From: Leptolinea tardivitalis
GTDB taxonomy: Bacteria > Chloroflexota > Anaerolineae > Anaerolineales > Anaerolineaceae
Assembly (NCBI RefSeq): GCF_001050275.1
Contig: NZ_BBYA01000010.1
Span: 248,001 to 312,000, forward strand
Direction of reading: 5' to 3'
DNA length: 64,000 nt
The translations under genes were made by a program, and so were the position numbers. The notes under the pieces are model-generated. The model saw only the letters and a program-made list of their open reading frames with translations. It was not told the DNA's origin and did no database searches. This document shows, piece by piece, positions 1-64,000 of the stretch (position 1 is its first letter; the number at the start of each line of letters is the position of its first letter).

Positions 1-2937
1 CAAAATACTGGCCAACAAAGAGAGCAAGGCTGCCTTGGGGTATTCGTCCATTTCAGCGCCGCCTTCAATGACGGTAATGCCCCAGGGGTTGGCGGGATCG
101 CCCATCAACCCGAGGTCTTCGACGCCGACGCCACTTTCACAGGGGCCATATTGGCGGGCCATATGTCCTTCAGAAAACTGTTCCAGGCGCAACAAGACTC
201 CCTCCAGGCTGGTGCGGCTGACCTGGTCGCGTTCCAACTTTTCCTTGTAGGTTCTCAGCCGGTCCACCCATTTGGAGACATCCAGTTGTTTGCTGCGATA
301 CACTGCCAGCGCCTGCAATTCCAAAGGTGAGAGCGACTCCAGAAGCGTACCGGGATGCAACGTGTCTGGAAGTTCCCCGGGGGGTTGTTGACGGGCATTC
401 CGAACAACCTGCACTTCGTACTCATTTTGCAAATGTCCCAAGGGACCATTTTGCAGCTTGGGATCCCCTGTCAACACACCGGCCTCGAGGTATAACTCGG
501 TTAATGCCCGGCGCATAAAACCCAGTTGTCTGGCTCCCATGCGTCCAGCGTTGGCGAACAGTTCTGCGATCATGCTGCGATAACGGCCCGGTTCAATTCG
601 TCGTGGAACCTGGAGAATATTCCAGCGCAGCGGGCGCGGCGAACCGGGGTAGAGCTGGCGGATATCTACGTGACTCTGCCCATCCTCGGAACCATTCGCG
701 CCGATGCCAGGCCAGTTCAGCGCCTTTCGCCAGCCCTGGCCAAAGTCCAGTACAATGGTGCGATAATGCCAGAACCGAGTGGTTTCATACGCCAGGCGTT
801 CGGCGGCAATGGATTTTCCAAACCCCGTGTCGCCGACAAAGGCGGTGTGAAAATGCCGGTCCGGAGATAATTTTAGAAAAGTATCGGTCAACAGCCCTGT
901 TTCAGTCGACCACTGCCTGGCCAGGGTGATATTGCCCGGCATGTCCGGATAAAAAGCAAAAGAAGGCGTTTCCTCCTGGGTGGTTAAGGCAACTCCCTGC
1001 TCAAAGGTTCCGGGAGCCGTGTAGGCTGCTACCTGGAGCATGGTCAGGAGGGTTGAATCGGCATAACCGCTCATCGCCTCAGGAATGGTCTCAATGCGCG
1101 TGGAGGGCGTAAAGGCCCGAGCGTGCAAGCCAATGTAAGCCTGCTCCTCGCTGGTGAGCGTGCGCGTCTGAACACCGGCCACCACATCTTCCGTGCCATG
1201 AAAAGCTTCTGGAATAAGCCCCATTAACGCCTGTACACCCTGCTCCGTGCGGGCCAGCGCATATAAATCGGTATAAAAAGCACCTTCCCGACTGGCGATA
1301 TCCAAAAGCTTGCGCTGCGTACGCATGATGTCGACCAATAAAATATAGGGATCATCCTGCCACTGATATGCGTTGGAAAGTGAAAAAGATGGCGCTACCC
1401 CCACACTCATTCCTGCGCTAATCCCCCGCCCAATGGTTTGTCCCAAGCCCACCGCATCCGCTTCGGATCGAGCCGTGCTTTTGGTGTCCGCATGGCTCTG
1501 AGTGGCGGATGTGCTATTGGTGTCAGCCACCGAATCGGTCTCAGCACCCGAGGTCGTCCAGGCTTCTGAATTGGTCGTGGAGTGGCTTTGCGAGGTTGTA
1601 TTGGATTGGCTTTGGGTGGTGCTTTGAGAAACGGTATCGGATTGGCTGGAGGTTACCGAGTGCATGGTCGAGTCCGCGACGCCGCTGCTATTGGATACGC
1701 CATCTGCCGATCCCCAACTGGCATTGCCGCCCACGTTGGCGGACACCCCGACGCCTGCAGGGGCAATGCTGCCTCCTAATCCGCCGTTCACGCCATAAGA
1801 CGAGCTATCCGTATGCGACACGGCTACGCCTGACGAATCGGTGTGGGACGTTCCATCCGTCACCGCTGTTCCTTCGGTATGAGCGGTTCCGTGGCTGATT
1901 GCTGTACCAACTGTCGAAGATGTGCCAGTGGTATCGGTTTCGGAAACGCCAACGGTATGCGCCCAACCGCGTGTGCTGGCGTGACCCTCGGTGTGGGCCT
2001 GCCCCTGGGAGTTGGCCGTTCCATCCGTAGCAGCTTCCCCCTGGGTAACTCCGGAGGAATGATTGGTGCCATAAGAACGGGATGCATTTTCCGCCAGCCC
2101 ACCGGTCAGGATGGCCGGTAAACTGACTCCAAAAGAAGCCGCTCGTGTTCCCAATTGGCGCGAAGCATAGACGGACGTATCCTCAAGCAAACCGGATAAC
2201 ATCCGGGTAATGTCATCCAGCCGCACATGGCTGGCCAACAGCATCAGGAGAAATTCCTCTTCCAGGCTGCTCATTCCGCGAAAAAGCAGTTCATTTTGTT
2301 GAAGCGAATATTGCTGTGCGCCCTGATTGCCGGATGTCAGTGGATCCCGCATAGAGGAGTCTCCCCCACGGGCATTCTCACGCGGATCAGGGTGTCCGAC
2401 AGCCACAATGGCGTAAGGCATTTGCTCCAATGACCTGGCTAACCATTGGGCGACATCCGTGGATAGCGGTTCAAGTCGTATCTGGCGATATGCACCCAGC
2501 AATCCGGCCCGCATAGCGGACAGATTTTTTAAGGAGCGGATAATAGCCTCTTCTTTATTCCTGGAAAAAGCTGAAACCCCGTAACATTGCACAATCCCAA
2601 CTTTGGGATTGTTAAAAACGCCGGCGGCCAAATATACCAGGTCGACCTGAGCGCCATACAGACCACGCAAAACGGTTCTCATTTTCTGCAGCAGACCCGC
2701 ATCCCGGCGCGCTTCCAGGGAAATATATCGAAGCTGCAGGAGTCGGACGGCTCGATATCCTATGTATTCTTTCCCCCCTTCGCGCTCAATCACCTGGAAT
2801 AGCAGGTAGTCGAGTTCATTCCTGTCGTTAAACAGTAACTCGGTGCCATGAACTTCCAGGTCATTGGGAATGCTCAGACCATTTTTTGTCCGCAGCCAGG
2901 GAATTTTGTCAGTCAGTTGATCAATAATATTCGCCAT
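1..2937 (-). CDS. VirB4/TraC-like conjugation ATPase (C-terminus outside window)
   Basis: The frame is open from an ATG at 2937 to the window edge, giving 979 codons without a stop. The start is preceded by AAAGGAACC. Residues 1-270 are a globular N-terminal part. Residues about 280-480 are a low-complexity Ser/Thr/Gly/His-rich stretch built of short SxS/TxS units. A Walker A motif, GDTGFGKS, lies near residue 700 and is followed by TIVLDFGQGWRKAL, which resembles the region after the P-loop in VirB4/TraC ATPases. Walker B is outside the window. In that family the protein powers type IV secretion at the inner membrane. The genes upstream in the same direction encode small membrane and secreted proteins, which fits a transfer operon. 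A HerA/DUF87-type ATPase is the main alternative. Confidence 0.72.
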   Translation of the reverse strand, partial: MANIIDQLTDKIPWLRTKNGLSIPNDLEVHGTELLFNDRNELDYLLFQVIEREGGKEYIGYRAVRLLQLRYISLEARRDAGLLQKMRTVLRGLYGAQVDLVYLAAGVFNNPKVGIVQCYGVSAFSRNKEEAIIRSLKNLSAMRAGLLGAYRQIRLEPLSTDVAQWLARSLEQMPYAIVAVGHPDPRENARGGDSSMRDPLTSGNQGAQQYSLQQNELLFRGMSSLEEEFLLMLLASHVRLDDITRMLSGLLEDTSVYASRQLGTRAASFGVSLPAILTGGLAENASRSYGTNHSSGVTQGEAATDGTANSQGQAHTEGHASTRGWAHTVGVSETDTTGTSSTVGTAISHGTAHTEGTAVTDGTSHTDSSGVAVSHTDSSSYGVNGGLGGSIAPAGVGVSANVGGNASWGSADGVSNSSGVADSTMHSVTSSQSDTVSQSTTQSQSNTTSQSHSTTNSEAWTTSGAETDSVADTNSTSATQSHADTKSTARSEADAVGLGQTIGRGISAGMSVGVAPSFSLSNAYQWQDDPYILLVDIMRTQRKLLDIASREGAFYTDLYALARTEQGVQALMGLIPEAFHGTEDVVAGVQTRTLTSEEQAYIGLHARAFTPSTRIETIPEAMSGYADSTLLTMLQVAAYTAPGTFEQGVALTTQEETPSFAFYPDMPGNITLARQWSTETGLLTDTFLKLSPDRHFHTAFVGDTGFGKSIAAERLAYETTRFWHYRTIVLDFGQGWRKALNWPGIGANGSEDGQSHVDIRQLYPGSPRPLRWNILQVPRRIEPGRYRSMIAELFANAGRMGARQLGFMRRALTELYLEAGVLTGDPKLQNGPLGHLQNEYEVQVVRNARQQPPGELPDTLHPGTLLESLSPLELQALAVYRSKQLDVSKWVDRLRTYKEKLERDQVSRTSLEGVLLRLEQFSEGHMARQYGPCESGVGVEDLGLMGDPANPWGITVIEGGAEMDEYPKAALLSLLASIL

Positions 2938-3043
2938 AGGTTCCTTTTTTTGCCTCGTCGGCCCGCCAACGCTTTGCTGGTGAACTCACGAGGCAAGGGA
3001 GATGGGCGACTAAGCCAATCTCCACAAGCCTGGATTCTTAATT

Positions 3044-3355
3044 TCACTGCACTTCTTGCCACCAGATTGCATCAACCACTTCATTTGAATTTGGCTCAAT
3101 AACCACCACCTGTGGTGAGCGTTGACGACCCGGAGCGGTTGCGCGTTGAGGTGTGCTTTTTTCAGTGGATCGCTCATCTGAGGCTTGCCCGGCGAAACTC
3201 TTTTCGGAAGTGTTCCAGGGTTTCAACCTGAGCAGGAGACTCATTTGCGCAATCAACGCTGCAAATGCAGTGACGATGATGACGCCTGCCAGAAGGAAGA
3301 TCATAAAGACCACTCCCAAAGCAGGTCCACAAAGGATATCCATGAGTTGTGACAT
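3044..3355 (-). CDS. small single-span membrane protein of the transfer operon
   Basis: This is a 103-residue protein. I chose the ATG at 3355 because GGAGG lies just upstream; a longer frame exists but has no such site. Residues about 10-42 form one long hydrophobic segment (PALGVVFMIFLLAGVIIV and following). The remainder is polar and rich in Ser, Thr, Arg and Gln. It lies 106 bp upstream of the VirB4-like gene on the same strand and is probably in its operon. It has no family signature I recognise. Its position suggests a membrane component of the conjugation machine, but that is inferred from context only. Confidence 0.6.
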   Translation of the reverse strand: MSQLMDILCGPALGVVFMIFLLAGVIIVTAFAALIAQMSLLLRLKPWNTSEKSFAGQASDERSTEKSTPQRATAPGRQRSPQVVVIEPNSNEVVDAIWWQEVQ

Positions 3356-3487
3356 TTTGACCTCCAATCGTTGAAATAAAATCTGACGTTTGCAAATATG
3401 CCCTACGTTCAAAAGACTCTCACCAAAAAAGGTAGAGTAACAAATCAAACAAGCCCACCAGGGAGTGCGCTGGTTTCATTTGCTTCC

Positions 3488-4171
3488 CTATCTCCTTGTC
3501 CGGTAACGGTCAATCAATTCACTGGCTCCAGCTAATGGACTGACCAATGACATCGGGTTGATCAAAACCTGTTGCAGCAACATGGCGAAATATCCCAACG
3601 GGATCACCAACCACAAAGCCCAAAGGATGATGGTGGTCACATTGCCGCGGGTATTGGCAATCACGGAAGCCGCGCTTTCGGATGTCCCGATCAAAGCTGC
3701 CCATTGGTCGGCGGAAAGCTGAGCTGTATAGGCCAGATACAACCGGCTGCCGATCACTGCCAGAGCGTAAATGGATATTCCGGATTTCACATTCCATAAC
3801 AGGGTATGCTCTTGCATCCGCACCAGAAGGACAATAATTGTGCCGGCCAGCCACATGGCAGCTCCAATCCAGGGTACAGGCGCACCCATTCCCCATTGAC
3901 TGATCACCCACAGACAAGCAACAATCCCTGTGGTAATTTGGGCGGTATAGAGGTCGGATGATAACGACTCTCTTCCACCCCGACCGGGGCGGAAAGTTGC
4001 TCTGGATTGCACACGTTGGTCAACAAACCGAATCATCAACGCTGCACAGAGAATACTGACCAGGGCAGCGCCCGACTCTCCAAGCCAATAGACCGTAGCC
4101 AGGACACCGTTCAGTAAATAAGTCGGCAGCGCCATTAGAAAATCGCCAAAGACGACAAAATAATCGGTCAT
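3488..4171 (-). CDS. polytopic membrane protein of the transfer operon
   Basis: This is a 227-residue protein with about six hydrophobic segments, near residues 8-28, 32-50, 78-98, 100-118, 131-148 and 175-200, and a basic C-terminus ending RYRTRR. The ATG at 4171 has GAGGGAG upstream. The topology resembles channel subunits such as VirB6-like proteins, but I see no diagnostic motif and the protein is shorter than most VirB6 proteins. It lies between a tiny membrane-protein gene and the other transfer genes on the same strand. I infer a role in the transmembrane part of a type IV secretion system. Confidence 0.6.
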   Translation of the reverse strand: MTDYFVVFGDFLMALPTYLLNGVLATVYWLGESGAALVSILCAALMIRFVDQRVQSRATFRPGRGGRESLSSDLYTAQITTGIVACLWVISQWGMGAPVPWIGAAMWLAGTIIVLLVRMQEHTLLWNVKSGISIYALAVIGSRLYLAYTAQLSADQWAALIGTSESAASVIANTRGNVTTIILWALWLVIPLGYFAMLLQQVLINPMSLVSPLAGASELIDRYRTRR

Positions 4172-4188
4172 AATAAACGGCTCCCTCT

Positions 4189-4308
4189 TTACTCGTAATA
4201 ATCATCCTTTGGACACCACAAGCCGATTACCAAAAAAAGGTAAATAACCGTCAAGGCGACCAGATAAAGCGTCAGAATAATCCCAGCTACGATCCATACA
4301 ATCTGCAC
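4189..4308 (-). CDS. 39-residue single-span membrane miniprotein
   Basis: This short frame starts with GTG at 4308 and stops with TAA at 4189-4191. A strong site, AGGAAGG, lies about 5 nt upstream of the GTG, inside the last bases before the neighbouring gene's stop. The product begins MQIVWIVAGIILTLYLV, continues as one transmembrane helix to about residue 30, and ends CPKDDYYE, so a short acidic tail would face one side of the membrane. It fits exactly into the 147-bp gap between two transfer genes. Similar tiny membrane proteins are common in type IV secretion operons. The function is unknown. Confidence 0.6.
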   Translation of the reverse strand: MQIVWIVAGIILTLYLVALTVIYLFLVIGLWCPKDDYYE

Positions 4309-4318
4309 GATGACCTTC

Positions 4319-5578
4319 CTATGGCACCAGGGCGGGTAAAGTCACATAAACCTGAAGGGTTCCATCTGCGCTTAACTGTCTTGGTTGCGTGATGGAGATT
4401 CCCATAAATCGGGTGCCGGTTGTGACAACATTCAGGCGCAAGTTGAAAGTTCCAGGATCCGCAAAGGGGACTTTTAATGCCTGACCGGTTGCCGTGCAAG
4501 TCCCGCCGCCATCACACCCTCCGCTCCACGAGCCCAATCCGGGGATCAGGGTGAAATTGGCCTGGTGGACATAAGCGCCGTAATGGGTTTGTCCTAATTT
4601 GCTCGTGATCCAGGCTTGACTGGCTGCGTCCAATGCCGCGGTTGCCTGCAGGGATGCGACGGCATCCGGCAGGTGTTCCACATGCTCCCGGCATTCTTTA
4701 AAGAACGATTCGGTTCTACAAACAGGCACCCCACCGACCACAGTAGATGGTTCACACACCTCTCTGTCTTCGTAGATTGGTTCATGCCAGGTAAAGATGA
4801 CCGGTGGAATGGATACCTTTGCAATGACATCAGCGCCGCGCCGGTTCTCAGTGTCCTGCCCGACCACTAAAGGATTGCTGGGTGCAGTTTTTTGGATGGA
4901 TATGGTCGGCTGCTGAATGGACACGGTTGGGTCAGGGCAAATCTTCGGCTGGGGCAGCGTTGGAGTGACCACCCCTGAACAACCGCCAGGAATGGAGGCG
5001 CAGTTTTGAGCGCCATTCAAATACATCAGGTATGCTGTACGCAGAGCTGTATCGTTCCAGGACATCTGGAGCAGGGTGGTGATAAAACCCCAGCCGGAAA
5101 AATATGTCCACACATCCTGCTGCCCATTTAAGACTGCCCCCCAGAACTGATCCGGACTTTTGTATTCCGGATGTTCTGCGGACAGCCGACCCCAGTCGAT
5201 GTTATTCCCGGCCACCGCGCCCAAGAAAGTAATCAACCCACCATAACCGTTACCCATCATTCCAACCGAGTTGGCCAATCCACTCTCCTGGGGGTTCATC
5301 GCCATGAAGAAAAGGGTTGATGCAGAAGGCAAAACAACGATATTGCCATTGGCAGTCTGGTAGCGGTGGTAATCCGCGTTTAAATTCAGCGACTGACCGA
5401 ACGGGAGATCAACGGACATCCAATCCGGGTGTTCTGTCGTTACACCCAGGTCGGTCAGGTCTGAGCGCAAATTGCCGTTGCTATCAAATACCTCACCCCA
5501 GGGGTTCTGTTCCTGGGCATGCACCGCTGAAGGAATCAGTAATGCCAAAAGGGTCAATACCAGGATAAATTTCTTCAC
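4319..5578 (-). CDS. secreted protein of the transfer operon
   Basis: The 419-residue product starts MKKFILVLTLLALLIPSAVHA, a clear Sec signal peptide with likely cleavage after VHA. The mature part has paired cysteines (NCASIPGGC near residue 190, and CEP..VCRT..FFKEC near 285-305) that could form disulfides. Its C-terminal 100 residues look beta-rich. It has no recognisable catalytic motif. The gene is separated by 2 bp from the upstream VirB8-like gene, so the two are translationally close. It may be an extracytoplasmic or surface component of the transfer apparatus. The function is inferred from position only. Confidence 0.6.
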   Translation of the reverse strand: MKKFILVLTLLALLIPSAVHAQEQNPWGEVFDSNGNLRSDLTDLGVTTEHPDWMSVDLPFGQSLNLNADYHRYQTANGNIVVLPSASTLFFMAMNPQESGLANSVGMMGNGYGGLITFLGAVAGNNIDWGRLSAEHPEYKSPDQFWGAVLNGQQDVWTYFSGWGFITTLLQMSWNDTALRTAYLMYLNGAQNCASIPGGCSGVVTPTLPQPKICPDPTVSIQQPTISIQKTAPSNPLVVGQDTENRRGADVIAKVSIPPVIFTWHEPIYEDREVCEPSTVVGGVPVCRTESFFKECREHVEHLPDAVASLQATAALDAASQAWITSKLGQTHYGAYVHQANFTLIPGLGSWSGGCDGGGTCTATGQALKVPFADPGTFNLRLNVVTTGTRFMGISITQPRQLSADGTLQVYVTLPALVP

Positions 5579-5580
5579 AG

Positions 5581-6138
5581 TTATTTACCTTCCTTGACAG
5601 GCGTAACCGTCATTGCCTGGCGAGCGAGAATCGCTTTTATTTCGGGCTCCAACAAAAAACGGTCGAACTTCCAGCCGTTATCCGTTTTGACCACGACCAC
5701 ATAAGCTGTGTCCTGGATCTTGTTACTGCCAGGCAAGGGGGCCGAGAGTGCAACCAACATCTTCCATACTTGTTCAGTGGCTGTTTCCGCGACCTTTTCC
5801 TGAGAAGTGACGGTTGCGGTGACATCGGCCTTTCCTTCCTGGAATTTGCTCCACATCGCATCGGCTCCGGCGGTAATAAGCTGGCATCCGGTTGGAGTAC
5901 TCTCGGCACACACATCGTTGAGCCAGGTCTCCTTTTCATTCCGGTAATTCACATGGAAGAACGCTTGCAATGCAGAGACAGCCGCTTTTGACGCCAGATT
6001 GTCTTCCTGGTTGGAAACCGAAGGTTGGGATCCGTTATACAGTGGCAGCGCCTGGATCGCTATGATTCCCAGAGCGATGACTACAGCCAGAATAATGGCA
6101 ACGATGATGTTGCGTTTTGAAATGGGGATTTCTTTCAA
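5581..6138 (-). CDS. VirB8/TcpC-like membrane-anchored NTF2-fold protein (tentative)
   Basis: This 185-residue protein has a short basic N-terminus (MKEIPISKRN), one transmembrane helix at about residues 10-30, and a periplasmic/extracellular domain. The domain contains ASKAAVSALQAFFHVNYRNE and, later, YVVVVKTDNGWKFDRFLL, the helix-then-curved-sheet arrangement seen in NTF2-like domains of VirB8 and TcpC. Two cysteines (VCAES, GCQL) might form a disulfide. It is the first gene of the minus-strand transfer operon, 2 bp before the secreted-protein gene. Assignment to VirB8/TcpC rests on architecture and context, not on a diagnostic motif. Confidence 0.5.
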   Translation of the reverse strand: MKEIPISKRNIIVAIILAVVIALGIIAIQALPLYNGSQPSVSNQEDNLASKAAVSALQAFFHVNYRNEKETWLNDVCAESTPTGCQLITAGADAMWSKFQEGKADVTATVTSQEKVAETATEQVWKMLVALSAPLPGSNKIQDTAYVVVVKTDNGWKFDRFLLEPEIKAILARQAMTVTPVKEGK

Positions 6139-6186
6139 TCTTTTCTCCTTTCCCGGGGGACGAGTTTCTTGGGTTGGTTAAATTAA

Positions 6187-6260
6187 GAGCGACCACATGC
6201 GACCGTTTCTTTTCCCGCACCCACAGGGATAGAAAAAAGAAGGGCCTCAGGTGGTCGCTC
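6187..6260. repeat. 10-bp inverted repeat upstream of the transfer operon
   Basis: The arms GAGCGACCAC (6187-6196) and GTGGTCGCTC (6251-6260) are perfect complements separated by 54 bp. They lie just upstream of the first gene of the minus-strand transfer operon and before the divergent regulator gene. This could be a regulatory site or part of a transfer origin. Nothing else in the sequence decides between these. Confidence 0.45.
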
Positions 6261-6399
6261 CAAGGATCGTTTGAACAGACTGACAATTAATCAGCGACCG
6301 ATTTGTCTTTTTATTGCTAATCTCATCATAACAAGATCAAAATGGGTATCCCAGGGGGAAAGTGATCGATGTTAAATAGGGAAATGTCGACCTACCATC

Positions 6400-6428
6400 T
6401 TGACAAGAGTTTACTAGAGTATTACAGT
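6400..6428 (+). promoter_or_regulatory. sigma-70-type promoter for the RHH gene
   Basis: TTGACA (6400-6405) and TACAGT (6423-6428) are separated by 17 bp. The predicted transcript start near 6435 excludes the upstream ATG codons of the frame and supports a translation start at 6453 or 6459. Confidence 0.6.
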
Positions 6429-6458
6429 ATAGATATCCTGTCGACAAGGAAGATGTGT

Positions 6459-6713
6459 ATGCCTAAAACAAATTCAGCAAAAAAGCCGGTCCGGTCATTT
6501 CGATTAAGCCATGAGGGAATTCAGCAATTAACATCCATGGCAACCCTGATGGGACGCAGTGAAAGTGATGTGATCGAAGTAGCATTGGATCGAATGTACC
6601 GGGAAGAGATTCGTTTCAACCGGGTTTTAAGGGAAGGGAATCGAGTGGAAGACCAATACCACGTTGATTCGGGAGGAGAGGATAAAAATGAAAGTGATCG
6701 GAATGTTGTTTAA
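6459..6713 (+). CDS. ribbon-helix-helix-like DNA-binding protein
   Basis: The 84-residue product starts MPKTNSAKKPVRSFRLSHEG. I chose the ATG at 6459, 9 nt after AAGGA; an ATG at 6453 is also possible. The segment VRSFRLSHEGIQQLTSMA followed by GRSESDVIEVALDRMYRE has the strand-helix-helix pattern and the SESDVI turn typical of CopG/Arc-type proteins. Such proteins bind DNA as dimers and usually repress their own promoter or act in relaxosomes. The gene diverges from the transfer operon and overlaps the next gene, so it may control one or both. The family call is good; the target is inferred. Confidence 0.6.
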   Translation: MPKTNSAKKPVRSFRLSHEGIQQLTSMATLMGRSESDVIEVALDRMYREEIRFNRVLREGNRVEDQYHVDSGGEDKNESDRNVV

Positions 6714-7140
6714 ACTGTTGGGAACTGCGATCAAAACAATGGTTATCCTGGCGATTTGTTCCAGTATCCTTTTTGTGGCTTATAAAGGTAACCAACCAAT
6801 GAATGTGCCGCAGGCTCCAAAAGGGATGACCTACTTTGAGTTTATGAGCGATCGTATTGATGCGGCCAAGACGGTCAAACCTTCTCAGTGTGGATGGGGG
6901 ATGATTTTGTCTCTGGCAGCTCTTGGACCCATCTATTCCGCTGTTTACACAGAGGTTGGAATTCACCCCGATGGCTTTCTCGCTCGCGGGACTGCACCGG
7001 ATCCGGATATTCCTAAGGGGGTCGCCAGCGCTCGGTGGTATGAGGTCCCTGGGATTTGGTGGAGCACAGTTGAACGACTATCCTGGACTATGCTTGGGAA
7101 GCCGGCAACTTATGGATGTAAGTTTAGGCCGGTTCAGTAG
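6688..7140 (+). CDS. single-span membrane protein of unknown function
   Basis: The product is 150 residues. I use the ATG at 6688 because GGAGGAGAGG precedes it; it overlaps the end of the RHH gene by 26 bp in another frame. Residues about 5-32 (MLFKLLGTAIKTMVILAICS and following) form one transmembrane segment. The rest is soluble, with YFEFMSDRIDAAKTV and a Trp/Gly-rich C-terminal half. The overlap with the RHH gene implies co-transcription and coupled translation. I recognise no family. Confidence 0.55.
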   Translation: MKVIGMLFKLLGTAIKTMVILAICSSILFVAYKGNQPMNVPQAPKGMTYFEFMSDRIDAAKTVKPSQCGWGMILSLAALGPIYSAVYTEVGIHPDGFLARGTAPDPDIPKGVASARWYEVPGIWWSTVERLSWTMLGKPATYGCKFRPVQ

Positions 7141-7259
7141 CACTCTTATAACATTGAAATTATGTGATTTTCAGAAAATGGCGTAACATAATTTCAGTAA
7201 TATTAGCGAACCGCCATGTGTTTGAACAAAATAAAAATGCAAATATCAATTTTCTACCA

Positions 7260-7287
7260 TTGACAAATGAAATATTTGTTCTATAAT
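7260..7287 (+). promoter_or_regulatory. strong sigma-70-type promoter driving a tiny RNA
   Basis: TTGACA (7260-7265) and TATAAT (7282-7287) are both perfect consensus hexamers with a 16-bp spacer. No start codon with an open frame follows. The predicted start near 7294 is the first base of a long hairpin. Confidence 0.7.
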
Positions 7288-7292
7288 AATTC

Positions 7293-7336
7293 AAGAAATA
7301 GTTGGGTGCCCCCCTCACTCAGCTATTTCTTTTTTA
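7293..7336 (+). ncRNA. candidate ~42-nt hairpin RNA with C-rich loop
   Basis: The arms 7293-7308 and 7316-7331 pair over 16 bp, including two G-U type pairs, and enclose the loop CCCCCCT. A run of T residues follows the 3' arm. A consensus promoter sits directly upstream, so the transcript would be little more than this hairpin. It is located between the convergent 3' ends of the small membrane-protein gene and the pPIWI-RE operon. It could be a regulatory RNA with a C-rich loop, an antisense or guide-like RNA, or an isolated promoter-terminator remnant. Confidence 0.5.
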
Positions 7337-7386
7337 ATGAATCCAATTATGAAATCTTACAATTAAGTGTAGTTTTTTTGCAAACA

Positions 7387-7429
7387 TAGATTTAAGGCAA
7401 ACGATCTTGATTCGTTTGCCTTAAATCTA
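7387..7429. repeat. 18-bp perfect inverted repeat at the 3' end of the pPIWI-RE operon
   Basis: Arms 7387-7404 and 7412-7429 are perfectly complementary, with a 7-bp loop (TCTTGAT). The right arm contains the TAG stop codon of the pPIWI-RE gene. There is no T-run on either side, so it is not a classical intrinsic terminator, though it may protect or process the mRNA 3' end. A copy of the left arm plus loop is found at 13621-13642. Confidence 0.7.
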
Positions 7430-10108
7430 GTTGTCCGTTTCAGCTATATCATCTATTCCCAAAAGAGGCAACATGTCTTCGACGAGCGTATTCGCGAGGT
7501 GAATCGGATAAGGAAGAAGGGTATTCCCAGTGCTCCAGGCAGGTGACGATCGCAGAATGTGAGTGATTGCGATTGACGCAATTGGATCATTTCCCATGAC
7601 AGGAACCATCTCGATCATTTGTTGGTTCCTGAAATACATTTTCCCGCCTCCATCAAAGCGCATTGCTTGTTGATCAGCTTTGTTGTTGTTATCCAGACGT
7701 CCAATTGAAAAGTAATGCTGTAGCTTTCCCCCAGCGTCATTGTCGACATAAAGGCTTGATTGGGCAACTCTATCTGCGTCATCAGCCTCGGCCCAGGATG
7801 TTTCATCGGTAGCTACATATTGTGGCGTTTCTCCGTCACCATGCTGTCTGAGCCAAACAACATTCATGTTCGCAAACGAATACGGTTCAAATGATTCGCT
7901 GCCAACCATGATTAGCCCTTGGTCTAATTTATCAACCTTTAAGTAATTCCAAATGGTTCGCAATTTATAAGCATCTACAATTAAAAGGGTTGGAATTTCA
8001 CGATGCTCTGCAAGCAAAACCTGTAGAAAATTTTCAAAGACTGGGGCTTCAATTTCGAATGACGCTTTTCTTCGATTTTGGATAAATGCATTTCCCAGAA
8101 GGATGGCTGCCTGATAATAATCTACCCAGTTATTACAAACCGATGGGATTTTCGCCTCAACACAACCATTAGCCAAGATGCGGACGGCTACGGGGATGCT
8201 TACGTTTCCTCGCCCGCGGAAAAAATCTTGATTATTTCGGAACATGGTAATGCCGATTATCGCTAAATCATCAGCCGTTTTTGTCGAAAAGCCAGCAGAA
8301 ATATAATCGCTTTTAAGCCCATCCAAGTGATTGCCGCTGGTCACGCCGGCCTGCCTAAGTATAAGGTCGCTGCAGGCGTTATACAGCCGGCCGAAATCGT
8401 AGTTGGCCTTTGGGTTCGTATTGTATCGGCCCATATTGGTAAGGCGTTCATAATTTGACTTAAGCGGCTTGATCATTTGGGACAGAATGCCTTCTTTGAC
8501 GCAAGCCATTCTGATGGCGTCGTGAGGGGAAAGGTAATCACTTGTTTCCGGAATTTCAATCCACGCGAATACCTTCTCGTTTTCAGTGCTTCTGAATTGA
8601 TGCAAATATTTTTGCCATTCGAGAGATAAGCGTTGTTCTGCTTCAACTCGGCTTTCTGATTTCTTCTGGCCTTCTCTTTGTTGGATTTCCAGCGGTTTGA
8701 ATAAATGGTCCGGAATGGTGACCTCGATTAAGCACACTTGGGCCGGCCACGTATCATTTTCTGTAAATATAAAATGGCGCTGCTCCACGAAATATTTCAT
8801 CGATTTAGCCATTTCTGGGGCGTATGAAGCAAGAACGATGTTCGTTTTCCGACCCTGGGATGATGCCAAGAAGGCATTAATCCGCGCCTCGTGTCTCAAA
8901 TTCGGATCAATTGGACTTTTCTTTTCAGTGTTTTTCCACGGGGCCAATGCTTTTGATTCAAAAGCGCCTTTGTAAAGCTTCATCGCACATCCTGGTTCAA
9001 GAATAGAACTGAGCCTTTTTTCAATAATCCGATATATTTCCGTTCTCTCTTTAGCGCCAAACCCACTGCCGAGTGGATGATCGGGTTCATATCCTTCGGC
9101 ATAAAGCACAAAGTAGTTGTCCTCACTTGGATTTTGATACCGCAAAGGTTCATTAAATATTTTTGATGGGTCTTGTTCTATCTCCCGAGCTTGGGCGCGG
9201 TCGAGGAGCGAATGGAAACCATCTAAAAACTTTGGCGGGGCTATTCTTGTGGATGATTTGGTCGGGGTGTTTAGCACTGGAAGGCGAACAAGGGTAGTGT
9301 TTTGATCACTCCATGCGGGATTTAATGGCTGTTTGCATCGTAATAGAATCGTAGCATTTCGGTCTTTGTTGCCTGAAACCAATGGCTTGTCCATATATCG
9401 TTGGCAGGAGATGAAAGTATGGATCCATGGCTCTTTACTTCCGGGTTGGTATTGAAGCGCGAACCGAATCATGTACGCGAATGTGTGTCCATGTTCAGAT
9501 CTCTGAGGTTCGCTTACCACTGCCAGGCCATTATCATCTTGTTGGATCAGCCCCCACTTAATTTCTCTGTCAAAAAATGATGATTGGCCACCTGCCACGA
9601 ATTGTGATGCAATGAGGCTAGGTAACGCTGAATAACGCAGGTTATTCCTCCCATCACTCAAAGCTTCGGACACAGTTGTTTCAACCCACCTCTGTTGGGA
9701 ATAATTAATCAGGTCATACAATTTTTCGGAACTTTTTTTTATGGTTGATGGTAGTACATTTGGGAACGAAGTATTCAACCAGATATCAGCCCAATGGCGA
9801 GCAAGTGAATTAACCAGATTTTCACCCGGATATTGACTGAGAGCGAGCATCTGATATAAAGGGGGCTGAGGATACACACTGGTTTTTCTAAAACCATGAA
9901 CCAGTACTGGGGAAAGGGCAGTCACCGCCTGATTTAAAAACCCCGTTTTCGCATTCATAGATGAGCTTTGGGCTAATTGCTTGGCGACATAGTTCGCTTC
10001 GCCCCACCAGTTGGAAGTTAATACATGGATGCTTTTTTCTCCTAAGGCATCCATGCGAAGGCGAAAACGAGTCGGTAAAAGATTCTGGGGGATGATTTTC
10101 CGCGGCAT
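7427..10108 (-). CDS. pPIWI-RE family protein (prokaryotic PIWI-related, RNase H-like)
   Basis: The product is 893 residues from the ATG at 10108, which has AGGA 7 nt upstream; a TTG at 10123 would add five residues. The C-terminal third carries features of the pPIWI-RE RNase H-like domain: TLLIVDAYKLRTIWNYL, SLYVDNDAGGKLQHYFSIGR, and late RSSPAW and PYPIHLANTL segments resembling the PIWI C-terminus. The N-terminal half would hold the family-specific X and MID-like regions. pPIWI-RE proteins are predicted to use nucleic-acid guides and occur with a DinG-type helicase and a PD-(D/E)XK nuclease. Both are encoded immediately upstream here, 26 bp away. I infer a role in defence against foreign DNA. 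Whether this copy cleaves cannot be told from sequence alone. Confidence 0.82.
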   Translation of the reverse strand: MPRKIIPQNLLPTRFRLRMDALGEKSIHVLTSNWWGEANYVAKQLAQSSSMNAKTGFLNQAVTALSPVLVHGFRKTSVYPQPPLYQMLALSQYPGENLVNSLARHWADIWLNTSFPNVLPSTIKKSSEKLYDLINYSQQRWVETTVSEALSDGRNNLRYSALPSLIASQFVAGGQSSFFDREIKWGLIQQDDNGLAVVSEPQRSEHGHTFAYMIRFALQYQPGSKEPWIHTFISCQRYMDKPLVSGNKDRNATILLRCKQPLNPAWSDQNTTLVRLPVLNTPTKSSTRIAPPKFLDGFHSLLDRAQAREIEQDPSKIFNEPLRYQNPSEDNYFVLYAEGYEPDHPLGSGFGAKERTEIYRIIEKRLSSILEPGCAMKLYKGAFESKALAPWKNTEKKSPIDPNLRHEARINAFLASSQGRKTNIVLASYAPEMAKSMKYFVEQRHFIFTENDTWPAQVCLIEVTIPDHLFKPLEIQQREGQKKSESRVEAEQRLSLEWQKYLHQFRSTENEKVFAWIEIPETSDYLSPHDAIRMACVKEGILSQMIKPLKSNYERLTNMGRYNTNPKANYDFGRLYNACSDLILRQAGVTSGNHLDGLKSDYISAGFSTKTADDLAIIGITMFRNNQDFFRGRGNVSIPVAVRILANGCVEAKIPSVCNNWVDYYQAAILLGNAFIQNRRKASFEIEAPVFENFLQVLLAEHREIPTLLIVDAYKLRTIWNYLKVDKLDQGLIMVGSESFEPYSFANMNVVWLRQHGDGETPQYVATDETSWAEADDADRVAQSSLYVDNDAGGKLQHYFSIGRLDNNNKADQQAMRFDGGGKMYFRNQQMIEMVPVMGNDPIASIAITHILRSSPAWSTGNTLLPYPIHLANTLVEDMLPLLGIDDIAETDN

Positions 10109-10134
10109 ATTTTTTCCTTTCAATGGTCTAACGA

Positions 10135-13100
10135 TTAATTCCCATCCATACTGAACGAGCTGTTGTAATTACTAAAATCGAGTTGAACCCCAATCGGTGA
10201 TTGAAGTCCGTCATAAAAGGCCCCATACAATGCCCGTCCGACGTCGCTATTGGTGTAATTTAATAGACGCTCAATCATGGCTGCCAGGAGACTGTCACCA
10301 GGGTGGGCAACAAGATCGCCCTCAGAAGTTTTCTGACTATTAACCCAAGAGGCGTCCACAAAATAAGCTCTAAATGGAACTCCACCTCGCACCAACCGAC
10401 CGCAAGTTTGAATGACTGAACTTGCAGTGCTGGCACCGAGTTCTTTCTTATCCGTTTCTTCCATTAAACGATAGAATTTTCCTCTTTCCATTGCCTGCCA
10501 AGCGTTCCGAGCTTCGATTCGTAAGGCATTGACCTGGGCAAGAATATTCGAAGAATTCTTTGACCATAGATTATTTTCTGGATTTAGCCATTCATCAAGT
10601 TTATGGTTAATTCCAGCCACCATCGTCATTGCATCAAACGGCGGCGTCATGGGCCTGATTAGAAAATATATCGATCCATAAGCCGCTCTACCGGTTTTGG
10701 GACTGACAATGTTATATCCGCGACTGATTGCCCCCATCGGCGCGACAAGGATACGAGCCAGGTGACCGCTAGCTTCGACTTCACTCCGTTTGATCGCTTT
10801 ATACGGTCGCCAATCCCAATCTAAGGTTTCGTTGCTTCTAACGAGGGCATATACATCTTCTGCTAAGTCAGACTTAAGTGAGCTGCGCAGAATCGTTGCA
10901 GTTTGTTCGGCCTGTTCGTAAGAATTTACGATGAGCAAGATCCGAGCTCGATCTTCCCAATCTGCGTCGACCTTACTTAATTGGTCAAGTTTTTCTAGCT
11001 CTCTAACAAGGGGGGACATGAATTTGTCAGGGTGGCGGGCCAGAGCCAGGATCATTTGCTCCAGGTTCTCGCCCATTTCTTTGCCAGCACCTGACACCCG
11101 CAGGTAATGCACAGATTTCTTTTTGCTCCCCTTACTTTCGGTTGATTGGGGCAAATAAGTAAAAGTGCTTTTGCGAATTGCATCCTGGATCGAATTGTCA
11201 GGTTCGAGGATTCCAACAACTGGAACCGCAAAGTGGAATTTTGCTGAATCTGGCATCCAACTGGTTCCGGACATCGCCAATACGTTCGGACCGGCTTTTC
11301 CATCCAAATCCGATAAAAGATGGTCAAAGTTCTGAACAAAAAAGCGACCCACAGCTGCGTATTCGAAAACTGCTAGGCTGAGCACCTTACGAGCTGTATC
11401 TCCTTCTTCGGTCGTGCGGAATCCTCGCCAGCGACCCAGAGGTGGGGTAGGCAGGAGGCCGGCGAAAGATGGTGGTATGAGGGTTGGTCCTCCGTTTTCA
11501 CCGAATAACTCCTCAACATAATGCCATCCATAAAAGAGGCCGCGTAAATCACGATCTAGCGCTGATGCGACCAATCCGAGTTCAAGACGCCGTGTGAGCG
11601 TAGACATATCTTGGGGATTACCAGTGTTTTCGCTATCGCCTCGATTTTTTGATTTCGCTTCACCTCTTACCTTTATTTCATCCTGGATATGCTGTGGTAG
11701 ACCCTCCATTGTTTTCTTGATCCAGGCCGAAACACTCTTGTTTGTTGATGGATTAATTTCACCACGGCCATAAGATGCAATTTGTAGTGAAAGGAGTATC
11801 AGTTCGGATTTCTCATCGCGATTGCTAAACAATTCAGTCGATAGATCGGCTTGCTGCATCGAGATGAAACGTTCTTGGAGGGATTGATACAAATCCCTAA
11901 CCTCTTTAGGCGCATCCTCACCTTCCCATAAGCTGTACCCAGAAATACGGCCAGCGAGTTCGGATAGGATACGCAGCGATGTAAAAGGCCGGACAGATAA
12001 CCAATTTCGCAAATCCAAATTCCGTTCGAGCAAGCCTAAAAAGTTCCGCAATGCAGGCATGGTTTGGTCATACGATTGCCGCCAGCGATCCACATCAGTG
12101 CTTTCCCGAAATTTGCCACTGGGATAGTTGCTGATTTTTCGTAAAGTGTCTTGCAGCAATCCTCCTGCGCCTGTGTCATCTAAAATAAGATCTGGAGCCA
12201 ATAATTTATCAAACCATCCTTGTACGGAATCAATCTCATCCAGAATCACCAACGTTGATTGTTCGTAAACCAATAGCCATAAAGGGATTTGTCTATTATC
12301 CACTTGCGAAGGGACTTTGGCCTGGCCCAACCCGCCCATTGTTGTCACCCATATTGGGGAATCGATCATATCCCGATACACTTGTTGCATTGGACAGATC
12401 GAAAACAAAGGGCACAGAAAATGTTTCTTTCGATCGCTCTTATCATTTAATTCAAAAAGCTCATTGCATGGTTCGTTTCCTGGCTCCATGCTGCCCTCAA
12501 CAGTTTCGTCAATATTGGCAAGCCAATGCTTGACAAGGCAAGTGGTATCTAGAAATCTCAATCGCCATTGATCAGAAGCGATTGAAAATTCTTTTTGTCT
12601 GTACACGTTGATGAGATGAGAATCCCGCATCGTGGCACCGAGCAACGGGACCGCGACCGGAAAATCGTTATTTGCAAGCAAGTTATTGAAATATTCGGAC
12701 ATCCGTAGGACTTCGACAACATCTGCGACCACCAAAGTAACCCGTTGGCTCGGATGGTGTTGGGCGATATCAAAGGCGATCAAGGTAGCGATTGTACTTT
12801 TCCCGGATCCGACCATACCAGCGACATGAGTCATTCCTGAAATAGCTAACGCTTCTGTATTTACCTCGCTCAGACTTCCATCTGGACGTCTAGCTCGATA
12901 CCGTATCATTGAGTCAATGCGGTCAAGCCATTTGTTGGGGCGTTTATATCCCTGGCTTTGTTCTAGATGATCCATTTCTATAGCCAGTTCGCGCAATTGT
13001 TGATGTGAGTAGGTCTGCTTGGTTCGTTCAGGGTGCACCTTGAAACTGGAAACTGGATGTTTCCGTGCTTCTCTCAATATTTTTTCCGAAAAAACCACTT

Positions 13101-13599
13101 CACCCTTGTACTCTCGGTTATATGCGAATCCATATGATCCTTGAGAGGCAATCGACCGCTTTTCTTTCCTGAACGGTAATACCCCTGAAAACACTTCATC
13201 ATATACTTTTATTCTCTGTGTTTGTCTCCCGGTTCGTGAAAGCGGTTCTACCTCGTAATTTTCATCGCCGGGCAATCGATATACCCTCTTATTTTCAGGA
13301 TATTGAGCGTAGGTCGAAAAATCGAATTGCCAATCTCTTTTACTCGTCCGGTGGATGACTGCCCGATAATTTGCAAGCCAACGTTTTTGAATTTCATTCA
13401 GTTGCAGGTCAGCTAAAGCTGGCGTAACCAACCCTTGATTGAGAGCCCAAATGGTCATTGCTGGCTGGTCTTGTAATCCAAGCATTTCAAGTAGGCGGAG
13501 CCCCGTTTCCACTCTGATGAGGAGATTAAAACTTATCTCCTTATCGTTACTTTCGGTAGGAAATCGGGTTTTGAACAAATCCTGAAGTGAAGAATACAT
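10135..13599 (-). CDS. DinG-type superfamily 2 helicase of the pPIWI-RE module
   Basis: This 1,154-residue protein has a Walker A motif, GMVGSGKST, near residue 260; a Walker B/DExx motif, STLVILDEIDS, near 450; and a late motif VI, QTCGRLVRGG. Between motifs I and II four cysteines (DTTCL, EPCNE, FLCPL, SICPM) are placed like the iron-sulfur ligands of XPD/DinG helicases. The N-terminal 250 residues are specific to this family and match the expected pPIWI_RE_Z-type extension. In this module the helicase is thought to open duplexes or R-loops for the PIWI protein. The start at 13599 has GGAG upstream. The gene lies 53 bp after the nuclease gene and 26 bp before the PIWI gene. Confidence 0.82.
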   Translation of the reverse strand: MYSSLQDLFKTRFPTESNDKEISFNLLIRVETGLRLLEMLGLQDQPAMTIWALNQGLVTPALADLQLNEIQKRWLANYRAVIHRTSKRDWQFDFSTYAQYPENKRVYRLPGDENYEVEPLSRTGRQTQRIKVYDEVFSGVLPFRKEKRSIASQGSYGFAYNREYKGEVVFSEKILREARKHPVSSFKVHPERTKQTYSHQQLRELAIEMDHLEQSQGYKRPNKWLDRIDSMIRYRARRPDGSLSEVNTEALAISGMTHVAGMVGSGKSTIATLIAFDIAQHHPSQRVTLVVADVVEVLRMSEYFNNLLANNDFPVAVPLLGATMRDSHLINVYRQKEFSIASDQWRLRFLDTTCLVKHWLANIDETVEGSMEPGNEPCNELFELNDKSDRKKHFLCPLFSICPMQQVYRDMIDSPIWVTTMGGLGQAKVPSQVDNRQIPLWLLVYEQSTLVILDEIDSVQGWFDKLLAPDLILDDTGAGGLLQDTLRKISNYPSGKFRESTDVDRWRQSYDQTMPALRNFLGLLERNLDLRNWLSVRPFTSLRILSELAGRISGYSLWEGEDAPKEVRDLYQSLQERFISMQQADLSTELFSNRDEKSELILLSLQIASYGRGEINPSTNKSVSAWIKKTMEGLPQHIQDEIKVRGEAKSKNRGDSENTGNPQDMSTLTRRLELGLVASALDRDLRGLFYGWHYVEELFGENGGPTLIPPSFAGLLPTPPLGRWRGFRTTEEGDTARKVLSLAVFEYAAVGRFFVQNFDHLLSDLDGKAGPNVLAMSGTSWMPDSAKFHFAVPVVGILEPDNSIQDAIRKSTFTYLPQSTESKGSKKKSVHYLRVSGAGKEMGENLEQMILALARHPDKFMSPLVRELEKLDQLSKVDADWEDRARILLIVNSYEQAEQTATILRSSLKSDLAEDVYALVRSNETLDWDWRPYKAIKRSEVEASGHLARILVAPMGAISRGYNIVSPKTGRAAYGSIYFLIRPMTPPFDAMTMVAGINHKLDEWLNPENNLWSKNSSNILAQVNALRIEARNAWQAMERGKFYRLMEETDKKELGASTASSVIQTCGRLVRGGVPFRAYFVDASWVNSQKTSEGDLVAHPGDSLLAAMIERLLNYTNSDVGRALYGAFYDGLQSPIGVQLDFSNYNSSFSMDGN

Positions 13600-13620
13600 A
13601 ATTGTCAGTCTCCTTTTCGG

Positions 13621-13642
13621 TTTAAGGCAAACGAACTTGATT
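13621..13642. repeat. half-copy of the PIWI-operon 3' inverted repeat
   Basis: Twenty-two bases here match 7391-7412 with a single mismatch (7405 is T, here A). The copy lies in the 53-bp gap between the nuclease and helicase genes, 6 kb from the complete inverted repeat at the end of the same operon. It keeps one arm and the loop but not the second arm. Confidence 0.65.
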
Positions 13643-13652
13643 TACCTTCGAC

Positions 13653-14747
13653 CTATGCCTTGGTAACTTCCCTCAAGAATGTGCTCATCAATTGGATCTT
13701 CGCTTGGGGGGCCAGTTTCTTTAATTTCTGAAGATACCCTGAAGTCATCCTTTCCCGGTAATCCGGGATGACGTAATAGAATTTCACGTCTTTCTTATAG
13801 GGCGGGCGAGATTGGCGCAACAAATTGCTCAGGGTAAATTCGCTGGCATAATCCTTGACATCAATTGCCCAGCGCATGTTTCCATTTTTCTCAACGAGCA
13901 GGTCATACCGGTCAGCCTCAGGCCATAATGCGATAGATACGCCCGGAATTTTGGCGAGTTCTCGATGCAACTCCAACTCCGGCAATCCTGGCAATTGAAC
14001 TCGTTTTCTGAAGGTCATTTTCAGTGTGCTTATTTCATTAGTGATCGCTCTTGCCTGAGCAAGGTCTACAATCTGCTCGCATAAGCCCTTCGTCGCGCAT
14101 CTGGGTTTTTCGTCTGCCCAAATCAATATTCCATTGCAGCGAGGGCAGAGCCAGTATTTCCCTTCATGAAGCATATTGGGAGATGGTTTTTCATAGAAGT
14201 CGCTAACTTTTCCCATTAATTGGATTGTTTCATTAGGTATATGGATGCCATCACTGATGTTGATCCATGGATTTTCAATTAGAAACCGTCGAAGGGTTAC
14301 ATAAGCGTCTTCCAATTCGGGGTGTTTTTGAACTTTTAGAACAGCGTCACGAATCTTACGGTTATCTAGAACAAGTTTGAGCTCGCTGGCATTGAATTTC
14401 TGATTACCAGAAAGGTCATCCAGATCGAGCAGCAGTTCTTCCACCTGGCTGGATATTTGTAGCTGCGAATCGATCATTGGGATATCAGGATCAATCCCAT
14501 CTGGCAGCTCAGAAAATGGCCACCAATCCTTGAGAGGCGTTTGAATCATTCGGAGAAACTCACTGATCGACTGGAATTTCCAATTACCTTGTTCTATGTA
14601 AGCACCAAAGAGCAGACCTCGGGCTCTGATTAGGGTGGATGGATACGGGTACATCCAATTATTTTCAGCAAGGGCAACCAACCCCGACATCAAAAATGAC
14701 AATGTTTCGTTGGATTTACTTGTATCTACGTAATTCTCTTCCTTCAT
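13653..14747 (-). CDS. PD-(D/E)XK nuclease with zinc ribbon, pPIWI-RE associated
   Basis: The product is 364 residues. A four-cysteine zinc ribbon (CPRC with a second CATKGLC pair) lies near residues 198-225. The C-terminal domain has LHRELAKIPGVSIALW, then RYDLLVEK and MRWAIDVKDYA, which gives an Asp...Asp-x-Lys catalytic set of the restriction-endonuclease fold near residues 275-298. The third gene of typical pPIWI-RE loci is a REase-fold protein of this kind. It is 23 bp downstream of the WYL gene and starts after AAAGGGG. I infer that it cuts DNA opened by the helicase and PIWI protein. The N-terminal 190 residues are unassigned. Confidence 0.78.
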   Translation of the reverse strand: MKEENYVDTSKSNETLSFLMSGLVALAENNWMYPYPSTLIRARGLLFGAYIEQGNWKFQSISEFLRMIQTPLKDWWPFSELPDGIDPDIPMIDSQLQISSQVEELLLDLDDLSGNQKFNASELKLVLDNRKIRDAVLKVQKHPELEDAYVTLRRFLIENPWINISDGIHIPNETIQLMGKVSDFYEKPSPNMLHEGKYWLCPRCNGILIWADEKPRCATKGLCEQIVDLAQARAITNEISTLKMTFRKRVQLPGLPELELHRELAKIPGVSIALWPEADRYDLLVEKNGNMRWAIDVKDYASEFTLSNLLRQSRPPYKKDVKFYYVIPDYRERMTSGYLQKLKKLAPQAKIQLMSTFLREVTKA

Positions 14748-14770
14748 TGCCGCCCCTTTCTTATCTTGTT

Positions 14771-15742
14771 TTAGATTCCATAAACGCCTGCTACGCTCTT
14801 GATTTCATCAATACATTCTTGGCGTAAACTTTCTGGAGAAAGAACTTCAGCGCCACTCCCGTATTGCAACACCCAACGTTTTACTTCACCAAGGCCACCA
14901 GTTTTCAGGTGTAGGATTAGGCTTCCATCCTCAAGTTCTTCAACCTTCTGCGATGCATGCCAATTCCGTTCACGGATATATCGTGCGGTAACAGCGTTAA
15001 ATTTGATCGATACATCAGTTGCCTCACCACCTCGGTCAGCCTGGAAGGCACTGCCCATCCAATCTGAGATCGAGAATTTCGCATCCCGAATAAATTTTTC
15101 TGGCAAAATTTTTAAGTTTTCAATTCGACTCACCAGAAAGGTGCGAAACTCATTGCGCAGTTTATCGAAAGCGATAAGATACCAATCTCCCCTAACGTTA
15201 TTTAGGTGGTATGGCATAACCGTTCGTTCTGTATATTCACCACGATATGCAGCGTAATATCGAATCCACAAACATTGACTTCCGTAAATTGCATGGTGGA
15301 TATCCAATAAGAATTGTTCATTTGCTGAGATCAACATTGGCGCAGAGAAGGTGTAATGCGATCGAAGCGTATCCATATCAACTGTTACTGGGCCTTTGAC
15401 ACCTTTGGAAATCTTTTCAACTGCCGAGCGCAGGGAAGATTCCAAGCTGGTTCCCAGATACCTTTTTGAAATTTCTACACTCAGGAAAAAAGCTAATAAT
15501 TCGCCTTCAGTTACAATCATTCCCGGTAAAACCCAAGTTTTATCAGAATAATACCAACCGCCTCGAACACGGTCGAATTCGATTGGAGCTCCCAGACGAT
15601 TTATCATAAAATCTCGATCGTTAAATATGACGCGCCGGCTTACTTCAAGGGATTTCGATAGTCGATTTGCATTGGGATACTCATCGTCTCTGATCCGACG
15701 ATCAATTTCCATGATTCGTTCAAGTTGTTGCCTCTGAGACAT
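14771..15742 (-). CDS. WYL-domain transcriptional regulator
   Basis: This 323-residue protein has an N-terminal winged helix-turn-helix (residues 1-65; NRLSKSLEVSRRVIFNDRDF) and a central WYL-type domain (LWIRYYAAYRGEYTERTVMPYHLNNVRGDWYLIAF split over residues about 160-200), followed by a C-terminal extension. WYL proteins such as BrxR and CapW are known repressors of defence operons that bind inverted repeats near the promoter. A perfect palindrome lies 46 bp upstream of this start, and the same core lies upstream of the AddAB-like operon. The gene is first in the pPIWI-RE operon. I infer that it autoregulates this operon and also controls the AddAB operon. Confidence 0.85.
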   Translation of the reverse strand: MSQRQQLERIMEIDRRIRDDEYPNANRLSKSLEVSRRVIFNDRDFMINRLGAPIEFDRVRGGWYYSDKTWVLPGMIVTEGELLAFFLSVEISKRYLGTSLESSLRSAVEKISKGVKGPVTVDMDTLRSHYTFSAPMLISANEQFLLDIHHAIYGSQCLWIRYYAAYRGEYTERTVMPYHLNNVRGDWYLIAFDKLRNEFRTFLVSRIENLKILPEKFIRDAKFSISDWMGSAFQADRGGEATDVSIKFNAVTARYIRERNWHASQKVEELEDGSLILHLKTGGLGEVKRWVLQYGSGAEVLSPESLRQECIDEIKSVAGVYGI

Positions 15743-15787
15743 AATTTACTTTCCCTTTCTATCATCCATGATACAAGTATTGAGGAA

Positions 15788-15812
15788 CGGAGTGCACACA
15801 ACGTGCACTCCG
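15788..15812. promoter_or_regulatory. palindromic operator of the WYL/pPIWI-RE operon
   Basis: The arms CGGAGTGCAC (15788-15797) and GTGCACTCCG (15803-15812) are perfect complements around ACAAC. The core AGTGCACACAACGTGCACT recurs at 22531-22549 with one change in the spacer. It lies 46 bp upstream of the WYL start codon, where a repressor would cover the promoter. The probable regulator is the WYL protein. Confidence 0.75.
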
Positions 15813-15864
15813 AGTAAGTTTTGCACCCTGAAATTTTTCATTATAAGGAAAAAGCCCAGTATCT

Positions 15865-18800
15865 TCATCCGATTTTAGCAATCTCGATTCGACCATGATC
15901 ATCAAGAAAAATAATTCGGGTCTGGGCCTTTTGGCCAATCAGCGTTTCGACCGCCCCCGAATACCTGCGCATTTGGCGTGAATATTGCCGGATCAAATCG
16001 TCTCGTTCCTTCACACTTCGGATGGAATCCGTCTTAAAATCAACGATCTGCCACCCCGAAGGCGAGTCATATAACAGGTCTATGTAGCCTGTTTCTGCAT
16101 GATCATCAACCCTGCGGGAGTAGGGTAGCTCGTGATATCGCTGCGCTGCAGCATCAATCTCACTCCGCAATGGATGGTTTCGCAATCGTTCCAGGTATTC
16201 GACGGCATGGCGGACCGCTGTAGATTGTTGGACCGGATGGGCTAAACCGGCGTTTAACGCAGCGGTTTCTAAAAGAGGCAGCAGCTGCGGGTCCCCGGGG
16301 AACAACCACAGTTCAATGGCTTTGTGAACCATCTGTCCGACGACGCCCGGCGGAATGGTTTCGGCGGAGCCGGTCGCCCGCCAGGCATGCATCTCCTCGG
16401 GCTCGTCTTCGTGGATCACAGCGGCTTCAGGTTCCAACAGGGAAGGATAGAGCGGGGCGAGATCGGCTTCCTCGTGGGAGGGGGGGTGCACCGCTTCGTT
16501 GGCTGCTAGGCCGCCCGCTTCTGCTGAAACCGCGCAGGCGCGCACCTTTTGCCCCGAATTCAACGGAAGCAGCATAGCAGTTCCAGATTGTTGAACCAGC
16601 GTATCTGCATCAACCTGAGCTGCGGTGCATAAATCGCCGAGCCAAGCTTTGGCCTGCCATTCCCCTTTGGAGGTTGGCGTGGAATGTCCATTGATGATCA
16701 GTTTATCCTTGGCACGTGTCAGTGCAACATACAGGAGCCGCAGGGACTCTGCCTCGTCCTGTTTTTGGTTCTCCCACTTCGCAAGGCGATAGATCATGGG
16801 CGGCGGGTCCAGCTTAAAGGACAGACCTATCTGCGGCGATAGGTAGATTGCCTCGCTTCCTCCTCTAGGTTCCCGGCTGGCATCTGCCAGTACGACGACC
16901 GGAAATTCAAGCCCCTTGGATTTGTGGATAGTCATCAGCCGCACAGATCCTTGGGCTTCGGCCGGCGCTTCGCCTTCACGCGCTCCCGCATCATTGATTG
17001 TCGCCAGGTATTCAAGAAAATCGCGAACATTGATCTGGCCGCTGGACTGGGCGTCAGTAAGCAGTTTATCTAAATTACGCCACAGCCGACCTCCGGTTCC
17101 ATTACCGTCTTCCACGGCCAGGATAGAGCGGTAATCCGTGATGTCCACCAGTTTTTTCAGCAGGTCGGCGACCGTGATGCGATCTACTTGAGGCAAAAGC
17201 TGGTTCAGAATATCCCTCACGCGGACGGCGCGGGTACGATCGGCATCCTCCAGCATTTCCAGGTCGCCTTGCAGCGCCGTCCAATAAGGAATCGGAACGT
17301 CCTCTTGCCAGCGTAATTGGTACAAGGCTGCATCCGTCAATCCAAAAGCTGGGGAACGTAAAAGGCCGGCCATGGCAAGATCATCCGCCGGGTCCGCCAA
17401 TGCACGAAGGATATTGAGCACATCCCGAATTTCTGGTCGGTCATAAAACCCACGGCCGGCGACGGTGACAAACGGGATTCCTGCATCTTCGAATGCATTT
17501 TCATAGGCCGCAAAACCAGTTGAAGCGCGTAAAAGCAGGGTGACGTCATCCCAGGTACGAATTTGCTTTTGCTCTTTCAGTTCCAGCAATCGTGCGGCCA
17601 GGGCTCGTGAAGCCAACGGTCTTGCTGCAACGGTATCTTCACCCGCGCCTAGAATAAATTCAATGTGCGGATGGCTGATATATTCGGGTTCTGTTTTGCG
17701 CACCGCGTGAAGAGGAGAGAATGGTACATAATATGGGCGGGAGGTATCGTCCGCGGTGCCCATCACCGTTGTCAACAGGTCGCCAGTAGCTTGTAGCAGT
17801 GGCTCGTGGGCACGGTAGGTTTGATCCAGGTCAATCACCAGACCTCCCTGGATGCGGACGCGCTGTTGAATAGATCGGAATACGGTGACATCCGCGCGGC
17901 GGAAGCGATAAATGCTCTGGCGCGCATCACCCACCACGAATAATCGCCCAGGGGCACCAGCCAGGGCTTCAACAATCTGGCGCTGCCGCTCATTGGTGTT
18001 CTGGAATTCATCGACCAGCAGGCTGGCTATTTCTGCTTGCCAATGTTGTCGGACTTCAGGGATTTTGAGCAAGCGTGCTGCCCCGCTCTCGAGGTCATCA
18101 AAATCTAGTGCACGACGCTGACACAATGCATTCTGATATGCAGAAGCGAGCAGCCCAAATACGGCTTTGATGATGGGATATAAGCTTAAAAAGCGGTTTT
18201 CACTTTCACGGTCCGGCGGAGAATCATTTGCCCCTTTTCCCCCAACGATGGGATTCAAGCACTCATCGTAGGCGGCTTGTACCTCTGCAACGATCGCTTT
18301 TGCCCGGCTGGTTTTGCTGCCAATGTTGCCTTTCATTTTTTCACGCCTGGCTTTATATAAAAAACCGGCACACGCTACGGGATCATTTTGGGCAAGTGCA
18401 TTTTCAGCATCACTCCATAGGGCCAATAATTCTTGCACCTGCTGCGTGAGCTTATCCCCGGCATCTTGCAGTAAGCTGGGCTGACTAAAACTCCGTAATT
18501 CCTGGATACATCCATAGATCGTTTCGTGCTGCATCCCGTCTCGAATGGCCCGGTTCACAACTTGAACGCTGTCGAAGCTTTTTTCAAAGGTTTCTTGGGC
18601 TTCCAGGCGGTGTTCCAGGAGAAATCCGAGTAGACCTCTCAGGCTAGCGATATCAAAATGCTGAAACAAAATAGAATATTCAGGTTGACCAGCCAAAACG
18701 GTGATGGTTTCGTCAATCATATTCATGCGCAGTGCGGCGGTTAAACCCTCATCCAGGACATCAAACTTGGGGTCAATTTCTGCTTCTGCAGGATGAGCGC

Positions 18801-19164
18801 GAAGAATTTCAGCGCATATACTATGAATGGTGCCAATCCGGGCAGCATCCATTTCTGAATTGACAGTAATCCACCGCTGGCGTTCTTCTTCGGTTGAAGC
18901 CTGCTTCAGGAGGTCCGTTAATGCCTGGCGTACCCGCGAGCGCATTTCCCGGGCTGCCTTTTCGGTGAACGTCACAGCCACAACCGCCCGAGGTGATAAT
19001 CCATCTGCCAATAAAGAAGCATACCGCGCTACCAGAGTACGAGTTTTCCCACTGCCGGCTCCGGCGGTGACCACAATATCCCGGTTCCTTTCAATTGCAG
19101 CATCTCGTTGGTCCGGGGTTAAACCAAAGGAAGTAATCACTCGTTCACGTAATATTTCGGTCAT
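15865..19164 (-). CDS. addA: AddA-like UvrD-family helicase-nuclease
   Basis: The 1,099-residue protein begins with a UvrD-type N-terminus: LTPDQRDAAIERNRDIVV and the Walker A motif AGAGSGKT near residue 36. Further superfamily 1 motifs include FDDLESGAARLL, LLVDEFQNTN, VVGDARQSIYRFR and LLYVALTRAKDKLI. The C-terminus holds a RecB-type nuclease: ETGYIDLLYDSPSGWQIV followed by DFKTD. Length and order match AddA/RecB. AddA unwinds DNA with AddB and cuts one strand at DNA ends. The gene follows addB by 2 bp. In Bacillus-type systems AddAB serves recombination repair; here its position in a mobile defence region and shared operator suggest a dedicated role. Frequent in-frame motifs argue that it is intact. 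Confidence 0.88.
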   Translation of the reverse strand: MTEILRERVITSFGLTPDQRDAAIERNRDIVVTAGAGSGKTRTLVARYASLLADGLSPRAVVAVTFTEKAAREMRSRVRQALTDLLKQASTEEERQRWITVNSEMDAARIGTIHSICAEILRAHPAEAEIDPKFDVLDEGLTAALRMNMIDETITVLAGQPEYSILFQHFDIASLRGLLGFLLEHRLEAQETFEKSFDSVQVVNRAIRDGMQHETIYGCIQELRSFSQPSLLQDAGDKLTQQVQELLALWSDAENALAQNDPVACAGFLYKARREKMKGNIGSKTSRAKAIVAEVQAAYDECLNPIVGGKGANDSPPDRESENRFLSLYPIIKAVFGLLASAYQNALCQRRALDFDDLESGAARLLKIPEVRQHWQAEIASLLVDEFQNTNERQRQIVEALAGAPGRLFVVGDARQSIYRFRRADVTVFRSIQQRVRIQGGLVIDLDQTYRAHEPLLQATGDLLTTVMGTADDTSRPYYVPFSPLHAVRKTEPEYISHPHIEFILGAGEDTVAARPLASRALAARLLELKEQKQIRTWDDVTLLLRASTGFAAYENAFEDAGIPFVTVAGRGFYDRPEIRDVLNILRALADPADDLAMAGLLRSPAFGLTDAALYQLRWQEDVPIPYWTALQGDLEMLEDADRTRAVRVRDILNQLLPQVDRITVADLLKKLVDITDYRSILAVEDGNGTGGRLWRNLDKLLTDAQSSGQINVRDFLEYLATINDAGAREGEAPAEAQGSVRLMTIHKSKGLEFPVVVLADASREPRGGSEAIYLSPQIGLSFKLDPPPMIYRLAKWENQKQDEAESLRLLYVALTRAKDKLIINGHSTPTSKGEWQAKAWLGDLCTAAQVDADTLVQQSGTAMLLPLNSGQKVRACAVSAEAGGLAANEAVHPPSHEEADLAPLYPSLLEPEAAVIHEDEPEEMHAWRATGSAETIPPGVVGQMVHKAIELWLFPGDPQLLPLLETAALNAGLAHPVQQSTAVRHAVEYLERLRNHPLRSEIDAAAQRYHELPYSRRVDDHAETGYIDLLYDSPSGWQIVDFKTDSIRSVKERDDLIRQYSRQMRRYSGAVETLIGQKAQTRIIFLDDHGRIEIAKIG

Positions 19165-19166
19165 AA

Positions 19167-22100
19167 TTAATACTCCGGTTCAAAACGCCAGCACCATTGA
19201 GCGCCGGGGCAGTAAGATGGGCAACCAACGCGCGGGGTTTTCGAAGGAAACTCCGCTGAGCGGATGCCGTTCACAATGCGTACCAAGTGAGCCATCATGA
19301 CTTCAATGGCAGCATCGACACCCTGGTTGGTATCGGTTTTAAATTTACTGAGCTTGAGGGAACCCGCTTCGGCGCCGAGGATTTTCCAGTATATTCCTTC
19401 CACGGGTATGCCCAGTTTACGGGCGTCGCGAACTGCTAATGCATAGATCGGCAACTGCAAACGATGCCCGTCTTTCAAATCGTTAGCTGTGAGATGCATG
19501 CTGCCGGATTTATAATCAATCACCCGCAGCTGCCCAGACGAATTTCTGTCCACACGGTCTACCACCCCCCGAATTCGCAAAACTTCAGATCCCAAGTCAA
19601 TGATCAATGGGGGATAGTCGCCTTTTCCAAACCCCATTTCAAATTCAATCGGCGTCCAATCAGTCTCAGCTACCAGCGCTTGTATAGTCTGGCGCAACGT
19701 ATCCAAAAGTTCTGCCTTCTCATTTTCCCAGAGCGTTGAGGGGCGAAACCCAAATTGCCTTGGGGCGTCAGAAAAAACCTGTCCTGCGATAATTTCCAAA
19801 CTGGATAAAACGGCCTCAATGTCCTTTGGGTCAGATGCGTTGCGGTATGTGTCTTCCAGGATTTTATGCAGCATTGAACCCAACTGACCCGGTTCGAGAC
19901 CTAACTGGGGTACTGCACGCGCTTCTAAGCCTAAGGCGGTGCGAATATAGAATTGGTAAGGGCATGTACCATAGTATTCCAGCCGGGATGGGCTCCAGGT
20001 ATGCTCGGATGAATATCTTTTTTCCATGAATGGAGCGATCGCTTCTACATATCCTTCATGAGGTCCTTTGGGATGCTTGGCCCGCCTAGCTTTCACCACC
20101 TCACGAGCATGGCGCAAACCATTCCAACGTTCATGGAGAAAATCGTATCGTTGGGGCAGGCTTTGCCGGCGCACAGCGGTAAAAAGCAGTTCTTGGGTCG
20201 AGGCAGCCTCAACCAATGGTTGCGGGTCATCAGGGCGTACTGTCTCAACTGCTTCTTTGCTAAATAATCGCTGCACGGCTTTCCAAAAAGTCGATTCCTC
20301 CCATTTCTCGCCGTCTTCTGAGAGGTAAGGGCGTGTGATCAACAAGTGCCTGTCGGAACGGGTAACAGCCTGGTAAAAAAGCCCTGCCTGCTCGCGTTGC
20401 AAGCGTTGATCTAAACCTAATGCAGCACGCAGAGGTTCATCTAGAAAAGGATCCGGGTGTTCGTTAGCGGGAAATAGGCCTTCGGATAAACCTAGCAAAG
20501 CGACCGCCTGAAGGCGCAATCCGCGCGCCTCGACCATGCGTCCCACCAGTAGAGCTGGTTTTCCTGACACACCTGGTTCGCGTTGTCCGACGCCCTCTAA
20601 AGTTCCTTGCAGATCTATGAAAAACTGGGCATAATCGACTACCCGCTCACCAGCCACCACTTCGCTCAAAACGAGAGCTCGTAAGGTTTCTCTAAAAACT
20701 TCACAGGCGTTCTGGTCTCTCTCGGTGGTGGCATTTTGATAAAACTGGAGTTGGTCCAGAAGGTCTTCCAGCCAGGTAATCCATTCGGTCTGAGAGCAGC
20801 TGTGATCGGGCGGCGTGATGCGATTGAACAGCGCCTCCATGATCTGGCGAAGCTGATTGGCTTTCGCACCGCGCGGCAAACCTGGTAATATGCGTTCGTC
20901 GTCTACATCGGATTGTTCCTCGAACGAATGAGGAGCAAGACGATCCCAGGTTTCTTGCCATTGGTCACGACCTTCCACAATTTGAGCGACACGACTGACC
21001 AATTCCAACTGATCAGCGATATCCGAGCTGATGGACAGGTCAAAATAGGGGCAACGCAGGACATTGACCAACGCCCGTGTATTGAAATTTTTGGAGGGTA
21101 AAGCAAGCAAATTGAGCAATGCGGTGATCGCCGGCGATTCACTCAAAGGTTCGTCTTGTGTAAACCGAATGGGTATCCCAAACTCCTCTGCGCAGGCTTT
21201 GAGTTGTGGATGATAGACCGATGGGTTGGGGGTGAATATCATACAACTGGATAATGGGATGCCTTCGCGTATAACCAACCGTTTTATCCAGCGCAGGGCT
21301 TCTCGGGCTTCATCGGCTGGAGACCGCGCTTCGAGCAGGATGGGTTTTATCGCCGGTTGGATAACGCTGCCGCTGGATTCAAAGAGGTTTTGCTCGATGT
21401 GCAAGAGATCAGCAGGTAAGAAGGGTGGATTGTTTAAAGAAATGTGGTGGGGAGATAATTCCTGGATGAGTTTATCCAAGTCTTCGAGAAAACGCCGGTG
21501 CGCCGGGCGTTTGGATCCGATGATGCCAGGAAAAGTAATTAGAATTTCACTGACCTGTGTAGATAATAGTTTTACCGCTTGATGTTGTGCGCCATTCAAG
21601 GAGTCGAACCCATCTACGACCAGGAGTTTGATTGAAGAAGCGACATGAGGATGGCCCTTGAGAGCTTCGACTGCGAGCCAGCTGATCCCTTCCGGGTCAG
21701 CCCAATTCAAGTCTCTCAAGCGAGTTTGATAAAGAGAATATAAAAGGGCCAGTTCTTGTTGGGCCGTGGTTCCCGATCGGGTGAATTCGATGAATTGATC
21801 TGGATAGATCAGCGATCTTTTTAATTCTGCAAAGGATTCCCGCAATGCCAGGATAAAGCCTGGCATCCTTTGTAAAGGAGAAAAATGAGGTAATCCGCCT
21901 TGTTCAACCGCGAGATCAACCACCTCTTGAATCAGCCGGTGGAGGAGTGGTGAAGATGCGACGGGGACATGCATTTGAGAATGTTCCAAGATATTTTTGT
22001 ATAAATCGCCAAAGGTTCCAACATAAGTACCGATGGCGCCTTCACAATCCGCAACTCTTCTTCGAAATGCAGAGGCCTGCAAACGATCTGGAACGACCAC

Positions 22101-22205
22101 CCAAACAGAGGCAAGCGGTTCATTTGCTCTTAGTTCTTGTATCCGTTTAATACAAGCTTGTGTCTTGCCAGTTGCAGGTGGGGCTACAATTAATTTAGTG
22201 GTCAT
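19167..22205 (-). CDS. addB: AddB-like helicase-nuclease subunit
   Basis: This 1,012-residue protein starts with a Walker A motif (VAPPATGKTQACI, residues 7-19) and a degenerate helicase core. It ends with a RecB-type nuclease: CPYQFYIRTALGLE, IRGVVDRVDR and LRVIDYKSGS give the Asp and Asp-x-Lys residues. The last residues CPSYCPGAQWCWRF supply three cysteines which, with the earlier CPYQ cysteine, form the iron-sulfur signature of AddB. The gene lies between the 83-residue leader gene and addA, with 17- and 2-bp gaps, so the three form one operon. The partner is the AddA-like product. Confidence 0.86.
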   Translation of the reverse strand: MTTKLIVAPPATGKTQACIKRIQELRANEPLASVWVVVPDRLQASAFRRRVADCEGAIGTYVGTFGDLYKNILEHSQMHVPVASSPLLHRLIQEVVDLAVEQGGLPHFSPLQRMPGFILALRESFAELKRSLIYPDQFIEFTRSGTTAQQELALLYSLYQTRLRDLNWADPEGISWLAVEALKGHPHVASSIKLLVVDGFDSLNGAQHQAVKLLSTQVSEILITFPGIIGSKRPAHRRFLEDLDKLIQELSPHHISLNNPPFLPADLLHIEQNLFESSGSVIQPAIKPILLEARSPADEAREALRWIKRLVIREGIPLSSCMIFTPNPSVYHPQLKACAEEFGIPIRFTQDEPLSESPAITALLNLLALPSKNFNTRALVNVLRCPYFDLSISSDIADQLELVSRVAQIVEGRDQWQETWDRLAPHSFEEQSDVDDERILPGLPRGAKANQLRQIMEALFNRITPPDHSCSQTEWITWLEDLLDQLQFYQNATTERDQNACEVFRETLRALVLSEVVAGERVVDYAQFFIDLQGTLEGVGQREPGVSGKPALLVGRMVEARGLRLQAVALLGLSEGLFPANEHPDPFLDEPLRAALGLDQRLQREQAGLFYQAVTRSDRHLLITRPYLSEDGEKWEESTFWKAVQRLFSKEAVETVRPDDPQPLVEAASTQELLFTAVRRQSLPQRYDFLHERWNGLRHAREVVKARRAKHPKGPHEGYVEAIAPFMEKRYSSEHTWSPSRLEYYGTCPYQFYIRTALGLEARAVPQLGLEPGQLGSMLHKILEDTYRNASDPKDIEAVLSSLEIIAGQVFSDAPRQFGFRPSTLWENEKAELLDTLRQTIQALVAETDWTPIEFEMGFGKGDYPPLIIDLGSEVLRIRGVVDRVDRNSSGQLRVIDYKSGSMHLTANDLKDGHRLQLPIYALAVRDARKLGIPVEGIYWKILGAEAGSLKLSKFKTDTNQGVDAAIEVMMAHLVRIVNGIRSAEFPSKTPRVGCPSYCPGAQWCWRFEPEY

Positions 22206-22222
22206 GGGCGTGCTCCAGGAAG

Positions 22223-22474
22223 TTAAGATTTTTCCGGTTGGGGTGAGTCTTTCAAATGTTTCGATACTGCCAAAAGCAGCTCAGTGGCGATTGCCATAGC
22301 CTCTTGCGGGGATAAATTGACGGCTACTTTGAAGGAGGGTTGTAAAAGATCTTCTTCAGAGGGCGTTGTTTTTCTGATTTGCAGAATGATGGCATCATCA
22401 TTGATGTAGGTGTGAACGGCGCCACCATTTTTCAGGGTAAAAGTTTGTGCTCGCATATTTTTGGGTGTGGTCAT
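22223..22474 (-). CDS. 83-residue protein leading the AddAB operon
   Basis: This small acidic-to-neutral protein starts MTTPKNMRAQTFTLKNGGAV. It has a predicted beta-strand N-terminal half (TFTLKNGGAVHTYINDDAI) and a helical C-terminal half (PQEAMAIATELLLAVSKHLK). It has no known motif. It is the first gene after the palindromic operator at 22526-22554 and lies 17 bp upstream of addB. Candidate roles are a modulator or inhibitor of AddAB or an antitoxin-like partner; none is shown by the sequence. Confidence 0.6.
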   Translation of the reverse strand: MTTPKNMRAQTFTLKNGGAVHTYINDDAIILQIRKTTPSEEDLLQPSFKVAVNLSPQEAMAIATELLLAVSKHLKDSPQPEKS

Positions 22475-22525
22475 TAATTCCCCCTATGGTTTATCACTAA
22501 AAAGATCTATTAATAATTGTACGCT

Positions 22526-22554
22526 CATTTAGTGCACACAGCGTGCACTAAATG
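22526..22554. promoter_or_regulatory. palindromic operator of the AddAB operon
   Basis: The arms CATTTAGTGCAC (22526-22537) and GTGCACTAAATG (22543-22554) are perfect complements around ACAGC. The 19-bp core is the same as the one upstream of the WYL gene apart from one spacer base. It lies 52 bp before the start of the 83-residue gene; a possible -10 (TACAAT on the minus strand, 22517-22522) adjoins it. It could also affect the divergent qat promoter. Confidence 0.75.
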
Positions 22555-22681
22555 GTTTGTTTCGTTAATATAATCGGAATTTGTAATTATTGCTCATTTC
22601 ACGGTCAAATGATTATGCGGCGTTTATTATCAAGTGTAAAATTAACTTATTCCTGAGATTTTTCTAAAGGGAGATTAAATT

Positions 22682-24598
22682 ATGTGGCCAGATAATGAAA
22701 CCACTTTAGACCTTTTAGGATTTAAAGTCCATGCCGATCTAATTAAATCAGTAGTTATGGATGATAAACTTCTTCCAATAACAGTTGGAATTTTTGGCGA
22801 TTGGGGAAGCGGAAAAACAAGCATTATGAAAATGCTTGAGCATGACCTAGACCCTGAAAATTATCCTGAAAAATCTCAAGAGAGAGATCGACTAAACGGA
22901 GTAGTTTGTCTTTATTTTAATGGATGGCTATTTGAAGGATATGATGATGCTAAGTCTGCTTTACTTAGTACAATCCTAATTCAACTTGGGAAAAATAAAA
23001 GGTTTGGTCCAAAGGTAAAAGAAAGTATTGTATCTTTATTGGAATCAGTGGATTGGATGCGTCTTGCCCGTCTTGGTTTTCGAGAAGTGGCAGTTCCAGC
23101 TTTACTAGCTTATCTCACAGGGGGTGTGAGCCTAATTCCATCTATTGTTGATGCAAGTAAGTCGTTGATTGGAATCGGAGAAAACAAAGCAGGAAGCGGA
23201 AACGAGTCAAAAATTGGATGGGAGGATGTTCTAAAAGGTGAAGGTAAAAAAGCTGGGCCAATGGATGTTAGGATGTTCCGAGAACGGTTTTCAAAGATGT
23301 TGGCCGATTCCGATATTCGATCTTTAGTAATATTAATTGATGATTTGGACAGATGTAGTCCTCAGAGAATTATTGATAACTTAGAAGCAATAAAACTTTT
23401 CCTTAGTGTTGACCGAACCGCTTTTGTAATCGGGGCCGATCCTCGTATAGTCAGACATGCCATATCTTCTATCTATAAACCAGAAGAAATTCGTGCCGAG
23501 TCTGGTGAATATGAACCTCAAACCGATATTGTTAATGATTACCTTGAGAAGTTAATCCAAGTTCCATATCGTTTACCACGCCTTTCCCCTGCTGAAGTAC
23601 AAACTTATATGTCGCTGCTTTTTTGCAACCAGGCATTAGATTCCGACGCTTTTGGAAAATTACATGCCGTATATGAAAAACACTGTTCTGAAGATCGTTA
23701 TAGTGTTTTTGGCTATGGAGCTATCCAATCAGCTTTTGGGGGAACACTAATGGAAGAGCTAACTACCAATTTAAAGTTTTGCGCCTCAGTATCGCCGTTG
23801 ATTACCGAGGGTCTCAAGGGTAATCCTCGACAAGTAAAAAGGTTCCTTAATGCTTATGTTTTGCGCAGAAAATTGGCTGATGTAGCTCGGTTATCTAATC
23901 TAAAAGATGATATTTTAGTCAAGCTTATGGTATTGGAATATACGGAACCAAAACGATTTAACCAATTATACAAGTGGCAAGCATCTCAAGATGGTTTCCC
24001 AATAGAAATAAAAAAGCTAGAACAAATTTTGTGTTTACCGACTGGCAAATTGGATAATGAAAGTGATGCTAAAGAAGTAGCGGCGGAGTGGGGTGGTTTA
24101 TTTTTGAGAAAATGGATAACAATAGAGCCTCGGCTTGGAGAAGTAGATTTAAGGGATTACTTCTGGATCGCACGTGACCGACTTCAATCTACACTTTCAG
24201 ATGTTACATTAGTACCACCCTTTATCCGCCAACTTTTTGATGATCTTATTTCTGATAAACCTGGTCGAATATCAACTGCTTTACATTCCACACACGAAAT
24301 TAGCACTGATGAAATTGATTTACTGTTAGCTCTATTCGAACATCATGTTGAACAATATCCAGATGATAAAAAAGGTTATGACGGTCTGAGATTATTAATT
24401 GAAAATGATATATCTAAGAGCGCTGAGATGTTGGCTAAACTTCTTACATCAATCCCACCCGATTCAATCCCGCCGGCTGTTGGGGTAGATTTACTTATAT
24501 TAATAAAAGTAAAACCAAATTTAGAGGATATATTTAAAAGTCCACTTGATTATTTGCGCACTACAAAATCGATGATCGCAGCTGCTCTTCTTAATTAG
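22682..24598 (+). CDS. qatA: QatA: KAP-family P-loop ATPase of the Qat defence system
   Basis: The 638-residue protein has Walker A GDWGSGKT at residues 39-46 and Walker B LVILIDDLDRCSP near 217-229. A hydrophobic insertion (ALLAYLTGGVSLIPSIV, about residues 140-156) is typical of KAP NTPases, which often sit at the membrane. FIGADPRIV-like and NPRQVKRFLN segments complete the ATPase core. With the next three genes it forms the known anti-phage set QatABCD. The mechanism of that system is not settled. AAAGGGAG precedes the start. The whole operon is visibly richer in A and T than the flanking genes, which suggests a separate origin. Confidence 0.88.
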   Translation: MWPDNETTLDLLGFKVHADLIKSVVMDDKLLPITVGIFGDWGSGKTSIMKMLEHDLDPENYPEKSQERDRLNGVVCLYFNGWLFEGYDDAKSALLSTILIQLGKNKRFGPKVKESIVSLLESVDWMRLARLGFREVAVPALLAYLTGGVSLIPSIVDASKSLIGIGENKAGSGNESKIGWEDVLKGEGKKAGPMDVRMFRERFSKMLADSDIRSLVILIDDLDRCSPQRIIDNLEAIKLFLSVDRTAFVIGADPRIVRHAISSIYKPEEIRAESGEYEPQTDIVNDYLEKLIQVPYRLPRLSPAEVQTYMSLLFCNQALDSDAFGKLHAVYEKHCSEDRYSVFGYGAIQSAFGGTLMEELTTNLKFCASVSPLITEGLKGNPRQVKRFLNAYVLRRKLADVARLSNLKDDILVKLMVLEYTEPKRFNQLYKWQASQDGFPIEIKKLEQILCLPTGKLDNESDAKEVAAEWGGLFLRKWITIEPRLGEVDLRDYFWIARDRLQSTLSDVTLVPPFIRQLFDDLISDKPGRISTALHSTHEISTDEIDLLLALFEHHVEQYPDDKKGYDGLRLLIENDISKSAEMLAKLLTSIPPDSIPPAVGVDLLILIKVKPNLEDIFKSPLDYLRTTKSMIAAALLN

Positions 24599-24606
24599 GT
24601 GATAAT

Positions 24607-25338
24607 ATGGGAACTTCAAAAGGGTATCAGGCACCTACAACACCCCAGTGGGGAAAGCAAAAGGGTGACGTGACAAGGGCTTCACGGAACGGAGCTGTGT
24701 CTCAAGAAGTTGCGCGAGATATAGTTCGTGGTTATATTCAAGCTAATGGTGGGTCTGAAACGGTATCGCAAGGTGGTGGGACAATTGGTGGAAGTCGTTC
24801 AGTACAAAAAACAGGGCAAAGGTTAGCTGGATTTGTAAGTTCTGTAGCCAGTCGTGGTTTAGAAAAAGCTTTACAAGATGAAGGCCTTTCAGATCTTATT
24901 GGTCATCCCGCAAAGGAAGTGGCATTAGCTTTAGCTGACCGATTATGCGAAGATGGTAGTACTCTTGATGAAGTTGATACCCGCAATGCTCTTTCTGACT
25001 TAATGGACGAATTACTAGAAAAAGCAGAAACCTACGAAGAAGTCAAGGAAATATTTGAAAAAACAATCCAAGTTAATGAATTGGGAAATTTATTGACAAG
25101 ATTTTTTGGCCATTATTTATATCGACAATTTTGTCGAGTGTTTTACGAGAGGTTGGTAACAAGACATGGGGAAAAGAAAGCATCTGGTTTTTTAACCAGC
25201 ATCAAAGATATGATCTCATCTTTAGTTCGTTTGAAGACCTTTGATAAAGACCTCTCTAAGATAAATTGGATAGGAGAGGAAGGGGCTTCTCTTGCAGATA
25301 GTATTTTAGAGCAGACATATAAAGTCTTTGATAGGTGA
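24607..25338 (+). CDS. qatB: QatB: Qat defence system protein
   Basis: This 243-residue protein begins MGTSKGYQAPTTPQWGKQKG, a disordered start of the style seen in QatB proteins. It has a Gly/Gln-rich linker near residues 45-70 and a helical C-terminal domain (residues about 90-240). It has no catalytic motif. It lies 8 bp after qatA and overlaps the qatC reading frame start region. It is assigned by synteny with the ATPase, QueC-like and TatD-like genes. QatB is required in the characterised Qat system but its activity is unknown. Confidence 0.8.
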   Translation: MGTSKGYQAPTTPQWGKQKGDVTRASRNGAVSQEVARDIVRGYIQANGGSETVSQGGGTIGGSRSVQKTGQRLAGFVSSVASRGLEKALQDEGLSDLIGHPAKEVALALADRLCEDGSTLDEVDTRNALSDLMDELLEKAETYEEVKEIFEKTIQVNELGNLLTRFFGHYLYRQFCRVFYERLVTRHGEKKASGFLTSIKDMISSLVRLKTFDKDLSKINWIGEEGASLADSILEQTYKVFDR

Positions 25339-25342
25339 GAAG

Positions 25343-26665
25343 ATGAAAATTAATCTTGATATTACACCACCTCAAAAGCCCCATTCATTTGCAACTATAA
25401 ATTTACAAGAGAATGGGAATTCATGTACTCTCAACCTGGAATATCCCAAATTAGAAAAAGTAACGAGTGATATAAATGATGTCTTATTAGATCTTGTTTT
25501 ATTAGCGAACACGGTATATGCAGTGGATAGATGGATTATTAGAGAAAAAGCACCAGATAATTGGACACGAAATTTATCAGTATGTTTGCCAGTCTCAAAT
25601 CCAGGCAAATGGAATCTAACTCAACCCGAGTTGAATAAATGCCTTTCTTTTCTTACAGGTGATTTTTGGGAAATAAAATTTGAAAAACGAAATACATCAT
25701 TGGTCTTAAAAAATCAAGAGCAGCTTCCGCTACCAATAATTAGAGGGCAAGCTGTAAGTCTTTTCTCTGGGGGGCTCGATTCGCTTGTCGGGGTAATTAA
25801 CTGGTTGGAAGAAAACAAAGATAAATCATTGGCTCTTATTGGACATCATGATCCACGTATGGCTGGCCCACTTTCTGATCAGGAAGGCACTTTAAGAATT
25901 CTCAAGGACTGTTATCCGGGAAGGCTTAATGATATTTTAATCGCTGTTGGCGCAAATACAGGTAGTGACACAACTCTTCGCGGCCGATCATTTTTATTTA
26001 TCATTTTAGGTATTTATGTAGCAAACTCCATTGGTATTACAACACCATTAATTATTCCGGAGAATGGTACGATGGCATTAAATGTGCCCTTAACTCCTTC
26101 GCGTGGTGGATCCAGTAGTACTAGAACTGTACACCCATATTATTTACTATTAATTGACAAAATATTGAAAACCCTTGGAATTACGAATCCGATTAGCAAT
26201 CCATTGGCTCTTAAAACTAAAGGGGAAGTTCTTGCGAGTTGTCTAAATCAAGCTGTTTTGGAAAAAGCTATACCTTTTACGGCCTCCTGTTCCAAGCGGG
26301 GTCATAATCGTGAATGGATTCGTCGACAAGCTGGACAGTGTGGTTTATGCATTCCTTGTATTTACCGGCGGGCTGCGCTTCACCATATTGGTAAAGACAA
26401 TGAAATTTATGGAAGAGATATATGCAAAGGCGAGGTTAACATTCATTCAAAGCTAACTCTTGCTGATGATCTACGTGCATACTTATCATTCATTAAAAGT
26501 AACCCGACAGAAGACGAAATAAAGCAAAGATTATTAGCTAACGGCAGATTGGATTTGAATGATTTAGATGAATATGCCGATGTAATAATTAGAGCTATGG
26601 AGGAAGTCCGAGATTTATTTAGAGACAAAGCCATAAATGAAATTAAAAATCTAGCTGGAGTGTAA
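25343..26665 (+). CDS. qatC: QatC: QueC-like PP-loop protein of the Qat system
   Basis: The product is 440 residues from the ATG at 25343, which has AGGTGAGAAG upstream; a start at 25328 would overlap qatB. The PP-loop motif LFSGGLDSLVG near residues 138-148 marks an N-type ATP pyrophosphatase like QueC, the 7-cyano-7-deazaguanine synthase. A zinc-site set (CSK..., then QCGLCIPC) lies near 315-339, as in QueC. The N-terminal 130 residues are an addition not found in housekeeping QueC. In Qat it may make or attach a nucleobase-like modification, but this is inferred from the fold. Confidence 0.85.
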   Translation: MKINLDITPPQKPHSFATINLQENGNSCTLNLEYPKLEKVTSDINDVLLDLVLLANTVYAVDRWIIREKAPDNWTRNLSVCLPVSNPGKWNLTQPELNKCLSFLTGDFWEIKFEKRNTSLVLKNQEQLPLPIIRGQAVSLFSGGLDSLVGVINWLEENKDKSLALIGHHDPRMAGPLSDQEGTLRILKDCYPGRLNDILIAVGANTGSDTTLRGRSFLFIILGIYVANSIGITTPLIIPENGTMALNVPLTPSRGGSSSTRTVHPYYLLLIDKILKTLGITNPISNPLALKTKGEVLASCLNQAVLEKAIPFTASCSKRGHNREWIRRQAGQCGLCIPCIYRRAALHHIGKDNEIYGRDICKGEVNIHSKLTLADDLRAYLSFIKSNPTEDEIKQRLLANGRLDLNDLDEYADVIIRAMEEVRDLFRDKAINEIKNLAGV

Positions 26666-27415
26666 ATGAATTGCGTACTAATAGACACCCATTGCCATTT
26701 AGATTTCTATAAGAATCCTGAGCGGGTAGCTCAAAACATGGAAATGCAGGGTGGTTATGTAATTTCAATGACTAACCTTCCAAGTCACTATGTTTTTAGT
26801 CAACCTCATGTTAAACCTTTTAAAAAAGTTCGCCTTTCTTTAGGTTTACATCCGCTAGAAATAGAGCGACATACAAACCGTGAATTTGAAATTTTTTCCG
26901 AAATGGTTGACACCACCTCATATATTGGAGAGGTGGGGTTAGATTTTTCACGCGAATGGAAATCTAGTTCTGAAAGACAAATTCGTAGTTTGAATTTTGT
27001 ATTAGGCCTACTAAATCAAAAACCAAAGTTTGTTTCTCTGCATTCAAGAGGTGCAGAAAAAGAAGTCTTAGATATATTAATCGATAATAAAATTCAGGTC
27101 GCAGTTTTTCATTGGTATTCGGGCTCGATTACTACCCTTGATGTGATACTTCAGAAGGGGTTTTATTTTTCTATAAATCCATCAATGATTAAGTCCAATC
27201 AGGGTAGAAAAATAATTTCTTACATTCCACGCGATCGAATATTAACTGAAACAGATGGTCCATTTATATCCATCTACAATAAACCAGTCGAGCCAACCAG
27301 TGTTGTCGATGTTATCCGCTTTTTGTCCCAACAATGGGAAATATCTTATGATGAAGCAATGTGCCAAATATATTCAAATTTCAAAATTCTAATGGATAAG
27401 ATAATCCAAAAATAA
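26666..27415 (+). CDS. qatD: QatD: TatD-family metal-dependent nuclease
   Basis: The 249-residue protein carries the TatD metal-binding set in order: DTHCHLD (residues 7-13), GEVGLDFS, SLHSRG, VFHWYSG and TETDGPF. TatD proteins are TIM-barrel DNases with two metal ions. It is shorter and less hydrophobic than housekeeping TatD and is fused into the operon by direct abutment: the qatC stop ends at 26665 and this ATG starts at 26666. It is the nuclease arm of QatABCD. Confidence 0.86.
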   Translation: MNCVLIDTHCHLDFYKNPERVAQNMEMQGGYVISMTNLPSHYVFSQPHVKPFKKVRLSLGLHPLEIERHTNREFEIFSEMVDTTSYIGEVGLDFSREWKSSSERQIRSLNFVLGLLNQKPKFVSLHSRGAEKEVLDILIDNKIQVAVFHWYSGSITTLDVILQKGFYFSINPSMIKSNQGRKIISYIPRDRILTETDGPFISIYNKPVEPTSVVDVIRFLSQQWEISYDEAMCQIYSNFKILMDKIIQK

Positions 27416-27435
27416 TAAGCCGCTTTAATAATATC

Positions 27436-27502
27436 CACGCCGTTCCCCCTTAAGACTTTAGGGGAACAACCGGATAAGAACGCCCTACCAGGTTGTTCCC
27501 TC
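27436..27502 (-). repeat. structured repeat, copy A (covarying hairpins)
   Basis: GTTCCCC (27442-27448) can pair with GGGGAAC (27461-27467), and GGGAACAACC (27462-27471) can pair with GGTTGTTCCC (27491-27500). The two stems share bases and exclude each other. Read on the minus strand, the element aligns over about 65 bp with copies at 35438-35497 and 36132-36193. It lies between the 3' ends of qatD and the coiled-coil gene. Confidence 0.65.
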
Positions 27503-27504
27503 TT

Positions 27505-28818
27505 TCATTTTCCCCGCCTTACCGAAAGCCATATACCACCATCCTTTTCAGACCGTTTTCCATTCCGGAGCCCATGTAAGTTGGTTAAAAACGAGTTGTA
27601 GTTCAGCCCACCCAAAGCCAGGTTGATCTCCCCCTGGATTGCTCTTTGACCAGTCAGGTTGTCGCAAAAAACGTACAGGTTGCCGTTGGAAGCCTCATAC
27701 AGGTTGATCCATTTTTGCTTTCTGGACATCTTGTCCTTATGTACATCCCGTTCCACTTCGATAAATATCAGTTCCCCGGTTGTGGGGTCAATGGCTGAAA
27801 TGTCCGGAATGAATGAACCGCCATTGGATAGTTGAATCTCTTGAACCTGCCCTTTAATCAGGTAACCCGCATCCACAAGAAACTCTGCAGCCTGGATGTT
27901 TAAAATCGTATGCTCCGGAGAAGAGTGGCATCGGATCAGCCGGTCATACTCGTTTCCAATGGGTTCATGCCCTGCTAGAGCCTGGTAAACAAGTTTTCCC
28001 TCTTCGGTCAACCGAAGTACATCCGGGCTGTTCCCGCCAGAGCTGGATCCTTGCTCAGGCATACCTTCAATTTTTTCGATCAAAATGGGATGGCAGTTTT
28101 CTTCCTCGACGAGAAGCCGGCTCACCGCTTCATCCAGGCTGTTATTATCCATAGACAGGGAAAGCCGTTTGGCCATTTCCTTGGTGATGGATGGACGCAG
28201 CGCCTTACCGGTATCGCCCATGACCAGAACGGCAACAGAACTTTTTTCAAAGCCTTTCGACGCCTGCCAGGATTTTATCCAGATCGGAAGTGAAGCTAAA
28301 TTATCGGGTGTGACAGGAACCTCGGCAACTGACCGGGTTCCTGTCACTGTCTGGTTTAGAACATCCTTTTGTGCCTGGCGGAGGGCCGAAAGATGAGAAT
28401 TGAGATTGTTGTTTTCACCTTGTAATTTTTTATTGGCTTCCACCAGACCCATATTCACCTGTTCAAGTTCTGAATATTTCTGGCCCAATTCTTTCAACTG
28501 ATGCCGGATCTCGTTTAATTCGCCAGGCTTTTCTTTCCTTTTGACATCATCCATCAAGGCCCGCATCCGGATGTGAATCAGGTAAGCAAGATCGTCGTCG
28601 GCAAGCTTTTCCAAGGGGTGATTGGATTTTTCGCAGGCTTCGTCATAATCCTGATCCAGGAAGCGGAGAAGCTTGACCAGGTGTTGGTGAGCGGTCTCCC
28701 ACATCTTTTGCCAGTTGGTTTGCATTTTTTGATCGTGCTCCTCGCTTTGACCGATTATGTCTCTGGAGATTCGCATGGATTGGTTACGTTGAAAATCCTC
28801 TAATGAGATTTCAGCCAT
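27505..28818 (-). CDS. coiled-coil protein with possible nuclease-like C-terminal domain
   Basis: This 437-residue protein has a long predicted coiled coil at residues about 85-150 (LKELGQKYSELEQVNMGL, KLQGENNNLNSHL). The C-terminal domain has SFIPDISAIDPTTGELIF followed by IEVERDVHKDKMSRKQKW, a pattern that resembles a degenerate PD-(D/E)XK core or the domain seen in replication-relaxation-type plasmid proteins (here Glu-x-Glu rather than Glu-x-Lys). It overlaps the end of the next upstream gene by 19 bp and belongs to the SSB operon. I infer a role in element DNA processing. The domain call is weak. Confidence 0.55.
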   Translation of the reverse strand: MAEISLEDFQRNQSMRISRDIIGQSEEHDQKMQTNWQKMWETAHQHLVKLLRFLDQDYDEACEKSNHPLEKLADDDLAYLIHIRMRALMDDVKRKEKPGELNEIRHQLKELGQKYSELEQVNMGLVEANKKLQGENNNLNSHLSALRQAQKDVLNQTVTGTRSVAEVPVTPDNLASLPIWIKSWQASKGFEKSSVAVLVMGDTGKALRPSITKEMAKRLSLSMDNNSLDEAVSRLLVEEENCHPILIEKIEGMPEQGSSSGGNSPDVLRLTEEGKLVYQALAGHEPIGNEYDRLIRCHSSPEHTILNIQAAEFLVDAGYLIKGQVQEIQLSNGGSFIPDISAIDPTTGELIFIEVERDVHKDKMSRKQKWINLYEASNGNLYVFCDNLTGQRAIQGEINLALGGLNYNSFLTNLHGLRNGKRSEKDGGIWLSVRRGK

Positions 28819-29348
28819 TGGTTGGCCTCCAATTCTGATTTCATCTTCCGGGCTTCTTCCAACTTTTGGGTCGCCGTATCCTGATTTTTCTTTTCAGGGG
28901 CGCTTACCCATTGCAAAGCGCTGCGCGCCGCTTCCAGATAAGTAAGCGATGTCGAAAGCATCTGTTCATGGATTCCCATGCCAATGGGAGGCACGCCGGT
29001 GCGGTCCACCCGCTGGGCCAATTCCACCGCATGCTGCAGGGTTTGTTGGGCAGATCTGGATTGGGTAAACAAATCACCCTGTTGGTCAGTGGCGATCACA
29101 TGCGCAATTTCTCCATCCAGAATGGCTAATTCGGAAATCCAGGACTGGGCAGACCGCCGGTAATCTTCCACAGCTTTTACTTCCGGCAGCAACAGCACCG
29201 GTTTTCCCTGGTCATCGAGCGGTGAGATAAACACGCCGATAATCGTGAACAAGACTGCAATTCCCAAAAGGATCCATCCAAATTTTTGCAGCTTCTCTTC
29301 GGATACTTGAATAATGGATTCATCCGGGTCATTCTGCATCATGAGCAT
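28800..29348 (-). CDS. single-span membrane protein of the SSB operon
   Basis: The product is about 182 residues. ATG codons at 29348, 29342 and 29339 and a TTG at 29363 are all possible starts, and all fall inside the 3' end of the SSB gene. One transmembrane helix (WILLGIAVLFTIIGVFISP) is followed by a helical extracytoplasmic domain with an LDGEIAHVIATDQQGDLF segment resembling four-helix sensor-like or pilin-like domains. It overlaps both neighbours and is translationally coupled. I recognise no family. Confidence 0.55.
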   Translation of the reverse strand: MLMMQNDPDESIIQVSEEKLQKFGWILLGIAVLFTIIGVFISPLDDQGKPVLLLPEVKAVEDYRRSAQSWISELAILDGEIAHVIATDQQGDLFTQSRSAQQTLQHAVELAQRVDRTGVPPIGMGIHEQMLSTSLTYLEAARSALQWVSAPEKKNQDTATQKLEEARKMKSELEANQWLKSH

Positions 29349-29775
29349 ATTCCCCGGTTTCAAGAATTAATTTAACCGCTTCCAGATCGCTGGATGCGGA
29401 GCCATTTCGTTTACTCCGCTGTTTCAACTCGGCGATGACCTGTTTCCCGCGTTCATAATCGATATTGCGAATGAATTCAATTCGCTCGGCGACCACCTCA
29501 AAAACCGGCGTGGTGGTATTCGGCCGGCTGCGCATCTGGATATGACCTTCCACACCGATCCGGCTGCCTTTCTGAACGTGCCCATACACCAGCTCGGCCA
29601 GTGTGCCATATACCAGAACGCGAAGTCCCTTGACCGGTTTGGCTTCCGGGCTGCCATCGATCATCAGGTATAGCCGTAAATAAGGAACCGGGTCCTGGTT
29701 TTCGGGTCGCAGATAATCAAAATAAATATCACCGGTGATATCGCCGCGTTGCCATGTAAAATTGCCTTGTGCCAT
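29329..29775 (-). CDS. ssb: single-stranded DNA-binding protein (OB fold)
   Basis: This 148-residue protein begins MAQGNFTWQRGDITGDIYF. It follows the OB-fold order of SSB: PYLRLYLMIDG, GLRVLVYGTLAELVYGHV, KGSRIGVEGHIQMRS and PVFEVVAERIEFI. Instead of the usual acidic DDDIPF tip it ends in a charged helix (SDLEAVKLILETGEYAHDAE), so it may not recruit the host SSB partners. GGAG precedes the ATG. It probably coats single strands during transfer or replication of the element. Several OB-fold plasmid proteins look alike, so a dedicated function remains possible. Confidence 0.75.
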   Translation of the reverse strand: MAQGNFTWQRGDITGDIYFDYLRPENQDPVPYLRLYLMIDGSPEAKPVKGLRVLVYGTLAELVYGHVQKGSRIGVEGHIQMRSRPNTTTPVFEVVAERIEFIRNIDYERGKQVIAELKQRSKRNGSASSDLEAVKLILETGEYAHDAE

Positions 29776-29859
29776 TGTGAAGACTCCTTTTTGTGTTTTG
29801 AAAGATTATTTCTGTGGATACCAGCAGCCCTGCTGGGCATTGTTACTAATCTCGACGAC

Positions 29860-32001
29860 TTAACTACTCATCCATGATTCCTCCTGGATATCTAATCTCA
29901 ATCCGAGTGCATCCGCCAGAAGACGAACCCGGTCACGTTTTACTTGAGCAAATAACATTCGCCAGTTTCGGTCGGACGGAGAGCGGAACGTCAGCTCCTG
30001 TTCGATCAACCCGGCCAATTGATGAGGTGGGTATGCTGCCAATCGTTCACTTGCACCGCCGGCGTTGGTTTCGGGATTCTCTTTGAGTTTGGCAATAGCC
30101 AGGCTATAAGGGTTCTGGATGCTCGCCTGGGATGCGCCATGAATCACCCAGGAGACAAAGGCCTGGGCATCCTTTTCCTGATTCAACAGGATTTGACGGT
30201 TTTTCTTGTCGGCCCGAGCCAATAATTTTTCTAAGTCCCAATTTCCGTTGGAATCGGTTACCACCGCCACCGCTTGAAGCTCAGGATCATCGGCGGACAA
30301 ATTCGACGAATCTTGGGTTGAGGAGGTATCTTTCTCTTTTTGGGAATCTTTAAAGCGTTTAAGAGTCTTTAAAAGAGTCTCAAAACAATCTTTGCATTCC
30401 AGGTCGAGCGTCTCAAAACAATCCTTGAGGATAGCGGTGAGAGTCTCAGAACAACCATTGGTTGAGTTTGACAGTCTCAAAACAACCTTTGACCCATTTT
30501 TGACAGTCTCAATCCAATCATTGAGGTCCGTGTTAACCTCATCCACCCATGAGTAAAGCTCATCCAATATGCCCTGATCTTCGCAATCAGCCAGCAGCGA
30601 CGAGGCTGCCCGCCAGATCATTTCATGTTGAGGGGTCAGGGGATCGACGCGCTGCACCTTGAACTTCCAGGCATAACTTCCCGATGAATTCACGCGGTGG
30701 TCGGTACGGTCTACAAACAACCCTAATAAATCCTGGATGCGTTGGCGGCGAGCAAATTCTTGATCGGTGCGGTCGGTCAGTTCGTCTTTCCGTTTCCCGC
30801 GATCAATCTTGGCCGGCAACCAGGTAGCCACGGTGCGCGGATTCTTGATCCCCAATCGTTGGGCAATTGCCTCATAGCCGCCTTCGATCCAGACCTCATC
30901 TCGTAGCTCTCCAGTCTCATCGTTGAAGTAACACAAATTGCGCAGGATCAGAATCAACATGGCTGCATCTGGTCCCAGGGCCGGCAGCCAGTTTTTGAGA
31001 AAATACCAGCTGACCAGGATGAATTCTCCCTGAGCTAAGATGCGGTCTGCCAGTTGATCGGCAAGCGTGGCAAGCTCTGGAGTAAGCCGGCGCCCTACCA
31101 GATCGCGGACAATCTCCTGGACGGTCAGGTAACGAGGTTGCATAGTTTCAAAGTTGTCCGGAGGCAGGCGGGTGGGGTAGCTCAATATTTGTTTTGGATC
31201 CGCGGTAACTGCCGCTTGAAGCGCTGAAACGGGTGATTCACGAATCCCGTGATCCAGCAAGAAAGATTTCAAATCATCAGCATCTCCTGGCATCAAAGGG
31301 GTATCCAAAAGGACGTATTTATTGGATGACTTTTTGGCACGTCCGGTACGTTTGTCCACCTCGTGATCTGTTTCGTTTTTTCTAGCAAACCAATACAGGG
31401 TGCTGCCAGGTTGTAATAAACGAAAGAATTGCGCCCGGCTGATTCCGGCCCATTGGCAGACCTGTTCAGCCCGGACAGATACTTTGTTATTCCCCTTTTG
31501 AACCTTTCCCCCGGAAGCCAGGTAATATTCCTGCCATAGGGCCATCACCACAAAAATGACTTGTGATTGAACGTAAGGTAGCCAGCGGAGAAAATAGACC
31601 GGCAATCGAACCACGCGCCCGGGTTCAAGCAGAGAATCACGAATAGATCGGTATAAGATATCCAATTCAACCGGATCAGAGTCGATTTCCGATGAATATT
31701 CATCGTCCTCGTCGCTGGAGTTGCCCAGATCATAATCCTGGTCCTTCACAATAAAGCGGACTTTGATTTCCCGGTTCATCACCCCACAAAGAAATCGCTC
31801 CAGGGTCGAGGTTAATCGATCCGCCAGCCAATCCCGACCATAGGAGTTCATGCAGCTGATTACAAACGTGCCATCGTTGAAATCCTCCAGGCAAGCCGGT
31901 TTGACCCAGGTTTCAAATGCGGCCCGCGACATGTCCATTTGCAGGTTGGCGAGAGCTGCTTGCCAGGCTTTTTCCGGGGTGAATTCAATCGCTGCATCCA
32001 T
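29860..32001 (-). CDS. replication initiator-like protein with DnaA N-terminal domain
   Basis: The product is 713 residues from the ATG at 32001, which has AAGGA 8 nt upstream; the frame extends to 32133 without a better site. Residues 1-90 resemble DnaA domain I (EKAWQAALANLQMDMSRAAF, ETWVKPA). Two related winged-helix-like segments follow: VRLPVYFLRWLPYVQSQVI (about residue 120) and ILVSWYFLKNWLPALGPDA (about 340), which suggests an internal duplication. A Ser/Thr-rich linker near 560-610 leads to a helical C-terminus. There is no AAA+ motif, so it is not DnaA itself. The iteron-like gap just upstream supports a role in initiating element replication. Confidence 0.62.
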   Translation of the reverse strand: MDAAIEFTPEKAWQAALANLQMDMSRAAFETWVKPACLEDFNDGTFVISCMNSYGRDWLADRLTSTLERFLCGVMNREIKVRFIVKDQDYDLGNSSDEDDEYSSEIDSDPVELDILYRSIRDSLLEPGRVVRLPVYFLRWLPYVQSQVIFVVMALWQEYYLASGGKVQKGNNKVSVRAEQVCQWAGISRAQFFRLLQPGSTLYWFARKNETDHEVDKRTGRAKKSSNKYVLLDTPLMPGDADDLKSFLLDHGIRESPVSALQAAVTADPKQILSYPTRLPPDNFETMQPRYLTVQEIVRDLVGRRLTPELATLADQLADRILAQGEFILVSWYFLKNWLPALGPDAAMLILILRNLCYFNDETGELRDEVWIEGGYEAIAQRLGIKNPRTVATWLPAKIDRGKRKDELTDRTDQEFARRQRIQDLLGLFVDRTDHRVNSSGSYAWKFKVQRVDPLTPQHEMIWRAASSLLADCEDQGILDELYSWVDEVNTDLNDWIETVKNGSKVVLRLSNSTNGCSETLTAILKDCFETLDLECKDCFETLLKTLKRFKDSQKEKDTSSTQDSSNLSADDPELQAVAVVTDSNGNWDLEKLLARADKKNRQILLNQEKDAQAFVSWVIHGASQASIQNPYSLAIAKLKENPETNAGGASERLAAYPPHQLAGLIEQELTFRSPSDRNWRMLFAQVKRDRVRLLADALGLRLDIQEESWMSS

Positions 32002-32143
32002 AAAAACATCCTTACCAACAAAATCACAATTTGTGAAATATCCAAAATACAGGCGGTTTCCTGGCCCAATCATTTCTAAGGATGTTTTCCACATCCCATG
32101 CAAAAGAAAAGCCTCAAAAGCCTTCCTGTTCAATCAACGTCAG

Positions 32144-32216
32144 CGGCAGCGTCTGCGTTACCGTCTGCGGCCTGTCAGCAGGCTGTCTGCGGCAAGTCAG
32201 CATTGCCGCAGACGTT
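32144..32216. other. candidate origin: GTCTGCG iterons and hairpin
   Basis: GTCTGCG occurs at 32151-32157, 32163-32169 and 32185-32191. The last is part of a perfect inverted repeat, GTCTGCGGCAA (32185-32195) and TTGCCGCAGAC (32203-32213), with a 7-bp loop. All lie in the 271-bp noncoding gap upstream of the initiator-like gene. Short direct repeats plus a hairpin next to an initiator gene is the usual layout of an iteron origin, but the array is small. An alternative is an operator or transcript leader. Confidence 0.4.
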
Positions 32217-32272
32217 CTTTTCATTCCTACAAAGCAAGTACAATTTTTCTCCGACATGAAAAGCCAGCAGGT

Positions 32273-32986
32273 TCATCGACCCTGAAATAAAGTCATGCCG
32301 ATCATCTTTGGAGCCGGTTGAAGGGACAGACTTCCATTTCGGAATGCCTGTAATGCCTGTTCAATGAAAAACCAGACCACTTCACCCACCGGCAAGGTAT
32401 GCTCATTCGCAATTGAACGGATCTTTTCCTTTAATAGGATCGGTATACGGTACGTTACGCGAATCTCCCAACGTGAGCCATCAGCTGGGCCCCTCTTGCC
32501 TTTCTTCCTTTTTGCTCCGCGTTCGTTCTTCATTGCTACCGGGAAAGCCTCATTCAGCCAGCCGTTGATTTTTTTACCTTGCGAAGGAGACACCAATGTT
32601 TTTCTCTCACCTTCCGGGAACAGGGTCATCCGCTGTGCTTTGGGATAAGCAATAAGCGCGAGCTGGCCACACTGGTACTGCTTCACACCAAACTCCAAAA
32701 AGGCGCGAACAACTTCATCCCGGGGAACAGCAAGACCTTCGGCAATTTCTTCGATCCATTCATGACACTCCCGCGGGACGCCTCGATAGGTGACCGTTTC
32801 TGCGCGATGAGCCTGCTCCCAATCCCGGTTCCTTTTCTCCCTGCGCTGAGCGGTCGGGATCAAGTCCAAAGGCTGTTTAACATCTTGTTTTTCAGAGAAC
32901 GCAGGCATATCTACGGAGCGGCCATCTTCATCAGCGTTCGACGAAGGGGTCTCTCGTAATCCGGAAAACGCATCTCGCCTGGCCAT
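32273..32986 (-). CDS. tandem-domain DNA-binding protein next to ParA (possible ParB-like partner)
   Basis: This basic 237-residue protein holds two related units: VTYRGVPRECHEWIEEIAEG...VPRDEVVRAFLEFGV...MTLFPEGE (residues about 65-130) and VTYRIPILLKEKIRSIANEH...LPVGEVVWFFIEQAL...MTLFQGR (about 170-237). Each looks like a strand-helix-helix DNA-binding unit ending in MTLF. It is 8 bp downstream of parA and starts after AGGGG. Partition operons usually pair ParA with such a centromere-binding protein. I infer that role; the protein is not a classical ParB with a KorB or HTH domain. Confidence 0.6.
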   Translation of the reverse strand: MARRDAFSGLRETPSSNADEDGRSVDMPAFSEKQDVKQPLDLIPTAQRREKRNRDWEQAHRAETVTYRGVPRECHEWIEEIAEGLAVPRDEVVRAFLEFGVKQYQCGQLALIAYPKAQRMTLFPEGERKTLVSPSQGKKINGWLNEAFPVAMKNERGAKRKKGKRGPADGSRWEIRVTYRIPILLKEKIRSIANEHTLPVGEVVWFFIEQALQAFRNGSLSLQPAPKMIGMTLFQGR

Positions 32987-32994
32987 TGTTGCCC

Positions 32995-33765
32995 CTAATA
33001 TTTCAGAACCAGGTCGGCTAACAGTTGGTATTCTTCCGCAGACCGCGAATCGGCGGCATACTCGAAGATGGTTTTTCCTTCAGACCAGCACTCCCGCAAG
33101 ACTGTAGCCCGGTGAATCGGAGAAAGTACCTTATCCTGAAAGGTTCCCTGTAAGTCCACCAGAGAGTCGCGCGATTCGCGCGTGTTATCATAAAAGGTCG
33201 GCAGGATTCCCAACAACCCGCCATGCCAGTTCTTCTTATCTCGGAGGGTCTGGATCGTGCTTATCGTTTTGGATAAGGAGTCTAGAGATGCAAACTCTGT
33301 TGCCGTAGGAACGATCACCAGGTCAGCGGCCCAGATGGCCCGCTCCTGCAAACCGCCAACGGATGGCGAGGTATCAAAAATAATGTACTCAAACCGGTCC
33401 CGCGTGAATGTTTTTAACAGGTTGCGAATATAGGAGATGGGCTGCTCCTGAACGGAGAGGATCATCTGGGCGGAGGAAGTCATGGAATTGCCGGGGATGA
33501 GTTTCAGGTCATCACGGCCCGTTTCTCGAATCCACTGCCTGACAAAGGTGACTTCGCTGGGGGAGGCCGGTTGAGTCGTCAGGAAATAGTAAGCACCCAT
33601 CTGGCCATCCATGCCTAACTTGGTAGCGCATTGACCCTGTGGGTCAAGGTCGATCAATAAAACTTGTTTGTTCTCCAATGTCAGGCTGTGCGCCAGATTG
33701 ACAGCTGTGGTAGTTTTTCCAACGCCGCCTTTCTGGTTACTGATCGTAATAATTTTGGTCGTCAT
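32995..33765 (-). CDS. parA: ParA-family partition ATPase
   Basis: This 256-residue protein begins MTTKIITISNQKGGVGKTTT and contains the deviant Walker A KGGVGKTT. The ParA motif LLIDLDPQGQCATKLG follows, then YIIFDTSPSVGGLQERAI and a later VPTATEFASLDSLSK. It lacks an N-terminal HTH, so it resembles the smaller ParA/Soj class. It would position or partition the element DNA using ATP. The ATG overlaps the upstream gene's stop by 4 bp and GGAGG precedes it. Confidence 0.9.
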   Translation of the reverse strand: MTTKIITISNQKGGVGKTTTAVNLAHSLTLENKQVLLIDLDPQGQCATKLGMDGQMGAYYFLTTQPASPSEVTFVRQWIRETGRDDLKLIPGNSMTSSAQMILSVQEQPISYIRNLLKTFTRDRFEYIIFDTSPSVGGLQERAIWAADLVIVPTATEFASLDSLSKTISTIQTLRDKKNWHGGLLGILPTFYDNTRESRDSLVDLQGTFQDKVLSPIHRATVLRECWSEGKTIFEYAADSRSAEEYQLLADLVLKY

Positions 33766-34367
33766 TCTGAACCTCCTTGGGGGATTTGCGTCATTTCGCC
33801 TTCATCAATGAAGCGAAGCTGTGTACCACCTTCATGTCCATGGACGGCAATCACGTCATTGAGAGTCTGGTAAACGCCCATGGCATATGGCTCTCTCAAC
33901 CAATGGATGACCGATAATCCATCCGAAAAGACGGTGCCTTCCGCGACCACTCCGGTGCCCGAGACGCCGGTCACATCTTTGATGCGGAACAGGATGAACC
34001 TGCGCATCCGGCTGATAGCTGAGTTATGGAGATTGGGTTTTGTCAAAGTTTTTCCTTTCCTGTTTCTTTCTCTTGGCTTTCGAACAAGCACTTTGTTATT
34101 CGTGAGATCTAAAAGTTTTCCTTTTTCAAAGGTCAGGCGGTGACCGGTCAGCCTATGTTCAAACACGATCCCATCAGGCCAGGTGGATTTTTCATCGCGA
34201 TCCAATCGCAAATCCACCATGCGGAATAAACCACCGTAGAACAGACCAGGTTCATCCGCTGACCGGGTAGGATCAACGATCACTTTCCAGTCATACCCGG
34301 TGATGTCTCGGCCAACCTTACTTTCACTCTGGAAGAAATGTCCTGTTATCCTTCTGCAATAATCCAA
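33762..34367 (-). CDS. conserved-looking hypothetical protein of the partition operon
   Basis: The product is 201 residues from a TTG at 34367 that has GGAGG close upstream. The C-terminal 90 residues are compact: RRFILFRIKDVTGVSGTGVV, FSDGLSVIHWLREPYAMGVY and VIAVHGHEGGTQLRFID. The N-terminal half is beta-rich. Similar C-terminal segments occur in element- and phage-borne hypothetical proteins, as far as I recall, without a known function. It is the first gene of the parA operon and overlaps parA by 4 bp. Confidence 0.55.
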   Translation of the reverse strand: MDYCRRITGHFFQSESKVGRDITGYDWKVIVDPTRSADEPGLFYGGLFRMVDLRLDRDEKSTWPDGIVFEHRLTGHRLTFEKGKLLDLTNNKVLVRKPRERNRKGKTLTKPNLHNSAISRMRRFILFRIKDVTGVSGTGVVAEGTVFSDGLSVIHWLREPYAMGVYQTLNDVIAVHGHEGGTQLRFIDEGEMTQIPQGGSE

Positions 34368-34604
34368 ACAGCCTCCTTTCTTCCTGGCAAACAGGCGTGT
34401 GAATAGATGGGCAGGGAATGGATTAATCCTTGTCTTTCGATCAAAATGAATATGATATTTTCAAAATTTTGGTAACCGCTGTATCGTTGGGCTCGTTGAT
34501 TCCAGGTTTAACCGGTCAACTCACGTACTCCCCCTGCAGCGGAGTAGAGGCGGTTTTAATGGCTGAATCCATTCCAAAAAGGTGGAAAAATGGCAAAAAA
34601 GTGC

Positions 34605-34633
34605 TTGACTTCCCCCACAAAAAGACTTACTAT
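34605..34633 (+). promoter_or_regulatory. sigma-70-type promoter facing the tRNA-like fragment
   Basis: TTGACT (34605-34610) and TACTAT (34628-34633) are separated by 17 bp. Transcription would run rightwards into the tRNA-derived junction about 100 bp away. No convincing protein gene follows. Confidence 0.5.
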
Positions 34634-34726
34634 ACGAACGCTGATCAACAACCGTAGTTTGCAATGGTCGACGGAACCGGAGTACTATTAACTCGCTAAA
34701 TCGCCTGGTAAGGAGGTCAACGGTCC

Positions 34727-34820
34727 CGAAACCAGGTTCCTCCCTCATAACCCGGAGGTCAGTGGTTCGAATCCACTCCCCGCTACTAAGAGAAATGCCG
34801 AAAGGCACTATCCACATTAA
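34727..34820 (+). other. attachment-site junction with 3' fragment of a tRNA(fMet)-like gene
   Basis: Positions 34744-34788 read like the 3' 45 bases of an initiator tRNA(Met): the anticodon loop CTCATAACCC with CAT anticodon, a variable segment GGAGGTC, a T-arm GTGGTTCGAATCCAC, and the 3' acceptor strand CTCCCCGCTACTA. The 5' half (acceptor, D-arm) is missing, so it cannot fold as a tRNA. Tyrosine-recombinase elements typically leave such 3' tRNA pieces at one end. CGAAACCAGG lies just before it and GAAATGCCGAAAGG just after; both recur at the other junctions listed here. Confidence 0.65.
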
Positions 34821-34861
34821 CGTCAGTCTGCAAGGGCTGGCGTTTTCGATTCTTTCGGTAG

Positions 34862-34930
34862 TTCCCTGGCTAAACCATTCAGAGCAAGAAATACCCACAG
34901 GGGGTACAGGTGTCCACTCCCCGCTACTAT
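34862..34930 (+). repeat. second, degenerate tRNA-end-like junction
   Basis: The segment begins TTCCCTGG, has CAGAGCA in the middle and ends CCACTCCCCGCTACTA (34914-34929), like the acceptor end at 34773-34788. The order TTCCCTGG, CAGAGCA, CTCCC, GCTACTA is shared with the junction at 46.6 kb. Confidence 0.5.
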
Positions 34931-35117
34931 TTTCCATGCGCTGATTCCGTAAAGGAAAATGCTAATTAGTTCATTGTTGAGAGTTACTTTGCCAACAATT
35001 ACCAGGTAATGCCTCTTCGGCATCCATATCACTGGGCGGAATGGGATCGGACATCAAAGTCGCCAAATGGTTTGATAGTTACTCTTTACTCATTAAGAAG
35101 GTCGCCAGGGAAAACGA

Positions 35118-35158
35118 AAAGCGACCGGCATAACAAAGTTCTTTGTTATGCGGCCGCT
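35118..35158. repeat. near-perfect palindrome GCATAACAAAG/CTTTGTTATGC
   Basis: The central arms GCATAACAAAG and CTTTGTTATGC are perfect complements around TT (35128-35151). The flanking AGCGACCG and GGCCGCTC bases extend the pairing with minor mismatches. The stretch 34.94-35.59 kb otherwise holds no gene I can support. Confidence 0.5.
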
Positions 35159-35437
35159 CCTACGATTTGATGGATGTCCAGGGAGATCAGCGACTCGAAA
35201 CGATACCATTTTTATTCTACAAAGAAATCAGGCATGATCCAAGGTGGGCAGAGATCAGTTTATTCTTTATCCGATTGTTTGGCTGTTGGTATCAAAGTCA
35301 AGAAAAGACAGAAGTACATTTTTGACAGAAAAGTAAGCGTCTGTGTCCTCGCTGACATACCGCAGACGTTAATTGAACAGGGAGAACGCTGAAGCGCCTT
35401 TTACCGTAAAAAGGTATGGAAATACCATCTTGACCCA

Positions 35438-35497
35438 TGGGAACAATGCGTACTTTGTTCCATCCACTTTGATCCCCTAGAGTCTTAAGGGGGAACG
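35438..35497 (+). repeat. structured repeat, copy B
   Basis: GGAACAA (35440-35446) pairs with TTGTTCC (35455-35461). CCCCTAGAGTCTTAAGGGGG lies at the distal part and can form a second short stem. The segment aligns with copies A and C; the stem bases differ but keep pairing. Confidence 0.6.
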
Positions 35498-35594
35498 GGT
35501 CAGCGGAGTGACACATCGTTCTCTGTTGGATGGTCTTTGATGGTTTTGAGAATATCACCCAATCGCCAGGGACGATACCCCCTGACCTCAACGC

Positions 35595-36082
35595 TCATTT
35601 AGATATGGTTCGGTCCCAGATTGGAACCTTCAGGCAGCGGTGGAACATTATGGTATGACCATGTAGATTGATCCAACCATCTTCAAGAGGAACAATCGGG
35701 CGATGTGAAAAAATCAGTTTCATCTGATCGGATATCTGGACGTCAAGGAGTTTTTTATCAAGGTTACGCCACGGGTTTCACAATAAGATTTGCTGATCCG
35801 GTCATGGTTACCTTGGATCAAAAACAATCTGCCTTTTAACATGCCAGTAAGGAGGTCAAAATTGCTTTTATTGCCTAAGGCAAAATCACCCAGGTGCAGG
35901 ACGGTTTCGTCAGGAGAAATCAGGTCATTCCAATTCTTGATAATCAATTCCTGCCAGTTTTCAGGCCGGCTGCAATACCTTCCGATATTCTCACGCCGAA
36001 GGCGCACAGGCGTGTGGAAAAAATGCGTGTCGGAAATAATCCAGGTATCGAGAGTGATTTCAAGTGTGTTGTCGGAGGTCAT
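35595..36082 (-). pseudogene. metallophosphoesterase, frameshifted
   Basis: From the ATG at 36082 the protein runs WIISDTHFFH, VLHLGDFALG and FLIQGNHDRI, the first metal-binding motifs of calcineurin-like phosphoesterases, then breaks at about residue 105 into an unrelated tail ending at 35720. In the -1/+1 frame the missing half continues: KLLDVQISDQMKLIFSHRP and GWINLHGHT, the expected later motifs, to a TGA at 35595. The break falls at a run of six A residues (about 35755). It is either an inactivated gene or a sequencing slip. It lies between two structured repeats, isolated from any operon. Confidence 0.75.
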
Positions 36083-36131
36083 CCATTAATTATATTTTGA
36101 GATCTTCATTTTTTCTCTGACTAGTATTCAC

Positions 36132-36193
36132 AGTGGAACGACCTGGCAGGTTGTTCACGGTAGGTCGTTCCCGTAGAGTCTTAGGGGGAACGA
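36132..36193 (+). repeat. structured repeat, copy C
   Basis: GGAACGACC (36135-36143) pairs with GGTCGTTCC (36163-36171), and CGTTCCC (36166-36172) pairs with GGGAACG (36186-36192). Compared with copy A the A-T pairs in the first stem are G-C here, so the changes compensate. Copies B and C flank the phosphoesterase pseudogene. Confidence 0.65.
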
Positions 36194-36318
36194 TGTTAAA
36201 TTGATTTACCCGTGCGCATGAAGCATTGGCAAGTCAAGGAACGAGGCCGCTAATCGGTCCTTGGGATAGGTTTCAACACCCGGAAAAATAATTACGACCT
36301 GGGCTTTCCATCCCCCGT

Positions 36319-36846
36319 TTATTTTCGGCTCGCCAGGAATTGCGTAAATGTGTCGGTGGGTAGCTTGCGGTTGCGCTGCAACATATCTCGCCAGATCACG
36401 TTGCCCTGGCCTTCGTTGATCAAAAGATGGTCCAGCGCCTCAACCATGATATCGGCGCTAGTGCGGTGCTGCAAGTTGAAGGACTTGATATAGGGCAGAA
36501 TATCCCGCATGTTATTGCTTCCCAAGATGCCATTGTATTCCTTGGTAAGCACAATCGCGGCTGCCTCTCCACTACCAATGATCTTGTATCCCTGATCAGG
36601 ATGTTCAGTAAGCTTCAGGTATAAGTATCCAGCGTCAGTACCGGCGATGATTTGGTACACCATGACTCGATTCGCATTCAACAAAGCATCCACCTTGTTT
36701 TTCATGAACTGCACTCTTCTTAATTCAAAATACACTTGCTGGGGAATGCCGATGCGACCAGCGTACAACTGGAGAACAAGGTTTTCCTGCCCAACACACA
36801 GAAATGTCGAAAGGCAGTCTGTATCCAGGAATAACGGCTCAGTCAT
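36319..36846 (-). CDS. PIN-like domain protein of an HTH/ImmA cassette
   Basis: The product is 175 residues from the ATG at 36846, which overlaps the upstream gene by 8 bp; a longer frame to 36900 lies inside that gene. The start MTEPLFLDTDCLSTFL has the first acidic position of PIN domains, IGSGEAAAIVLTKEY the central Glu and LGSNNMRDI the later Asp. PIN proteins are RNases and are common toxins. Its genetic partners are the metallopeptidase and XRE genes just upstream, so a toxin-antitoxin or element-maintenance role is likely. I am confident of the fold pattern, less of the activity. Confidence 0.68.
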   Translation of the reverse strand: MTEPLFLDTDCLSTFLCVGQENLVLQLYAGRIGIPQQVYFELRRVQFMKNKVDALLNANRVMVYQIIAGTDAGYLYLKLTEHPDQGYKIIGSGEAAAIVLTKEYNGILGSNNMRDILPYIKSFNLQHRTSADIMVEALDHLLINEGQGNVIWRDMLQRNRKLPTDTFTQFLASRK

Positions 36847-37603
36847 ACGCCTCCTGGTCTTCGGCTGCGAGGTTGTATACGATGTCGGCCCGGAAGGCAT
36901 TCAGCAGCAGTTCTTCGTATTTGCCATTGGAGATCACATTGCCGTTGCTCAGTCGTTCAGCCAACTCGATGTAGCTTCCAGTAGTAAAATACTGCCGGTT
37001 CTCCGGGGTGGGGATGTACAACTCATCGCCAAACCCCAACTTGCGCGCCGAGGCGATGATGTCGGATTTGAGCGTGTTCGCGAAATCCAGGGAGATACAG
37101 CCATCCCCAACCAACCGGTAGAGAGTCGCCTGTCGGCTCATGCGGAAATGCTGTTCGATGCGCACGACATCTTCAACCGCCAAGGGTCTGCGCCCACCCT
37201 TTATCAAGTTCTTCTCGATGAAGCTGCGCAGCGCATCGTTTGGCGCGAGGAAGTATGAAGCAAAACAATCCGCATTCTTTTCTTCCTCATCCCTGCCAGC
37301 ACCAATATCATTGCCGCAGATCACGGTGGTTATTTCGTCCTGGATGAACAGGTGATACAGCTCATGCGCGGCGGTGAAGCGCTGGCGGCCTAGCGTTCTG
37401 GTTGAATTGATCGCGACCAATTGTTCGCCGCTGCGCGTGCGCACGCACATGCCAGAGATGTGGTTGGAGAAGGGGTAAAAAACCAGCGTCAGGCGTTCTT
37501 GCGATTGCAGGATGGTAAAAACATCGATCGGAGAGGATAAGTCCTCTCCGAATCGTTTTCGAAGCTCATTCGCCTGGTAACTGAGCTCTGGCTTAGGCTT
37601 CAT
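36839..37603 (-). CDS. ImmA/IrrE-family zinc metallopeptidase
   Basis: The product is 254 residues from the ATG at 37603 (MKPKPELSYQ), which overlaps the regulator gene by 11 bp. The HExxH zinc motif appears as FTAAHELYHLFI near residue 90, followed by EKNADCFASYFLAP, the downstream Glu of the family. ImmA/IrrE proteases cleave XRE-type repressors in response to damage or other signals. The adjacent XRE protein is the obvious substrate. The C-terminal 100 residues may sense a signal. Confidence 0.82.
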   Translation of the reverse strand: MKPKPELSYQANELRKRFGEDLSSPIDVFTILQSQERLTLVFYPFSNHISGMCVRTRSGEQLVAINSTRTLGRQRFTAAHELYHLFIQDEITTVICGNDIGAGRDEEEKNADCFASYFLAPNDALRSFIEKNLIKGGRRPLAVEDVVRIEQHFRMSRQATLYRLVGDGCISLDFANTLKSDIIASARKLGFGDELYIPTPENRQYFTTGSYIELAERLSNGNVISNGKYEELLLNAFRADIVYNLAAEDQEAYD

Positions 37604-37937
37604 GCAGGTTCTCCCGTAAAATAGCATGCATCTTGTCCAGGTTCAATGCGATTTTTTGAATATCTGCAATGGCATTGAGATCTTCCACCTGAATTCCATT
37701 CGCCCTGAATGCGATTTGCAAATGCGCCACCGGTACGTCCTCATTCATCAAGTCACTCAGGGATACACCAAACAGGTTGCCAAGCCGTTCCAAATGATCC
37801 ACTTGGAATTGGCGCTCGCCCTTTTCGCACTTCGAGATAGTGCTTTGATCCATTTCTAAAAACTGAGCGATGTGCATCTGGTTCAAGCCGGCTTTCTCGC
37901 GCAGCGCCTTGATCTTTTGTCCTATCGTATTCGTCAT
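37593..37937 (-). CDS. XRE-family HTH repressor
   Basis: This 114-residue protein has an HTH at residues 1-65: GQKIKALREKAGLNQMHIAQ, FLEMDQSTISKCEKGERQF. The C-terminal tail (ADIQKIALNLDKMHAILREN) is helical and may be the cleavage or dimerisation part. It starts after GGAGG at 37937, is first in a three-gene overlapping operon with the metallopeptidase and PIN-like genes, and probably represses its own promoter. No clear palindrome was identified upstream. Confidence 0.85.
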   Translation of the reverse strand: MTNTIGQKIKALREKAGLNQMHIAQFLEMDQSTISKCEKGERQFQVDHLERLGNLFGVSLSDLMNEDVPVAHLQIAFRANGIQVEDLNAIADIQKIALNLDKMHAILRENLHEA

Positions 37938-38154
37938 CGTGCCCCTCCTCCAGTGGTACCTTATTCTAGCACAATCTTGTCATATTTTCAACTTTTCTTA
38001 ATGTTTATATATGACAAACCCAAATACCCCCAACAAGAGAAATTTCATAACCGATTACCTCGATGGTTAACTTATTTATCTTAAAACTAATTATCTACAG
38101 GAAAGATCTCATTTCCTACAGTTTCTAAGTGTTATTTGATTGAGCTGCCAGATA

Positions 38155-38367
38155 TTACCCAATCCGACGATACGAGTAAGCATTCTTTATATTTTGGTGG
38201 AAATACTTGCCATGCGACGCTGCACTCATAAGCCCTTGATAAACACCCGCAGGTACATTGAAATATTGATAAACCCCTCCTGAAATAAATTCAATTTCTA
38301 GTGTTTGGGTTTGTGGATCATAGCCAACTGACCGCAGGTTACTTGATGCAACAGGTGTTCTTAACAT
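38155..38367 (-). CDS. KTSC-domain small protein paired with the OLD gene
   Basis: The product is 70 residues from the ATG at 38367, which has AAAGGAG upstream. The sequence RTPVASSNLRSVGYDPQTQT, LEIEFISGGVYQYFNVPAGV and SHGKYFHQNIKNAYSYRRIG matches the compact KTSC fold: an N-terminal Ser, G-xx-Y-F-x-V-P and a C-terminal Y-xx-R. The domain is thought to bind RNA or partner proteins, without certain function. It begins 10 bp after the stop of the OLD gene, so the two are co-transcribed. Confidence 0.75.
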   Translation of the reverse strand: MLRTPVASSNLRSVGYDPQTQTLEIEFISGGVYQYFNVPAGVYQGLMSAASHGKYFHQNIKNAYSYRRIG

Positions 38368-38377
38368 ATTTTCTCCT

Positions 38378-40204
38378 TTAGCCGACTCTGGCAATTTCTC
38401 TTGCCCTATTGAAAAGGTGAATAACTCGTTCTGGGATCATCTCGAGCGGACAAATGCTAGCCAATTTTTGCCCGTAGACAGGCTTCGTATTGGGAACATC
38501 ACTTCCACCATTCTGATAAATTAGTCTCATTAATCTTTCGGAGAATTTCTTATTCGGTTCATTTCTTATGCCCGACAAATGTTCAGGTGCCCAAGGTTTG
38601 TTATCAATTCGAGGCCATACCAAGTTAAGACAAGAACAGATAGATTCATCTGAGAATGCATCTTCGAATTCTTTATGCCCAATCAATATTAAATAATCAT
38701 CACCCTGGTCTCTTGTGAAACCTGCATTAATAAAATCCTGATTGGTTTGGGTATCACTATCCAAAAATGCAATAGTGAGTTGCTGTCGGTTTTTCCCAAG
38801 TAGTTTTAGAAGGCCTTTTTTGCCTCCATTACCTTCGATGTTTATCAAGCGGATGCCATCCTCTATCATGCTATGACCATACAAACGATGGTAAAAGATA
38901 GGTAAAGCATTTTCTTCGGTTGGACCCTCAATGATGATGTAACAACGTTCATAGAAAAGAATAGAGTTTGTAATGCCTAATTCAGCGGCAAGATTTACAA
39001 GAAAATCCTCAACATCCTGATCCTCTAAAGTATCGAGATAATTCACACTGGTCATACCACATTCACATAAACGCAATAGATTAATACTTGTAGCAGGAGC
39101 ATGATCAATCATTGTAAGGCTATGAGTACAAACGATCACTTGTATTCTAGATTTTTCCTGGTAAACAATATCTCGGATCGTTCGATACATATGTCGTTGG
39201 GCTTCGTAGTGAAGATTGACGTCCGGTTCGTCATAACCACGTAATAGTGGACGAGTTTGTTGTTGGCCAAAAATTTCTCTCTCCCAATCAAAAAAAGCCA
39301 TCAATAGCCGTCTTTTTGTTCCATCACCACATTTATTTAACCAATGAAATCCCCGCCCATCATCGATCGAAAATTGACCACTTTTCAACCCTCCAGAGAA
39401 ATCTATTGTGGGATTGAATTCCACTCGTTGAACACGTTGGTTGTACCGTTGAACATATCCTAATAACTCCGACACCTTTCTATTTAGCTCAGTTTCAATG
39501 TCAGATTTTAGATCTCTTAGAGATGCAATTGGTTGACGCGTACCATTTTCATCGGTTTCAAATATTTTCGATTCATACACGGTTCGAAGAGTTTTCATCA
39601 CAACATTTGTCGGATCTTGATAGTCAAGCGAACGGTAACGTTCGAAACGGGGAAGAAATTCCCGTAAAGCAGCCGGGGTAGTAGTTACCCAAGCGTCATG
39701 AAACGGAGTGTGTTGTTTATAATCTTCAATTCTTTGAATTTTTTCATCTTTATTCAACCTTCCCCCAACGACGATCCCGATTTCCTGGATGATTGCATCA
39801 AGGTCAGCTACTCTCAATGATGTCAAATCTTGATTGAGGATTTCCTGTTCATAACAGCGCCCGTTATACCAGGTCTCGCCACTGAGTCTTGTGAATCGTT
39901 TCTTCAAACGGAAAAATCCATCAGAAGATAGGAACTCTTGTGATATTGTTTGGCCATTATACGGATGAAAGGTTAGAACCGCCTCAATTTCATCTGCTCG
40001 GCTTTCTGGATTTCCATTACCTTCATCGAAATAGTAATAATCGCTATCTTCAGGTTGGTGTTCGTTCAAAATCAAGTCTAATAAATCCAGTACAGTGCTC
40101 TTTCCGGCATCATTTTCGCCAATTAAGACAGTTAATTCGCGAAAAGGTATCTTTACGTCTTTCAAACAACGAAAATTTTTGATTTCAATTGTGATGAGTT
40201 GCAT
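38378..40204 (-). CDS. OLD-family ATPase with TOPRIM nuclease domain
   Basis: The 608-residue protein begins MQLITIEIKNFRCLKDV and has an ABC/SMC-type Walker A GENDAGKST near residue 31. The signature and Walker B region is FDWEREIFGQ, RGYDEPDVNLHYEAQRHMY (residues about 295-335). The C-terminal third is TOPRIM: CYIIIEGPTEENALPIFY (the Glu) and IAFLDSDTQTN (the Asp-x-Asp). OLD proteins are DNA nucleases with ATPase control and occur in several anti-phage systems. The length fits class 1 or a single-gene OLD. Its only tight partner is the KTSC gene. GGAGG precedes the ATG. Confidence 0.82.
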   Translation of the reverse strand: MQLITIEIKNFRCLKDVKIPFRELTVLIGENDAGKSTVLDLLDLILNEHQPEDSDYYYFDEGNGNPESRADEIEAVLTFHPYNGQTISQEFLSSDGFFRLKKRFTRLSGETWYNGRCYEQEILNQDLTSLRVADLDAIIQEIGIVVGGRLNKDEKIQRIEDYKQHTPFHDAWVTTTPAALREFLPRFERYRSLDYQDPTNVVMKTLRTVYESKIFETDENGTRQPIASLRDLKSDIETELNRKVSELLGYVQRYNQRVQRVEFNPTIDFSGGLKSGQFSIDDGRGFHWLNKCGDGTKRRLLMAFFDWEREIFGQQQTRPLLRGYDEPDVNLHYEAQRHMYRTIRDIVYQEKSRIQVIVCTHSLTMIDHAPATSINLLRLCECGMTSVNYLDTLEDQDVEDFLVNLAAELGITNSILFYERCYIIIEGPTEENALPIFYHRLYGHSMIEDGIRLINIEGNGGKKGLLKLLGKNRQQLTIAFLDSDTQTNQDFINAGFTRDQGDDYLILIGHKEFEDAFSDESICSCLNLVWPRIDNKPWAPEHLSGIRNEPNKKFSERLMRLIYQNGGSDVPNTKPVYGQKLASICPLEMIPERVIHLFNRAREIARVG

Positions 40205-40393
40205 GCCCCCTCCGGATAATTTGACTAGTTTTTGGTTTATATGATTAAATTTTCATTCCTAATTGGTTATTTTATCCAAATCTCTACAGATTTTTTATTA
40301 ATGCGCATTTTCCCTGGAAATTAAGAGATTAAATTTGATTTTTCTCGCATTACTCTACGACTTTGTTGAATCCTAGAAGGCGACTCACTATCG

Positions 40394-41390
40394 CTACTGG
40401 TTATACACATTCTCCACTGCATCGGGATACTGCACATACACATGCTTGAACAATTCTTCTGCCAGGGTATTTACATCTTTGGGTGAGTACACATCCACCG
40501 GCAGGCCCGTTTGCTCATCGTACAGGTAATTGAAGATCAGGCTGCGGATCTGCGCCTTGGTCGTATCTTTGGCGCGCCAGTTATCCACCTTGCCAATTTC
40601 CGCCTTGATTTTCTCAATCAGCTCTTGAGCAATTTTCTTAACGCGATTTCGGGTTCGGGGATTGAGTTCGTTTTTCTTTTCACATAACAGGTCAAAGATG
40701 GCCAGGCTTTCTTCATCTAATCCTTCCCGAACAGAGCGTTGTTCTTCGTCAGATAACGCTTCGACCAGATTCAACAGTGCCTCAAACGTCTTTTCGATGG
40801 TCGCACGGTCGGTTTCCTGGTTGTATTCATCGACAATCTTTTGAAAGCGTTCTGAGAAATCCACCCGGCGTGGGTTACGGCGCAGCATAATTTCCAAACA
40901 CTTCTCCACTCGCACTTTGAGGGTTTGAACCGCCAGGTTTTGGCGCGGGGAGTGCTCGAATTCCTGGCGCAGCTTTTGGATATCAATCTGGCTGATGTCA
41001 AACAACTTGCCAGAATCGCCTCCAGGCTGCCCGGTGGAGTAAACGCCAACCGATTGTCCAATCACTTTGTACGCATCGTTCAAAATGTCCGAAATGTCTT
41101 CCGGTTGGCGGTGATCCTCGACTTGTTCAAATAATGCTTCCAGGGCATCCTGCTGCTGTTTGTAGACCGGCCAGTACAGGCGATTTTCGCTGAGCAGGGT
41201 TTGAGAGAGTTCCAGAACTTCATGAACAGATGCGCAAAAAACGCGCCCGCGTTTCGTCGTTCAGACAGACAGCCTCTACTCCCTTTTGGATCAATTCCAG
41301 TTTGTCAAACCCCTCGGCCTCAATCAAATCACTCAGCTCAAAACCCAGTTCGGACAAGTAGGCCTCCAATTTCGCAGATGCTGCAATTGC
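40394..41390 (-). pseudogene. C-terminal remnant of a type I restriction HsdR subunit
   Basis: The largest open part (40394-41083) is the helical C-terminal domain of HsdR proteins, including NPRRVDFSERFQKIVDEYN, DLLCEKK and a final YPDAVENVYNQ. The same frame continues upstream to about 41222 (VLELSQTLLSENRLYWPVYK). The homology then jumps frame to LEAYLSELGFELSDLIEAEG and AVCLNDETRARFLR, reaching about 41390. No helicase or nuclease part and no hsdM or hsdS gene is present. It is a decayed fragment with at least one frameshift, left from a larger locus. Confidence 0.7.
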
Positions 41391-41593
41391 AAAGAAATCC
41401 AGATTATGATAATCATGATTTCCTTATTTGTTATAGCACATCATAATAAATTAATGGCGACAGATTCTTTATAATATTTATTTCCCAATACATATAGCAC
41501 CTGCTTGCCCCATCATCACCCCCAGGCTTTGACAGAATCAAACGGCCTTGAATCTCAAAGACTTTTTCCATCTCACAAAAATTCTACAAAAGA
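41391..41593. other. intergenic stretch without identifiable gene
   Basis: AT-rich sequence with no open frame of weight, no strong promoter and no clear hairpin. It joins the HsdR remnant to the direct repeat. Confidence 0.5.
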
Positions 41594-41797
41594 GGACGTT
41601 CATTCACCAAAACACAACCTTCTTCCTCCGGGTCGCAATAAAAGTCACTATTACGTGACGAATAACTCATAACCAAAGATCCTCAGCCAGGCTAAAATGC
41701 GGCGCTTGAGTGAAAAACGCTACGAAACCAGGAAAATCTCTCATAACCCGTGGTTCCCCGAACGGGCCGTCAGGGCAGGCGCATCTGCTCCCCGCCA
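41594..41797 (+). repeat. left direct repeat of the arsenic module, with tRNA-end-like core
   Basis: About 200 bp here align with 46493-46705. Shared blocks include ACGTGACGAATAACTCATAA, AAAGATCCTCAG, CCAGGCTAAAATGCGGCGC, CGAAACCAGGAAAATC and TCTCATAACCCG. The last block equals the anticodon part of the tRNA-like fragment at 34.74 kb. Relative to the right copy, about 8 bp after CCCG are missing and the end reads CTCCCCGCCAC. Confidence 0.7.
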
Positions 41798-41962
41798 CAA
41801 AAAAAACACCTTGCCAGGTGATTTTTAGTGTTCAAATGGCACAAACCCTATATAGGGAACTAGGTCCACTCCCAGCTTCCGTAATCAAGACGACAAGAAA
41901 TTGTCGTTTCGATTTATATATAAGCTAATTCCTTAATCAAATCAATTCTTTCCGACTAACTG

Positions 41963-41990
41963 TTGACAAAAAAGTGTATGGGGATATAAT
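41963..41990 (+). promoter_or_regulatory. arsR promoter
   Basis: TTGACA (41963-41968) and TATAAT (41985-41990) are perfect hexamers with a 16-bp spacer. The predicted start is close to 41997-41998, at or next to the arsR ATG, so the transcript may be leaderless. Confidence 0.75.
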
Positions 41991-42014
41991 CATATTCATG
42001 GATTTGAATATGAT
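41989..42014. promoter_or_regulatory. ArsR operator (10-bp inverted repeat)
   Basis: ATCATATTCA (41989-41998) and TGAATATGAT (42005-42014) are perfect complements around TGGATT. The site overlaps the -10 box and the start codon, an ideal place for repression. A related site precedes the permease gene and a half-site TTTGAATATGA precedes the thioredoxin-like gene. Confidence 0.72.
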
Positions 42015-42378
42015 TGAAGAGCAAAAAATTAATATTGATCCTCTGGATGCGCAAACACAGGTATTCAAAATTCTTACCCACCCGGCAAGGATTGCGATTC
42101 TCAATATCCTCAGAGATGGCGAGCATTGTGTCTGCCACATGGAAGCCTATTTGGGCCTTCGCCAGTCGTACATATCTCAACAACTTGCGGTATTGCGCGA
42201 AGCCGGTCTGATTCAAGACCGTCGTGATGGCTGGAACATATTCTATCGCGTGGTCAACCCGGATATCTACACCGTGCTGGACGCGGTTCAGAAATTGACA
42301 GGCCAGGCCGTTGGTCCTTCGAATCCTGTGGCGAGTTGTAATTGCCCGCATTGCATGGCAAAACAAAGCAGCGGATAA
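41998..42378 (+). CDS. arsR: ArsR/SmtB-family metalloid-responsive repressor
   Basis: The product is 126 residues from the ATG at 41998; an earlier in-frame codon at 41974 lies within the promoter and is excluded. The winged helix shows TQVFKILTHPARIAILNILR, EHCVCHMEAYLGLRQSYISQ and AGLIQDRRDGWNIFYRV. The CVC in the third helix is the type 1 arsenic/antimony-binding cysteine pair. The tail adds CNCPHC, a second possible metal site. It would leave the operator when metalloid binds. It heads the cassette with a thioredoxin-like, a permease and FmdE/TSUP genes. Confidence 0.86.
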   Translation: MDLNMIEEQKINIDPLDAQTQVFKILTHPARIAILNILRDGEHCVCHMEAYLGLRQSYISQQLAVLREAGLIQDRRDGWNIFYRVVNPDIYTVLDAVQKLTGQAVGPSNPVASCNCPHCMAKQSSG

Positions 42379-42394
42379 GCTGCTCTTTTTTTTG
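42367..42394 (+). terminator. intrinsic terminator overlapping the arsR stop
   Basis: AGCAGC (42367-42372) and GCTGCT (42379-42384) enclose GGATAA and are followed by C and eight T residues. The TAA stop codon of arsR (42376-42378) is within the loop. Downstream genes probably have their own promoter or depend on readthrough. Confidence 0.65.
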
Positions 42395-42433
42395 AACGAT
42401 TATATACAGACTTTTGAATATGAAGGAGTACCT

Positions 42434-42670
42434 ATGAAAAATATCAAAATTCTTGGTTCGGGCTGTGCCAATTGCAAGCGCCTGGAAGCAATGGCGCGCA
42501 AGGTGGTTGGTGATCTGGGAATAGAAGCGGAATTTGAAAAAGTGACCGATTATGCTGAGATTATGAAATATCCAATTCTCTCTACTCCTGGATTGGTTAT
42601 TAATGAAAAACTGGTCTCTGCAGGCCGCATTCCGACTGAAGAACAAATCGAAACCTGGCTCAAGGAATAA
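42434..42670 (+). CDS. thioredoxin-like redox-active disulfide protein
   Basis: This 78-residue protein begins MKNIKILGSGCANCKRLEAM. CANC is the active-site pair after the first strand of a minimal thioredoxin fold; YPILSTPGLVINEKLVSAGR contains the cis-proline segment. It resembles the redox-active disulfide 2 family, which often sits next to ArsP-type permeases. It may reduce or pass on a metalloid or thiol substrate. AAGGAG lies 6 nt before the ATG, overlapped by the half-site TTTGAATATGA. Confidence 0.82.
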   Translation: MKNIKILGSGCANCKRLEAMARKVVGDLGIEAEFEKVTDYAEIMKYPILSTPGLVINEKLVSAGRIPTEEQIETWLKE

Positions 42671-42721
42671 TTTATTCAGGCGGAAAACCAACTGGCTCCG
42701 CCTATAATTTTGCCTGAATAT

Positions 42722-42744
42722 TATTCAAGCATTTGAATATGATA
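42722..42744. promoter_or_regulatory. second ArsR-like operator, before the permease gene
   Basis: TATTCAA (42722-42728) pairs with TTGAATA (42733-42739) and the right half TTTGAATATGAT is the same as in the main operator. It lies 11 bp before the permease ATG. Confidence 0.55.
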
Positions 42745-42754
42745 GGAATGTGAT

Positions 42755-43801
42755 ATGGATAATTCACTTACACACCCAGCCAAACAGAATCAACTACGCA
42801 TTATTGCCCTGCTGGCATTAATCACCGCAGCCTGGTTTGCTGCTTATAACCTGATTCAGCCGTTGGCGGATTGGATTTCTTACAGCGCACTGCACCTGAC
42901 TAAAGGCTCGCATCTGGGAGATGCTATCGCATTTTTCTTATACGATGTTCCCAAGATCCTCTTATTGTTATCCGGGATGATCTTTTTGATTTCTATTCTA
43001 CGCACATTTTTCAGTCCAGAACGAACTCGTGCGTTGCTGGGTGGTAAGCGCCAGGGCATTGGGAATGTTCTGGCTTCGCTTCTTGGGATTGTCACTCCCT
43101 TTTGTTCCTGTTCAGCAGTTCCACTGTTCATTGGGTTCGTCGAAAGCGGGATTCCATTAGGAGTCACATTTTCCTTCCTGATCGCCGCGCCTACAATCAA
43201 CGAAGTGGCAATTGTCATGCTTTTTGGTTTATTTGGATGGAAAGTAGCGGGACTTTATATCCTTTCAGGTCTGATCATTGCTATCATTGCCGGGGTGCTC
43301 ATCGGTCGATTAAAGTTAGAACGCTATGTCGAAGATTTTGTCTGGCAAATGCAATCAACAGGTGGACTTCAAGAAGAAAAACTTGCCTGGACAAATCGAA
43401 TTGAAAGGGCGTGGGAATCGGTCAAAGAAATCGTCGGGAAAGTATGGCTATATGTGATCGCAGGTATTGCCGTCGGAGCCGGAATTCATGGTTATGTCCC
43501 CGAAACTGCTTTAGTGGGGATTATGGGTAAGCAAGCCTGGTGGTCTGTCCCAGCGGCTGTACTTTTAGGTGTGCCGCTCTATTCCAACGCGGCTGGAGTC
43601 ATTCCAATCGTCAGCGCTTTGATGGAAAAAGGAGCATCCCTGGGTACCGTATTGGCCTTCATGATGTCTGTGGTTGGGCTTAGCCTTCCAGAAACCATCA
43701 TCCTGCGCCGCGTTTTGAAACCCCAGCTCATTACTGTTTTTATCGGAACAGTGGCATTGGCGATCATAATCACCGGGTATCTATTCAATCTGGTTTTATA
43801 G
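42755..43801 (+). CDS. ArsP-type permease (DUF318/COG0701 family)
   Basis: This 348-residue protein has about eight to ten transmembrane segments. The motif LGIVTPFCSCSAVPLFIGFV (residues about 112-131) with its Cys-Ser-Cys, and the second-half VLLGVPLYSNAAGVIPIVSA, mark the two related halves of the COG0701 permease family. Family members export trivalent organoarsenicals (ArsP) or other metal species. The ArsR and thioredoxin-like neighbours and the ArsC-like gene later in the module support metalloid export. The exact substrate cannot be read from the sequence. Confidence 0.82.
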   Translation: MDNSLTHPAKQNQLRIIALLALITAAWFAAYNLIQPLADWISYSALHLTKGSHLGDAIAFFLYDVPKILLLLSGMIFLISILRTFFSPERTRALLGGKRQGIGNVLASLLGIVTPFCSCSAVPLFIGFVESGIPLGVTFSFLIAAPTINEVAIVMLFGLFGWKVAGLYILSGLIIAIIAGVLIGRLKLERYVEDFVWQMQSTGGLQEEKLAWTNRIERAWESVKEIVGKVWLYVIAGIAVGAGIHGYVPETALVGIMGKQAWWSVPAAVLLGVPLYSNAAGVIPIVSALMEKGASLGTVLAFMMSVVGLSLPETIILRRVLKPQLITVFIGTVALAIIITGYLFNLVL

Positions 43802-43816
43802 AGAAAAGAGGAAACG

Positions 43817-44419
43817 ATGGACGACAAAGAAATCCTGGAAAAAGCCCTTGAGTTTCATGGTCACCGCTGTTGGGCAAGCGTGGCGGGCGTTCGCGTGGGA
43901 TTGGCTGCCCTCGAAAAGCTGGGTATCAAGCGCTCTGGTGGCACGCAGCTATATGGCATCGTTGAAATTGGCGAAGAACACGGCGGCATGTGCTTTGGCG
44001 ATGGTGTGCAATACGCCACCGGCTGCACCTTTGGCAAAGGCAATATCCGCAAGAATCCCCTGGGTAAACTTGGCTTCACCCTGATTGAGAAAGACACCAA
44101 TCGGGCTGTGCGGGTGGTTTTCACCAGCACATTGCAGAAGCAAATTGCGGCATCCAAGTTCATGCAGCAGCGCGCTGCCGGTATTTCACCCGATGAAATC
44201 CCTCTGGAAGATCAAATGGAGCTGGTGGAATTGGTCTGGAATGCCCCGAAAGAAGAAGTGCTCAAAATCGGTGAGGTATTTGAATACCCGGGCAAATGGA
44301 TCCCGGAAGTGATGGGCTTTAAACCCTGCGATCGCTGCGGTGAATTGACTGCCCTGGCCTATCTGCGTGTGGATGGAACCCAACACGTCTGCATCCCCTG
44401 CTCTGGTTATGACCGGTAA
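43817..44419 (+). CDS. FmdE-family zinc protein (first copy)
   Basis: This 200-residue protein has the FmdE core: LEFHGHRCWASVAGVRVG (residues 11-28), GGMCFGDGVQYATGCTFGKG and NIRKNPLGKLGFTLIE. A C-terminal zinc finger (CDRCGEL, CIPC) lies near residues 171-196. FmdE is named from an operon for formylmethanofuran dehydrogenase; the family is often linked with molybdenum or tungsten enzymes but its reaction is unknown. It starts 15 bp after the permease stop, with GAGG before the ATG. Confidence 0.82.
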   Translation: MDDKEILEKALEFHGHRCWASVAGVRVGLAALEKLGIKRSGGTQLYGIVEIGEEHGGMCFGDGVQYATGCTFGKGNIRKNPLGKLGFTLIEKDTNRAVRVVFTSTLQKQIAASKFMQQRAAGISPDEIPLEDQMELVELVWNAPKEEVLKIGEVFEYPGKWIPEVMGFKPCDRCGELTALAYLRVDGTQHVCIPCSGYDR

Positions 44420-44430
44420 ACGGTGTTGGT

Positions 44431-45186
44431 ATGGCGATTGAAATCTATCTGATCAGCGCAGTTCTGGTGTTTGTCTTTTCTGGTTTGCTAGCCATGGCTG
44501 GTCTTGGAGCTGCTTTCCTGTTTGTTCCGCTGTTCTATTACCTGGGTATTCCCTTGGCAGAAGCCACGCCAACCGCTTTACTATTGAACGTGGTCAGTAT
44601 GCTTTTTGCCACCATCAACTACTGGCGGGGAAAGCTGATTAACTGGCGGGTAGGGTTACCCGTATTGGTAACAGCAGTAATTCTTTCACCGTTTGGCGCT
44701 CGATTAACTGCCCAGGTCAACAAAATAGTGCTGTTAGGCCTGTTTGCTGCGTTCCTGGTTTTCGCTGGTTTCATGATGCTCTTCTATAAAGCGAAAAAAC
44801 GCAACCAGGCACTTGGACGTTCGGTTGAAGTGGCAGCCGGTGCAGGGGTAGGCAGCGTTGCTGGTTTCCTGGGGGGATTGTTGGGCGTCGGTGGAGGCAA
44901 CTTCATTTTGCCTGTTCTAAATTGGCTGGGTCTGGATGCCAAGGTAGCCGCAGGTACCACTGCCTTGGTGGTGGTATTCTCATCGCTTTCCGGGTTTCTG
45001 GGTCATGCGAGCATGGGGAACCTGGATCCGATCTTTCTTATTATCATGGCGGTAATGGCCGCAGGTGGATCCATTGTTGGATCGCAATTAATGAAGACCA
45101 AGATTTCCAACAATCAGTTAAAGAAGATCATCGGTGTGTTGTTGTTCGTTATTGCTGCCAAAATGATCTTTGATTTAGTTAAATAA
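44431..45186 (+). CDS. TSUP-family sulfite/anion exporter-like membrane protein
   Basis: The 251-residue protein shows the two-repeat TSUP pattern: LAMAGLGAAFLFVPLFYYLG and AEATPTALLLNVVSM in the first half, GFLGGLLGVGGGNFILPVLN and AGTTALVVVFSSLSGFLGHA in the second. Eight transmembrane helices are likely. TSUP proteins carry sulfite, sulfoacetate, thiosulfate or other sulfur anions. It lies between two FmdE paralogues with gaps of about 11 bp, so the three products probably act together. Confidence 0.82.
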   Translation: MAIEIYLISAVLVFVFSGLLAMAGLGAAFLFVPLFYYLGIPLAEATPTALLLNVVSMLFATINYWRGKLINWRVGLPVLVTAVILSPFGARLTAQVNKIVLLGLFAAFLVFAGFMMLFYKAKKRNQALGRSVEVAAGAGVGSVAGFLGGLLGVGGGNFILPVLNWLGLDAKVAAGTTALVVVFSSLSGFLGHASMGNLDPIFLIIMAVMAAGGSIVGSQLMKTKISNNQLKKIIGVLLFVIAAKMIFDLVK

Positions 45187-45198
45187 AGAGAAAAGAAG

Positions 45199-45807
45199 AT
45201 GAATCAAAATGATGAGTTGTATAAAGCTGGTTTATTGTTGCATGGTCACAAATGCCCGGCTATGCCGATGGGTTTGCGGGCTGGCGTAGCCGCTCTCAAA
45301 GCGTTAGGCGTAGAACGAGCCACGGATGGACAGCTTACTGCCCTTGTGGAGATCGACAGCGATCACTGCGCCACCTGTTATGCTGATGGTGTGATGATGG
45401 CCACCGGATGCACCTTTGGCAAGGGCAATATTCGCAAGTTGGGGTATGGCAAATTTGTGCTGACTCTGATTGATAATAAATCCGGTCGCAGTGTGCGGGT
45501 GGCCACCCGCAACGAGGTCATCAAACGCAATCAGGAATCTGAATTCATCCAATTCCGCAAGAAAGGCGTTCCCGCATCAAAGATTGCTGCAGAATTGATT
45601 AACCCCGCTGTTGATTTTATCCTGGCAGAATCAGATGAGAACCTCTTCAAAATTGATCCAATTCAGGAAATTAAACTTACCCCGGGACGCCCACACGATT
45701 TCAACACGCACATTTGCGAGGAATGCGGCGAGGTGATGGTGGAACGATACGCTCGAATTAAAAATGGAAAAACCGTCTGCATTCCCTGCGCGGAGAAATC
45801 AGCTTAA
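45199..45807 (+). CDS. FmdE-family zinc protein (second copy)
   Basis: This 202-residue paralogue of the 43.8-kb gene repeats the core with changes: LLHGHKCPAMPMGLRAG, SDHCATCYADGVMMATGCTF and GKGNIRKLGYGK. The C-terminal zinc finger is CEECGEVM...CIPC. Divergence between the copies is large enough to suggest different roles rather than a recent duplication. GAAAAGAAG lies before the ATG. It closes the operon before a strong hairpin. Confidence 0.82.
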   Translation: MNQNDELYKAGLLLHGHKCPAMPMGLRAGVAALKALGVERATDGQLTALVEIDSDHCATCYADGVMMATGCTFGKGNIRKLGYGKFVLTLIDNKSGRSVRVATRNEVIKRNQESEFIQFRKKGVPASKIAAELINPAVDFILAESDENLFKIDPIQEIKLTPGRPHDFNTHICEECGEVMVERYARIKNGKTVCIPCAEKSA

Positions 45808-45813
45808 CAGAGA

Positions 45814-45854
45814 TGAAGAGCTCTTTGAGATAAAGTTAATCAAAGAGCTCTTCA
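45814..45854. terminator. 15-bp hairpin after the FmdE-TSUP-FmdE operon
   Basis: TGAAGAGCTCTTTGA (45814-45828) and TCAAAGAGCTCTTCA (45840-45854) are perfect complements with an 11-base loop. No T-run follows, so it may act as a transcript end protector or a factor-assisted terminator. Confidence 0.6.
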
Positions 45855-45888
45855 ATAAACAAAAATGTTTCAATAATTTGATTCAATT

Positions 45889-45916
45889 TTGTCAAATACT
45901 CATATTTGGGTATAAT
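45889..45916 (+). promoter_or_regulatory. promoter of the ArsC-like gene
   Basis: TTGTCA (45889-45894) and TATAAT (45911-45916) have a 16-bp spacer. CATATT within the spacer resembles one arm of the ArsR operator. The start is expected near 45923, and AAGGA then lies before the ATG at 45941. Confidence 0.65.
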
Positions 45917-45940
45917 TTATAGCATTATCAAGGACAAAAG

Positions 45941-46372
45941 ATGATTAACCCAAAAAGGAAAATCCTATTCTTGTGTATGGGCAATTCCTGTCGATCTCAA
46001 ATGGCTGAGGCGATTGTCAATGCCCGGTATGGCGATCAGTGGGACGCTGTCAGCGCTGGAACAAAGCCAGCGGGGTATGTCCACCCTTATGCCATTAAAG
46101 CATTACAAGAGATTGGGATTGAACATAAAGGAACATCCAAGTCCATCGATCAATTTCGAGGGATAGATTTTGACCTGGTTGTCACCGTTTGCGATGATGC
46201 TGCTGAAAACTGTCCGGTCTGGCTGGGAAAAGGAAAACGTAAGCATGTGGGGTTTCCTGACCCAGCAAAGGCACAGGGTACAGAAGATGAGATTCTGGGA
46301 GTATTTCGTACGATTCGTGACGATATGTTGATCAGGCTGGAAGTATTGTTGAAAGAAAGTGATCATAAGTAA
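45941..46372 (+). CDS. arsC: arsenate reductase, low-molecular-weight phosphatase type
   Basis: The 143-residue protein begins MINPKRKILFLCMGNSCRSQ, with the Cys-x5-Arg phosphate loop CMGNSCRS. DLVVTVCDDAAENCPVWLG supplies two further cysteines, as in the thioredoxin-coupled ArsC of Gram-positives, and GFPDPAKAQGTEDEILG the Asp-Pro loop. It reduces arsenate to arsenite with a cysteine cascade. It has its own promoter and lies inside the repeat-bounded metalloid module. A plain protein tyrosine phosphatase is the main alternative but the extra cysteines favour ArsC. Confidence 0.85.
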   Translation: MINPKRKILFLCMGNSCRSQMAEAIVNARYGDQWDAVSAGTKPAGYVHPYAIKALQEIGIEHKGTSKSIDQFRGIDFDLVVTVCDDAAENCPVWLGKGKRKHVGFPDPAKAQGTEDEILGVFRTIRDDMLIRLEVLLKESDHK

Positions 46373-46492
46373 ACTAAACCATATTAATAAATAATCAACT
46401 TTTTGAACGAATGACCTTTTGTGGTAGAGTATTTTTTGTGTTACCTTTACAAACCGCGAACAAACAATTGGATATTATGATCGTGATACTTA

Positions 46493-46735
46493 GACGGTCG
46501 TTCACTATTTCACAACCATCGTCGTCCGGGTCGCGATAAAAATCACTATCACGTGACGAATAACTCATAACTAAAGATCCTCAGGCCAGGCTAAAATGCG
46601 GCGCCTGAGGGAAAAACGCTCCGAAACCAGGAAAATCTCTCATAACCCGAAGGTTAGTGGTTCCCTGGACGGGCTGTCAGAGCAGGCGTATCTTCTCCCG
46701 GCTACTAATGGAAATGCCGAAAGGTACAATCCACA
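46493..46735 (+). repeat. right direct repeat of the arsenic module, with tRNA-end-like core
   Basis: Positions 46493-46705 align with 41594-41797. Then CTCCCGGCTACTAA and GAAATGCCGAAAGG repeat the order found after the tRNA-like fragment at 34.79 kb. The repeat thus carries both the left flank (CGAAACCAGG, CTCATAACCCG) and right flank of that junction. Positions 46736-46916 hold no gene I can support. Confidence 0.7.
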
Positions 46736-46916
46736 GTATTTCGTATTGAGAACAACTGGCGGCATATTTCAGTTTATGGAAAAATATGACCATAATTATG
46801 ACTATGGTAGGTGTCACGCATTCTCATATATGAATATACTACCTTCGTATGTGAAGGTGAATGACCGGTATTCTCAATCTTCTATGATTAAATAAGGTGA
46901 TTTCCTCCTAATAATT

Positions 46917-46940
46917 AAAGGTGGGAATCACCCCACCTTT
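46917..46940 (+). terminator. hairpin before degV
   Basis: AAAGGTGGG (46917-46925) and CCCACCTTT (46932-46940) are perfect complements with a six-base loop, ending in three T residues. It may end transcription from the repeat region or lie in the degV leader. Confidence 0.5.
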
Positions 46941-46954
46941 CTGGAGTTATAACT

Positions 46955-47842
46955 ATGTCTGATTACGTTATTACCTGTTGCTCTACAGCAGATTTGCCCC
47001 TGGAATACATGAACAAGAGACATATTCCTTACGTGTGTTTCCATTTCACAATGAATGGTAAAGAATACCCCGATGACCTGGGACAAACCATTCCATTCGA
47101 TACGTTTTATGCAGAAATTGCCGCAGGTGCTTTGCCAACCACTTCACAGGTAAATGTCAATCAATTTATCGATTTTTTTGAACCCTTCCTAAAACAGGAA
47201 AAGGATATCCTGCATATTTCACTTTCCTCCGGGCTGTCCGGTTCTTTCAATTCAGCTGTTCTCGCCAGCAAACAACTCCAACAGAAATACCCCAATAGAA
47301 ACATCAAAATTATTGATTCACTGGGAGCTTCCTCTGGTTACGGCCTTCTGGTTGACAGTGCAAAAGACAGGCAGGAAACCGGCTCTTCACTTGAAGATGT
47401 ATACAATTGGGTGGAAGAAAACAAATTAAGAATACACCACTGGTTTTTCTCAACCGATCTGACCCACTATAAACGCGGAGGCAGGATTTCAGCCACCTCG
47501 GCCATCGTGGGCGGTTTGTTGAACATATGCCCATTGATGAATATGGATAATCTCGGAAGATTGATTCCTCGTGAGAAGATCAGGGGGAAGAAACGCGTTA
47601 TTCAAGAGATTGTTCAGAAAATGGAAGAACATGCCCAGAATGGATTGGATTATTCCGGCAAGTGTTTTATTTCCAATTCTGCCTGCTTTGAAGATGCCCG
47701 CATGGTGGCCGACCTGGTTGAAGCGAGATTTCCGCATCTGAACGGAAAAGTGATGATTAATAGTGTCGGCACCGTCATTGGCGCGCATACCGGTCCGGGC
47801 ACCGTCGCACTGTTCTTTTTCGGAGATGAACGGGTAAATTAA
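46955..47842 (+). CDS. DegV-family fatty-acid-binding protein
   Basis: This 295-residue protein follows the DegV order: YVITCCSTADLPLEYM, TSQVNVNQFIDFFEPFL, ILHISLSSGLSGSFNSAV, KIIDSLGASSGYGLLV and SVGTVIGAHTGPGTVALFFF near the end. DegV/FakB proteins bind a fatty acid and present it to the kinase FakA. No fakA gene is seen nearby. GGAG precedes the ATG. It is the first gene right of the repeats and appears to be chromosomal. Confidence 0.88.
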   Translation: MSDYVITCCSTADLPLEYMNKRHIPYVCFHFTMNGKEYPDDLGQTIPFDTFYAEIAAGALPTTSQVNVNQFIDFFEPFLKQEKDILHISLSSGLSGSFNSAVLASKQLQQKYPNRNIKIIDSLGASSGYGLLVDSAKDRQETGSSLEDVYNWVEENKLRIHHWFFSTDLTHYKRGGRISATSAIVGGLLNICPLMNMDNLGRLIPREKIRGKKRVIQEIVQKMEEHAQNGLDYSGKCFISNSACFEDARMVADLVEARFPHLNGKVMINSVGTVIGAHTGPGTVALFFFGDERVN

Positions 47843-47897
47843 TCTGTCTCTTTTTCGATTGACATCTGGGAAGGTTTCTTCTCCCGGATTTCTACTA

Positions 47898-48722
47898 TCA
47901 ATCCGCCAGATCAGATGCCTGCGGCCAATCGAATTTCAGATACCGGGTGTATCCGTGTTTTTCGACCCCGTATAACCTTGCCCACGATGGCTCTTTGCAT
48001 CCGGGTTCATCCTCTACTTTGACTGTGTTCTGATACGCCCCCACCGGAACAAAAGTCAATCTGCCCGCCCGGCAAACCCAGGTTTCCAGCAGATAGGCTT
48101 CCTGCTCCGAGCTGTCCCCCGCCTTCAATTTTAGCGGTGACCAGGAAACGGTGACCGTATTACCGTTCCGTTCTGCCCGGGCAAATGTCAATGCACTGTA
48201 GTACGGCGACCAGGGTAATTTGATATCTAATGGATCAATCGGTTTAACAGTCTGGATTTCTCCCTGTACATCCATAAATTCAAGGTTCATCCAGCACGGG
48301 TTATTTCCGCCAATGGCCTGAACTTCGATATACCCGGTATCTGGTAAATATCCGATGATATCCAATCGGTTTCCTTTTAACAGACCGTATTTATACAGAT
48401 ACGCTTTTGATGGCCCGTAATAACAATTTACATGCTCCTGGTTGACAATCCCGCGCAAGATCGTATATGTTGGTTCGGGTGTGATGGTACTGGTTTCTGT
48501 GGGAAGGGGTGTTGTCGTATGTGTCGACGTGACCGTTTCTGTTGGCCCGGCTGTTATTGGCATTACCGCAGTCGAAGTCATTTTCGGGGGAATGATCGCC
48601 ACAGTTAATGAAGCTGCCGGCGGCGGAGTATCGCTGTTACCGGCATTATTCTGGCCTGCCATGCAGGCACAAAAAATCAAAGAAAGAAGCAGAAAAATGA
48701 TATGCCGCAGATCAGTCTGCAT
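47898..48722 (-). CDS. lipoprotein with SH3-like domain
   Basis: This 274-residue protein has an N-terminal lipoprotein signal (LLLSLIFCACMAGQ, with a lipobox ending at Cys 18 or 20). A Thr/Pro/Ser-rich linker follows (residues 35-85). Then comes an SH3-like domain: VNCYYGPSKAYLYKYGLLKG, NRLDIIGYLPDTGYIEV. A final beta-rich domain contains TVSWSPLKLKAG. The SH3 part is typical of bacterial cell-wall or ligand-binding modules. It is convergent with degV and probably monocistronic. The function is unknown. Confidence 0.7.
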   Translation of the reverse strand: MQTDLRHIIFLLLSLIFCACMAGQNNAGNSDTPPPAASLTVAIIPPKMTSTAVMPITAGPTETVTSTHTTTPLPTETSTITPEPTYTILRGIVNQEHVNCYYGPSKAYLYKYGLLKGNRLDIIGYLPDTGYIEVQAIGGNNPCWMNLEFMDVQGEIQTVKPIDPLDIKLPWSPYYSALTFARAERNGNTVTVSWSPLKLKAGDSSEQEAYLLETWVCRAGRLTFVPVGAYQNTVKVEDEPGCKEPSWARLYGVEKHGYTRYLKFDWPQASDLAD

Positions 48723-48917
48723 AGATTCATTCTAGCATACCTGAAAACTGCTCAAATCTCCGGAATTTTTTCGACTGAAAAGGTTAACTCTATCCATTCA
48801 ATGGGAGAAAAAATTTAGAGATAATATAATTATCATGCAGGCCCATTTCAGATGTAGTTCCACTCCCTTATCGTCACAACAAATCAACCCATTACCAGAT
48901 GATCGGATGAAAACAAC

Positions 48918-51143
48918 ATGAACTATATTGGTCAATCAGTTCCCCGGGTGGATGCAATAGCAAAGGTTAAAGGTGAAGCCGTTTTTGCCTCTGACATGGT
49001 GATGCCCGGACAGACATATTTAAAAATGCTCATGGCCCACCGTCCACATGCCATTGTCAGGCGTGTGGATACTTCAAAGGCAGAGGCGTTATCTGGTGTC
49101 ATCACAGTTCTTACTTCGGTGGATGTTCCCAATAATGAGTTCGGTTACTACACCTATGATCAGCCGGTGCTATGCGGACCCAGCAGTAAACTGTACGCTG
49201 ATCGAGTCCGTTTTATTGGTGACCGGGTGGCTGCCGTGGTGGCAGAAACAGAAGAAATTGCTGCTGAAGCCTGCCATCTGATCGAGGTGGACTATGAAGA
49301 CCTTCCGGTTGTCTGTGATGTGGAAGAGGCCATGAAACCGGATGCCCCCCGCATCCATCCTGACCTGGACAGCAATGTTTTCAGCCATCACAAACTCTAC
49401 AATGGCGATATCGAAGAAGGTTTTCGCCAGGCAGATGTGATCGTCGAGTCGGTGTTGAATACCCCTGCACAGGAACATGCCTTTTTACAGACCGAAAGCG
49501 GTTTGTCGTACATGGATGAAGAAGGGCGTCTGGCGGTGGTGACCACCGGCCAATGGGGTGTAAAAGATCGCAAACAGATAGCCCACGCGCTTGACCTGGC
49601 AGAAGATCAGGTTCGGGTGATCTATCCGATGACCGGCGGTGCCTTCGGCGGCCGTGAAGATATTTCTGTGCAGATCATTGTGGCCCTGGCCGCCCTAAAA
49701 CTTCATAAAATGGGGAACCCCCGGCCGGTCAAAGTTGTCTGGAACCGCGAAGAATCGATCATCGGGCATTGCAAACGTCATCCTTTCCGATTCTTCACCC
49801 GATGGGGTGCCACAAAAGACGGGAAGATTGTTGCCGCCGAGGTCAAAATGCTGGCCGACGGCGGCGCCTATAAATTCACCACCAGCATTGTAGCCAGTAA
49901 TGCAGTGATCAATTCCCTTGGACCATATGAAATCCCCAATGTGAAGGTGGATGCGTATGATATTTACACAAACACAGTCCCACGGGGTGCCTTCCGCGGC
50001 TTTGGCGGTCCACAGGCTGTCTACTGCGCTGAACAGATGGTGAATAAACTGGCCGCTGCTTTGAATATGGATCCGGTGGAATTGCGTATGCGGAATCTGG
50101 CAAAAGAAGGTTCTCTGCAAACTATTGGAGCCCCCTATCCTCCCGGTGTGACCATCCGCGAGGTGACTGAAGCCTGCGCACGCGAAGCCGGATGGCAAAC
50201 ATCTTCCATCGGGTGGACAAATGACCGCACCGGGAACAAAGTCAATCCAGTCAACACGAATCTCCGCCGCGGCGTGGGATTGGCCTGTGCTCATAAAAAT
50301 GTCGGTTTTTCATACGGGTATCCAGAGAATTGCACCATTGGCATAGACCTGTACGGCCAGACGGAAATCGAGAAGGCTGTCATTCATCACGGTGCCAGTG
50401 AAGTGGGCATGGGAGCACATACGGTGATCACCCAGATGGCCGCCGATGCGTTGGGCATACCCATGGAAAAGATCGAACTGGTTTCCACAGATACAGCCCG
50501 CGTGAAAGACTCTGGTTCGGTATCAGCTTCACGCATGACCTTCTTTATCGGCAATGCCATTAAAGAAGGTGCAGAAAAAGCTCTTGAACTATGGGCACAT
50601 GAAGAGCGCCCTGTGCACCTGGAGCATACCTATTGGCCGCATCAGACGACAGCACCAGATCCTGAAACCGGACAATGCGACCCGAATGTGTCATACGGGT
50701 ACACAGCTCAGGCAGTGGAAGTTCTGGTGGATATGGAAACCGGCCAGGTGAAAATTGAAAAAATCCATTGCGCCATCGATGTGGGCAAAGCTATTAATCC
50801 CCAGCAGGTGACCGGGCAAATTGAAGGCGGATTGGTGCAGTCTGTCGGGTATGCCGTGATGGAAAACTTTGTGGAAAAGGATGGACAGGTGCTCACTCGA
50901 AACCTGTCAACCTACCTGGTACCAACAGTGCTGGATATCCCGGATGTCATGAATATCAAAGTTTTGGAAATCCCTGATCCACGCGGACCCTGGGGAGCAC
51001 GCGGGCTCGGTGAGGTTATGAACATGTGCCTGGCTCCCGCCGTTTCAGCCGCCGTCCATGATGCCACCGGTATCTGGTTTGACCATTTCCCGTTGATTCC
51101 TGAAGAGATCCTGATCGGTATTAACAAGCTGCCAAAGAAATAA
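48918..51143 (+). CDS. xanthine dehydrogenase-family molybdopterin-binding subunit
   Basis: The 741-residue protein begins MNYIGQSVPRVDAIAKVKGE. It holds the family motifs: GGAFGGRED near 238, VPRGAFRGFGGPQ near 355, and WGARGLGEVMN near 695, with the catalytic Glu in GLGE. This is the large molybdenum subunit of the CO dehydrogenase/xanthine dehydrogenase class, which hydroxylates purines, aldehydes or aromatic compounds. The usual FAD and 2Fe-2S subunits are not adjacent, so it must use partners encoded elsewhere or be a variant. The ribosome site is weak. Confidence 0.86.
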   Translation: MNYIGQSVPRVDAIAKVKGEAVFASDMVMPGQTYLKMLMAHRPHAIVRRVDTSKAEALSGVITVLTSVDVPNNEFGYYTYDQPVLCGPSSKLYADRVRFIGDRVAAVVAETEEIAAEACHLIEVDYEDLPVVCDVEEAMKPDAPRIHPDLDSNVFSHHKLYNGDIEEGFRQADVIVESVLNTPAQEHAFLQTESGLSYMDEEGRLAVVTTGQWGVKDRKQIAHALDLAEDQVRVIYPMTGGAFGGREDISVQIIVALAALKLHKMGNPRPVKVVWNREESIIGHCKRHPFRFFTRWGATKDGKIVAAEVKMLADGGAYKFTTSIVASNAVINSLGPYEIPNVKVDAYDIYTNTVPRGAFRGFGGPQAVYCAEQMVNKLAAALNMDPVELRMRNLAKEGSLQTIGAPYPPGVTIREVTEACAREAGWQTSSIGWTNDRTGNKVNPVNTNLRRGVGLACAHKNVGFSYGYPENCTIGIDLYGQTEIEKAVIHHGASEVGMGAHTVITQMAADALGIPMEKIELVSTDTARVKDSGSVSASRMTFFIGNAIKEGAEKALELWAHEERPVHLEHTYWPHQTTAPDPETGQCDPNVSYGYTAQAVEVLVDMETGQVKIEKIHCAIDVGKAINPQQVTGQIEGGLVQSVGYAVMENFVEKDGQVLTRNLSTYLVPTVLDIPDVMNIKVLEIPDPRGPWGARGLGEVMNMCLAPAVSAAVHDATGIWFDHFPLIPEEILIGINKLPKK

Positions 51144-51513
51144 CCTGATACATCCAATGGGAAAGAATTAATATCCATGCCTATATGGTGTGGATCATGG
51201 TTCTTGCGATGAAACTGTTTCGCAAGCCAATCCAGGCACCATAAAATTTCTCCTTATTTTCGCAAGGTACATAAACAAAACCGACTATCCGGTCCAAACA
51301 TACCAGGGTATCAGTTTGGCATACTGTGATATTGACACTTCACTGGAGGGTAAACCGGGCTACCTCTGGTGAGAACCAGTGTCGTGATTCTGGGTTATTT
51401 CATTTATATATCAGAGAAATTTGGAGGCTTGGACAAACCATCCACTCACCTCAGCTTTTTCGATATACTTCAAATACCAAATCGAACCAAACCGGACGAA
51501 AGGATTGAACCGA
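51144..51513. other. intergenic stretch between the oxidase subunit and lplA
   Basis: No gene is supported here. The only structure I see is CTTGCGA paired with TCGCAAG about ten bases later (near 51202-51226), and a third TCGCAAGG near 51258. No consensus promoter is evident. Confidence 0.5.
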
Positions 51514-52506
51514 ATGATTTATCTGGAGACCAATTCTCTTGATCCCACGTACAACCTGGCGATGGAAGAAGCCGCCCAGGAATGGGACCAGCCGGAAGAT
51601 ATTATGATGCTCTGGCAAAATAAAAACGCCATCATAGTTGGCCGGTACCAGAATGCCGAAAAAGAGATCAACTTTAAAGCCGCCCGGGAATTGAATGTGC
51701 AGGTAGTGCGGCGGTCAACCGGCGGCGGAACCGTTTATCACGACCTGGGCAATTTGAATTATTCCTTTATCCGTCCGATTGACTATCAAAAGAAATTAGA
51801 TCTGACCACATTATCCAAACCCATGGAGGAGGCACTGAACCTCATGGGTATTCCTGCACTTGCCCAGGGCAGAAATGATATTACGCTGGACGGAAAGAAA
51901 ATTTCGGGTACCGCCCAGCGAATACATTGCAGGCGTCTTCTTCATCACGGTACATTGCTCTTTGATGCCAACCTTGAAGTGCTGCAGAGTGTACTCAATG
52001 TTGATCCATCAAAAATCATATCAAAGGGGATTTCTTCCGTCCGCAGCCGGGTGACAAATATCAAAGAACATGTTTCTCCCGAAAAATACCCGGATATGGC
52101 TTCCTTCTGGCAGGCCTTGATCTTGGCCTTTTCAAAAGAAGGTCCGTTGACCCGTATGGATCCGCCCGAGCATCTGATTGAAAAAGCGAAGATGCTGCAG
52201 GAGACAAAATACCAGACGTGGGAATGGAACTTTGGGAAAGCACCGGCATTTACATACAGCAACAGCAAACGTTTTCCCGGTGGGAACCTTGAAATCGATG
52301 TCAATGTTGAAAATGGCCTGATCACCGCCTGTCGAATTTGCGGTGATTTTCTTGGATTGGTGGAATTGGATGATCTGGAAAATGCACTGGTGGGTTGCCG
52401 GTATGAGTCTGCTGCGATTCAGGCCAATCTCAGCAGACTTGACCTCCCGCTTTATATTGGCAGCATTACTGAAGCGGATTTCATCTCCTGCCTGTTTGAA
52501 CGATAA
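51514..52506 (+). CDS. lplA: lipoate-protein ligase A
   Basis: The product is 330 residues from the ATG at 51514; the open frame extends to 51421 without a start site. It shows the LplA order MIYLETNSLDPTYNLAMEEA, NAIIVGRYQNAEKEINF, VVRRSTGGGTVYHDLGNLNY and RNDITLDGKKISGTAQR, with the invariant Lys of the active site. A C-terminal accessory domain is present. It attaches free lipoate to enzyme subunits via lipoyl-AMP. A strong terminator follows. Confidence 0.88.
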   Translation: MIYLETNSLDPTYNLAMEEAAQEWDQPEDIMMLWQNKNAIIVGRYQNAEKEINFKAARELNVQVVRRSTGGGTVYHDLGNLNYSFIRPIDYQKKLDLTTLSKPMEEALNLMGIPALAQGRNDITLDGKKISGTAQRIHCRRLLHHGTLLFDANLEVLQSVLNVDPSKIISKGISSVRSRVTNIKEHVSPEKYPDMASFWQALILAFSKEGPLTRMDPPEHLIEKAKMLQETKYQTWEWNFGKAPAFTYSNSKRFPGGNLEIDVNVENGLITACRICGDFLGLVELDDLENALVGCRYESAAIQANLSRLDLPLYIGSITEADFISCLFER

Positions 52507-52534
52507 TCAGTATCATTTCTTCTAGGGTAGATTG

Positions 52535-52574
52535 AGAGCAGTCCATTCAACAAGATGATGGACTGCTCTTTTTA
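52535..52574 (+). terminator. intrinsic terminator after lplA
   Basis: AGAGCAGTCCAT (52535-52546) and ATGGACTGCTCT (52558-52569) are perfect complements; the 3' arm ends in a run of five T residues. It also faces the end of the minus-strand ABC operon. Confidence 0.8.
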
Positions 52575-52600
52575 TCCAATTGATAAAATTGCTCTCTTCA

Positions 52601-53335
52601 TTATCCGGTTACGACATCTCTATTTCTCATCCAGAGAACAGCGGCGATCGAAAAAACCGCAATATAAAGAACACTATTGATCACCAATTGTTCCGCATTG
52701 CAGGCTAATACGCCATCAGGATTATTCGCACGCATCCCAATGCTGTAAAGTGAAAAGGGCAACCAGGCTCCAAGACCCCGGGCAAAAGCCATCAGCCCGA
52801 TTATTCCACCGGCAAATGCTGCCGCCACCGGAACAGCAAAACTTCGGATGATAAGTGAAAGGAAAAGTTGAAGAGCACAAATCGCCATTCCTCCCAACAG
52901 GCCAGATACCAACCATTCAACCAGTTTTAGGGGCAACGGTCCGGTCAACCCTGCCAGCCTACCTGAGACAATAAACAACAGACCAATCCAGACATGTGTC
53001 AGAACCAGAATGATAGTAACAATGAGTAACTTGGAAACGAAGATCAATCCAACAGGAACAGGCGAGGTCATCACTGTATTCCAATTATGGTTGGCATGCT
53101 CCAGACGCATCAGGTATGAACAATAGATCCCGATGATCGCAGGCATGAAAAAATAACAGGTAAAAAGTGTATGCTGTGTCCAGAGGCTGTACCATTTATC
53201 CTGAAGTATTTCAATATTCTGGATGTAATTATACGTACCCATTATCGCCGGAATAATTGGAATAAAGATGAATGCCAACCAGATCGAGCTGCGATGTAAT
53301 TTTATAAGTTCAACCTTCATTAATCGATAGAACAT
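52601..53335 (-). CDS. ABC-2 type permease (second)
   Basis: The product is 244 residues from the ATG at 53335, 2 bp after the previous permease's stop; a longer frame lies inside that gene. MFYRLMKVELIKLHRSSIWL begins with the cytoplasmic helix typical of ABC-2 permeases and six membrane segments follow. Together with the preceding permease and ATPase it forms a LanFEG/BcrAB-like exporter for peptides or antibiotics. Confidence 0.8.
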   Translation of the reverse strand: MFYRLMKVELIKLHRSSIWLAFIFIPIIPAIMGTYNYIQNIEILQDKWYSLWTQHTLFTCYFFMPAIIGIYCSYLMRLEHANHNWNTVMTSPVPVGLIFVSKLLIVTIILVLTHVWIGLLFIVSGRLAGLTGPLPLKLVEWLVSGLLGGMAICALQLFLSLIIRSFAVPVAAAFAGGIIGLMAFARGLGAWLPFSLYSIGMRANNPDGVLACNAEQLVINSVLYIAVFSIAAVLWMRNRDVVTG

Positions 53336-53337
53336 AT

Positions 53338-54090
53338 CTACACTTCCTTCCTGATGAACAGGTAACGGCCCAAAAAATAAATCATGAAAAAGAGTAGTAT
53401 AAGCAAACCGTATCCAAACCAATTTACCGGCTGCCAGTACAAAGTAGCCATGTTGGTCGTCTTATCCCAATCCATTCCAACCGGCATTAATACACCATAG
53501 TAGCTCCACAAGAGAAGATACTGGAATTCCCTTGGCAGAAAAAGTGAAAACAACCCTGCAAAACTTCCTAGCAGTCCAACAGTTAATGACACCAGTTGAT
53601 TTGACCATAACAATGAAAGAACCTGCTGCAACAACAAAATAGTAAGGCTCACAAATGTGCATGAAAGGAAATAATCGAGAAACCGGGAAACAGGAAAACT
53701 GTCAGTAAACCGGCCGATATAACCTAACAATAAAATTCCGATGAGCTGTAAAAGTATCGCCGAGAAGATATATACAGTACTCGATAGGAATTTCATATCG
53801 AATAATTTTCCGGCAGGTTGCAATGTACGGATAAGTCGGAACGTTTGACCTTTATGTTCCATATCACAAAGCCTTGAAGCTATCACGGCAGTTAATACCG
53901 GCATAATGATCGAATTTAATAAGGGATTCTGATAAAGACAATACATCCAACCCTGTGCCAGATCCGTCTCATCCATCCGGGAGAGGTTCCAAAATCCCCA
54001 GATCAACTGAAGCCCGACCATGGCACCTACCACAAGCCAGATCCACTTACGGCGATTCTTGAAAAGTTCCAAAAATAGATCCCGTATCAT
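53338..54090 (-). CDS. ABC-2 type permease (first)
   Basis: This 250-residue protein begins MIRDLFLELFKNRRKWIWLV and has six likely membrane segments, including IILLLQQVLSLLWSNQLVSL-like helices in the middle. It overlaps the ATPase gene by 4 bp (ATGA), so translation is coupled. Its size and pairing with a second 244-residue permease match the E and G subunits of lantibiotic-immunity exporters. Confidence 0.82.
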   Translation of the reverse strand: MIRDLFLELFKNRRKWIWLVVGAMVGLQLIWGFWNLSRMDETDLAQGWMYCLYQNPLLNSIIMPVLTAVIASRLCDMEHKGQTFRLIRTLQPAGKLFDMKFLSSTVYIFSAILLQLIGILLLGYIGRFTDSFPVSRFLDYFLSCTFVSLTILLLQQVLSLLWSNQLVSLTVGLLGSFAGLFSLFLPREFQYLLLWSYYGVLMPVGMDWDKTTNMATLYWQPVNWFGYGLLILLFFMIYFLGRYLFIRKEV

Positions 54091-55001
54091 AAACTCACCG
54101 CCGTTCCAGTTAATTCAAGGAAAATGTCTTCCAGACTCTTTTTTCGTTCTTCAAGACGAACAAGACCAACCTGTCTGGATATTAAGAACGTAACAAAATG
54201 AGCCAGCATTTCATCATCCAATTTCGGGAGTAATAGAAAACCGTCCGATTCCTCGTATCGAATCCCCTTTTCTTGGAGAATTGCTTCTACACTTCGATTG
54301 TTAATCGTCCGTAAAGCAATTTTCTGCTGACTCCTCTCATGCAAAGCCATCATGCTTTCCTGAAAAATCAATTCTCCTTTGTTGATGATGCCTACAAAGG
54401 TTGACATCTGGTCAATTTCACTCAATAGATGGCTTGAGACAAGAACAGTCATCCCATACTCGATTGGTAAAGACCGAATCAAATCGCGGATCTCTTGAAT
54501 GCCAGCAGGATCAAGCCCGTTGGTTGGCTCATCCAGAATAAGCATCTTTGGACTACCCAGTAATGCAAATGCCAGCCCGAGCCGCTGGCGCATACCCAGC
54601 GAATATTGACCCACTAACTTTTTCCGATGATTTTCTAATCGGACAATATGAAGAACCCGATCAATTTCTTTCTCGGGTACTTCTTTTAGGGTTTGGACAA
54701 TTCGTAGATTTTCTTCTCCCGTTAAATGGCTGTAATAACTGGGGGCTTCAACCAAAGCCCCAATATTTTTGAGTATATCTATTCTGTTTTGCCTGTTTAC
54801 CTCACAACCAAAGACACGGATACTTCCAGCCGTTGGCTTTACCAAGCCTAAAAGCATTTTTATTGTGGTCGTTTTACCGGCTCCATTTGGGCCAAGAAAT
54901 CCGTAAACCGATCCGACAGGAACCGCCAGATCAAGGTCTTTCACCCGCAATATGTCATTGTATTTTTTGCAAAGGCCGGTAGTTTGTATAACCATATCCA
55001 T
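54087..55001 (-). CDS. ABC transporter ATP-binding protein (lantibiotic immunity/bacitracin type)
   Basis: The product is 304 residues from the ATG at 55001, 7 nt after AGGAG; a GTG at 55007 is possible. GFLGPNGAGKTTTIKMLLGL is Walker A, YSLGMRQRLGLAFALLG the signature and MLILDEPTNGLDPAGIQEIR Walker B. The C-terminal 80 residues are the extension seen in BcrA-like exporters of bacitracin and lantibiotics. It diverges from the two-component system, which probably controls it. Confidence 0.86.
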   Translation of the reverse strand: MDMVIQTTGLCKKYNDILRVKDLDLAVPVGSVYGFLGPNGAGKTTTIKMLLGLVKPTAGSIRVFGCEVNRQNRIDILKNIGALVEAPSYYSHLTGEENLRIVQTLKEVPEKEIDRVLHIVRLENHRKKLVGQYSLGMRQRLGLAFALLGSPKMLILDEPTNGLDPAGIQEIRDLIRSLPIEYGMTVLVSSHLLSEIDQMSTFVGIINKGELIFQESMMALHERSQQKIALRTINNRSVEAILQEKGIRYEESDGFLLLPKLDDEMLAHFVTFLISRQVGLVRLEERKKSLEDIFLELTGTAVSL

Positions 55002-55141
55002 AATCACGCTCCTTGAAATTTATACAGGAGTATAGTGATCGCCCCCAACAATAACCTGAATTTGATCTTACATTTACCTTAATTCTTTTATGTTGAATGA
55101 AAAATGCAGCGATTTCATGTATGATGGTGCAGGAGTTGGAT

Positions 55142-55861
55142 ATGGAAGATATTTATCAAAGCCGATTATTAATCGTGGATGATGAACCGGAATTACGGAA
55201 AATGCTGAAAGACATACTTCAGAAAGATGGCTTCCTCAGGATTTTTTCCGCTGCCACCTGCCAGCAAGCAAGACAGGTATTCAACCAGGAACATCCGGAT
55301 GCCATCATCCTGGACGTTATCTTGCCGGATGGCGACGGGTTTTCATTATTTCGTGAATTCAGGTCGGTTTCTCCCATACCGGTTTTATTCCTCTCGGCGC
55401 GTGATGAAGATGAAGACCGCCTTTTGGGGCTTGGTCTGGGAGCCGATGATTACATTACAAAACCCTTCCTTCCCCGTGAGTTAATGTTGCGGCTAAAGAC
55501 TATTCTCAATCGGGTCTACTTTCCTTTTGTACCCAAGCAAGAGGTCAAGCCGGTATTTCAACTTGGGGATACGGTGATCGATTTGAACAAGGGAACGGTA
55601 ACCAGAGGTGACAACTCAACTACCCTGACAGCTAAAGAGTTCGCTTTGCTGGAAAAGCTGTATGAAAATCACGGACGGATCGTTACGGGAGACAGCCTTT
55701 GCCGGGCTGCCTGGGGAGATAATCTGTACAGTTATGAAAATACATTAATGGTCCATATTCGGCGGCTGCGTGAAAAAATCGAATTTAACCCTTCGCAGCC
55801 AAGATATTTATTAACAATCAGGGGGTTGGGATATAAGCTGGTTTCTGGTGAAGATATATGA
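55142..55861 (+). CDS. OmpR-family response regulator
   Basis: The product is 239 residues from the ATG at 55142, with GGAG 6 nt upstream; an earlier ATG at 55097 has no such site. SRLLIVDDEPELRKMLKDIL and DAIILDVILPDGDGFSLF give the receiver with the phospho-acceptor Asp; VLFLSARDEDEDRLLGLG and DYITKPF follow. The C-terminal winged helix has LTAKEFALLEKLYENHGRIV and HIRRLREKI. It diverges from the ABC exporter and overlaps the kinase gene by 4 bp. The likely target is the exporter promoter. Confidence 0.9.
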   Translation: MEDIYQSRLLIVDDEPELRKMLKDILQKDGFLRIFSAATCQQARQVFNQEHPDAIILDVILPDGDGFSLFREFRSVSPIPVLFLSARDEDEDRLLGLGLGADDYITKPFLPRELMLRLKTILNRVYFPFVPKQEVKPVFQLGDTVIDLNKGTVTRGDNSTTLTAKEFALLEKLYENHGRIVTGDSLCRAAWGDNLYSYENTLMVHIRRLREKIEFNPSQPRYLLTIRGLGYKLVSGEDI

Positions 55862-57228
55862 AAAGTGGATTGAAAATTTTCACCCGTTACGTTTCATCGG
55901 CAGCGGGGATAGCCCTGGTTCTGGTGATCGTGAATTTTATGCTCGTTTTTTTCTGGCTTGTTAGAACCAGAAATGATTCTCCTGTGCGGTTGAACCTCGC
56001 CGAGATTTCCGAATCAATTATCCGAACAAACCAGGGTTTCCAGATATCTTCAGACGGAGAAAAAGCCTTTAAGGATATGTATGTCTGGGGGATGCTCTTG
56101 GATGATTCTGGAAAGGTCATTTGGAGCAAAAATATTCCCCAGGATTTTCCATCATCCTTTACGGTTAAGGAAGTTGCCAGTTTTTCCCGATGGTATTACC
56201 GAAATTACCCTACGTACGTCTGGGATCATCCAGATGGACTTCTTGTGGTGGGTCGTCCGCCGAATAGCACATGGAAACATGCCATAGAAATGCCGGTTGA
56301 TACGATGGGCTATATGCCCATCTGGATTGGAATGGTTTTTCTCATTAATGCCTTTGTTGCCTTATTTCTGGCTCTTGTTTTAGGGTGGCGCATGTTTAAA
56401 TCCATCAATCCATTGCTTGATGGGATAAAAAAGCTATCTACATTACAGCCTCTTTCCCTTAAGACCGGCGGCCTTCTGGGTGATCTGGCTGATAAACTTA
56501 ATCAAACGTCAAAACAACTGATCCAACAGGAAGAAGCTCTGAAAAAAAGAGACACCGCCCGAACAAATTGGATCTCAGGCATTTCTCACGATATCCGCAC
56601 ACCGTTAAGTATGGTGATGGGATATGCCAGTCAGTTGGAGGAAAACACATCTCTATCCGAAGAAAACCAAAACAAGGCTGGTATCATCCGCCGACAAAGT
56701 GAAAAGATCAAAAAACTGGTCAATGATTTGAACCTGGCATCAAAACTTGAATACGATATGCAGCCATTGCGGATGACGAAAGTGCAACCAGCAGAATTAG
56801 TTCGACAGGTTGTGGCAGATAAACTCAATAACGGTTTGCCAGCCATCTTCTCCATTCAATTGGATATCACAGAAAAAGCACAAACTGAGAATATTTCCGG
56901 TGACGAAGCACTGATACAGCGCGCCGTTTTGAACCTGTTGGATAATTGTGTCCAACACAATCCTGATGGATGTTCTATTGACATTCAATTGGATGTTGAC
57001 AGGTCATCGTACACGATTATAGTGACGGATGATGGTAAAGGATGCCAGGACAAGCAACTATCTGTATCAGAAGAATCCGAAAACGTTGATTATTATCCAG
57101 AAAAAGGTCTGGGGTTGACCATTGTTCATCAAATTATGAAGTCCCACAGAGGGACCTTCATCTTGAAATCTCAACAGAATCAGGGATGTTCGGCGATTTT
57201 GCAATTTCCGAAGCAAGAATCAGAGTGA
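55858..57228 (+). CDS. sensor histidine kinase
   Basis: This 456-residue protein has transmembrane helices at about residues 13-37 and 155-180 with a sensor domain of about 120 residues between them. The HAMP-like linker leads to the H-box GISHDIRTPLSMVMGYASQL, then the N-box LNLLDNCVQHNPDG and the G-boxes DDGKGC and EKGLGLTIVHQIM. It phosphorylates the response regulator encoded just upstream (ATGA overlap). Lantibiotic-sensing kinases have the same layout. Confidence 0.88.
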   Translation: MKSGLKIFTRYVSSAAGIALVLVIVNFMLVFFWLVRTRNDSPVRLNLAEISESIIRTNQGFQISSDGEKAFKDMYVWGMLLDDSGKVIWSKNIPQDFPSSFTVKEVASFSRWYYRNYPTYVWDHPDGLLVVGRPPNSTWKHAIEMPVDTMGYMPIWIGMVFLINAFVALFLALVLGWRMFKSINPLLDGIKKLSTLQPLSLKTGGLLGDLADKLNQTSKQLIQQEEALKKRDTARTNWISGISHDIRTPLSMVMGYASQLEENTSLSEENQNKAGIIRRQSEKIKKLVNDLNLASKLEYDMQPLRMTKVQPAELVRQVVADKLNNGLPAIFSIQLDITEKAQTENISGDEALIQRAVLNLLDNCVQHNPDGCSIDIQLDVDRSSYTIIVTDDGKGCQDKQLSVSEESENVDYYPEKGLGLTIVHQIMKSHRGTFILKSQQNQGCSAILQFPKQESE

Positions 57229-57312
57229 TACACGTATAACTACAGGAGACTATTCAGTATACTTATACCCATATTGATTTCATAATTCTTATTGTCACAA
57301 AGGTGCAGCACA

Positions 57313-58422
57313 ATGATAGAAGCCGTCGTAGCCGGTCATCTATGTCTGGATATCATCCCCGATCTTTCATCCTTAACACCCGGTCAATTTGACGCCTCTT
57401 TCCTGCCCGGCCGATTGGTTCAATGCGGGGCAGCCCGTCTGTCCACCGGCGGGGCGGTTGCCAATACCGGCATTGCCCTCCACCGGTTGGGTATTGATAC
57501 CCGTCTGATCGCCGGGATGGGTGACGACCCTCTGGGAATGCTACTGCGCCAGTGCGTTAATGCTCAGGGAGAAGGCCTGGGGAAAGATCTGCTCGTAAAA
57601 GCAGGATCCAGTACATCGTATTCCATTGTGATCAGTCCACCGGGAACAGACAGGCGGTTTTTGCATAATCCGGGCGCTAATGATGATTTCAGCGATCAAG
57701 ATGTAAACATGGATCTGGTAAAGGATGCCCGGTTATTTCATTTCGGTTACCCGCCGGTAATGGCCCGGATGTACTCTGACGAAGGCCGGCAGCTTCAATC
57801 CCTCTTCCGGCGAGTAAAAGATGCCGGGTTGACCACGTCACTTGATATGACCTTCCCGGATCCCGATTCCCCCGCAGGAAAAGCTGACTGGGTGACGATT
57901 TTGAAAAATGTCCTCCCCTATGTGGATGTTTTTGTCCCCAGTTTTGATGAAATTGCCTTCATGCTCTGGAAGAAGATGGATATCCCCTTGAGCCGCGAGA
58001 AGTTGGCAGAGATCAGCGGTCAATTACTTTCGATGGGTGCCCGCATGGTGATGATCAAATTGGGCAACCGGGGTCTGTATCTTCACTGCGGCAGTCGATC
58101 TTCCCTCAATGGCATGGGGAAAGCCGCTCCCAATAAATTGTATCAATGGGCTGATTTTGAAGCCTGGCTTCCTTGTTATTCTGTTGAAGTGGTGGGGACA
58201 ACCGGTTCGGGCGATGTAACCATTGCCGGATTCCTGGCCAGTCTTCTGCGCGGCTTGACTCCTGTCGATGCCCTGAATACTGCCCTGGCTGTGGGTGCCT
58301 GCTGCGTTGAAGCCGCCGATGCCTTGAGTGGTATTCTCCCCTGGGATAAAACACTGGAACGAATAAACGCAGGTTGGAATAGAAGGATTGAACCAGATCA
58401 ATTTCTGCCTTTACAGCAGTAA
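57313..58422 (+). CDS. PfkB-family carbohydrate kinase
   Basis: The product is 369 residues from the ATG at 57313; a TTG at 57292 would add seven residues. AAGGTG lies upstream. It shows the PfkB order: GHLCLDIIPDLS, STGGAVANTGIALHRLG, TRLIAGMGDDPLGMLL and the C-terminal VVGTTGSGDVTIAGFLASLL with the catalytic Asp and anion hole (GSGD). The substrate is a sugar or nucleoside. A LacI gene with its own operator and a dehydrogenase follow, which suggests a sugar pathway. Confidence 0.85.
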   Translation: MIEAVVAGHLCLDIIPDLSSLTPGQFDASFLPGRLVQCGAARLSTGGAVANTGIALHRLGIDTRLIAGMGDDPLGMLLRQCVNAQGEGLGKDLLVKAGSSTSYSIVISPPGTDRRFLHNPGANDDFSDQDVNMDLVKDARLFHFGYPPVMARMYSDEGRQLQSLFRRVKDAGLTTSLDMTFPDPDSPAGKADWVTILKNVLPYVDVFVPSFDEIAFMLWKKMDIPLSREKLAEISGQLLSMGARMVMIKLGNRGLYLHCGSRSSLNGMGKAAPNKLYQWADFEAWLPCYSVEVVGTTGSGDVTIAGFLASLLRGLTPVDALNTALAVGACCVEAADALSGILPWDKTLERINAGWNRRIEPDQFLPLQQ

Positions 58423-58450
58423 ATAGCTATTCTCTTCATTTAATAATTAT

Positions 58451-58482
58451 TGGAACGCCGGTGGGAAATCACCGGCGTTCCA
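58451..58482. terminator. bidirectional hairpin between the kinase and dehydrogenase genes
   Basis: TGGAACGCCGGTG (58451-58463) and CACCGGCGTTCCA (58470-58482) are perfect complements with the loop GGAAAT. The flanks are AT-rich but have no long T-run. It lies between two convergent genes. Confidence 0.65.
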
Positions 58483-58499
58483 CAATTGGACACAGAGAA

Positions 58500-59672
58500 T
58501 TACTTCTCTGCCAGACGCAGTATTTCACGGATGGCATTTCGATCCAACGGAACAAAATTGCCTACCGTATGGGTATTTCCATTGGTGCACTTATCCGCCA
58601 TCTCATCAATCCGATCATCTTTGATTCCCAGGTCAGCCAGGCGGGTTCCCAGTCCCATAGATTTGGAGAATGCTTCCAAACGAGCAATTCCCTGCAGAGC
58701 AACGGCTTCGGGGTTGAACACATCCATATCTACATTCCAAACCCGAACAGCCCACTGGGCAAATCGGTTGACATCATGATGCCACACGTATTTCATCCAC
58801 GCCGGGAAAACTACCGCCAGACCGGCGCCGTGGGCAACATCATAGATACCGCTGATTTCATGCTCAATATCATGCGAAGCCCAATCCCCGATTCGGCCAG
58901 TATTCAACAGGTTATTATGGGCAATCGTTCCCGCCCACATGATTTCTGCCCAGGCATCGTAGTTCCTGGGATCTTCCAATACCAAAGGCGCCTGGTTGAT
59001 CAGGGTTTTCATCGTTGCTTCAATCAGACGATCGGTAAAAGAAACATGGGGCACGTTGGTAAAGTACCGTTCCATCAGATGCGCCATGATGTCTGTGACA
59101 CCACAGGCAACCTGGAATTTTGGAAGAGAAAACGCCAGTTCGGGATTCAAAATGGAAAACCGTGGGTAGAGCAATTCTGAATTGACGGAACGCTTCAACC
59201 AGCCTTCTTCGTTGGTGATAACCGTTCCGGTACTGGATTCACTCCCCGCTGCCGGAATGGTCAGCACGGTACCAACAGGCAAAGCCGATTGGGGGGCACC
59301 TTTTCCCATGTAAAAATCCCATACATTACCATCAATGACGGCACCCATAGCGATGGCCTTGGCTGAATCAATCACGCTTCCACCGCCCACAGCCAGGATC
59401 AAACCGAGCTGATTTTCTTTGGCCAGCCTGATGCCTTCCTGAACCAGGCTGAACCGCGGATTAGGCTTGACACCCCCCAATTCAATCCAGCTCACCCCGG
59501 CCTTCTTAAGGGAAGCCATCACCCTGTCGTACAGACCGGAGGATTTTATACTTCCACCTCCGTAATGCAACAGCACCTTTTTGCTGTAAAAAGCTGTTTC
59601 TTCCCCAACATGGTCTTCCATCCCCCGCCCAAAGAGGATTTTTGTAGGATTTTGGAATACGAAGTTTTCCAT
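58500..59672 (-). CDS. iron-containing alcohol dehydrogenase
   Basis: The product is 390 residues from the ATG at 59672 (AGGAG upstream). It begins MENFVFQNPTKILFGRGMED. GGGSVIDSAKAIAMGAV and PAAGSESSTGTVITN are the nucleotide and substrate loops. Metal ligands appear in DIMAHLMERYF, GAGLAVVFPAWMKYVWHHDV and the Asp of CGVTDIM. It resembles butanol or lactaldehyde dehydrogenases (YqhD/BdhA-like). It is followed on the same strand, upstream in sequence, by the LacI gene 34 bp away, so the two may be co-transcribed. Confidence 0.87.
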   Translation of the reverse strand: MENFVFQNPTKILFGRGMEDHVGEETAFYSKKVLLHYGGGSIKSSGLYDRVMASLKKAGVSWIELGGVKPNPRFSLVQEGIRLAKENQLGLILAVGGGSVIDSAKAIAMGAVIDGNVWDFYMGKGAPQSALPVGTVLTIPAAGSESSTGTVITNEEGWLKRSVNSELLYPRFSILNPELAFSLPKFQVACGVTDIMAHLMERYFTNVPHVSFTDRLIEATMKTLINQAPLVLEDPRNYDAWAEIMWAGTIAHNNLLNTGRIGDWASHDIEHEISGIYDVAHGAGLAVVFPAWMKYVWHHDVNRFAQWAVRVWNVDMDVFNPEAVALQGIARLEAFSKSMGLGTRLADLGIKDDRIDEMADKCTNGNTHTVGNFVPLDRNAIREILRLAEK

Positions 59673-59706
59673 AATAATCACTTCTCCTTTTTCTTGAAAA
59701 GAAAGA

Positions 59707-60774
59707 TTAATGCCCCGGCACAGAAAAACAATTTTTTCCTGATTCTTTGCACCGTGTGGTACCCCTGAAAATCAAATTGGTTTCAAGGGTGATGGTTTTT
59801 GTTCGCGGTCTCCTGCCAGCCATCATTTGACACAACATTCCAGCACTCCGCGCCCCCATCTCAAATGCCGGTTGTGAAACCGTCGAAAGCGGCGGATCAA
59901 CCAGCGTTGCCAGTTCAATATCATCAAATCCGATGATTTCCACCTGTTCAGGTACTGAAATTCCGGCTTTCTTTAGAGCCCGCAGCGCACCCACGGCCAT
60001 TAAATCGTTGGCTGTAAATATGGCCGTAAAAGGGAAACTGCCGAAAGAGGCAGGATGATGATTGGATAGCAGGTCTTTCGTCAAACGATAACCGCTTTCG
60101 ATGGAGAAGTCGCCGTAAACAATTCTTACCGAGCTTTCAGCCAGCCCATTTTCTCTGACAATGTCTTCCACCCCATTCTGCCGGTCTCTCGATTGCGAAT
60201 AATCAAGCGGTCCATTGATGAAAAGAAGCGAACTTCCAGGTTTTGATAATAAGTAGGACGCCGCCAGACGTCCACCCTGCCGGTTATCTACATACACACC
60301 AGGATATTTTGCAGGTCCTTCAATGATTCTGTCTACCAGCACATAAGGAATATTTTCATCGTCCAACAGTTCAAGCTGACAATCGCAATCTGATTCAGCG
60401 GAATCAAGGATGATTCCATCCACGCCCTTCTCAATCAACACAGTGACATATTCTTTTTCTTTAACAATGTTATGGTCAGAATTACACAAAAACAAACTGT
60501 ACCCGGCTTTTTTCAATGTATCTTCTGCACCGCGAACCAGCAGAGAATAGTACGGGTTGACGATATCCGGGATGATCACACCGACTGAGGCTGATTTACC
60601 AGTGGCCAGGCAGCGCGCCAGGCTGTTCGGTTGGAATCCTGTCTCACGAACAATATCCTGAATCCGCTGGCGTGTTTCAGGACCCACCCCTTCGGGGCGG
60701 TTATTTAATACACGGGAAACCGTCGCCTTTGAAACCCCGGCCTTTCTGGCAATATCTGCAATCGTTATTTTCAT
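59707..60774 (-). CDS. LacI-family transcriptional repressor
   Basis: This 355-residue protein begins MKITIADIARKAGVSKATVS with the RVLNNRPEGVGPETRQRI hinge of LacI/GalR proteins. A periplasmic-binding-like ligand domain follows: SVGVIIPDIVNPYYSLLVRG, GVDGIILDSAESDCDCQLEL, FTANDLMAVGALRALKKAGI. It probably binds a sugar or sugar phosphate. A long palindrome sits just before the gene, so it autoregulates and may also control the iron dehydrogenase. The ribosome site is weak. Confidence 0.88.
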   Translation of the reverse strand: MKITIADIARKAGVSKATVSRVLNNRPEGVGPETRQRIQDIVRETGFQPNSLARCLATGKSASVGVIIPDIVNPYYSLLVRGAEDTLKKAGYSLFLCNSDHNIVKEKEYVTVLIEKGVDGIILDSAESDCDCQLELLDDENIPYVLVDRIIEGPAKYPGVYVDNRQGGRLAASYLLSKPGSSLLFINGPLDYSQSRDRQNGVEDIVRENGLAESSVRIVYGDFSIESGYRLTKDLLSNHHPASFGSFPFTAIFTANDLMAVGALRALKKAGISVPEQVEIIGFDDIELATLVDPPLSTVSQPAFEMGARSAGMLCQMMAGRRPRTKTITLETNLIFRGTTRCKESGKNCFSVPGH

Positions 60775-60781
60775 ATTTTCA

Positions 60782-60810
60782 ACGTAACCGGTTTAGTAAA
60801 CCGGTTACGT
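60782..60810. promoter_or_regulatory. LacI operator, 29-bp perfect palindrome
   Basis: ACGTAACCGGTTTA (60782-60795) and TAAACCGGTTACGT (60797-60810) are perfect complements around a central G. It lies just downstream of the -10 box on the minus strand, the standard position for LacI-family repression. The core AACCGGTT has the palindromic CG centre expected for the family. Confidence 0.8.
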
Positions 60811-60812
60811 AT

Positions 60813-60840
60813 ATTATAGTAGGAAATTTATGTTTTTCAA
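60813..60840 (-). promoter_or_regulatory. promoter of the lacI-like gene
   Basis: On the minus strand TTGAAA (60835-60840) and TATAAT (60813-60818) are separated by 16 bp. The operator overlaps the transcription start. Confidence 0.6.
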
Positions 60841-60956
60841 TCCTGAAATTTCACCTCAAAATTCAAACCTGATAGATGGTGCATTCCTTGCATCTGCCAG
60901 ATGATAGAATTTAATCGACATAGAATCCGAATGACTGTCAACCGTGGGGAACCCGT

Positions 60957-61931
60957 ATGGCTGAAGCTGAACCAACTTTTATTCAAACATTGGAAGATTT
61001 ATCCCGACAGGCAGTACAGTTTGCCCGGGAGAAATTCGGGCTGGCTCTTGATTTTTCCATGACAAGCCTGCCCAAACTGGAACGGCTCCTGGATATGGCC
61101 CATCAGAGTTATCTGGCCGGAAACGTTTCAGATCAGGGGCTGGAACGTTCCGTTCAGGTTTGGGGCGCCTATTTGGGCGAAACCATGCGGCGAAATAAAG
61201 GGGGTGTCTGGAAAATTGACCGGAATCAGACAGGAGACCGGCGAATGTTTTTGCTGACCCAGGGTGTGACTGTTTATCCATTTGAACAGGTTCGCCAGAA
61301 GATCACCGGCATTCAACCTGCCATGCCAGACCGCGATGAATTACCTCAACCAGACGTCAAACCCCGAAAAGGACTCAATCCGCTGATATTTGTGTTCATT
61401 GCCATCGGGGTGCTCCTGATTACCGCAGCTGTGGGTGGTATCTGGTATTACCTGGACCAACAAAAGGCTGCCGCGGCACAGGCTCAGGCGCGGACAGCCT
61501 ATGAAGCTCCCTTTCTGGAATTCTTTTCGGAATATATGGGCGAATACAATGAAGATCTGACAGATGTTCCCATAGCTGGCAAGGTTTTAGTGATTGACAA
61601 AGTTTACGGCCGGGTAGCCGCCTTGAATTACAAAATACCAGAAGAAATCAGGGCGGCCAATCCAGACGAGGTGGCCGGAATTGTCCAGCAGCACTGCTTC
61701 GGGGCGGATATCGGCGTGTATTCGGGTGAAATCGCCTACACAAACCGGATGACCTGCCGTTTATCGGTTGTAGACCTTAAAAAACACAAAGTAGTGGCCG
61801 CTCAAGATTTTATCGGCCGGCAATTGATCGAACAGGTCCGGGTGGACAAATATGGAAATCCCATCGAGGATCCATATGCCGGGATTGACCAGCAGCAGAT
61901 GGTCGATTGGATTCGAGCCCGGGTGCAGTAA
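60957..61931 (+). CDS. single-span membrane protein of unknown function
   Basis: This 324-residue protein has a soluble N-terminal domain (residues 1-120) with LPKLERLLDMAHQSYLAGNV and VQVWGAYLGETMRRNKGGVW, resembling small uncharacterised DUF3806-like domains. A Pro-rich linker leads to one transmembrane helix (LIFVFIAIGVLLITAAVGGI, about 142-161). A coiled-coil QQKAAAAQAQART and an extracytoplasmic domain with two cysteines follow. GGGGAA precedes the ATG. The function is unknown. Confidence 0.65.
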   Translation: MAEAEPTFIQTLEDLSRQAVQFAREKFGLALDFSMTSLPKLERLLDMAHQSYLAGNVSDQGLERSVQVWGAYLGETMRRNKGGVWKIDRNQTGDRRMFLLTQGVTVYPFEQVRQKITGIQPAMPDRDELPQPDVKPRKGLNPLIFVFIAIGVLLITAAVGGIWYYLDQQKAAAAQAQARTAYEAPFLEFFSEYMGEYNEDLTDVPIAGKVLVIDKVYGRVAALNYKIPEEIRAANPDEVAGIVQQHCFGADIGVYSGEIAYTNRMTCRLSVVDLKKHKVVAAQDFIGRQLIEQVRVDKYGNPIEDPYAGIDQQQMVDWIRARVQ

Positions 61932-61962
61932 AGATACTCTCCCAAGGGGACATCTCTCTATT

Positions 61963-64000
61963 GTGAACAATACCAATGCCATAGTGCTTCTGCGATCGAA
62001 GCTTTGCCCTCCATTCAAAAAAAAAGACGAGATAGAACGGCCGCGGCTTTCTGATGCGATTTCTTCCTTGTTTTTTTATCCATTAATTCTGGTATCGGCA
62101 CCTACAGGTTATGGAAAAACCACCCTGCTTTCCACATTCTTTTTCCAAAACAGGGAACATTGTGTCTGGCTATCATTGGATGAAAGAGACAATGATCCCG
62201 TTTGTTTTTGGAAAGCCTTTATCGCTTCCATAGGACAAATCTTTCCGGAGGTACAACCTGATTTAACTTTAATTCTTCCAGGAATGGGAATTGAAACGTT
62301 GACCGGCGGATTGGATATCATTCTCAATCAACTGTCCACAGACTACAATTCTCTGATATTAATTCTTGATAATTTTCAACATATTGAAAATCCGGCCATT
62401 CTAAACGGCCTTGATTATTTAATTCAACATGCGCCACCTCAGTTTCATCTAGTAATCTCTACTCAAAAGAACCCGGCGCTCTCCCTTAACCGGTTGAAAA
62501 CAAAAAATCAGCTTTTTGAAATCACTACCAGGGATCTCGCATTTAGTGAAAATGAGGTTTACAAGTTACTTAAAGATCAATGTTTTTCTGAAAATATAGA
62601 TGACCTTGTTACACAAATCATGGCTGTTTCCAAAGGATGGCCAGCCGGAATTCGGTTACTCATTCATGCCCTGCAACAATCTCCTGATTTTCACAACTCA
62701 TTAAATAAAAGCCAGGAAGTGGCAATTGATTTTTTAACGGAAGAAGTTCTTCATCCTCTTGACAGGGAGCTTACAGATTTTGCCAAAGAGGTTTCCGTGT
62801 TGGATTCGTTTACTTCCGAATCAGCAACCGCCTTAACCGGCAGGAAAAATGTGCAACAAATAATCCGGCAAATGCAGGAATCGAATCTTTTTTTGGAACA
62901 ATCAGGAGACCAATACCAATTTCATCCTTTTTTTCGTGAGGCAGTGAACAGAAATCGGCCAGCAGACCTTACCATTATGTTGCACAAAAAAGCAGCGGAT
63001 TGGTATTCAGCAACCCACGATCTGGATAAAGCTATTCAACATGCTCTGAAAGCACAGGATTGGTTATTAGGTATTAATCTAATCCTACAAATTAGTAAGG
63101 AAAAGCTGTGCAATGGTGAAATCCACACGTTAGAATCCTGGCTTCTGGCAATTCCAGAAGAATTCCGCAACCAGAATTTTAGTCTTCAGGTGTTACTTGG
63201 ATGGGTTTGGTTCATTCTAGGCAAAATCCCCGAAACAATGGCATTGTTCCCTGTCCTGGAACAAACGGAACCGGTTGGTGATAGTCCTGATGTCGGTCTT
63301 TGGTACGGGTTGCAATGTCAGCTTGCATTGCTTCATGAAAACAATCTTCTTGCGCTTAAACTTGCTCAAAAGGCTCTAGAGCAAATACCTCAAGACCTAT
63401 CATTCTTTCGTGGATTAATCCTTCATTCATTGGGGTCAGCGCAACAAGCTCTGGCTGATTCCAATGGTGCCATTCATGCTTTCACCGAATCAGTGGAAAC
63501 CAACCTGTACACTGGAAATAAATTAATAGCCATTTTCTCGTTGGTCAGCCTCGGGTTGGAATTGAATGAACAAGTACGATTAAGCGAAGCAAGGTTAGTT
63601 TGCGAGGAGAAACTGGATGAAATCATCCCTCCAGAAAAACAATCAGACCCATTAACCGGGTTGGTCGATCTGCTATTCACACGATTCTACTGGGAAACAA
63701 ACGAACTTCAGGAGGCAGAAAAATTTCTTTCTTCCAGTGCCATGAAACTGGATCAATTGGGTATACCGGGTTTCCAGATATCATGTGAGATGATTCGAGT
63801 GTATTTATTGATGGCCCAAGAGAAATACAGCGAAGCCCTTCAACTGGCGAATCGTTACCGCTTAAGAACACAATCGCAAGAGTACATCGGATACCACCAA
63901 ATTTTCAGTATGCTGAGAGCAGAAATTTATCTTCGCATGGGTCGAATGGCCGATGTAGCCAATTGGCTGGAAAAGGCTTCCCTGTCATCCTCTCCCTGGG
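61963..64000 (+). CDS. MalT/LuxR-like transcriptional activator (C-terminus outside window)
   Basis: The frame is open from a GTG at 61963 to the window end, 679 codons. A second GTG at 61984 is possible. It begins VNNTNAIVLLRSKLCPPF and has IERPRLSD, the usual entry to MalT-type NTPase domains. Walker A is SAPTGYGKTTLL near residue 47 and Walker B LILILDNFQHIENP near 130. After residue 330 come tetratricopeptide-like helical repeats. The LuxR-type DNA-binding domain would lie outside the window. Such proteins are large sugar- or signal-dependent activators. Confidence 0.8.
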   Translation, partial: MNNTNAIVLLRSKLCPPFKKKDEIERPRLSDAISSLFFYPLILVSAPTGYGKTTLLSTFFFQNREHCVWLSLDERDNDPVCFWKAFIASIGQIFPEVQPDLTLILPGMGIETLTGGLDIILNQLSTDYNSLILILDNFQHIENPAILNGLDYLIQHAPPQFHLVISTQKNPALSLNRLKTKNQLFEITTRDLAFSENEVYKLLKDQCFSENIDDLVTQIMAVSKGWPAGIRLLIHALQQSPDFHNSLNKSQEVAIDFLTEEVLHPLDRELTDFAKEVSVLDSFTSESATALTGRKNVQQIIRQMQESNLFLEQSGDQYQFHPFFREAVNRNRPADLTIMLHKKAADWYSATHDLDKAIQHALKAQDWLLGINLILQISKEKLCNGEIHTLESWLLAIPEEFRNQNFSLQVLLGWVWFILGKIPETMALFPVLEQTEPVGDSPDVGLWYGLQCQLALLHENNLLALKLAQKALEQIPQDLSFFRGLILHSLGSAQQALADSNGAIHAFTESVETNLYTGNKLIAIFSLVSLGLELNEQVRLSEARLVCEEKLDEIIPPEKQSDPLTGLVDLLFTRFYWETNELQEAEKFLSSSAMKLDQLGIPGFQISCEMIRVYLLMAQEKYSEALQLANRYRLRTQSQEYIGYHQIFSMLRAEIYLRMGRMADVANWLEKASLSSSPW

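Follow-up and report, generated by a model that had tools for sequence, protein, structure and literature searches.

In Leptolinea tardivitalis, a pPIWI-RE operon headed by a gene for a WYL regulator lies beside an operon encoding an 83-aa protein (p83), AddB and AddA. An earlier note on this DNA had proposed that the WYL protein controls both operons, that they form a defense system of seven genes, and that AddAB supplies guide fragments to pPIWI-RE. The locus raises the question of whether the two operons are one regulon and, if so, which genes belong together and how the regulator acts. The window, i.e., the whole 64,000-nucleotide stretch of DNA that was analyzed, was compared with the genomes of the family and with more distant loci.

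A common palindrome precedes the two operons

The features of the window are given in Table 1, and the gene calls agree with the gene content described in the earlier note (WYL, the pPIWI-RE genes, the 83-residue gene, addB and addA). The REase (Y), DinG/Z helicase and pPIWI-RE genes are closely spaced and occur in the order described for the three-gene pPIWI-RE system by Burroughs et al. 2013 (PMC3702460), and all Pfam domains are present. Dissimilar from that system, a WYL gene heads the operon and AddAB is adjacent; the main text of PMC3702460 makes no mention of WYL, AddA or RecB. The N-terminus of the WYL regulator, where Pfam gives no HTH match, probably carries an HTH. AddA and AddB have the domains expected of AddAB, and the cysteines of AddB (positions 748, 995, 999 and 1005) probably hold an Fe-S cluster. 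This AddB is the sole AddB match in the genome. The AlphaFold model of p83 is weak (mean pLDDT 62), and p83 was rejected as a conserved partner because it belongs to no Pfam or PADLOC family and, among the loci compared, was limited to the window and one relative, G258 (75% identical).

Table 1. Features of the L. tardivitalis window, with coordinates counted from its first letter
Feature	Coordinates	Strand	Description
pPIWI-RE protein	7427..10123	-	X, MID and RNaseH-fold domains
pPIWI-RE associated DinG-type helicase	10135..13599	-	Z domain; PADLOC PprDinG
pPIWI-RE associated Y domain + REase	13653..14747	-	Pfam/PADLOC; PADLOC PprRE
WYL regulator	14771..15742	-	323 aa; first gene of pPIWI-RE operon; Pfam PF13280 (WYL), PF25583 (WCX)
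-10-like hexamer AATACT	15776..15781	-	4/6; 9 bp downstream of AGTGCACN5GTGCACT of operator 1
Operator 1 (predicted)	15788..15812	.	CGGAGTGCAC-ACAAC-GTGCACTCCG; 10-bp arms, 5-bp spacer
AddA	15865..19164	-	UvrD helicase + PD-(D/E)XK nuclease
AddB	19167..22205	-	ADDB_N, PD-(D/E)XK nuclease motif, C-terminal cysteines
p83	22223..22474	-	83 aa; without Pfam or PADLOC match
-10-like hexamer TACAAT	22516..22521	-	5/6; 9 bp downstream of the core of operator 2, as at operator 1
Operator 2 (predicted)	22526..22554	.	CATTTAGTGCAC-ACAGC-GTGCACTAAATG; 12-bp arms, 5-bp spacer
QatABCD defense operon	22682..27415	+	KAP NTPase, QatB, QueC-like, TatD; divergent from operator 2

The two perfect palindromes reported earlier, with arms of 10 and 12 bp and 5-bp spacers, were confirmed, and they have the core AGTGCAC-N5-GTGCACT in common. 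The gap between operator 1 and the start of WYL (15742) is 45 bp, and that between operator 2, which is located between p83-addB-addA and the divergent qatABCD, and the start of p83 (22474) is 51 bp; the distances of 46 and 52 bp given before differ by one base of counting. Only 0.02 occurrences of the shared 19-mer are expected in the shuffled window, and a search allowing three mismatches or fewer returned 3 hits, which represent two places, one of them read on both strands. In the whole genome (3,687,036 bases), the 17-mer core is matched perfectly at two places and, with two mismatches, at one more, and AGTGCACN5GTGCACT occurs twice; thus, the remark that no third copy was noticed holds genome-wide.

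The site accompanies the WYL protein in the family

The exact site AGTGCACN5GTGCACT is present in 10 of the 147 family genomes, and its reversed control in none (0/147). The WYL protein was detected in nine of the 147, all among those ten, so that the site occurs in 9/9 WYL genomes vs 1/138 others (Fisher p 1.5e-13). Nine of the 13 sites in the family precede the WYL gene, although the gene that follows is broken in G715 and truncated where the contig begins in G234; three precede p83/addB, and one lies at a contig end, before ATGTCG, in G153, the sole site-bearing family genome without a WYL match. The window and G258 have the site before both operons (the addB-side copy of G258 with one mismatch), and in G007 and G283, where the order is addB-addA-WYL, it stands before addB and before WYL. 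A second site before p83/addB was seen in only four genomes, two of which (G007 and G283) are near-identical there. The agreement between site and WYL is looser outside the family. When genome contigs were scanned with two peptide patterns, at least 18 WYL loci were recovered; five of the 18 have no site before WYL (L047, L048, L049, L051 and L053), and four carry degenerate sites with 2-3 mismatches (L040, L044, L045 and L046). A scan of viral contigs with the WYL alignment, directed at phage carriage, yielded no confirmed relative.

The presence of the site in all nine WYL genomes, and in ten of 147 overall, gives good support to the proposal that the WYL-pPIWI-RE and p83-addB-addA operons form one regulon, with the palindromes as predicted WYL operators; at the level of sequence comparison, the earlier suggestion of co-regulation is therefore strengthened.

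WYL and AddAB are the conserved pair

Within the family, the conserved pair is WYL and AddAB. AddB is present in 9/9 WYL genomes vs 27/138 others (p 1.4e-6 by genome and 2.4e-4 by genus), an association that is partly phylogenetic, as four of the nine belong to genus g15. AddAB itself is patchily distributed: AddB was found in 36 of the 147 genomes and was absent (E up to 1e-30) from 111 and from the three congeners G001-G003. The linkage varies among the WYL genomes. In G100 and G721, AddB lies on a different contig from WYL, and it is only a possibility that the contigs, which end there, join as WYL-196/183-...-addB; in G234, AddB is interrupted and about 10 kb from WYL, and in G310 it is just 28-30% identical. 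Outside the family, 3/9 WYL genomes have an AddB match, in one case in pieces, and G752, which has the exact site, has no AddB match.

The pair does not appear to be a single vertically inherited cassette, a possibility that was rejected mainly on the contrast between WYL and AddB: the window and G007/G283 share 77-80% identity in WYL, 45% in AddB and 51% in AddA. The WYL-linked AddBs also fall at different places in the AddB tree; however, three rows of this tree have long branches and shuffling its labels was uninformative (500/500 shuffles as low), so that it is chiefly the contrast in identity that points to several AddAB lineages. In relatives, other defense genes stand beside the same site, namely a Druantia-type gene (DruE-BrxA pair) and BREX genes.

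pPIWI-RE joins the pair in two genomes

pPIWI-RE (PF18155) is found in two of the 147 family genomes, those of the window and G258. When relatives were compared to see whether the genes stay together, addAB, p83, pPIWI-RE and the palindrome were again combined in G258, so that it cannot be said that related pPIWI-RE loci never carry both AddAB and the palindrome. G007 and G283 carry the WYL-AddAB pair and the two sites but lack pPIWI-RE. In none of the 11 other Chloroflexota pPIWI-RE loci, some on short contigs, did BLAST detect this AddB or WYL nearby; a weak similarity to AddA (E 0.002, over 91 residues of a 348-aa ORF) appeared in one. Genome-wide, 10 of these 11 genomes (80-99% complete) gave no AddB match and none of the 11 a RecC match. 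Furthermore, no AddB match was found near the six plasmid loci inspected (of 26 records); in one of these, the adjacent gene gives an AddA-like match (E 3e-12).

The earlier idea that these genes form a dedicated seven-gene system, in which AddAB-made guide fragments are loaded into pPIWI-RE, is very unlikely in light of these data. In its favor, both PF18155 genomes of the family share the operator at both operons, G258 retains the island AddB despite having another AddB elsewhere (36% identical), and the small-DNA pattern of some pAgos is described as shaped by RecBCD (PMC10269773). However, the pair in G007 and G283 does without pPIWI-RE, the other Chloroflexota and plasmid loci show no AddB match nearby, CbAgo guide biogenesis is described in the same source as not requiring RecBCD, and RNA guides have been predicted for pPIWI-RE (Burroughs et al. 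2013, PMC3702460). A fixed seven-gene system was not borne out, and AddAB as a general guide supplier for pPIWI-RE was rejected on co-occurrence.

Most sites lie 9 bp before a -10-like hexamer

A new feature of these promoters is that the site lies at a fixed distance, 9 bp, before a -10-like hexamer and over a non-consensus -35. Of 15 WYL-side sites, 13 have the hexamer exactly at +9 (5/6 matches in four, 4/6 in nine), as do all 4 addB-side sites, each with 5/6, and the -35 region under the sites has 0-2 of 6 consensus matches at 16-18 bp; operator 1 has no -35 consensus at this spacing. As a control, eight readings in the opposite direction at +9 gave 5/6 in none and 4/6 in one. It should be noted that the window WYL promoter has a second candidate hexamer at +17, TATCAT (5/6), that is better than the one at +9 (4/6), that the G258 WYL promoter offers other 5/6 hexamers at +17 and +18, and that in two Acidobacteria sites the hexamer is at +6/+7. 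With the site 9 bp upstream of a -10-like hexamer and no -35 consensus, the promoter looks activator-dependent. Repression, too, is conceivable for a palindrome in this position.

On the other side of operator 2, PADLOC calls QatA, QatB and QatC, and the fourth gene has a TatD domain. With regard to a possible membership of qatABCD in the regulon, a TATAAT hexamer lies on the + strand 19 bp from operator 2, ten bases beyond +9. Among the three other genomes with the same arrangement, G007 and G283 lack Qat at this place, and the G258 contig ends soon after.

The WYL protein is closer to PafBC and DriD than to BrxR

A PDB sequence search with the WYL protein returned PafBC as the best match (7.5e-17), followed by DriD (9pfq and 7tzv, about 2e-10) and BrxR (7qfz, 7e-4), all covering the WYL/WCX part; in sequence, the protein is thus closer to PafBC and DriD than to BrxR. 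Mutation of PafB R181, Y196, R204, R208, R211 and R214, singly or in sets, is described as abolishing ssDNA binding (PMC11804915). As read from the PDB-search alignment, these residues correspond to R173, Y188, R196, R200, L203 and R206 of the window WYL, so that four of the five ssDNA-binding arginines and the WYL-motif tyrosine are conserved. The four arginines are kept in 16/16 WYL sequences (a comparison that leaves out the broken or partial L052-L054), and position 188 is Tyr or Phe; the position of R211 is Leu, Ser, Ala or His, and never Arg. Whereas PafBC is described as a heterodimer or fusion, a single gene and a symmetric palindrome are found here, which suggests a homodimer.

DriD, an activator of Caulobacter crescentus with an ssDNA effector, is described as binding sites that are centered on the -35, keep a fixed spacing to the -10 and have 1-2 of 6 -35 matches (PMC12340889). 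The WYL-WCX similarity is accompanied here by the same layout, in which the palindrome covers a poorly matching -35 and its spacing to the -10 is constant, with the +17 alternatives in two WYL promoters. The two differ in the half-site (ATACGAC-N7-GTCGTAT in DriD and AGTGCAC-N5-GTGCACT here) and in the targets, which for DriD include the DNA-processing genes recJ, dnaG and bapE and here would be a mobile AddAB and a defense operon. Moreover, the present WYL has Leu at one PafB-type Arg position.

Discussion

On balance, we lean toward the explanation that the WYL protein is a DriD/PafBC-type, ssDNA-sensing activator of both operons, with WYL and AddAB as the core and exchangeable effectors; the promoter geometry, the sequence relationship and the conserved residues make this type of activator most likely, and ssDNA would be its signal. 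A quite possible but less favored alternative is that the regulon is the same and the WYL protein is a BrxR/CapW-like repressor, with a ligand made during infection releasing both operons. BrxR and CapW, WYL regulators adjoining diverse defense genes as here, are described as repressors (PMC9122601, PMC9122588). The inverted repeats recognized by BrxR are 10-11 bp long with 5 bp between them, and a second box occurs within the BrxR island (PMC9122601), which resembles the arrangement of the two palindromes, CapW recognizes palindromes of 19-24 bp (PMC9122588), and a site that adjoins the WYL gene itself would suit autoregulation. However, the BrxR box is described as lying downstream of the predicted -10 (PMC9122601) and the CapW sites as overlapping it (PMC9122588), while here the operator is 9 bp upstream of the -10-like hexamer with 0-2 of 6 matches at the -35, and the protein is nearer PafBC and DriD, BrxR being the more distant match. 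The text of the BrxR survey mentions no AddA, RecB or PIWI.

Many bacteria use AddAB for repair, and the palindromes could be RNA hairpins, terminators or sites of another regulator, with AddAB an ordinary repair enzyme beside a defense island. This is very unlikely, even though operator 1, when scored on the + strand, resembles a terminator hairpin. That score is limited to the + strand, no T run follows operator 1 on the transcribed (-) strand, and the stretch contains 3 terminator-like places vs 2.8 expected; a terminator was rejected. A hairpin would also leave the invariant AGTGCAC core, the +9 spacing and the co-distribution with WYL unexplained, and an ordinary repair enzyme is at odds with the absence of AddB from the congeners and most of the family. 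Compared with ordinary AddAB, the enzyme here is patchy, sits in a defense hotspot and is apparently WYL-controlled.

AddAB converts duplex DNA into ssDNA, and it may in this way generate the signal of its own regulon. Under the favored activator explanation, the WYL protein would cover the non-consensus -35 region, always 9 bp away from the -10, and binding of ssDNA by its WYL domain would lead to recruitment of RNA polymerase. WYL with AddAB, a helicase-nuclease attacking DNA ends, is the constant core within the family, and the effectors in the defense hotspot would be exchangeable: two genomes have pPIWI-RE, and others have a Druantia-type gene or BREX genes. The ssDNA produced by AddAB could be the signal that raises expression of AddAB and its partners. 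This last step is tentative: we consider it rather doubtful that AddAB is both the attacker of DNA ends and the signal generator, such that ssDNA from invading or broken DNA acts through WYL to give more AddAB and more of the operator-linked effector. If true, the feedback would be a mobile alarm for DNA ends, with exchangeable outputs, that has been wired to several AddAB lineages.

The defense-island WYL regulators BrxR and CapW have been described as repressors, and the ssDNA-liganded activators PafBC and DriD as serving DNA-damage responses. The present locus looks like a link between both, in that a defense island has a DriD-like promoter layout and this layout is connected to an ssDNA-producing helicase-nuclease. 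The operator, the two promoters and the few residues singled out here may serve to probe an ssDNA-triggered, defense-specific response, and the locus offers a regulatory entry point to pPIWI-RE, a little-studied PIWI-type defense system. Taken together, these data suggest that certain bacteria of the Anaerolineaceae type use a single regulator and a single switch sequence, possibly responding to single-stranded DNA, to control a mobile AddAB and, in two genomes, pPIWI-RE as well.

The palindrome pair in the window

Two minus-strand operons in the window, one of p83 (encoding an 83-residue protein), addB and addA, and the other headed by the gene of a 323-residue WYL+WCX regulator (WYL), are each preceded by a perfect palindrome with the core AGTGCACN5GTGCACT. 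Operator 1 has 10-bp arms and lies 45 bp ahead of the WYL operon; operator 2 has 12-bp arms and lies 51 bp ahead of the p83 operon. The earlier note had noticed no third copy, and none is present in the whole genome (3.69 Mb, 99% complete). Anaerolineaceae/Chloroflexota MAGs are the closest named relatives. Operator 2 and QatABCD have an intergenic region in common, in which a perfect plus-strand TATAAT is located 19 bp from the operator 2 core. More defence-type genes were observed close by (Table).

Table. Features of the window and of compared loci (L-numbers)
Feature	Source	Coordinates	Strand or orientation
p83-addB-addA operon	window	22474 to 15865	minus
WYL-REase(Y)-DinG helicase(Z)-pPIWI-RE operon	window	15742 to 7427	minus
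QatABCD operon	window	22682-27415	divergent from p83
Operator 1	window	15788-15812	
Operator 2	window	22526-22554	
-10-like hexamer AATACT, WYL promoter	window		
-10-like hexamer TACAAT, p83 promoter	window		
Cassette flanks	window	6664-7140, 27505-28818	
SSB-like, DnaA_N-containing and ParA-type genes	window	27505-33765	
OLD-like AAA/TOPRIM gene, IrrE-type peptidase, type I restriction C-terminal part	window	36842-41083	
Palindrome copy with one mismatch	L047	10971	
AddA frame of G258	L037	5243-8236	
Radical SAM/SPASM gene and small partner	L039	8759-10494	
Radical SAM/SPASM gene and small partner	L036	7676-9411	
Radical SAM/SPASM gene and small partner	L135	13712-15329	
785-794-aa protein	L130	8579-10963	
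785-794-aa protein	L131	12582-14939	
785-794-aa protein	L132	1581-3938	
1062-aa helicase gene	L146	15861-19049	

The palindrome is distributed with the WYL regulator

AGTGCACN5GTGCACT was searched across 147 Anaerolineaceae genomes (the family), with the reversed pattern as a control; 13 sites were found in 10 genomes, and the reversed pattern in none of the 147. Nine of the 13 sites are ahead of a relative of the window WYL gene (broken in G715 and truncated where the contig begins in G234), three are ahead of p83 or addB (window, G007 and G283), and one, in G153, is at a contig end directly ahead of ATGTCG. An independent protein search (E up to 1e-30) detected WYL relatives in nine family genomes, all within the 10 that carry the site (Fisher p 1.5e-13). 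This joint distribution supports the earlier proposal that the WYL protein is the probable co-regulator of both operons. Two peptide patterns, run against a collection of 84,980 species, yielded at least 18 WYL loci; in 13 of the 18, WYL is preceded by a site having no more than three mismatches (nine exact in the symmetric pattern), and no such site precedes it in L047, L048, L049, L051 and L053. The L047 copy in the Table directly follows the WYL coding match rather than preceding it.

Promoter geometry and regulator class

Read in the direction of transcription, each of the two window promoters has a -10-like hexamer exactly 9 bp past the end of the palindrome core (+9). A hexamer was present at +9 in 13 of 15 WYL-side sites, window included (5 of 6 matches in four, 4 of 6 in nine), and, with 5 of 6 matches, in all four addB-side sites, two of which are near-identical. 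Against mononucleotide-shuffled sequence, a 5-of-6 match at +9 has a p of 0.02-0.03 per promoter for three addB-side promoters, and among eight opposite-direction readings 5 of 6 occurred at +9 in none and 4 of 6 in one. No -35 above 2 of 6 matches was seen 16-18 bp upstream of the hexamer. Other positions speak against the +9 spacing, however: a further hexamer, matching at 5 of 6, lies at +17 in the window WYL promoter, alternatives occur at +17 and +18 in G258, and at two Acidobacteria sites the hexamer falls at +6/+7.

The +9 layout agrees with that of DriD, which, according to PMC12340889, binds over the -35 (matching 1-2 of 6) at a fixed distance to the -10 and requires ssDNA bound by its WYL domain. 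Other WYL regulators are placed differently: the BrxR box comes after the predicted -10 (PMC9122601) and CapW covers the -10 (PMC9122588), whereas here the site lies upstream of the -10-like hexamer. In a PDB sequence search with the WYL protein, PafBC (7.5e-17) ranked above the DriD entries (~2e-10) and BrxR (7e-4), with all matches confined to the WYL/WCX part. Of the five arginines that PafB requires for ssDNA binding, according to PMC11804915, four are retained in all 16 WYL sequences compared, and the fifth position (R211) is Leu in the window protein.

WYL and AddAB form the conserved core within the family

AddB (E up to 1e-30) was found in 36 of the 147 family genomes, including all nine with WYL (p 1.4e-6 by genome and 2.4e-4 by genus, kinship being incompletely corrected in either). 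AddAB adjoins WYL in the window, G258, G007 and G283; in G715 it follows WYL on the same strand after ~3.4 kb, in G310 it is divergent at a distance of 1.6 kb (28-30% identity), in G234 it is interrupted and ~10 kb away, and in G100 and G721 it is on a different contig. The window and G007 proteins share 80% identity for WYL, 45% for AddB and 51% for AddA. One kind of WYL regulator appears to serve differing AddAB lineages, because the WYL-linked copies fall in separate parts of the AddB tree. In the genus, AddAB is not the resident enzyme: three congeners of the window genome gave no AddB match (E up to 1e-30), and a second AddB elsewhere in G258 groups with the AddB copies of that genome's own genus. 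Beyond the family the association weakens: AddB was matched in three of nine WYL genomes, once in pieces, and was not matched in G752, an exact-site genome. Within the family, sequence comparison identifies WYL plus AddAB as the conserved core. The alignment of the G258 AddA frame covers no more than residues 1-983 of 1099, and the C-terminal nuclease part is therefore interrupted there, by mutation or assembly error. Directly upstream of addB, three WYL genomes encode a 785-794-aa protein, the L130 copy of which had no Pfam or PADLOC match.

pPIWI-RE is optional cargo at a common insertion site

The site precedes both WYL and p83/addB in four genomes. The window arrangement recurs, p83 included, in G258 (HGW-Chloroflexi-3), where both sites are present and the addB-side copy carries a mismatch; the short stretch before the contig end there showed no Qat. 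G007 (Ornatilinea SM3-B12.1) and G283 (L039) have addB-addA-WYL and both sites without pPIWI-RE, and PF18155, the family used to score pPIWI-RE, was present in only the window genome and G258 among the 147. In a sample of 400 Chloroflexota genomes, 12 were pPIWI-RE positive, window included. The 11 further loci (stretches of 4.7-20 kb) contained no palindrome and no BLAST match to the window AddB or WYL, although a very distant WYL could escape; L074 had a weak AddA-like match (E 0.002). Genome-wide, 10 of these 11 had no AddB match and G642 had a partial one, and RecC was found in none of the 11 nor in the four island genomes (E. coli control positive). The seven-gene linkage proposed earlier is thus kept in G258 but not in G007, G283 or the 11 other loci, and AddAB as guide supplier to pPIWI-RE is without comparative support; it may apply in the window genome and G258.

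Six of 26 plasmid records containing the Z helicase were inspected; none had an AddB match nearby, and one, L146 (a Hymenobacter plasmid), had an AddA-like match. The L146 helicase gene (local AddA match, E 3e-12) follows a pPIWI-RE type gene. L145 (Microvirga plasmid NZ_CP069357.1) carries the pPIWI-RE triad and a divergent gene annotated WYL, with a gene of ~10.2 kb, annotated as encoding an RNaseH-domain protein, occupying the pPIWI-RE position.

Other genes occur beside the site: a Druantia-type DruE with BrxA in G721 (L137), genes equal to these in size in G715 (L130), BREX-type PglX-PglZ-BrxL in G153 (L140, whose contig ends before WYL) and an Mrr_N gene in G310. pPIWI-RE is optional cargo. 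The cassettes occupy a common insertion hotspot, because relatives of the same flanking genes border them in the window, G007 and G283; in G258 only the counterpart of the first flank is visible. The SSB-like, DnaA_N-containing and ParA-type genes adjoining the defence cargo in the window suggest an integrated mobile element. A Radical SAM/SPASM gene with a small partner was observed in the same hotspot or beside WYL in three loci; the family match covers L039 and L135.

A model for the regulator

WYL control of defence islands and ssDNA-responsive WYL activators are each already known, separately. No report combining WYL with AddAB or pPIWI-RE was found in the literature covered, with most subscription journals outside the search; the passages covered of PMC10957082 hold no AddAB-WYL link, and those of PMC4012209 and PMC7641849 no WYL-PIWI link.

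The WYL protein is modeled as an ssDNA-responsive activator because of the DriD-like layout, the ranking of PafBC and DriD ahead of BrxR, and the retained PafB arginines. AddAB enzymes produce ssDNA. From this biochemistry, AddAB would be the source of the signal; ssDNA would bind the WYL protein, which would then activate the promoters at the palindromes.
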